Below, piece by piece: positions 1-21,174 of a stretch of 21,174 nt of DNA. Below the pieces are notes generated by a model. The model was not told where the DNA came from and searched no databases. It was given only the letters and a program-made list of their open reading frames with translations. Each line of letters begins with the position of its first letter. The stretch's first letter is position 1. The translations under genes and the position numbers were made by a program. Source of the stretch: a virus. The DNA is taken from the IMG/VR virus record IMGVR_UViG_3300028412_000028, positions 1-21,174 of that record, one strand, 5' to 3'.

Positions 1-19
1 TTCCGACATTAATAGCCAT
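1..19 (-). CDS. Start of next tail-region gene (partial)
   Basis: Only the first six codons (MAINVG) are in the window; the gene continues beyond base 1. The ATG lies one base after the stop of the preceding gene, the same tight packing seen throughout the cassette. Its position after the tail tip and a tail-associated protein suggests another tail or fibre component, but the sequence is far too short to assign a function. Confidence 0.45.
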
Positions 20-20
20 A

Positions 21-488
21 TTAGTTTATGTTAATTTTATAATCAATCCGAAACTGCTCTCCTGTATCTTTTACAATAGCAGTATCGAGCAATGCACTTG
101 TTAAAAGAATAGTTCCCATCTTTACCCCGATTTTATTGTAAGTTCCATTTGCCAACTCACCATCTGTGAAGAATCCTGAGAAGTCAATCACATTAGCCTG
201 ACCTCCTGTGCTTACTGTAATGAACTGCACATCAGTATCAACCTGTGTACCACCAAGCGAAGTATCTGCAACGGTCGGGGTAGTAGCATTTGTTGATAGT
301 GTTAGCTGTGTGATTGCGATAGGTGTTGCGGTAATTCCAGCGAGTCGTCTTGCTATCAAGTTTCTACCAAATCCGTTAGATGATACAACAAGGTTTTTTT
401 GCCAATCGGTAACATAAATAACCTCACCTTGTGCGTTGAGTTTTGTTACTTTAAATTCTCCTTTTATTCCAGCGTTTTCTATCTGCAT
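21..488 (-). CDS. Putative tail-tip/fibre-associated structural protein
   Basis: 155 residues with no signal peptide or membrane segment. The sequence is rich in Thr, Ala, Gly, Ile and Val with alternating beta-strand character. An N-terminal part (KVTKLNAQGEVIYVTDWQKN) is followed by a Ser/Thr-rich stretch around residues 60-100 (LTLSTNATTPTVADTSLG), a composition common in small phage tail or baseplate-associated proteins. It follows the Tal-like gene after 23 bases and has its own extended -10 box nine bases before the ATG, so it may be transcribed independently. I recognise no named family. The tail role is inferred from position and composition. Confidence 0.6.
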   Translation of the reverse strand: MQIENAGIKGEFKVTKLNAQGEVIYVTDWQKNLVVSSNGFGRNLIARRLAGITATPIAITQLTLSTNATTPTVADTSLGGTQVDTDVQFITVSTGGQANVIDFSGFFTDGELANGTYNKIGVKMGTILLTSALLDTAIVKDTGEQFRIDYKININ

Positions 489-497
489 CGTAGTTTC

Positions 498-506
498 ATT
501 ATATCA
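498..506 (-). promoter_or_regulatory. Extended -10 promoter (TGATATAAT), 9 nt before ATG
   Basis: On the minus strand the sequence reads TGATATAAT, a perfect TGn extended -10, with nine bases between the hexamer and the ATG at 488. Initiation at the usual distance would give an mRNA with almost no 5' leader. It lies in the 23-base gap after the Tal-like gene. Confidence 0.6.
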
Positions 507-511
507 CAGGT

Positions 512-1948
512 CTATGACCAAGTAGAGAAATTCCAAACAAAAGTGTCGGGATTATCCTCTGCATCATTCGCTGCCCACTTGTAGGGAGCTGAAGATTGCT
601 CTACTAACTGCACGCCAGTATCGACTACGCTCATTATCTCTGTTGGCTGTTGAATAAAGTTAAGTAGAGTTTCCTGTGCGTCCTCTGTAATGGTTTCATT
701 AATAAGTGAGTTTTGTAAGAACTCGATAATGCCCAAAGTCTTTACTGTTGCAAAGTCTACATTGTAAACAACACGCTCTCCGAAAGCGTCGATTGGTTTT
801 GCTGTGACTGACTGAATAATAATATCAATATCCTTATCCCGTATCGTAGAATTAATGTTCAGTCTTTGACCAGCCTTGAGTCCATGATTTGCTGTGCTGA
901 ATGAACCCTCATTGAGTTCGTTTGCAAAACTATCAAGCTCTGCTATAGCCCTTTCGATTGCCTCATCGTTTGTTGAGATTGTATTGTCTGATACTTGGTA
1001 CTCAAAGATACCGTATTCGGCGATACTGTCGTCGTTTGTAATACGAACCACAACTGGTATTTCAATGTTACCAATTACTTCAATTACATTTCCAACACTT
1101 GGAAAGTTCCCTGCGGTAAATCGGATATACTTTTCTTGGTATGACCACATAACATCAAAACTAGCGTCATCATTAAGGTATTCAACACCTACAGTTTGCA
1201 CAACATCATTTACTTCTACAATAGGCTCTCCTGCGAACTTATAACCTAGTGGATATACATCTTGGTCGGCGTCCTGACACACTGTCGTTTCAGTACGAGG
1301 CGTTGAACTTGGATTAGTACCACCTCTAACAGTTACTTTATTTCGTAGTTGCGTGATGTCCTCTGTGATTGCAAGCGACTCATAAAAATAGTTCTTTGAT
1401 GTATCGGTTATGTTAAAAGGTGCTTCCTCTGTGTTACGAGCAAAGAAGTGAATATCTTTTTGGTAGTCTACATACCAGTAGGCGTTCAAAGACTTTGCGA
1501 GCTTGTCAAAACATTCTGTTACAGTGAGTCCATTAAAAGAAAATGATTTGATAGTCTTAGAAAGTACTACATTGTTAGTTGTGAAACCATCATCTGTAAA
1601 GTCTGTCACAAGGGCGTTAACGATTGCAATAAGTGTCGTGTTCTCATACCTATTTGTCACAAGTTCTCTTTTAAGGTATTGAGAATAGTCTGAACACTTA
1701 ATATTGAATACTAATTGATTACCTGCGTTTGCTGATTCGTCTATCCTTACGATTGCACCCCCAAAGATTACCACGCTGTTGTTGGTTACGATCACCTCAT
1801 CATTTAATTGTGGTCTGTATACTTTATTGTCTTGCTTTTTTATACGAAAATCACACGAGTCTACTCGGTTGTTTATCTTGTTTGAAATTTTAAGCGAGGA
1901 TAGGAGAATTGATGATGTCCTATCAACACCTCCTATGTTAATTATCAT
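512..1948 (-). CDS. Tail tip / baseplate hub protein (Tal-like)
   Basis: 478 residues, encoded directly after the tape measure with an ATGA start/stop overlap, the usual place of the distal tail or tail-associated (Tal/gp27-like) hub protein in siphophages. The N-terminus (MIINIGGVDRTSSIL) and following region to about residue 90 look like the beta-rich first domain of such hubs (ligand-range segment RPQLNDEVIVTNN, then FGGAIVRIDE). The middle contains LTVTECFDKLAKSLNAYWYVD, and the stretch around 350-400 (NHGLKAGQRLNINS) matches the hub-type pattern in which a solution-type beta domain returns to the first domain. The last 60 residues are less conserved-looking. No separate Dit gene is seen between it and the tape measure. 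The role is inferred from order and fold-like motifs; receptor-binding or peptidase activity is not evident. Confidence 0.72.
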   Translation of the reverse strand: MIINIGGVDRTSSILLSSLKISNKINNRVDSCDFRIKKQDNKVYRPQLNDEVIVTNNSVVIFGGAIVRIDESANAGNQLVFNIKCSDYSQYLKRELVTNRYENTTLIAIVNALVTDFTDDGFTTNNVVLSKTIKSFSFNGLTVTECFDKLAKSLNAYWYVDYQKDIHFFARNTEEAPFNITDTSKNYFYESLAITEDITQLRNKVTVRGGTNPSSTPRTETTVCQDADQDVYPLGYKFAGEPIVEVNDVVQTVGVEYLNDDASFDVMWSYQEKYIRFTAGNFPSVGNVIEVIGNIEIPVVVRITNDDSIAEYGIFEYQVSDNTISTNDEAIERAIAELDSFANELNEGSFSTANHGLKAGQRLNINSTIRDKDIDIIIQSVTAKPIDAFGERVVYNVDFATVKTLGIIEFLQNSLINETITEDAQETLLNFIQQPTEIMSVVDTGVQLVEQSSAPYKWAANDAEDNPDTFVWNFSTWS

Positions 1949-3651
1949 ACCTGTGCGTTAAGTTTAACAATGCTCATAAGTTTATTACCAATCTTTTCTG
2001 CCATGTCGTCTTCTCCCATGAATGAGTTACCTGTGATGTTAATCACAACTCCACCACCTCCACCAAGTGAGTATGGGTTTTTGGTAGCGATTAAATAGTC
2101 GTCTGGGTGTGTGGTAATAATATTACCGTCTGGTGAAATAATGGCATCATTTACACTCATTGTTCTTTTTAGAAAGTTACCTCCTGAGCTAAATAAACCA
2201 CCAATACCACTCTTTGCTTTTCCAAGACCCCCCTTTATACTTCCACCGACTATAGATGCTCCCTCTTTTAAGTTCTCTAGTTGTCGCAAAAGTGGTGCCA
2301 TTAGTTTCATTATGAAATCAATAGCCTTTTTAAATATGTCAGTTATAGAATCCCAAGTTATAGCAAAGCCATCTTTCATGTTTGCAAACAAACTTGCAAA
2401 GACTGCCTTTATGGAGTCAAAGTTTGCAATAAACAATCTTATCCAACCTAGTAGCCCACCTGTTAGTATATTACCTACCAACAAGAGCCAACCTTGCGTT
2501 GAGTCGCCTAGTCCAGTCCACCAGTTAGCAAAGAAGTTGCCGAGTCCTATAAACAATTCTTTTACAAAAAGAACTACGCTATCCCAGTTTTTATATAGTA
2601 AATATAATCCAGCACCAAGCAACACAAGACCACCTAATATCAATGCAATAGGGTTAGCCATTAGAAAAGCGAGTGCTGTCCCTAGTGCTCCGACCACGGT
2701 CGTAATAAATCCAAATCCTGCAATAATTTTAGGCAGTAGTAGACCGAGTGTACCTATACCTCCAATAAGTCCTGCAACCGCCAAAGAAACTAGAGCTATA
2801 TTTTTTGTCAGTATTGGATTTTCCTGAACCCATGAAGCTATTTTATCAACAACGGGAGCAATCTTTTGAACCAAATCATTAAGAAGTGGAACAAATACTG
2901 AACCAATTATCTCTTGCATATCCCCGAAGGAGTTTTTAAGAGCTTGCATACCTCCTTCTGCAGTACCTCTTGCAGCTTCATTCAAACCACCAAAGTTTTG
3001 TGCGAGTACATCTGAAAGGGTGGCTGACCTTTCCATCTCTGTTCCAGTTTTTAGAATCTCTTCCTGTGCTTCAGAAAAAGTAATTCCCAATCGTGATAAA
3101 GCACCCACTTGCCCCATCATAACTTTACCAACCAAGTTACCAATGTTAATCATGTCTTCCTGGGTTGCGTTTACGCCCTTAGTAGCTACCACTAAGTCAA
3201 GCATTCCAGGAGTCAGTTTTGAAATAGTTTCAGTTTGAAGTGCAAAAGTAGCTAGTTGGGATTGACCAAATGAAGTTACTTCATCACCTACTACACCCAA
3301 TTTTTGCAACGCACTCGCTTGTTCTTTAAGTGCCAGCACACTTTTTTCCACTTCCCTCGTTACTACCTTTTCCCATGTTGCCCTGTCTTTATAAACTTCT
3401 ACTTGTTCACCTGTAGCAACAACTACGTTTTTAATCAATGTTTCTAAACGCTTGTCAGCTCGTTCCTGTTGTGCAAATGCCTTCAGTGAAGTTCCAACAG
3501 CAGCAGCGATTCCAGCAAATGCCACAGTTCCAACTGCTGCCATTCCTTTGAATTCAGACTTTAGCCCCTTTACTTTACCCTCAAAACCTTGCAACGCTTT
3601 AGATGCATTGTCTTTAAGGTCGAGTATGATGCTTAGATTATTTGTTGCCAT
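1945..3651 (-). CDS. Tail tape measure protein
   Basis: 568 residues. The N-terminal 60 residues are an amphipathic Ala/Lys-rich segment (DLKDNASKALQGFEGKVKGL) typical of tape measures, followed by a long helical region (62-280), a very hydrophobic part (about 285-355, several putative membrane-inserting helices) and a Gly-rich C-terminus. The motif NDAIISPDGNIITTHPDDYL at about 501-520 and a Gly run before VVINITGNS recur at tape-measure C-termini. It sits after the tail chaperone pair and overlaps the end of the frameshift product by 14 bases, the canonical siphophage order. It is short for the family, so the tail should be short. I see no peptidoglycan hydrolase domain. Confidence 0.9.
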   Translation of the reverse strand: MATNNLSIILDLKDNASKALQGFEGKVKGLKSEFKGMAAVGTVAFAGIAAAVGTSLKAFAQQERADKRLETLIKNVVVATGEQVEVYKDRATWEKVVTREVEKSVLALKEQASALQKLGVVGDEVTSFGQSQLATFALQTETISKLTPGMLDLVVATKGVNATQEDMINIGNLVGKVMMGQVGALSRLGITFSEAQEEILKTGTEMERSATLSDVLAQNFGGLNEAARGTAEGGMQALKNSFGDMQEIIGSVFVPLLNDLVQKIAPVVDKIASWVQENPILTKNIALVSLAVAGLIGGIGTLGLLLPKIIAGFGFITTVVGALGTALAFLMANPIALILGGLVLLGAGLYLLYKNWDSVVLFVKELFIGLGNFFANWWTGLGDSTQGWLLLVGNILTGGLLGWIRLFIANFDSIKAVFASLFANMKDGFAITWDSITDIFKKAIDFIMKLMAPLLRQLENLKEGASIVGGSIKGGLGKAKSGIGGLFSSGGNFLKRTMSVNDAIISPDGNIITTHPDDYLIATKNPYSLGGGGGVVINITGNSFMGEDDMAEKIGNKLMSIVKLNAQV

Positions 3652-4122
3652 TGCGTTTTTGCTTATTGTTTTCGAGCTTTCTTTTTGTTGATATTATTTG
3701 CGTGTAGCATTTAACATCAACGACATTCAACTCTCGTATTTCTTTAGGTGTCCACCCATACTCTGTGGAAAGCATCTCCATCAAAACCATGTTTGACGGG
3801 GGGGATTTACCCTCTAACTGCCACACTAAAGAGCTACCCCCTATGCTTTTTTTACTGCCTGCTCGATTCCTGCAATCAGTTTTTGTATCTCTTGTGATAG
3901 TTTTGTACCGTCAACAATAGACAAGTTTCTTCGCCATTCGTTTGAATACTTAACCTCGTTATTGTCATTGTCTAGAATTGATACGACTGCCACCTCTGTA
4001 AGTTTTGCGTTTCCTTTTAGTAGGTTTGATTCGCTACCGATTTCCATCTGGACATCTTCCATGTCACCGAATGATAATTCGTCTTTTGTAGTTACCTTGT
4101 ACTTTGTTAAGTCGATTTGCAT
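3638..4122 (-). CDS. Tail assembly chaperone fusion (gpGT-like) made by -1 frameshift
   Basis: The upstream chaperone ORF ends at 3841 just after a slippery heptamer. In the -1 frame the sequence stays open from the slip site to 3638, adding about 70 residues (with WQLEGKSPP and YGWTPKEIRELNVVDV) to the chaperone. Slipping at A-AAA-AAA replaces the last residue and stop with KSIGGSSLVWQLEG. The WTP-IR-L-V-DV pattern is typical of the short T-domain that follows gpG-like proteins. The only possible independent start of the T-frame is a GTG at 3826, which lies 15 bases past the first stop and has no ribosome site. In known siphophages the long form recruits the tape measure for tail assembly. 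The C-terminus overlaps the tape measure start by 14 bases. Confidence 0.8.
3841..4122 (-). CDS. Tail assembly chaperone (gpG-like), short form
   Basis: 93 residues starting MQIDLTKYKVTTKDELSFGD and ending EQAVKKA. It lies between the tail tube and the tape measure, where all lambda-like siphophages carry the chaperone. An in-frame ATG at 4149 would extend it by nine residues, but that start overlaps the tail tube stop by 17 bases. The ATG at 4122 lies ten bases after that stop and nine bases after a TATAAT hexamer at 4132-4137, so I prefer 4122. The protein is acidic in the middle and helical at the C-terminus. It has no recognised catalytic motif. Confidence 0.75.
   Translation of the reverse strand: MQIDLTKYKVTTKDELSFGDMEDVQMEIGSESNLLKGNAKLTEVAVVSILDNDNNEVKYSNEWRRNLSIVDGTKLSQEIQKLIAGIEQAVKKA
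3847..3853 (-). promoter_or_regulatory. -1 ribosomal frameshift slippery site A-AAA-AAA
   Basis: On the minus strand seven A residues fall in phase as GTA AAA AAA GCA TAG, i.e. X-XXY-YYZ with X=Y=Z=A, two codons before the zero-frame stop. Slipping back one base gives AAA AAA AGC ATA and joins the downstream T-frame. The bases just after (ATAGGGGGTAGCTC) are G-rich and could pair to stimulate the shift, but I have not folded them. Confidence 0.8.
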
Positions 4123-4132
4123 ATTATTTTGA

Positions 4133-5107
4133 TTATACTTCGTAAACATCTGTTAAGTTCTGTACTGATACTGTCGCCATTTCTGCGTCTGTGTTGTTGT
4201 AGAAAGCCTTGAATTCGATTTCCTCTGTAACGAGGTCATCATTACCTCCTGAGCGTTCCCAACCTTGAATTTGTACTTTGTTAAGTAGAGTAACAATTTT
4301 TGGTGAGTTACCTCCTGCAAGTACTGCCTCTCCTACGATAGCGATTTCCATGTAGACTGCTGTGTCTGCTGTAAACAAGTCTTTGAAAGTGTCATCTACA
4401 TAATTCTTTGTGATGTTTCCACTAATAGATAGCTTTGAGTTATAGTTATCTGGTGAGAATGAACCAAAAGAGAAGTCTGCGATTGCTCCAGTATCAAAAG
4501 TGATACCAACTTCTTTTGCTTTGATTGCTGTCGCACCAGTTAGACCTGCCTCTGTTGCTGCTATTTTGATTGTGATGTCTTTTCCGATGAAGTCGTATTC
4601 TGTATCGTATGATGCTGTGTCTGCATTTGTTGTTGCTTCTGCGAACATAAGATTTGATGAGAATCGTACGAAGTCATCAGTTGATGCTGTGATTTCTAGT
4701 GTATTTACAACTCCAGTGTCGAATACTTCTTGTGATACTCCTCCGTCTTTAGCGATAAGAGAAAGTGTAGGGTGTAGGATATTCTGCAACATAGAAAATG
4801 CGTGGTTTCGCACTGCACCTGTAACTGTTGTTGTGTCTACCTGTCCGAACACATTAAAGAACAAATACCCTACAACATCGGCGTGTACGATACCTGCAAT
4901 ATCTCCGTCATACCATTTCTTGATTACTCTTGAATTGGTTGAGTCTTCCATAACTCCTTGAGAGTTATCGTCAATAACCTTTTCTGCTCGTGCCATTACA
5001 TCAGCACTAACATTCTTTACCCATTTTGATGCTGTCGCTACAGGTGTACCTCTTGTTCCTTCAATAGAAATTCCGAGCTCAATTTGTTTTCCAATAATTT
5101 CTGCCAT
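4133..5107 (-). CDS. Major tail tube protein
   Basis: 324 residues with the beta-rich composition and repeating Thr/Asp/Gly pattern of Phage_tube-type proteins. The N-terminus (IGKQIELGISIEGTRGTPVA) is a common opening of this group, and the C-terminal part (VQIQGWERSGGNDDLVTEEIEF) matches the strand that closes the tube domain. The order terminator, tube, chaperones, tape measure is canonical. Unlike most genes here it has a roughly 50-base gap between an extended -10 box (5158-5166) and the ATG, containing a small hairpin (5132-5136 with 5145-5149) and a very AT-rich tract. This fits a strongly expressed structural gene with a real leader. Confidence 0.85.
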   Translation of the reverse strand: MAEIIGKQIELGISIEGTRGTPVATASKWVKNVSADVMARAEKVIDDNSQGVMEDSTNSRVIKKWYDGDIAGIVHADVVGYLFFNVFGQVDTTTVTGAVRNHAFSMLQNILHPTLSLIAKDGGVSQEVFDTGVVNTLEITASTDDFVRFSSNLMFAEATTNADTASYDTEYDFIGKDITIKIAATEAGLTGATAIKAKEVGITFDTGAIADFSFGSFSPDNYNSKLSISGNITKNYVDDTFKDLFTADTAVYMEIAIVGEAVLAGGNSPKIVTLLNKVQIQGWERSGGNDDLVTEEIEFKAFYNNTDAEMATVSVQNLTDVYEV

Positions 5108-5157
5108 ATTTTTATAATTTAATTTTTAATTGTATCTATGTTGCGATACTTACCTAT

Positions 5158-5166
5158 ATTATACCA
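5158..5166 (-). promoter_or_regulatory. Extended -10 promoter (TGGTATAAT) for the tail tube gene
   Basis: On the minus strand TGGTATAAT begins four bases after the stop of the tail terminator gene and lies 50 bases before the tube ATG. The predicted leader is about 43 bases, contains a 5-bp stem with an 8-base loop, and ends in an A/T-only tract before ATG. It is the only box of this class with a long leader. Confidence 0.55.
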
Positions 5167-5169
5167 CGC

Positions 5170-5592
5170 CTAGTTATTCGTAAGCGTTTTAATCTCTAGT
5201 GTCATATCAACAAACGCTGTTTTGTTTTTCTGTTCGATAGAAAGTCCAAAAGTATTAGCTGATACCTTAGCCCATACTCTATGACCGTCTATTGTGTTGA
5301 GATTCCAGTTTGTATCAAAGTGTTGCATTACATCGTCAAATGTTTTTGGCAATATGGTCTGATATACCTGTTGGGTTGTAGCTCCTGCAATGTTTACTAC
5401 AACGAACATTGAGAAGGTATAAATCTTAAAGTTCTCCTGATTAGTTTCAAAGCTATTCTCTACGCCTGTTGGGTATACGATAATCGCAGGGTACGCACGA
5501 GGGTCGTCTTGTAAAGGGTAAGAATATACCTCTTGTATGTTAGGTATTGCCTCGCACGCTGTTCGTATTTCTGTTATAAGTGTTTCTATCAT
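5170..5592 (-). CDS. Tail terminator protein
   Basis: 140 residues. It begins MIETLITEIRTACEAIPNIQ and contains DDPRAYPAIIVYPTG near residues 30-45, then alternating beta strands and a helix (QVYQTILPKTFDDVMQHFD). This alpha-beta-beta arrangement is typical of lambda gpU / HK97 gp10-neighbour tail terminators. Its place between the gp10-like protein and the tail tube agrees. In known phages this protein caps the tube and sets tail length. The assignment rests on context and general pattern; no catalytic residues are expected. Confidence 0.65.
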   Translation of the reverse strand: MIETLITEIRTACEAIPNIQEVYSYPLQDDPRAYPAIIVYPTGVENSFETNQENFKIYTFSMFVVVNIAGATTQQVYQTILPKTFDDVMQHFDTNWNLNTIDGHRVWAKVSANTFGLSIEQKNKTAFVDMTLEIKTLTNN

Positions 5593-5600
5593 ATATTTAT

Positions 5601-5609
5601 ATTATATCA
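5601..5609 (-). promoter_or_regulatory. Extended -10 promoter (TGATATAAT), 8 nt before ATG
   Basis: On the minus strand TGATATAAT ends eight bases before the ATG at 5592, in the 17-base gap between the gp10-like gene and the tail terminator. A transcript starting at the normal distance would begin at, or one or two bases before, the start codon. Confidence 0.6.
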
Positions 5610-6008
5610 TTATGAGCCTAGCTCGTCTGTTATCGTTTGTAGAAGTTTCTTCGCCTCGGAGTTTATTTTATTCTCCTGAGTCTTTACTGCGTAATCAAGC
5701 CAAGGTCTCTCTTGCATTTTATAAGTACCGTCATGTACAAACTTTGCATAGGGCGACTTTCTCTCGTTGACACTAATCACTAACTTAAAAGGTTCTATTT
5801 TATACTCGTGAGATTTCTTTAGGTTTCCTGAGTCGAGTGGAGAACCACCACCTGCACTACTAAGCCTCCAAGGCGATTGCACGATAGAGCTTTTATAGAA
5901 AGAATTAGCCCTCACTAGAAAAATATCAGTGGCGTCTTTTACCTCTTGGGGAAACTTTTGGATTGCCCTTGTCAGTTTCTCACTGTCTATCTTCATGCTT
6001 ACTGCCAT
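5610..6008 (-). CDS. HK97 gp10-like head-tail/tail-completion protein
   Basis: 132 residues. The pattern is that of the HK97-gp10 family: an N-terminal helix (KLTRAIQKFPQEVKDATD), a central DSGNLKKSHEYKIEP segment (in the family a G-L-S/K motif), then SPYAKFVHDGTYKMQERPWL near residues 83-103 and a final helix. The Y-A-x-x-V-x-x-G-T and RPWL motifs are the usual signature of this family. It starts one base before the stop of the preceding head-closure gene is cleared, with no Shine-Dalgarno sequence. It completes the head-to-tail connector block. Confidence 0.8.
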   Translation of the reverse strand: MAVSMKIDSEKLTRAIQKFPQEVKDATDIFLVRANSFYKSSIVQSPWRLSSAGGGSPLDSGNLKKSHEYKIEPFKLVISVNERKSPYAKFVHDGTYKMQERPWLDYAVKTQENKINSEAKKLLQTITDELGS

Positions 6009-6009
6009 A

Positions 6010-6333
6010 TTAGTTTTCTTGAGTTTTCTCTAATATAAGTTCAAGGTGCTTATTTGCCCCTATAAAGGAGTTATCTTGTATTAAGCGTACATCGTACCTG
6101 TTTGTCCCTACAACGAGCGTATCGCCCAATTTGACGCTTGTAGAGGGGTCACACCAAGCTATATAGGGAACAGTAAAGTTAAGTCCTAAGTTCTCCACCA
6201 TTTCTGGTGAGGCTTGCTGGATATGTCCTTTGAAAGTTCCAATAGTTCCAAGTTCTGATGACGAATAGCCGTCTGCTGTAGTCCACACATTCCTTTGTAT
6301 AGTAAATGTAGTTGTGTAGTTTCTTGAAATCAT
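6010..6333 (-). CDS. Head closure / head-tail joining protein (SPP1 gp16 type)
   Basis: 107 residues, small beta-barrel type. TTFTIQRNVWTTADGY at the N-terminus, GTFKGHIQQASPEMVENLG in the middle, and VKLGDTLVVGTNRYDVRLI near residues 66-84 follow the pattern of the phage head-tail joining family (SPP1 gp16 / HK97 gp7-like stoppers), in which a D-x-L-x-V-G-x-x-x-Y-x-V motif precedes the last strand. It lies directly between the adaptor and the gp10-like gene, as expected for the protein that closes the capsid after packaging. Confidence 0.75.
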   Translation of the reverse strand: MISRNYTTTFTIQRNVWTTADGYSSSELGTIGTFKGHIQQASPEMVENLGLNFTVPYIAWCDPSTSVKLGDTLVVGTNRYDVRLIQDNSFIGANKHLELILEKTQEN

Positions 6334-6335
6334 TT

Positions 6336-6917
6336 TTATATTATTATTCGCCTTCGTGACTGTAGTGTCGCCATTGCAAGCGTTGAATCGTCTTTGTGAC
6401 TGTCGCTCTTGTACTTCACTGTGTAGTTACCAATCTTTTCGCTTTCTACTTCTCCGTCTTGGTTAGTATTAGCGAGAACAATACCTGAAACAAGAACAAC
6501 ACAGGCGTGTCGTATGTCGTCTGGTACTTCCTCTGCATATCCCCACTTAGCAGTAACTCGCACATTCATTGTTCCATGTGGAACGACCTCATCTTTCATG
6601 AGGATATCTGTTTTTGCGTTCCCATTGAAAGGAACTGTTACAAAGTTGGTAGTCGCTACAAAGTTTTCTGCGTAGTCATCACCGAACTCTACAACAGGCG
6701 TACCAATAAAGTGTCCTACATTAAGCATATTGCACCCATTACCATTAAATAGTCTAGCGTTTGCTGTTGTGTCGGCTAGCCAGTCTACTCCAGTTACCTT
6801 TTCGATGTGAGCTGATACTCCTTGAATCCATTGCTCTACTTGTGGCTCAAAATCGTCTGCTATTTCTAGCAAAAGGTAGTTGGCTATGTCGGCGACTGTA
6901 CAATATAGTTTATTCAC
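6336..6917 (-). CDS. Head-tail connector / adaptor protein (gp6/gp15-like)
   Basis: 193 residues, starting with GTG at 6917, which overlaps the stop of the preceding small gene by eight bases (GTGAATAA). The N-terminal helical part (CTVADIANYLLLEIADDFEP and a helix to about residue 40, then SAHIEKVTGVDW) and the downstream beta region ending in VRVTAKWGYAEEVPDDIRHA match the phage QLRG / gp6-like adaptor family, whose typical A-x-x-W-G-Y-x-x-x-P-x-D-I motif is plainly present at about residues 121-136. It binds the portal ring and connects it to the stopper protein. Confidence 0.8.
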   Translation of the reverse strand: MNKLYCTVADIANYLLLEIADDFEPQVEQWIQGVSAHIEKVTGVDWLADTTANARLFNGNGCNMLNVGHFIGTPVVEFGDDYAENFVATTNFVTVPFNGNAKTDILMKDEVVPHGTMNVRVTAKWGYAEEVPDDIRHACVVLVSGIVLANTNQDGEVESEKIGNYTVKYKSDSHKDDSTLAMATLQSRRRIII

Positions 6918-7062
6918 TTTTTTTCTTGATTATCTCGTCACTCTTCATTTTAGTATTACTAATAAACGAAGTCAGTCGATACTCTTGTCGTAACTTTGGG
7001 TCAATAGGTTTATCAAACTCTACTTTCTTTCCTGTTTTTTTGTGTGTGTATTTGTAAGCCAT
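6910..7062 (-). CDS. Small basic protein of unknown function
   Basis: 50 residues, beginning MAYKYTHKKTGKKVEF and ending EIIKKKSE; about one residue in four is Lys or Arg, with no membrane segment and no cysteine. It starts six bases after a TGATATAAT box, so it looks independently transcribed, and its stop overlaps the GTG of the adaptor gene. Small basic ORFs at this place between capsid and adaptor are frequent, but I do not recognise a family. The strong promoter fit and the start/stop overlap support it as a real gene. Confidence 0.6.
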   Translation of the reverse strand: MAYKYTHKKTGKKVEFDKPIDPKLRQEYRLTSFISNTKMKSDEIIKKKSE

Positions 7063-7068
7063 ATATAT

Positions 7069-7077
7069 ATTATATCA
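7069..7077 (-). promoter_or_regulatory. Extended -10 promoter (TGATATAAT), 6 nt before ATG
   Basis: TGATATAAT on the minus strand ends six bases before the ATG at 7062, the tightest spacing seen here together with that at 9312. The transcript would begin at or next to the A of ATG. It lies downstream of a hairpin that follows the capsid gene. Confidence 0.62.
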
Positions 7078-7094
7078 TTTTCACTGCTAAATAA

Positions 7095-7118
7095 GTAACA
7101 GGGTTTTATCCCTGTGAC
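7095..7118 (-). terminator. Hairpin after the major capsid gene, possible weak terminator
   Basis: GTCACAGGG and CCCTGTTAC form a nine-base-pair stem with one mismatch around a six-base loop, starting 18 bases after the capsid stop. The bases that follow on the minus strand (TTATTTAGC) are only a weak U-tract, so full termination is doubtful. It may act as an attenuator or protect the 3' end of capsid mRNA. The next promoter lies 18 bases further on, which fits a transcript boundary. Confidence 0.45.
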
Positions 7119-7136
7119 CTATTAATAGTCAAACTA

Positions 7137-8498
7137 TTATGCTTCTACTGTTGCAAGTACTACTGCCGCTGTTGGCAAGATAGTGATTGCTCCAACTCGT
7201 GACACAAATCGTACAGCCTCTCGGTCTGTAGTGATAAGGTTGATGTCAGCGTCTGCAGCAACATTTCGTACTGTTCCTGCGTTGAATCGGTCTGCTACTA
7301 GTCCGTTCTTGAATCCTAGGATTGATGACTTTTTAAGGTCTGCAAGAAGTAGACATACTCCGTCAGTTGCGGCAACATCTGATGCTGCTGTCATAACTTC
7401 TACAGATACAAATGGCTTTCCAGCAAGAGTAGCGAAGCCACTGTTGTTGATAGGGTCATTGTAAATGAATCGTCCGTCTCCGTCTTTTAGAAGTCGAACA
7501 ATAGTTTTGATCGTTCGGTTTCCGTAATACTTTGCATTAGCATGTGCTCCCTCTGGAAGTACATCTTGCATTTCGTAGATTTTATCTATTGTGATTGTAG
7601 ATAGTGCTCCTGTAAGGTTTACAACTGGAACTCCTGCATTAGCAGTAATACCTGTGAATCCTCCGTTAGCTGTATCTCCTGAACCTGTTCCCATGAAGAA
7701 AGCCTTGTCTTCTGCTTTTGCGAATCCTTCTGCAACTCGTGTTGCGATGAATGAGAATAGGTCAATTTCTTCGTCTTCGATAAGCTCTCGTGTAAGAGTT
7801 ACGATTGCTGCTAGTTTCTTCAACTTTAGTTCTTGCTGTGCAAGTACGATTTGTGTTGATGGAATAACTGCTGCTTCTGCTACCCAGCCTACTGTTACAT
7901 CAGTTGCTAGTGCGTTAGCTTCGTATGCGTTCTTTGAAAGAGGTGTTGCGAAGAATTCTCGTCTTGCAACTCCAAATACAGTTGTAAGGTGTCGGATTTC
8001 AGCTGAAAGCTCTGTGTCCACTGCATATCCTGCGAATGGAGAACCAGACTTGTCAGTTGTCATTTCCTTAGCCATTGTATCATCTCCTGAAAGGATAGCG
8101 TTTGTGAATCCTTTTAGGAAAGTGTTGTACTTAGCGTGCTTTTCTGCAATCTTTTCTTCTTGTGAACCTGCACCTGCTTTTGCAAGGTCTTTTTGTGCCT
8201 TTACCCAAGTTTCAACTTCTGATTTCATTTCTGAAATTGAGCTGTCTAGTTTCTTTGAAAGTGATTCCTCAAGTTTCTTTGATGTCTTGTTGAAAGCCTT
8301 TTCTACAGCTTCTTCAACTTCAACTTCGTCTGCTGGGTCAGTTTCAGGAAGATCAGCTACTGCTGAAATTTCTTCTGAAACTACTTCTGCGTCTTCTGAC
8401 TCAAGTTCTTTAACCAAAACTTTTACTTCTGCTTTTTCTGATGCAGTTGCAAAACCTTTAAGCTGTAGAGCCTTGAGCATTTTTAGTAATTTACTCAT
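7137..8498 (-). CDS. Major capsid protein, HK97 fold with N-terminal scaffold domain
   Basis: 453 residues. Residues 1-125 are very rich in Glu, Lys and Ala and predicted as coiled coil (DEVEVEEAVEKAFNKTSKKL), matching the delta/scaffold domain of HK97 gp5-type proteins that is removed by the prohead protease encoded just upstream. The mature domain probably starts between about residues 125 and 160. It contains FGVARREFFATPLSK, WVAEAAVIPSTQI, KLAAIVTLTRELIEDEEIDL and the AEDKAFFMGTGSG motif, all characteristic of the phage capsid family. The leader is AT-rich with candidate -10 boxes. A hairpin follows the stop. Confidence 0.93.
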   Translation of the reverse strand: MSKLLKMLKALQLKGFATASEKAEVKVLVKELESEDAEVVSEEISAVADLPETDPADEVEVEEAVEKAFNKTSKKLEESLSKKLDSSISEMKSEVETWVKAQKDLAKAGAGSQEEKIAEKHAKYNTFLKGFTNAILSGDDTMAKEMTTDKSGSPFAGYAVDTELSAEIRHLTTVFGVARREFFATPLSKNAYEANALATDVTVGWVAEAAVIPSTQIVLAQQELKLKKLAAIVTLTRELIEDEEIDLFSFIATRVAEGFAKAEDKAFFMGTGSGDTANGGFTGITANAGVPVVNLTGALSTITIDKIYEMQDVLPEGAHANAKYYGNRTIKTIVRLLKDGDGRFIYNDPINNSGFATLAGKPFVSVEVMTAASDVAATDGVCLLLADLKKSSILGFKNGLVADRFNAGTVRNVAADADINLITTDREAVRFVSRVGAITILPTAAVVLATVEA

Positions 8499-8573
8499 AT
8501 TTAATTGTTAACTTATATAATACGGGTCTGTCGGTGAGCAGATTAGTATACCGATTATCCCTAATTGTAAATA
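8499..8573 (-). promoter_or_regulatory. Capsid gene leader with candidate -10 boxes
   Basis: This 75-base gap between protease and capsid is one of the few long gaps in the cassette. On the minus strand it holds TATACT (8545-8550) and TATTAT (8517-8522) as candidate -10 boxes; neither is preceded by TGn. The last bases before ATG are GTTAACAATTAAAT, sharing ACAATTAAA with the tail tube leader. No Shine-Dalgarno sequence is present. Confidence 0.35.
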
Positions 8574-9305
8574 TTATTTTAGTTGTCGGATTGATTGTAA
8601 AATCTTAACTTTGTGCTTTGCAAGGTTTTGTACTTCCATGTCTTGTACTGCTTTTGCAATTGAGTTGAGTAGTGCTTTTCTTTTATCAAAAATAGTTGCA
8701 GTTTCAATTTGCTTTTCTTCTACTACTTCGTCTATAGCATCCTCTACAATCTCCTCAATAGCTTTTTCTATTGTTGAGCGTGGATTAGCTGGCACTGCTA
8801 CCATAGAAAGCTCTAGTAGTTGTGACTTAGTGATTCGTCCTTTAGCGTCAAAGGCTTCTGGTATGAAACCAATACTTGATGCTGATAGAGTTCCCTCGAC
8901 TACCATTGCTTGTGCGAGTACTCCCTTTGGATTAGCCTTTGAGAACTGTAATTCACCTTTTAGTTTGTTATCCTCTACTCTTGCGTTGTTTACTTTTCCT
9001 ATGATGTGCGTGATTGATGAATAGTTGTGCGAGTCTATAAGCACAGGGTTTTTCTTAAAGAACTTAAGGTCAAAGTTCTGCATAACGAAGTCACCATGTC
9101 GGTCTTCTTTATCATCTGACATTACCATTGTGTACACATCCTCGTCTTTGTCATCTGCTCCTTTGACAACAGTCTTTTCAAATTCAACGGGTACTTCTAT
9201 AGAAAGTCCTTTGTGGGTTGACTTTACCTTATTCCAAAGTTCTTCGTAGTTTGTCACTTCGTAGTCTTGAAAAGTCTTTTGGTTTATAGTTAGAAATTTT
9301 TTCAT
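8574..9305 (-). CDS. Prohead maturation protease, HK97 gp4 type
   Basis: 243 residues. The catalytic triad of the HK97/S78 family can be placed: His93 in LIDSHNYS, Ser144 in SASSIGFIPE and Glu165 in LLELSMVAVPANP. The segment DRHGDFVMQNFDLKFFKKNP before the His and G-x-L-x-F around 117-122 also follow the family. The C-terminal 60 residues are acidic then basic helices without clear homology. It lies between portal and capsid as expected, and in known systems it cuts the capsid scaffold domain. It begins six bases after a TGATATAAT box. Confidence 0.9.
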   Translation of the reverse strand: MKKFLTINQKTFQDYEVTNYEELWNKVKSTHKGLSIEVPVEFEKTVVKGADDKDEDVYTMVMSDDKEDRHGDFVMQNFDLKFFKKNPVLIDSHNYSSITHIIGKVNNARVEDNKLKGELQFSKANPKGVLAQAMVVEGTLSASSIGFIPEAFDAKGRITKSQLLELSMVAVPANPRSTIEKAIEEIVEDAIDEVVEEKQIETATIFDKRKALLNSIAKAVQDMEVQNLAKHKVKILQSIRQLK

Positions 9306-9311
9306 AGTTTA

Positions 9312-9320
9312 ATTATATCA
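9312..9320 (-). promoter_or_regulatory. Extended -10 promoter (TGATATAAT), 6 nt before ATG
   Basis: TGATATAAT on the minus strand, six bases before the protease ATG at 9305 and within the 21-base gap after the portal gene. It predicts a leaderless protease(-capsid) transcript. Confidence 0.62.
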
Positions 9321-9326
9321 TAATGA

Positions 9327-11252
9327 TTACACCGAACACTCACAATTAATAGTTTCTCCTGCACTTGCTGACGAGTCGAGTGGATACATCAGTCCATTTG
9401 AGAAAGGCATATCGATTGGTCGCTCTTCTCCGTCAATAGCTTGATGATTATCTCGCACACCTCCCTTTATTCCAGGTGACCATACCCATATCTTTGTCTT
9501 AAGTCCCATCTGCTCATAACTTTCCATTGTTGCCAATTGTTTAATAGCTGATGTTTCAGTGTTAGCGATAGTTTCTAGTCGATAGTCGTCTACTTTGTCA
9601 TATACAAGTCCCACTCGGTCAACAAGTTGCTTTGTAGTTTCGTTGTTTTTATACCATTCTGATATTTGCTTTGATAGGTCTTTTGCTGTTGTGTCATTTA
9701 CAGTAGTTGCAAAGAACTTAAATCGCTTTTCTACCGCAGTGTCGATTGCAGTCGAGTAGTTGAAAGCTCTATCAACTTTGAATATGTCCATGACTTCCTG
9801 TCCTGATTCCATCACAATATCTTTCATTGTAGCAAGGATTGGAGTCATGAGAGTAATCTCAAGGTTTACATTAAACAATTCTTCTGCGAGGGTTTTCACC
9901 TTCACTTGTTTTCTAGCCTGCACTGAGGCGACAATTCTTTTCTTCTGGGCGTTAAAGTAGCTCTTTAATTCAGCTTTGAATAGTCTTTGCTTTGATGCAA
10001 GGCTTTTCATGTGGCTGGCGTGGTATACCTGTCGAAAGTCTTTGTTTCGTAGTGGGTGTACTAAAATACCTTGCTTTACTATTGGTTGGGCGTTCTGGTG
10101 TATTACTTCATCTCCGTCTGTTACAGGCTCTAGTCCTAGCATTTCACGCTTCTCATTGAGTGTCACAGCGTTGACGTCATGACTTGCCCGTACTAATAGT
10201 ATTTTAGCTTCAACATCTTCTGGTGTAGGGTCTACGAAGTCGATAGTCACATCTTTAGGTGCTAGTTTCCAATCAAGTAGATTTACAAGCTCGGCAATAA
10301 TAGGCTTCATTGTTTCTCGTAGAAAGATTCGGATAGAGGCGTCTGCGTTAGCGTATGTTTGGTCTTCTGTGATACCCATAACTGATGCAGGTACTCCAGT
10401 AATGGCGATAATATCTCTTGCAAGTAGTTTCTTTGATTCGATGTAGGCAAGCTCGTTAATATTGAGTCCGAGTCTTTGGTAAGTAGCGTCACCTCCGAGG
10501 AAAAGAGGCGAACCTGCTTCATTGTTTGTATATCCCTCTTTGTAATCTTGTTTGAGTCTTGTTAGTTGCTCTGGGTTAAGGACATTCTTGAATGAGAACA
10601 CGCCATCAACAACACCACCATTTTTAAGGATAGAGATTTGTTGGTTCGATGTTTCCTTATCTGCAAGAAGTGATTGCATACCTGCCTTTAATATTGAAAT
10701 ACCTTCTAGTGGATTCTTTGGGTTAGGGTTTACCCAGTAGATAGTATTCTCAAAAGGCACATCTCGTGTAATACCACTGTGAGTATCTGTGTATGTAAAT
10801 GATTTGATTCTACTCATCTTTTCGTTCCTCTCGTAGTTGATTGTGATACCTGTTGAGTTGAGGATATGTAGTTCAGTAACGATTGCGTTCTCTGTGAACA
10901 CTGAGTTGTTGGTTATCTTTTCTATAACACAAAAGCCTGTTGTATCGTGATAGATAGATGCTAGTTTCCAAAAGATGTTGCCTGTTTGGTAGTCGTTAGG
11001 TCGTGAGAGTAAGTCATTGAGCCAGTGAATAGTGTTTACCTTTTCATCTCGTATGTTCTTAATAACAAATTCTGTTTCTGATACTTTCTCTGCTCGCTTT
11101 GAAATACCTTTGTTAAGGTACAGTGAAGTTTCGTTCCAATTAAGTCCGTCTGTTGGGTTGAGCTTATAATCGCCACTGTGCCTACCGAGTGAGTTATAAA
11201 GAGAATATCGAGTATCTGCTGACTTCTTAAAGAAGTTAAATGGATTTTTCAT
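9327..11252 (-). CDS. Portal protein fused to Mu gpF-like minor head protein
   Basis: 641 residues, well beyond the roughly 400-450 of a plain HK97 portal. Residues about 30-400 are an HK97-type portal (WLNDLLSRPNDYQTGNIFWK, the NPLEGISILKAGMQSL helix, ARDIIAITGVPASVMGITED and FVDPTPEDVEAKILL). After a helical linker (about 410-500) the C-terminal part is a Mu-gpF/SPP1 gp7 head-morphogenesis domain: RLETIANTETSAIKQLATME, then RDNHQAIDGEERPID, YPLDSSASAGETINCECSV at the C-terminus, the usual H-x-x-x-D-G and N-C-x-C pattern. In most phages these are two adjacent genes. There is no stop or frameshift between them here. No separate gpF gene is seen downstream. Confidence 0.88.
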   Translation of the reverse strand: MKNPFNFFKKSADTRYSLYNSLGRHSGDYKLNPTDGLNWNETSLYLNKGISKRAEKVSETEFVIKNIRDEKVNTIHWLNDLLSRPNDYQTGNIFWKLASIYHDTTGFCVIEKITNNSVFTENAIVTELHILNSTGITINYERNEKMSRIKSFTYTDTHSGITRDVPFENTIYWVNPNPKNPLEGISILKAGMQSLLADKETSNQQISILKNGGVVDGVFSFKNVLNPEQLTRLKQDYKEGYTNNEAGSPLFLGGDATYQRLGLNINELAYIESKKLLARDIIAITGVPASVMGITEDQTYANADASIRIFLRETMKPIIAELVNLLDWKLAPKDVTIDFVDPTPEDVEAKILLVRASHDVNAVTLNEKREMLGLEPVTDGDEVIHQNAQPIVKQGILVHPLRNKDFRQVYHASHMKSLASKQRLFKAELKSYFNAQKKRIVASVQARKQVKVKTLAEELFNVNLEITLMTPILATMKDIVMESGQEVMDIFKVDRAFNYSTAIDTAVEKRFKFFATTVNDTTAKDLSKQISEWYKNNETTKQLVDRVGLVYDKVDDYRLETIANTETSAIKQLATMESYEQMGLKTKIWVWSPGIKGGVRDNHQAIDGEERPIDMPFSNGLMYPLDSSASAGETINCECSV

Positions 11253-11262
11253 ATATATAAAT

Positions 11263-11271
11263 ATTATACCA
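11263..11271 (-). promoter_or_regulatory. Extended -10 promoter (TGGTATAAT), 10 nt before ATG
   Basis: TGGTATAAT on the minus strand starts two bases after the terminase stop and ends ten bases before the portal ATG at 11252. A TSS seven bases after the box would leave a leader of about three bases. Confidence 0.58.
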
Positions 11272-11273
11272 TA

Positions 11274-12530
11274 TTACGCCACACCGATAAAAGGTTGTTT
11301 GAGTTTTGAGAATATTGCTCCTCGAAGTGAATCGCACAAATGGTCGTTACCATCTTGTGGCTCGTTGGTAGGATTCTTATTTCTATCCAACGCCCAGCAG
11401 TAGCCTTGCATTTCTTTGATAAGGTTTACACTGTCCTCGGTGTAGTAAACATTCTTACCTAGTAATAAATCAACACCTGCTTTTCGTGAGCCTTTCCCCT
11501 TTGTAGTGTTAATAGCGTTCCACCCGTAGGTCTGTAGCTCTGCTGTAGACTTTGGCTCTGCACCGTCTGCGAATATCTCTGAGTACTTTGGTATTCCTAC
11601 CTGTTCCATTCTCTCCGATAGCCTTTTGTTGATGAGTCCTGTTTCGTAGATAAGCTCCTTTACATAAATATTATCGTTATGCATCTTTATCTCGCATACT
11701 GCTGCACTATCTTGAGAAAACCCATAATCAACACCAAAGAACGAAGTATAATCAAGCTCGTCAAACTCCTTGCTTGTAATTGGTTGCCAGTCCTTGAAGA
11801 TACGACCTCTCGCTCCTGACGGTACATATCCCATAATCATATTGTGGTAATGGTCTGGGTTTACTCGCTTATACTTATCAAAGTTATCTAGCGTAGTCTG
11901 GTTGAGGTTGTGTAGGTTGTCTTGGTAGTTTGAGTATACAAATAGCGTTGAGTCCTTTTCACTGTCTTTTAGCTCTGCCTTATAAAAACCATCTATCCCA
12001 ATGTCGAGAAGATTAAACCACCTTTTAATTATCCAGTGTTCCTTTGGAGGAAAGTTAAACAGTAAGAATATCTTAATGTCTGCCTTAATCGTTCGTAGTG
12101 AATCGTCTAGCTGTAGAAAGTCCTCCTCTGATACTTCCTCTGCCTCCTCGATGATCACATCGGTATATCCTGCGAGTGATTTTAACTTTGCTTTCTGGTC
12201 GCCTGATGACTTCCTGAATCCAATACCATTAATAGTATTTTTATTAAGGTTGATTGTAAGCGTATGCTCTTTAACATCAATGGTGCTTTTGCCTCCTGTT
12301 AGTTCGTTCTCCTCGAGCCTATCCACTATTTCTTGGAATATAGAGTTACGAACATCACCGAGTACATACCGCATGATTGCACATCGGAAGTATGGCTTTG
12401 ATATAAGTGATGACATTGCATACTGACTAGCGAAGTAAGAACTACCTCCAGCACGCCCTCCACCAATAAGGATATACCTCTTGTTTGTTGTGAGTATAGG
12501 TGCGTAAGGCTCTAGTATCTTATTTCTCAT
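11274..12530 (-). CDS. terL: Terminase large subunit
   Basis: 418 residues, ATPase plus nuclease. The P-loop region is GGGRAGGSS (residues 23-31), Walker B with catalytic Glu is TDVIIEEAEEVSEED (about 123-137), and the coupling motif region is LLFNFPPKEHW (156-166). The C-terminal RNase H-type nuclease has FGVDYGFSQD (Asp268), FADGAEP (Asp322) and DGNDHLCDSLRGA (Asp396/Asp400). Length and order fit a PBSX/Terminase_3-like protein. The P-loop lacks the usual Lys (GGRGSGKS becomes GGRAGGSS), which is odd; see findings. It overlaps the small subunit gene by 11 bases, so the two are co-transcribed, and probably translated by coupling. Confidence 0.92.
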   Translation of the reverse strand: MRNKILEPYAPILTTNKRYILIGGGRAGGSSYFASQYAMSSLISKPYFRCAIMRYVLGDVRNSIFQEIVDRLEENELTGGKSTIDVKEHTLTINLNKNTINGIGFRKSSGDQKAKLKSLAGYTDVIIEEAEEVSEEDFLQLDDSLRTIKADIKIFLLFNFPPKEHWIIKRWFNLLDIGIDGFYKAELKDSEKDSTLFVYSNYQDNLHNLNQTTLDNFDKYKRVNPDHYHNMIMGYVPSGARGRIFKDWQPITSKEFDELDYTSFFGVDYGFSQDSAAVCEIKMHNDNIYVKELIYETGLINKRLSERMEQVGIPKYSEIFADGAEPKSTAELQTYGWNAINTTKGKGSRKAGVDLLLGKNVYYTEDSVNLIKEMQGYCWALDRNKNPTNEPQDGNDHLCDSLRGAIFSKLKQPFIGVA

Positions 12531-12993
12531 TTTCTAGTCTTGGGCTAGCGATAACCTCCCATTCTATCTTGTGGATTGACTCAAGTGGGTTGCCATCTTT
12601 TCCAGTAAGCTCCTGTTTATCCGAGTAGCCATGCTTAGTCATAAGTAGTTTAGCCATAACAGGATTATATTCTCCTGATATACCATTACTCGTTAGTCTT
12701 TGCTCTTGTTCGCTTAGTATTAGCTTTAAGATGTAAGAAAACTCTGCCTTTTCTTCTTGACTTCCCCAGTCATATATGGTTTCTCTTGATACTCTTAGGT
12801 AACATGCTAGACCTGCAATACTTGGTAAATTAACTATCTTTTTCAGTCTTGTCTTCTGTACTCCATTCTCATCTAGAACAACATCACCATCTTCTGTGTA
12901 GATAGGTACTTCTGTGTACTTGTCCTTACAGTCTGCAAGGTACTGTTTTGCAAGTGCTACTGTGTCTTTTGTGTAGAGTGTTGGTCGAGCCAT
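12520..12993 (-). CDS. terS: Terminase small subunit
   Basis: 157 residues beginning MARPTLYTKDTVALAKQYL. A helix-turn-helix segment, PSIAGLACYLRVSRETIYDW (about 77-96), is followed by a helix and the motif NPVMAKLLMTKHGYSDKQEL, then TGKDGNPL; these are the hallmark of the gp3-like / DNA-packaging small terminase family. It recognises the packaging site and regulates the large subunit, whose gene overlaps its end. An insert of about 20 residues (EDGDVVLDENGVQKTR) between the first helix and the HTH is an ordinary variation. It starts eight bases after TGTTATAAT. Confidence 0.88.
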   Translation of the reverse strand: MARPTLYTKDTVALAKQYLADCKDKYTEVPIYTEDGDVVLDENGVQKTRLKKIVNLPSIAGLACYLRVSRETIYDWGSQEEKAEFSYILKLILSEQEQRLTSNGISGEYNPVMAKLLMTKHGYSDKQELTGKDGNPLESIHKIEWEVIASPRLENEK

Positions 12994-13001
12994 ATACTCT
13001 T

Positions 13002-13010
13002 ATTATAACA
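13002..13010 (-). promoter_or_regulatory. Extended -10 promoter (TGTTATAAT) for the packaging genes, 8 nt before ATG
   Basis: TGTTATAAT on the minus strand ends eight bases before the TerS ATG at 12993. The TAA stop of the TM2 gene (13003-13005) lies inside the box, so one sequence serves as both stop codon and promoter. Confidence 0.6.
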
Positions 13011-13242
13011 CGAGCCTCCCCTCTTTGTCCTTAAAGTTTCCTGTTGCAATTATTATAATATCTATCAATGCCCATATACCTGTTACGAGTAGTCCTATAA
13101 AAGAAAGTGTAAGCAGTAGCATAGCGATTCCTGAACCTATTTTCCCTACATAGAATCGGTGAATACCGAATGCTCCTACAAATATTGCAAGTAGTAGCGT
13201 TACTAGTAATTGTTTATCTGATTTGTTGTTTGTTTTTTTCAT
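13003..13242 (-). CDS. TM2-domain membrane protein
   Basis: 79 residues with the classic TM2 signature: a basic N-terminus (MKKTNNKSDKQ), first membrane helix (LLVTLLLAIFVGAFGIHRFYVG, with the invariant G-x-H-x-F-Y-x-G), a short loop (KIGSG), then the second helical region with GIWALIDIIIIATG and a polar tail (NFKDKEGRLVL). TM2 proteins are small membrane proteins of largely unknown role, found in bacteria and some phages. It lies just before the terminase small subunit gene. Its role in the phage is unknown; effects on the host envelope are only a guess. Confidence 0.85.
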   Translation of the reverse strand: MKKTNNKSDKQLLVTLLLAIFVGAFGIHRFYVGKIGSGIAMLLLTLSFIGLLVTGIWALIDIIIIATGNFKDKEGRLVL

Positions 13243-13249
13243 AATTATT

Positions 13250-13414
13250 TTATTGTTGCTGAGCCATAGCAGTCACGATTGACCGTATTCCCTCGTGGTG
13301 TGCTATGCCTGCAATTTCCATTAATATTTCAAGCGTTTCATCTCTATCTTTTTCTTTGACAAGTTTTAGTATTCTCTTAAAGTTGTCTGATTGTTGTTCT
13401 GGGTGTGTTTTCAT
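13250..13414 (-). CDS. Small helical protein of unknown function
   Basis: 54 residues beginning MKTHPEQQSDNFKRILKLVK and ending TAMAQQQ. The start follows the stop of the upstream gene by two bases and its stop lies seven bases before the TM2 ATG, so it fits exactly in an otherwise empty gap. The sequence is amphipathic helical with charged and Leu/Ile residues (KDRDETLEILMEIAGIAHHEG). No cysteine or membrane segment. No family recognised. It may act in a complex with its neighbours, but nothing in the sequence shows this. Confidence 0.6.
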   Translation of the reverse strand: MKTHPEQQSDNFKRILKLVKEKDRDETLEILMEIAGIAHHEGIRSIVTAMAQQQ

Positions 13415-13416
13415 AA

Positions 13417-13797
13417 TTATTTGTTATTTTCTGATACGCTTTTAACAATTCTTACAATGTCGAGAAGTGTTATTGCTGTTGGATTAATGTGTAACTCTGT
13501 ATTTGAGAATGTTTCAAGTTCCTTTACCAATACATCATGTTCTTCTGCTAGCTCGAATACAAGTGGGTACAATGGCTTTAGTGTTTCTGATGCCTCACAG
13601 TTCTTACCTAGATTTTGTACTTCGTACCATAGCGTTGCTCCTTTGACTGTAGACTTTACTCCTTTGCGTTCAATATCAAAGTCGTTGTCCTTTGTGTTTT
13701 CCAGTGCTATTGAGTATTCATGCGTTAGCCTTTCTTTATTGGTTTCGATTCTTGCGTAAATGTTTTCTAGTGTTTTGATGTTTTCTTCGTTGAACAT
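13417..13797 (-). CDS. Helical protein of unknown function
   Basis: 126 residues, acidic, mostly alpha-helical (ENIKTLENIYARIETNKERL at residues 5-24, then EDEHDVLVKEL-type segments), no cysteine motif except one Cys (KNCEAS), no signal peptide. It lies five bases after the stop of the preceding gene and two before the next start. The start codon ATG follows an A/T-only stretch without a ribosome site. I recognise no domain. Its place in a run of short unique genes before the terminase suggests an accessory role. Confidence 0.65.
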   Translation of the reverse strand: MFNEENIKTLENIYARIETNKERLTHEYSIALENTKDNDFDIERKGVKSTVKGATLWYEVQNLGKNCEASETLKPLYPLVFELAEEHDVLVKELETFSNTELHINPTAITLLDIVRIVKSVSENNK

Positions 13798-13801
13798 AGT
13801 T

Positions 13802-14047
13802 TTATTTTTTATCTTTTTCTAATTCTTCCTCCTCCTCCCACAAGTCCTTTGTTGTGAAAGTGTATTCTATAATCTGACCTTTGTGTTCTGTTTGCCCCTC
13901 TGTGCTTGCTGATGAGGATAGTACAAGCACTAGGCTATCAAGTGTTGATGGTTGTATCTGTTCCTTTGAGTTAAACTTGAATGTTCCTACGAATTGCTCC
14001 GTTTCGTACTCATAGCCTGATTGTGTTTTCTTTTCAGTGAATGTCAT
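13802..14047 (-). CDS. Small acidic protein of unknown function
   Basis: 81 residues, beta-rich in the N-terminal two thirds (QSGYEYETEQFVGTFKFNSK, then LDSLVLVLSSSAS and QIIEYTFTTKDLW) and ending in a strongly acidic/basic tail (EEEEELEKDKK). It begins one base after the stop of the upstream gene. The charged tail could bind a partner protein or mimic DNA, but that is only a thought. No family recognised. Confidence 0.6.
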   Translation of the reverse strand: MTFTEKKTQSGYEYETEQFVGTFKFNSKEQIQPSTLDSLVLVLSSSASTEGQTEHKGQIIEYTFTTKDLWEEEEELEKDKK

Positions 14048-14048
14048 A

Positions 14049-14309
14049 TTATTTACATATTTCCACCTTTAATGTCGTTGATGGTACGAATACTATCCTT
14101 ACTGGGTATAGCTTGTTAGTCCTGTTGGGGATAGTTATATCTCCTTGTCGGCATAGCTTGAACTTGAAGTAGCCAAAGCCAAATATTACTAACTTCCAAT
14201 CTAGAAAGTCTTTTTCTTTTCGTATTACCTTTAATGTTGACATAATATCTTTTACTGTAAGCGATGTCGGTGCTAGGTATCGTTTGAGTTCTGGTTGTCG
14301 CTTTGTCAT
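14049..14309 (-). CDS. Small basic protein of unknown function
   Basis: 86 residues, basic, beginning MTKRQPELKRYLAP. A helix (TVKDIMSTLKVIRKEKDFLD) is followed by a beta-rich half (KLVIFGFGYFKFKLCRQGD and VRIVFVPSTTLKVEICK). Two Cys are present (Cys55 region and near the C-terminus) but no CxxC. It starts ten bases after TGATATAAT and may head the small-gene transcript (14309 to 13003). No family recognised. DNA binding is possible given the charge but not shown. Confidence 0.6.
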   Translation of the reverse strand: MTKRQPELKRYLAPTSLTVKDIMSTLKVIRKEKDFLDWKLVIFGFGYFKFKLCRQGDITIPNRTNKLYPVRIVFVPSTTLKVEICK

Positions 14310-14319
14310 ATATACTATT

Positions 14320-14328
14320 ATTATATCA
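14320..14328 (-). promoter_or_regulatory. Extended -10 promoter (TGATATAAT), 10 nt before ATG
   Basis: TGATATAAT on the minus strand, ten bases before the ATG at 14309. The TAA stop of the upstream 62-residue gene (14321-14323) lies within this box. Confidence 0.6.
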
Positions 14329-14509
14329 TACTGCGTGCCTTTTGCACATCTTCTGGTATCATCTTTAAAAACTTATAATCTCTTTCTACTAGCTCGTACT
14401 GCTCTCTACCTATTGCGTGACCTAGTGTGTATGCTAGGTATTTTATTCTTAATTCGTGATACAGCCATATAGTTCTATCTAGTTCTGTAAAGTTATTCTT
14501 TAGGTGCAT
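14321..14509 (-). CDS. Small protein of unknown function
   Basis: 62 residues (MHLKNNFTELDRTIWLYHEL at the start), helical, with several aromatic residues and a basic stretch in the middle. It overlaps the preceding DUF5664-type gene by 17 bases (the ATG is inside its last codons), which suggests translational coupling to it, and its stop lies inside the next promoter. No family recognised. The reading frame has no shadow from a larger gene, so I think it is real. Confidence 0.55.
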   Translation of the reverse strand: MHLKNNFTELDRTIWLYHELRIKYLAYTLGHAIGREQYELVERDYKFLKMIPEDVQKARSMI

Positions 14510-14993
14510 AAACAGGTCTATCGTCTGTATCGTTACCTTGTATCATTGAATCTCTAAGTACTATTAGTCCTCCGATTGCTTTTGTAATATGGCTAAGTCC
14601 TGATTCTTTATCTGTGTCCTCGCCCTCAAACCACGCAGTTAAGTGCCTTAGTGTGCTTGAGTAGTATGTTGAGTAGCATACTCCTGCCTCTCGGAAGTTA
14701 TATGCACCATACTTTGTTGCACCCTCTGTAAGAGCCTCTGCTACTTCCTTGAGTACTCTTGGTGGTACTAGGTGAAACTGTATCTTTGTTTTTCCTATCT
14801 CTTCTTTAGGGTTGACTTGTTTTTCCTCTATCTTTTCTTGTCTGGTTTCTAACTTAATCTTTTCTGGGTCAAAGGTATCACCATGGGAGGACACGACACC
14901 ATGGCGATGTCTTCCATAATAGTCATCATCCCAAGTAGCTACTTCCCATTTGCTTGTAACTGGGTGTTTTGTTTGTTTGTTATAAGTGCTCAT
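14493..14993 (-). CDS. DUF5664 / dATP-dGTP diphosphohydrolase-type protein
   Basis: 166 residues. The C-terminal half has the DUF5664 pattern: FHLVPPRVLKEVAEALTEGA (about 73-92), TKYGAYNFREAG, then STLRHLTAWFEGED (113-126) and ESGLSHITKAIGGLIVL (130-146), corresponding to the conserved all-alpha (MazG-like) NTP pyrophosphohydrolase fold. Members that act on dATP/dGTP are called MazZ and in some phages accompany PurZ to put 2-aminoadenine in DNA. The extra N-terminal 70 residues (KWEVATWDDDYYGRHRHGVV and a charged linker) are not part of that domain. PurZ is not in this window, so the role may only be nucleotide-pool cleaning. Its stop overlaps the next start. Confidence 0.72.
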   Translation of the reverse strand: MSTYNKQTKHPVTSKWEVATWDDDYYGRHRHGVVSSHGDTFDPEKIKLETRQEKIEEKQVNPKEEIGKTKIQFHLVPPRVLKEVAEALTEGATKYGAYNFREAGVCYSTYYSSTLRHLTAWFEGEDTDKESGLSHITKAIGGLIVLRDSMIQGNDTDDRPVYAPKE

Positions 14994-15060
14994 ATATTAT
15001 TTATTAGTTTCCAGTTTTTAATGTTTATAGGTCATATCAAATAATAAAAGTTAGTAAAAT

Positions 15061-15801
15061 CTAACTCTTTCTGTTTATGAATCTATAGAGAGCAAGGCAA
15101 TGTAAGAAGGCTTCCTTGTAGAGTTTGGTTTTTGTCTTACTTCCAATCTTAATTTTTGCTTCTCCTTCCTTATTTAATTCTTTAGGAATATTGATTACAA
15201 GATAGCCTGCACAATCTTTTATCTTTTCAAGTTCTTCAAGAGCAATCTCATAGCCAGCCATCTGAACATAATTCATATCATAAATATCCCTAGCTGTTTT
15301 TATATCTGCAATATATTTCTTTCCTTTTATTTCAACAACTAGGTCAACTGTTCCTGCATACCAATGTTCCTCTGAATAAAGCCTTTGTTCCGATAAGAGA
15401 AATGTTACATCTTTTTCTTCTGCCCATTCTATAAACTTACCGACCATTTTTTCAACCTGTTCTGTTTCGTAAATTGGTAAGAACTTTCCTTTGAATATTT
15501 TACTGTTAGCATAATTCTCAATATGGTTATGAACCATTGTTCCAATATCTCCTGCACTATCTCTCTTTCTGCACCAAGCCTTCCGAGAGCCTTCGAGTGA
15601 TTGCTTACTGACTTTATATATGTTTTCCTTTCTGTCATAGGTTGCTTCTTTTATCACTGAATCTATAGCCATATTAGAAGCCCAACCAATCAAGGCAGGT
15701 TTTTCTACTACACCAATCACAGTTGTAACGCCAGTTAGTCTTTTTCCGTCTAATGTATAGCTGTGTGTACTCTCCTTGAATTCAAATCGTGGCTTATCCA
15801 T
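15061..15801 (-). CDS. PD-(D/E)XK exonuclease, phage RecB/Cas4-like
   Basis: 246 residues. The nuclease core is seen as IGTMVHNHIENY (86-97, motif I-like His), LLSEQRLYSEEHW (Glu138 region), AGTVDLVVEIKGKKYIADIK (149-168: the catalytic Asp153 and Asp166-x-Lys168) and QMAGYEIAL (180-188, the Q-x-x-x-Y motif). The opening FEFKESTHSYTLDGKRLTGVT is the usual start of phage PDDEXK_1-type exonucleases. It probably processes double-stranded DNA ends for recombination, with the NinB-like and ssDNA-binding-like proteins upstream. It starts after the 3-base gap behind the hexapeptide gene, so they may share a transcript. Confidence 0.82.
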   Translation of the reverse strand: MDKPRFEFKESTHSYTLDGKRLTGVTTVIGVVEKPALIGWASNMAIDSVIKEATYDRKENIYKVSKQSLEGSRKAWCRKRDSAGDIGTMVHNHIENYANSKIFKGKFLPIYETEQVEKMVGKFIEWAEEKDVTFLLSEQRLYSEEHWYAGTVDLVVEIKGKKYIADIKTARDIYDMNYVQMAGYEIALEELEKIKDCAGYLVINIPKELNKEGEAKIKIGSKTKTKLYKEAFLHCLALYRFINRKS

Positions 15802-15804
15802 ATA

Positions 15805-16509
15805 TTATTTAGTTATCTTAGTACTAACCCCTCTTCGTTCACACTCTGCAAGTAGCTCTTCATCGGTAAGTGTGCTTGTAGGTTTTTCTTCAATAGGTGT
15901 TATTTCATACTCACCAAGTACATATTGATTTTTCCAGAAAGTTGAGCCAGTCTTATCTGTAATATCTGTAATTTTCCCACTGTCATCCCCTCCGATAAAA
16001 TGACCTTTTGTAAAGTTTGCTTTTGCGGATACACGAGCATTGCCAGATACATGAGCATTGCCAAATACACGAGCATTGCCAGATACATGAGCATTGCCAG
16101 ATACATGAGCATCTTCAAATACAAAAGCATTGCCAGATACAAAAGCATTGCCAGATACATGAGCATTGCCAAATACACGAGCATTGCCAAATACACGAGC
16201 ATTGCCAGATACATGAGCATTGCCAGATACATGAGCATCTTCAAATACAAAAGCATTGCCAGATACATATGCATTGCCAGATACATGAGCATCTTCAAAT
16301 ACAAAAGCATTGCCAGATACATGAGCATTGCCAAATACACGAGCATTGCCAAATACACGAGCATTTCCCTCTTGTGATAAGTTACTTTCACTTTCAATCC
16401 ACCCTCCTAAGTCACCTTTCGTAATTCCTGCAAAAGACTTTAGATACTCAATTTGATAAAGAGTAACTCCCGCCCATTCTTTTGTGTTTGTTGTTAGTTT
16501 GTATTTCAT
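15805..16509 (-). CDS. Hexapeptide-repeat (left-handed beta-helix-like) protein
   Basis: 234 residues. N-terminal 47 residues (WAGVTLYQIEYLKSFAGITK, GDLGGWIESESNL) are typical of phage KGDLGGWIE proteins. Then follow 19 perfect hexapeptide units (about residues 48-161) of the GNA-[RHFY]-V-[FS] kind with EDAHVS variants at units 5, 8 and 15; such repeats form a solenoid, and in this family there is no known enzymatic active site. The C-terminal part has a small domain (GHFIGGDDSGKITDITD) and ends in TLTDEELLAECERRGV, a helical tail. Each unit is one 18-base DNA repeat with near identity even at third positions. Function unknown. Confidence 0.8.
   Translation of the reverse strand: MKYKLTTNTKEWAGVTLYQIEYLKSFAGITKGDLGGWIESESNLSQEGNARVFGNARVFGNAHVSGNAFVFEDAHVSGNAYVSGNAFVFEDAHVSGNAHVSGNARVFGNARVFGNAHVSGNAFVSGNAFVFEDAHVSGNAHVSGNARVFGNAHVSGNARVSAKANFTKGHFIGGDDSGKITDITDKTGSTFWKNQYVLGEYEITPIEEKPTSTLTDEELLAECERRGVSTKITK
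16027..16368 (-). repeat. 18-bp coding minisatellite, 19 copies
   Basis: On the plus strand the unit is close to gcattgccagatacatga. It tandemly repeats within the hexapeptide gene with few substitutions. All six reading frames are open over long parts because the unit is 18 bases, a multiple of three. The units show higher-order blocks (variants R-R-H-F, then F-E-H, then R-R-H-F-F-E-H), a sign of tandem duplication and unequal exchange. Confidence 0.9.
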
Positions 16510-16515
16510 GTTTAT

Positions 16516-16575
16516 TTAATTAGTTGCGCAACCTCTTCTGATTGGTATCAATAATTTTATTGCTTTTTTGCTCAT
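16516..16575 (-). CDS. Possible 19-residue leader/mini-ORF
   Basis: The ATG overlaps the TGA of the pentapeptide gene (ATGA) and the frame encodes MSKKAIKLLIPIRRGCATN before the stop; it ends six bases before the hexapeptide gene ATG. The overlap and basic composition make it look possibly translated, but 19 residues are too few to prove this, and the same bases read in another frame hold IDTNQ, shared with the 20.6 kb copy. It could be a leader or only a DNA/RNA signal. Confidence 0.2.
   Translation of the reverse strand: MSKKAIKLLIPIRRGCATN
16536..16552 (-). repeat. 17-bp dispersed repeat, copy 1
   Basis: TTCTGATTGGTATCAAT on the plus strand, identical to 20602-20618 in the same orientation. 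Both copies lie in short intergenic stretches between phage genes and both are followed on the plus strand by a T-rich segment containing TTTTGCT. Confidence 0.7.
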
Positions 16576-17114
16576 GTTATTATAGCCTTATAAACCTTGT
16601 CGCCAATCGTAACTGATACTTCTTGTCCTGATAATGATTCTTCTTCAATTCTTATACCTGATATCTTAAAGAATTTATCAGCATTGAAGTTAGGTAATTT
16701 CTTTATAGCTAACTGTTTCCATCTCGTTGCTTTGTTGTAAGAGTTTTGAAATGATTCTTTGTAGTCTAACTTTTTCAAATATCCTTCTGTTGTTTTGTAA
16801 TTAGGATTTTCTTCTTTCTCTTTGTCCGTCATATCACTTTCTTCTATCCATTCTGTTACATCAAAATATAACCAATATGGCTTTTCTGCATTATCCCACT
16901 CCTCTACTGTGCAAGGCTTATCGAAGCAACCATACCCAGAATAATCTTCTGTTGAAAAATGTCCTGTACTATAATTTGAAATTGACCAATCTCCTGTTGA
17001 CCTATTTCCTGTTGAATAATCTCCTGTTGACCTATTTCCTGTTGACCAATTTCCTGTTGACCTATTTCCTGTTGACCAATTTCCTGTTGAATAATCTCCT
17101 GTTGATGTTTTCAT
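16572..17114 (-). CDS. Pentapeptide-repeat protein with C-terminal unknown domain
   Basis: 180 residues. Residues 4-58 are 11 pentapeptide units (STGDY, STGNW, STGNR and variants, ending in SISNY, STGHF, STEDY), the S-T-G-x-x class of pentapeptide repeats, which form a square beta-helix. The second part (CFDKPCTVEEWDNAEKPYWL, then FDVTEWIEESDMTDKEKEEN and KEGYLKKLDYKESFQ-like helical region) matches the acidic C-terminal part often attached to such repeats in phage proteins. It may be a structural or nucleic-acid-mimic protein, by analogy with the DNA-mimic pentapeptide family; not shown here. It is preceded by an A/T-only leader. The repeats are 15-base DNA repeats. Confidence 0.75.
   Translation of the reverse strand: MKTSTGDYSTGNWSTGNRSTGNWSTGNRSTGDYSTGNRSTGDWSISNYSTGHFSTEDYSGYGCFDKPCTVEEWDNAEKPYWLYFDVTEWIEESDMTDKEKEENPNYKTTEGYLKKLDYKESFQNSYNKATRWKQLAIKKLPNFNADKFFKISGIRIEEESLSGQEVSVTIGDKVYKAIIT
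16941..17105 (-). repeat. 15-bp coding tandem repeat, 11 units
   Basis: Each unit is close to TCAACAGGAAATTGG on the minus strand. Units 1-8 are nearly identical and units 9-11 have diverged, so recent expansion has occurred at the 5' end of the gene. Confidence 0.85.
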
Positions 17115-17132
17115 ATTTTTTTAAATTTAAAT

Positions 17133-17492
17133 TTATAGTAACTTCTTTTTGCATCTTTCTTTGTTTTTCTTTAATCTTTTTAAGTATTCCTCTCTTGATT
17201 CGCTCACGTAGCTTTTGTTAGTAAATTGTTCACACGCTCTTTCGCAGAAACTCATTCTGCATGGATTGTCACAGTCCTTTGCAACGCAGTATTTCTGTAC
17301 TCTTTCTATCTTCTTTTTTCTTGGTACTTTTATGCCTAGCTTTGTCCTTCTCGTTCTGATTGCTAGTGGACTTCTTCCTAGCTCGTTAGCTATATCTTCA
17401 TTGGTACACTTTTCTTTTATAAGCCTTGCTAGGTTATTGTCGTCTTCCTTTGACCACTTCGACCACAGCATCTCTCTGTTTTCTCTTAGCAT
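17133..17492 (-). CDS. HTH (SANT/GcrA-like) DNA-binding protein with Cys-rich tail
   Basis: 119 residues. The N-terminal domain WSKWSKEDDNNLARLIKEK then CTNEDIANELGRSPLAIRTR (about 10-48) is a three-helix Myb/SANT-like or GcrA-like DNA-binding unit with the helix-turn-helix at 30-48. The second part has Cys at KYC-x4-DCDNPC-x3-FC-x3-AC (about 68-86), six cysteines able to bind zinc. The end is very basic (KRLKKNKERCKKKLL). It is probably a transcription regulator. The start may be at 17492 or 17471, both inside the preceding gene (overlap 59 or 38 bases). Confidence 0.65.
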   Translation of the reverse strand: MLRENREMLWSKWSKEDDNNLARLIKEKCTNEDIANELGRSPLAIRTRRTKLGIKVPRKKKIERVQKYCVAKDCDNPCRMSFCERACEQFTNKSYVSESREEYLKRLKKNKERCKKKLL

Positions 17493-17586
17493 TGTTTTGT
17501 GTTCTTATCCATTCACTTCCTGCACAAAAGTGAGGTTTGCTTTTAGTTTTTGCGTGCATACAATATTCGCACCTTTCTATTTTCAT
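17434..17586 (-). CDS. Small Cys-containing protein
   Basis: 50 residues beginning MKIERCEYCMHAKTKSKPHF. CEYC plus HFC give a Cys-x2-Cys and His/Cys pair, a possible small zinc ribbon. Its ATG overlaps the TGA stop of the transglycosylase-like gene (ATGA), so I take this start and not the longer in-frame ATG at 17646, which lies well inside the previous gene. The C-terminal part overlaps the HTH gene. No family recognised. Confidence 0.5.
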   Translation of the reverse strand: MKIERCEYCMHAKTKSKPHFCAGSEWIRTQNNAKRKQRDAVVEVVKGRRQ

Positions 17587-18026
17587 AATTGTAAGTTCTT
17601 TAGTGCTTTTTGTGTGTAGGCGATTGTGTCGTATCGTTGACCCCACTTGTTAATTCCTTGCTTGTGTACCTTGTACTGTCCAGAGTTCCACTTTAAGTAT
17701 ATTTGCTCGTCTGTAAGCCCTTTAGCTACCCATTTCTCTAGTGTCCTGGCTACTACATACTTCTCGTTGACTTCTGTTAGCTCTGGTACATAACCGATTG
17801 TATCTATTGCTATAGCTTTCCATGTGCTTGGTAGCATTTGCGTATAGCTTGCCAGCTCTCCTGATTGACCCTCTCGCTTTACACCTTGCGTTTCTGTTTC
17901 TATTAGTGCGTCTAGTAATGCAAGTGCGTGAGGGTTTATTCTAAAGACAATGACTCTGCTCTTACCCTTTCTAGTGTTTCCTCTGCTTCTGCCTTTTGCT
18001 CTAGTGCGTACTGTTCCTCTGCCCAT
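17583..18026 (-). CDS. Lysozyme/transglycosylase-like peptidoglycan hydrolase
   Basis: From about residue 32 the sequence is a goose-type/SLT lysozyme-like domain: LLDALIETETQG with probable catalytic Glu45, ASYTQMLPSTWKAIA (59-73, the G-x-x-Q-x-x-P-x-T-W element), then EVNEKYVVARTLEKW, LTDEQIYLKWNSG (104-116) and the ending INKWGQRYDTIAYTQKAL, which is typical of this class. It likely cuts peptidoglycan, as an endolysin or entry enzyme. Residues 1-31 are Arg/Gly-rich and lie over the last 31 codons of the membrane coiled-coil gene in another frame, so they look like frame shadow and the true start is unclear. No signal peptide is encoded in this frame. ATGA overlap at the stop. Confidence 0.7.
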   Translation of the reverse strand: MGRGTVRTRAKGRSRGNTRKGKSRVIVFRINPHALALLDALIETETQGVKREGQSGELASYTQMLPSTWKAIAIDTIGYVPELTEVNEKYVVARTLEKWVAKGLTDEQIYLKWNSGQYKVHKQGINKWGQRYDTIAYTQKALKNLQL

Positions 18027-18220
18027 AGTTGCAATACCTTTTGTCCTTGCTCGCCCTGTTTGAGTTCTGTGATGCGAGCTTGCTTTTGTTGTACTACTTT
18101 TTCGTTTGTTACCACTGTTGTGAATAGTCCTTTGTTAGTAGCGAGTAGTGCTATAAAGATTATGATGGCTACAAGTGATACTGTTTTAGCAATGCTGTAA
18201 ATCTTTTTGAGTCGTTTCAT
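17936..18220 (-). CDS. Membrane-anchored coiled-coil protein
   Basis: 94 residues. A basic start (MKRLKKIYSIAKT) is followed by one membrane helix (VSLVAIIIFIALLATN, about 14-29) and then a long Glu/Gln/Lys/Ala coiled coil (VVQQKQARITELKQGEQGQK to the end). It resembles a Rz-type spanin in layout, or the membrane-anchor part of the hydrolase encoded in the -1 frame just downstream. Its stop (17936-17938) lies inside the hydrolase frame. I list it as a separate gene, with a possible joined product in the findings. It follows the stop of the previous gene by two bases. Confidence 0.6.
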   Translation of the reverse strand: MKRLKKIYSIAKTVSLVAIIIFIALLATNKGLFTTVVTNEKVVQQKQARITELKQGEQGQKVLQLWAEEQYALEQKAEAEETLERVRAESLSLE

Positions 18221-18222
18221 AA

Positions 18223-18432
18223 TTAGTTATTAGCTTGTTCGTAATTCCGATACATAACTCCATTGCACATTTCTGCTTGCCAGTCTGTCCAGTAAAAGCC
18301 TTCAAGTTCTTGTGATTGCTTAGTTAGCTTTTCACACTCGTATGCTTCGTTCTTGTTTAGTCCGTAGTTGATAGCTACTAGCCCAACCATTACAGCTAGT
18401 ATTACGAGTAGTAGGTTTATAGTATTATTCAT
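18223..18432 (-). CDS. Small single-pass membrane protein
   Basis: 69 residues. The N-terminus MNNTINLLLVILAVMVGLVA is one membrane helix or uncleaved signal anchor; the rest is polar with Cys33 and Cys56-like positions (AYECEKLTKQSQELEGFYW, DWQAEMCNG), two cysteines that could form a disulfide outside the membrane. The start overlaps the preceding small ORF by eight bases (ATGAATAA), so the pair is likely coupled. Near the lysis-like genes it may be part of a lysis module, which is only inferred. Confidence 0.55.
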   Translation of the reverse strand: MNNTINLLLVILAVMVGLVAINYGLNKNEAYECEKLTKQSQELEGFYWTDWQAEMCNGVMYRNYEQANN

Positions 18433-18526
18433 CGTCTTGCATTATGTTTGTAAGCGTGTCTTGGCTTTCTTTCCAAGTTGTCACCTTATCCATATCCTCG
18501 TCAATGTGTTTAAGTAAGTTTTTCAT
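18425..18526 (-). CDS. Small acidic protein of unknown function
   Basis: 33 residues, MKNLLKHIDEDMDKVTTWKE at the start and NIMQDDE at the end. The stop overlaps the ATG of the next gene (ATGAATAA), the same pattern as at 6910/6917. It lies after an AT-rich, promoter-like leader (18527-18603). No family recognised; a helical, acidic peptide. Such tight overlap supports translation. Confidence 0.45.
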   Translation of the reverse strand: MKNLLKHIDEDMDKVTTWKESQDTLTNIMQDDE

Positions 18527-18603
18527 GTGTTTTCTGTTAGTTTTAATGTAACTCTTTGGCTACATTTATATAATAACACCTATGTAATAATGTACAAGTG
18601 GAG
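18527..18603 (-). promoter_or_regulatory. AT-rich leader with -35/extended -10 candidate
   Basis: On the minus strand TTGTAC (18592-18597), a 16-base spacer and TATTAT (18570-18575) preceded by TGT make a reasonable sigma70 promoter. The roughly 43 bases from the box to ATG at 18526 include AATGTA/TACATT (18545-18550 with 18561-18566), a 6-bp stem with a 10-base loop. The region holds no gene on either strand. Confidence 0.4.
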
Positions 18604-18612
18604 TTATCCACA
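18604..18612 (+). promoter_or_regulatory. Single exact DnaA-box-like 9-mer TTATCCACA
   Basis: The plus strand reads TTATCCACA, a perfect DnaA box, at the end of the 18604-18912 gene (its stop codon TAA is within it). It sits in a short dyad (18594-18617: ACAAGTGGA with TCCACAGTTGT-like arms). One box is expected by chance in many windows of this size, so the role is uncertain. Confidence 0.2.
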
Positions 18613-18912
18613 GTTGTATTTTTCGATAAAATCAACCTCTAATTGCTTTTCTTTATGCTCTTGTCTTGTGTTGTATATACCCAAATCATTTAACCCCTTT
18701 GCAAGTTCTTCAAGCTCACATTTCCACTTTTTTATATCTGGTGTAAAGGTATCCTCTCGATACTTATTATCAAAGAATACCCTTGAAAACTTTTTATGTT
18801 CAAGACTAAATATAATAAATTCGTTGTAACTTCTACCCCAATCCAAAGGAACTTGAATAAAGTCAATTCTGCCTTGTCGTTTATATTTTTCTAAATAGTT
18901 TTTAATACTCAT
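18604..18912 (-). CDS. Protein of unknown function
   Basis: 102 residues, MSIKNYLEKYKRQGRIDFIQ at the start, ELEELAKGLNDLGIYNTRQE near residues 67-86, and ending EKYNCG. The sequence is charged, mixed alpha/beta, with no membrane segment. It follows the 188-base intergenic region with the inverted repeat and may be the first gene of a separate transcript. No family recognised. Confidence 0.55.
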   Translation of the reverse strand: MSIKNYLEKYKRQGRIDFIQVPLDWGRSYNEFIIFSLEHKKFSRVFFDNKYREDTFTPDIKKWKCELEELAKGLNDLGIYNTRQEHKEKQLEVDFIEKYNCG

Positions 18913-19100
18913 ATATTTTTATTACACCCCTGTTCTTGCCCACACTAAGAAAACTAACAATAGATTACATTTGTGGGCAAGAGCCGAGGGATAATAGGAT
19001 TACTTGCTAATTCTAGTACTAAAATAGAAGAAAACCTTGCGTAAAAGTATAAGTGATATATAATATACACATCACCACGAAACAAGTCTCGAACGGTTAA
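18913..19100. other. 188-bp intergenic region with no convincing gene
   Basis: No good ORF on either strand (the longest is a 17-codon hydrophobic frame). It holds the inverted repeat at 18932-18984, an AT-rich tract (about 19050-19075) with TATAAT-like hexamers on both strands, and on the plus strand TTGCGT then 16 bases then TATAAT, which would fire against the genes. It may be a promoter/operator region or a small RNA gene. Confidence 0.5.
18932..18984. repeat. Inverted repeat with 11-bp perfect arms
   Basis: Arms TCTTGCCCACA (18934-18944) and TGTGGGCAAGA (18972-18982), extended by a G-U and a G-C pair to 13 positions, around a 27-base AT-rich loop. It is followed on the minus strand by AGGGGTGTAATAAAAATAT before the ATG at 18912, not by a T-run, so it is not a simple terminator. 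Confidence 0.8.
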
Positions 19101-19418
19101 TTACCTAAGAGGCTTTTTCTTTGAAGATGCTTTCTTTTTACCTTTAGGTGCTTTTAAGTCTTCGTCTAACCAAGCGTTTCCCTCGTAGTAGTTTTCATTG
19201 CAGTCATCGCAAACTTCTAAATCTACAAGTCCTGACTCCGTAATGGTTTCTTCATAATACTCTTTGCCTAAATATTGCAGAATTGCATCTACTTTCTTAT
19301 TAAGCAAAAACATTTCTTCTGTCTGCTTGCATGTATCTTCGTGTGCGTTTTTCTTAAACGACATGATAATATCAATCCATTCTTGTAATTCTTCTTCTTT
19401 AACATTTTTATTGAACAT
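19101..19418 (-). CDS. Protein of unknown function with Lys-rich tail
   Basis: 105 residues. The N-terminal half is acidic and helical (KEEELQEWIDIIMSFKKNA, then MFLLNKKVDAILQYLGKEYY), a Cys pair (DLEVCDDCNENYYEG, around residue 70) looks like a partial zinc site, and the C-terminus (KGKKKASSKKKPLR) is highly basic and may bind nucleic acid. It starts two bases after the stop of the NinB-like gene, so it is probably part of the same recombination transcript. No family recognised. Confidence 0.6.
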   Translation of the reverse strand: MFNKNVKEEELQEWIDIIMSFKKNAHEDTCKQTEEMFLLNKKVDAILQYLGKEYYEETITESGLVDLEVCDDCNENYYEGNAWLDEDLKAPKGKKKASSKKKPLR

Positions 19419-19420
19419 AT

Positions 19421-19909
19421 TTATTTCCAGTTATTTTCTTCTAATGTGTTTTCTTCGTACTCAATCGCCTCGTCTAGTGCCTTGCCTTGCATTTCCTTTG
19501 AGGGAAAAGGTAGGTGTATGCCATGTAGCGTTGTGTGTCTATTAAACTCATCGTACGCTTCGGTTACTTGGTTTTTATTCCACTCGGAAGTTTTTATACG
19601 ATTAAACTTTTTCTTTCCTATTTTCCTCCAGATGTTTTTTATCATCTCTGGCGTGAAGTCTACTTCTAAGCCCTCCAAGAATACAGGTACTGATATTCCA
19701 CTATCATTTAACATTCGTGCAATGTCTTGGTGATACTTGTGCATGCCTCTGTTCTGGCTAGAAGTTCTCTTCTGGTCGCCTTTTTTCCTACCAGTAATCT
19801 CAAGGTAATCCCCATCATTGCTCAAAAGGTAGTTTTTAAACTCCTCTCGTTCATAGACAAGGTCAAACTTGATAGCACCGTCTTTTACTCTCGCTTGAAA
19901 GTTATCCAT
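19421..19909 (-). CDS. NinB-like recombination protein
   Basis: 162 residues. KRTSSQNRGMHKYHQDIARM (about 47-66) is the Q-N-x-x-x-H-K-Y-type core, DFTPEMIKNIWRKIGKKKF follows (about 84-102), and VTEAYDEFNRHTTLHGIHLP FPS is close to the C-terminal V-x-E-V-Y-E-V-x-N-R-H / H-V-P-F-P-S ending of phage NinB/Orf proteins. NinB in lambda (Orf) assists recombination by binding SSB and ssDNA, so pairing with the ssDNA-binding-like gene just upstream is logical; the genes are three bases apart. I assign the family at good confidence, the exact biochemical role less. Confidence 0.75.
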   Translation of the reverse strand: MDNFQARVKDGAIKFDLVYEREEFKNYLLSNDGDYLEITGRKKGDQKRTSSQNRGMHKYHQDIARMLNDSGISVPVFLEGLEVDFTPEMIKNIWRKIGKKKFNRIKTSEWNKNQVTEAYDEFNRHTTLHGIHLPFPSKEMQGKALDEAIEYEENTLEENNWK

Positions 19910-19912
19910 AGT

Positions 19913-20500
19913 TTAGAAATTGATTCCGTCTAGGTCTTCTTCAATCGGTGTAGACTTGTTTTCTTTTGGTGCGTCTTCTACTTCCTTATCCTTGACTGTC
20001 GCCTTTTCCTTTTCCTCGTCAGTAAGTTGTGGTAGCTGTGTGTTCGCCTTGAGATACTTATCAATGTTTGAGTAAGTCTTATCTCCTTTCTGTGTGATTT
20101 TAGTTCCTACTCGTAGTTGCTTTCCTACAAGTGCGTTCAAAAAGTCACCATCCATTTTTGCTTCGTCTTCTGGTGATAGTTCTCGCCCTAGAAGTGCCTC
20201 AACAATTTTGTACAGTTTATTCTTTCCATTCTTACTTGAAATGTATAGGTATGTTGGTACAAAGTTTTCAAAGATATTTCTACCTCTTAGGCTTTTTCCG
20301 TCATCTTCTCCGTCTAGTAGTACAAACTGATAATTCAATATAGTTTCATATTCCTTTTCCTCGTCTGGCTTGTTCTTAGTATCAAAGGTTGGTATAACCT
20401 GTGATTTGATGTCTAATAGCTCTACTTGGTATATATCTTCTGGCAATGGTTCGTATTCCATAGCTTCCTTTTTTTCAACCTTTAATTCGCTTGATAACAT
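19913..20500 (-). CDS. Putative ssDNA-binding / OB-fold-like phage protein
   Basis: 195 residues. YQVELLDIKSQVIPTF and LNYQFVLLDGEDDGKSLRGR (about 24-75) follow the pattern of phage SSB-like (DUF669-type) proteins: a beta strand pair, then F-x-L-L-D-G-E-x-x-G-K. YLYISSKNGKNKLYKIVEAL with LLGRELSPED and ALVGKQLRVGT continue the pattern. The C-terminal 50 residues are strongly charged and end in EEDLDGINF, like the acidic tip of SSB that binds partner proteins. It sits before NinB-like and exonuclease genes. It has a leader of about 20-30 bases with no Shine-Dalgarno sequence. A direct ssDNA-binding test is needed for certainty. Confidence 0.6.
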   Translation of the reverse strand: MLSSELKVEKKEAMEYEPLPEDIYQVELLDIKSQVIPTFDTKNKPDEEKEYETILNYQFVLLDGEDDGKSLRGRNIFENFVPTYLYISSKNGKNKLYKIVEALLGRELSPEDEAKMDGDFLNALVGKQLRVGTKITQKGDKTYSNIDKYLKANTQLPQLTDEEKEKATVKDKEVEDAPKENKSTPIEEDLDGINF

Positions 20501-20634
20501 ATTGTTTTTGGTTACTAACTTATAAGCCTAGTTTATACTCTTGTGGTAGGAGTTGTATGCCTATGTGTGAGGCTCTGTGTGCCTCGTGGTGCGTTTTAAT
20601 GTTCTGATTGGTATCAATGTACCTTTTGCTTAAA
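20501..20634. other. 134-bp intergenic region with startless open frame
   Basis: Between the YopX and ssDNA-binding-like genes. One minus-strand frame is open for about 46 codons, overlapping the end of the YopX gene, to the stop at 20520, and reads like protein (YIDTNQNIKTHHEA) but has no ATG, GTG or TTG; only an ATT at 20618 is available. It contains the second 17-bp repeat copy and a 5-bp hairpin (20569-20585). TATAAA and TTATAA strings near 20520-20540 could be the promoter of the next gene. Confidence 0.4.
20602..20618 (-). repeat. 17-bp dispersed repeat, copy 2
   Basis: Identical to 16536-16552. It precedes the ssDNA-binding-like gene, whereas copy 1 precedes the hexapeptide gene. Confidence 0.7.
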
Positions 20635-21078
20635 TTAGCTGTGTCGTGAGTTGTTTTTCAACTGGTAAGTATTTCTTAATAGTTCGGGATTTTGATAAAT
20701 ATTTCCGATTACTTCTAGACTTTCCCAACCTCTCCAGTTAAACCCTAGTGCATGTTTCATTTCTGAATATTCATTGATTTTTCTTAATTTCCATTCAAAA
20801 TCTGAAAACCCCACTTCTCTAAATCCAGATTCGTCTTTATGGGCATTTTTGGCTACACATTTAACTATATCCCCCTCGTAAATATCTACACCATTCTTAT
20901 CCTTGAGTCCTGTGTATTGCATAACAGGATAATCATAAATTCCTTGTATATCCCATCCCGACTCTACATCTGCATATTTCCCCCCGACTAGAGTGATATT
21001 GTATTCCATGTGACTTCCATTTGAGTAGGTTATTCCCTCGCTATCTGTAAGCCACGCTCTAAATTTTAGTTCTCTCAT
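20635..21078 (-). CDS. YopX-family protein
   Basis: 147 residues with the typical start MRELKFRAWLTDSEGITYS and the central motif VMQYTGLKDKNGVDIYEGDIVK (about 52-73), then ESLEVIGNIYQNPELL near the end. This is the YopX fold (PF09643), found in many phages of Gram-positive bacteria and others; function unknown. It lies one base after the stop of the preceding, partly seen gene. In this genome it is upstream of the recombination genes. Confidence 0.9.
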   Translation of the reverse strand: MRELKFRAWLTDSEGITYSNGSHMEYNITLVGGKYADVESGWDIQGIYDYPVMQYTGLKDKNGVDIYEGDIVKCVAKNAHKDESGFREVGFSDFEWKLRKINEYSEMKHALGFNWRGWESLEVIGNIYQNPELLRNTYQLKNNSRHS

Positions 21079-21079
21079 A

Positions 21080-21174
21080 TTAGTTATAAGTTACCCTCGC
21101 TACTCCATTAATAATTTCTACTACTTGGCGTTTCCGTCTGACTTCTTCGCCGATTTTATACCAAACTACTTTTG
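21080..21174 (-). CDS. C-terminal end of an upstream gene (partial)
   Basis: One frame is open from the window edge to the stop at 21080-21082, ending VEIINGVARVTYN; the other two frames on this strand are closed early. The stop lies one base before the YopX ATG, fitting the compact operon. Only about 30 residues are visible (WYKIGEEVRRKRQ, basic), so no family can be given. Confidence 0.5.
   Translation of the reverse strand, partial: KVVWYKIGEEVRRKRQVVEIINGVARVTYN

Follow-up and report, generated by a model that had tools for sequence, protein, structure and literature searches.

How are the virion genes of a tailed phage read when no Shine-Dalgarno (SD) sequence precedes them? The question is raised by a 21,174-nt fragment of a tailed phage (IMG/VR record IMGVR_UViG_3300028412_000028, hereafter the window), in which an SD-like motif was found at 0 of 28 genes, gene starts being simple ORF-based calls. 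The coding strand is the minus strand throughout. The gene order runs through tail genes, tape measure, tail tube, connector proteins, an HK97-type capsid and the protease, followed by a portal fused to a MuF domain, the terminases, a dATP/dGTP pyrophosphohydrolase, an exonuclease and small genes.

A scan for TGNTATAAT (TGnTATAAT) returned eight exact matches in the window, all on the minus strand and none on the plus strand, which confirmed the eight coding-strand boxes listed by a sequence-only reading of this DNA. All of them lie at gene junctions, as that reading had also claimed, and at two of them (13002 and 14320) the upstream gene ends inside the box, the TAA of TATAAT serving as its stop codon. 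The boxes and the associated elements are as follows:

498..506, minus strand: TGATATAAT box, 9 nt from the ATG of gene 21-488 (tail-fibre-like, phrog_5417/4176).
5132..5149, minus strand: putative 5' stem-loop GTATCGCAACATAGATAC in the leader of the tail-tube mRNA; it begins 8 nt past the box.
5158..5166, minus strand: TGGTATAAT box, predicted leadered promoter of gene 4133-5107 (tail tube), 50 nt from the ATG; unchanged in L185 and L191.
5601..5609, minus strand: TGATATAAT box, 8 nt from the ATG of gene 5170-5592; conserved in L185 (gap 6) and L191 (gap 8).
7069..7077, minus strand: TGATATAAT box, 6 nt from the ATG of gene 6910-7062; the run of connector genes 6910, 6336, 6010 and 5610 begins behind it.
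7098..7115, minus strand: hairpin (z -3.3) between the end of the capsid gene and the 7069 box, a candidate terminator or 3' stabiliser.
8518..8562, minus strand: 45-nt element, nearly invariant, that precedes the major capsid gene 7137-8498 and contains TATACT.
9312..9320, minus strand: TGATATAAT box, 6 nt from the ATG of the head protease gene 8574-9305; conserved in L010, L012, L017 and L032.
11263..11271, minus strand: TGGTATAAT box, 10 nt from the ATG of the portal gene 9327-11252; conserved in L010, L011, L012 and L017.
13002..13010, minus strand: TGTTATAAT box, 8 nt from the ATG of the small terminase gene (TerS, 12520-12993), its TAA the stop codon of 13003-13242; conserved in L010, L011, L012 and L013.
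14320..14328, minus strand: TGATATAAT box, conserved in L013, 10 nt from the ATG of gene 14049-14309; gene 14321-14509 ends with the TAA of this box.

Dinucleotide shuffles of the window contained 1.2 boxes on average (sd 1.16, largest 5), and 0 of 100 reached 8. Bare TATAAT occurs at chance level (25 versus 21.2 expected), and the signal thus comes from the TGn extension and the position. Seven boxes indeed end 6-10 nt before an ATG, as the sequence-only reading had noted. Over the 34 gene starts, an order-1 Markov model built on the same AT-rich upstream regions as the tested genes gave a mean of 0.021 boxes at gaps of 5-10 nt and a maximum of 2 in 3000 simulations. Two-hexamer -35/-10 promoter-like sites in the window were not above shuffles (39 versus 35.8), and a -35-like hexamer is paired with only one box (13002).

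One possible explanation is composition: in a compact AT-rich genome, TATAAT-like strings could arise at junctions by chance, partly from TAA and TGA stop codons, and two boxes do contain the stop codon of the upstream gene. However, the register of the stop codon within the box varies, and seven boxes were seen where about 0.02 were expected under a model of the very same regions. The box is also kept where the DNA upstream of it is not: upstream of the box of TerS in L011 and of gene 14049 in L013, the DNA is unrelated to that of the window and the box is still present. We regard chance as hardly credible.

Conservation was assessed in fragmentary phage contigs, namely L010-L013, L017, L185 and L191 (80-95% protein identity) and a few more distant relatives. 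In 17 orthologue comparisons, which leave out the L191 protease box lying 20 nt from its ATG, TATAAT was changed at 0 of 102 positions and TG at 3 of 34 (31 kept). The n position was changed in 5 of 17, and the spacer was identical in only 6 of 15 comparisons and changed in 9. An invariant TATAAT with a variable n and a variable spacer would be the mark of an extended -10 promoter. At gene 6910 in L185 and L191, TG is lost, and TATAAT and the gap of 6 are kept. More distant relatives have a degenerate box, TGnTAnnnT, with the gap sharpened to 6, an arrangement found at 22 of 108 genes in an Antarctic-type group (GC 45-49%), at 6 of 48 genes in relatives with 58-65% terminase identity and at 50 distinct sites in relatives overall. 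As a -10 hexamer occupies -12 to -7, a gap of 6 puts +1 on the A of the ATG.

Together, these observations suggest, with a probability of roughly three in four, that the boxes are extended -10 promoters for the housekeeping RNA polymerase of the host, most likely a Patescibacterium, giving predicted leaderless or nearly leaderless mRNAs. As in the sigma-70 extended -10 class, TGn stands directly upstream of TATAAT with a free n, and a -35 element would not be needed. As in genes led by an adjacent -10 box, TAnnnT ends about 6 nt before the start (gaps of 6-10 in the window, with a peak at 6 in relatives and in Patescibacteria), no SD lies upstream, and the arrangement is enriched over shuffled and control sequences. 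Seven boxes would place the transcription start 0-4 nt before the ATG; the gap is exactly 6, with +1 on the A, in only two of these seven, and the other five (8-10 nt) predict leaders of about 2-4 nt. 70S ribosomes could start on such mRNAs without an SD sequence.

The boxed genes are 14049, TerS, portal, protease, 6910, 5170 and 21-488. Coupled genes such as TerL, 6336, 6010, 5610, 13802, 13417, 13250, 13003 and 512 overlap the previous gene or begin 1-7 nt past its stop, and those downstream of a boxed gene are probably translated by re-initiation. With leaderless initiation on the first gene of a unit and re-initiation on those after it, nearly the whole morphogenesis cassette would be readable without SD sequences. 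Several early-type genes have neither a box nor a leader element. The many short internal transcripts that the sequence-only reading expected do not follow from internal promoters, because only one terminator-like hairpin (7098-7115) lies at a boxed junction; it shows a compensatory change from GGG/CCC to GGA/TCC in L185 and L191.

The prediction of starts on or next to the start codon inside the morphogenesis cassette is supported by orthologue conservation, the gap of 6, the absence of SD and the Patescibacteria data below; the tail-tube box at 5158 and the capsid gene would be leadered. The tail tube and the capsid are the two proteins required in the largest numbers, and their genes would differ from the others in having leaders instead of a leaderless start. 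The leader of the tail-tube mRNA would be AT-rich and 50 nt long; its 5' hairpin is conserved, starts at the predicted transcript 5' end and differs in L185 by one U-A to U-G change. The capsid gene has the 45-nt leader-like element, which lacks TGnTATAAT; a CTCACCGACAGACCCG scan found this element in close relatives only, the remaining matches lying in unrelated contigs.

The same arrangement was found in bacterial chromosomes. TGnTATAAT-N5-9-ATG occurs 5224 times in 287 Patescibacteria genomes versus 879 times in a reversed control (5.9-fold), with an excess in 264 of the genomes; the corresponding numbers for 41 larger Bacteroidota genomes are 486 versus 318 (1.5-fold). In 30 box-rich Patescibacteria genomes, chosen for high box counts so that absolute numbers are biased upwards, the box was found 1531 times at N5-9 versus 284 times at N15-19, and a gap of 6 alone gave 735 matches versus 15 in the reversed control. 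SD counts (AAGGAG) cover all 287 genomes. G166 has SD at 0 of 73 genes and carries the box at a gap of 6 before 15 genes, which is the grammar of the phage, and in G112, G160 and G248 SD precedes 34-40% of genes. A general loss of the anti-SD was considered and dropped, as the 16S end, not readable in G166, is intact in most of the genomes read and altered (ACTTCC) in G011. Thus, the start-of-gene grammar of the window, earlier termed "leaderless phage transcription", is not phage-specific and is widespread in Patescibacteria.

These data bear on another explanation, namely that the motif is not a promoter and acts as an AT-rich, unstructured ribosome entry element beside the start codon. All window starts lack SD and have AT-rich upstream regions, and a T directly before the ATG is common in boxless genes too, as such an element would have it. 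However, boxless genes are just as AT-rich and are presumably translated, and an entry element would need neither TGnTATAAT with a free third position nor an unchanged TATAAT beside a diverging spacer. It would also leave the tail-tube box, 50 nt from its ATG, unexplained, and the gap peak in Patescibacteria is exactly 6, the distance from -10 to +1. We consider a ribosome entry element improbable.

At group level, the ultra-small Patescibacteria (CPR) are the most likely hosts. The best cellular terminase match (51% identity) is from a Candidatus Moraniibacteriota bacterium; GatA, ClpB, MurJ and a 16S gene share its 146-kb contig, so the terminase relative there would belong to a chromosomal prophage. 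A portal profile found matches in 10 of 380 Patescibacteria genomes, including G015 (the best, E 1e-92) and G166, and homologous structural genes thus lie inside Patescibacteria chromosomes. A terminase profile found a related terminase in 0 of 247 genomes of the order of G166, and a protein search of genome contigs with the window portal as sole query gave no match. The Moraniibacteriota genome shows a weak box enrichment (12 versus 6) and no clear gap-6 peak. A T precedes the ATG in 73% of window genes, in 51-66% in most sampled Patescibacteria (33% in G248) and in 19% in Pedobacter. A Bacteroidota host was considered since terminase relatives at 39-40% identity also occur in Pedobacter and Bacteroidota likewise lack SD; it was weighed down by the 1.5-fold box enrichment versus 5.9-fold in Patescibacteria, by TGnTATAAT at gaps of 5-10 in 0 of 36 Pedobacter genes (the looser TGnTAnnnT once, at a gap of 9) and by the A, not T, before the ATG in Pedobacter.

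It is also conceivable that the boxes are late-specific promoters recognised by a sigma factor that the phage encodes or modifies, in the manner of T4 late genes. All boxes are confined to 498-14328, with late and adjacent genes, and 0 of 8 lie in 14329-21174, with the exonuclease and other early-type genes, although for that third of the window p is only ~0.04. Prophage-like relatives in Patescibacteria genomes (L205-L210 and L020), in which SD is largely absent, have essentially no boxes in the late cluster, as a late-specific factor of the window's phage might predict. Against this, TGnTATAAT is the housekeeping sigma-70 extended -10 consensus, the identical box is abundant in the same placement before Patescibacteria chromosomal genes, and no sigma-like gene was found among the proteins scanned of the 21-kb fragment. 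Such a factor seems unlikely to us, and we keep to the host's housekeeping polymerase.

Since the prophage-like relatives lack internal boxes, internal leaderless promoters would be a feature of the window's clade and of some lake-type relatives, not of the whole family; from this comparison, the splitting of the late cassette appears to be a clade innovation. We lean slightly towards a broader model with two parts: leaderless initiation from extended -10 boxes may be one of the main modes in Patescibacteria, in some lineages without any SD, and in one clade of their tailed phages the usual single late operon may have been broken up so that each leaderless cistron has its own promoter, while only the capsid and tail-tube genes retain leaders, which have conserved 5' elements. 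If true, virion protein stoichiometry would be set without SD sites by a late cassette made of leaderless units, which would be unusual. Transcription and translation starts of Patescibacteria are little studied because few are cultured. With a consensus that predicts the 5' ends of many mRNAs of these bacteria and their phages, direct tests become possible for the annotation of start codons, the choice of promoters in genetic tools and the prediction of hosts for orphan viral contigs. We found no report of leaderless genes in Patescibacteria or their phages in the open-access literature, which is no proof of absence.

Several known systems share parts of this arrangement. T4 late promoters (TATAAATA) have a strong -10 box and no -35, like the boxes before the late genes here, and need the sigma factor gp55 and clamp proteins; T4 late mRNAs, unlike those predicted here, have leaders with SD. 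The lambda cI mRNA from PRM is leaderless and made by the host polymerase, and it serves one regulatory gene, unlike the run of structural genes in the window. It is mentioned as a leaderless phage transcript in PMC9031893. The phiKZ late promoters (TATG) start transcription at or in the start-codon region and give leaderless phage transcripts, but with a different motif and a phage multisubunit RNA polymerase (PMC5312081); no match to such a polymerase was found among the scanned proteins of the window, a 21-kb fragment.

Among bacteria, Zheng 2011 (PMC3160421) described TA-led leaderless genes in Actinobacteria and others, marked by TAnnnT about 12 bp before the start, in a survey of 953 bacterial genomes of 2011 whose text contains neither "TM7" nor "candidate". 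In Deinococcus-Thermus, a -10 motif adjacent to ORFs is an experimentally validated promoter of leaderless mRNA, and other genes use SD (PMC12340547). As in the window, the -10 hexamer lies a few bp before the ORF with a spacing requirement; the motif there is TANNNT in cellular genomes, whereas here it is TGnTATAAT in a phage cassette and in Patescibacteria. That study scanned the whole bacterial domain, and its text does not name Patescibacteria. Leaderless initiation is thus already known in Deinococcus, Actinobacteria and phages, and the arrangement described here would extend it to a Patescibacteria-type phage cassette.

Upstream of the major capsid gene lies a short element that hardly changes across the phage relatives compared (L010, L017, L185 and L191).

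8518-8562, minus strand: 45-nt sequence of this element, AGGGATAATCGGTATACTAATCTGCTCACCGACAGACCCGTATTA

A strong fold was not found in this element (z 0.5). It may comprise a candidate promoter and leader, or a candidate protein-binding site.

Two hairpins were located elsewhere in the late cassette.

5132-5149, minus strand: conserved 5' stem-loop of the tail-tube leader, its first base being the predicted transcript start
7098-7115, minus strand: hairpin following the capsid gene and preceding the 7069 box; relatives show a compensatory change in it

The tail-tube leader stem-loop possibly acts as an mRNA stabiliser. The T tract of the 7098-7115 hairpin is weak.

In the Patescibacteria genome G011, the 16S rRNA 3' end (L177, GGATCACTTCC) carries an altered anti-Shine-Dalgarno sequence, and AAGGAG is not enriched in this genome (24 vs 30).

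Cas12f-like (TNB domain) and Cas1 genes (L020:75-2765) adjoin the Moraniibacteriota prophage. A terminase with 44% identity to that of the window is encoded on L021, a 7.9-kb contig in a Bacteroidetes MAG bin; L021 possibly comes from a phage and was misbinned.

The early-type third of the window (14329-21174) contains no exact TGnTATAAT, and the early genes may use another signal. Proteins encoded in this region include the following.

14493-14993, minus strand: dATP/dGTP pyrophosphohydrolase-like protein (PF18909, phrog_2252)
15805-16509 and 16572-17114, minus strand: short tandem-repeat proteins with YdcK-type beta-solenoid repeats and STGN/STGD repeats

In modified-DNA phages, dATP/dGTP pyrophosphohydrolases shape the dNTP pools.
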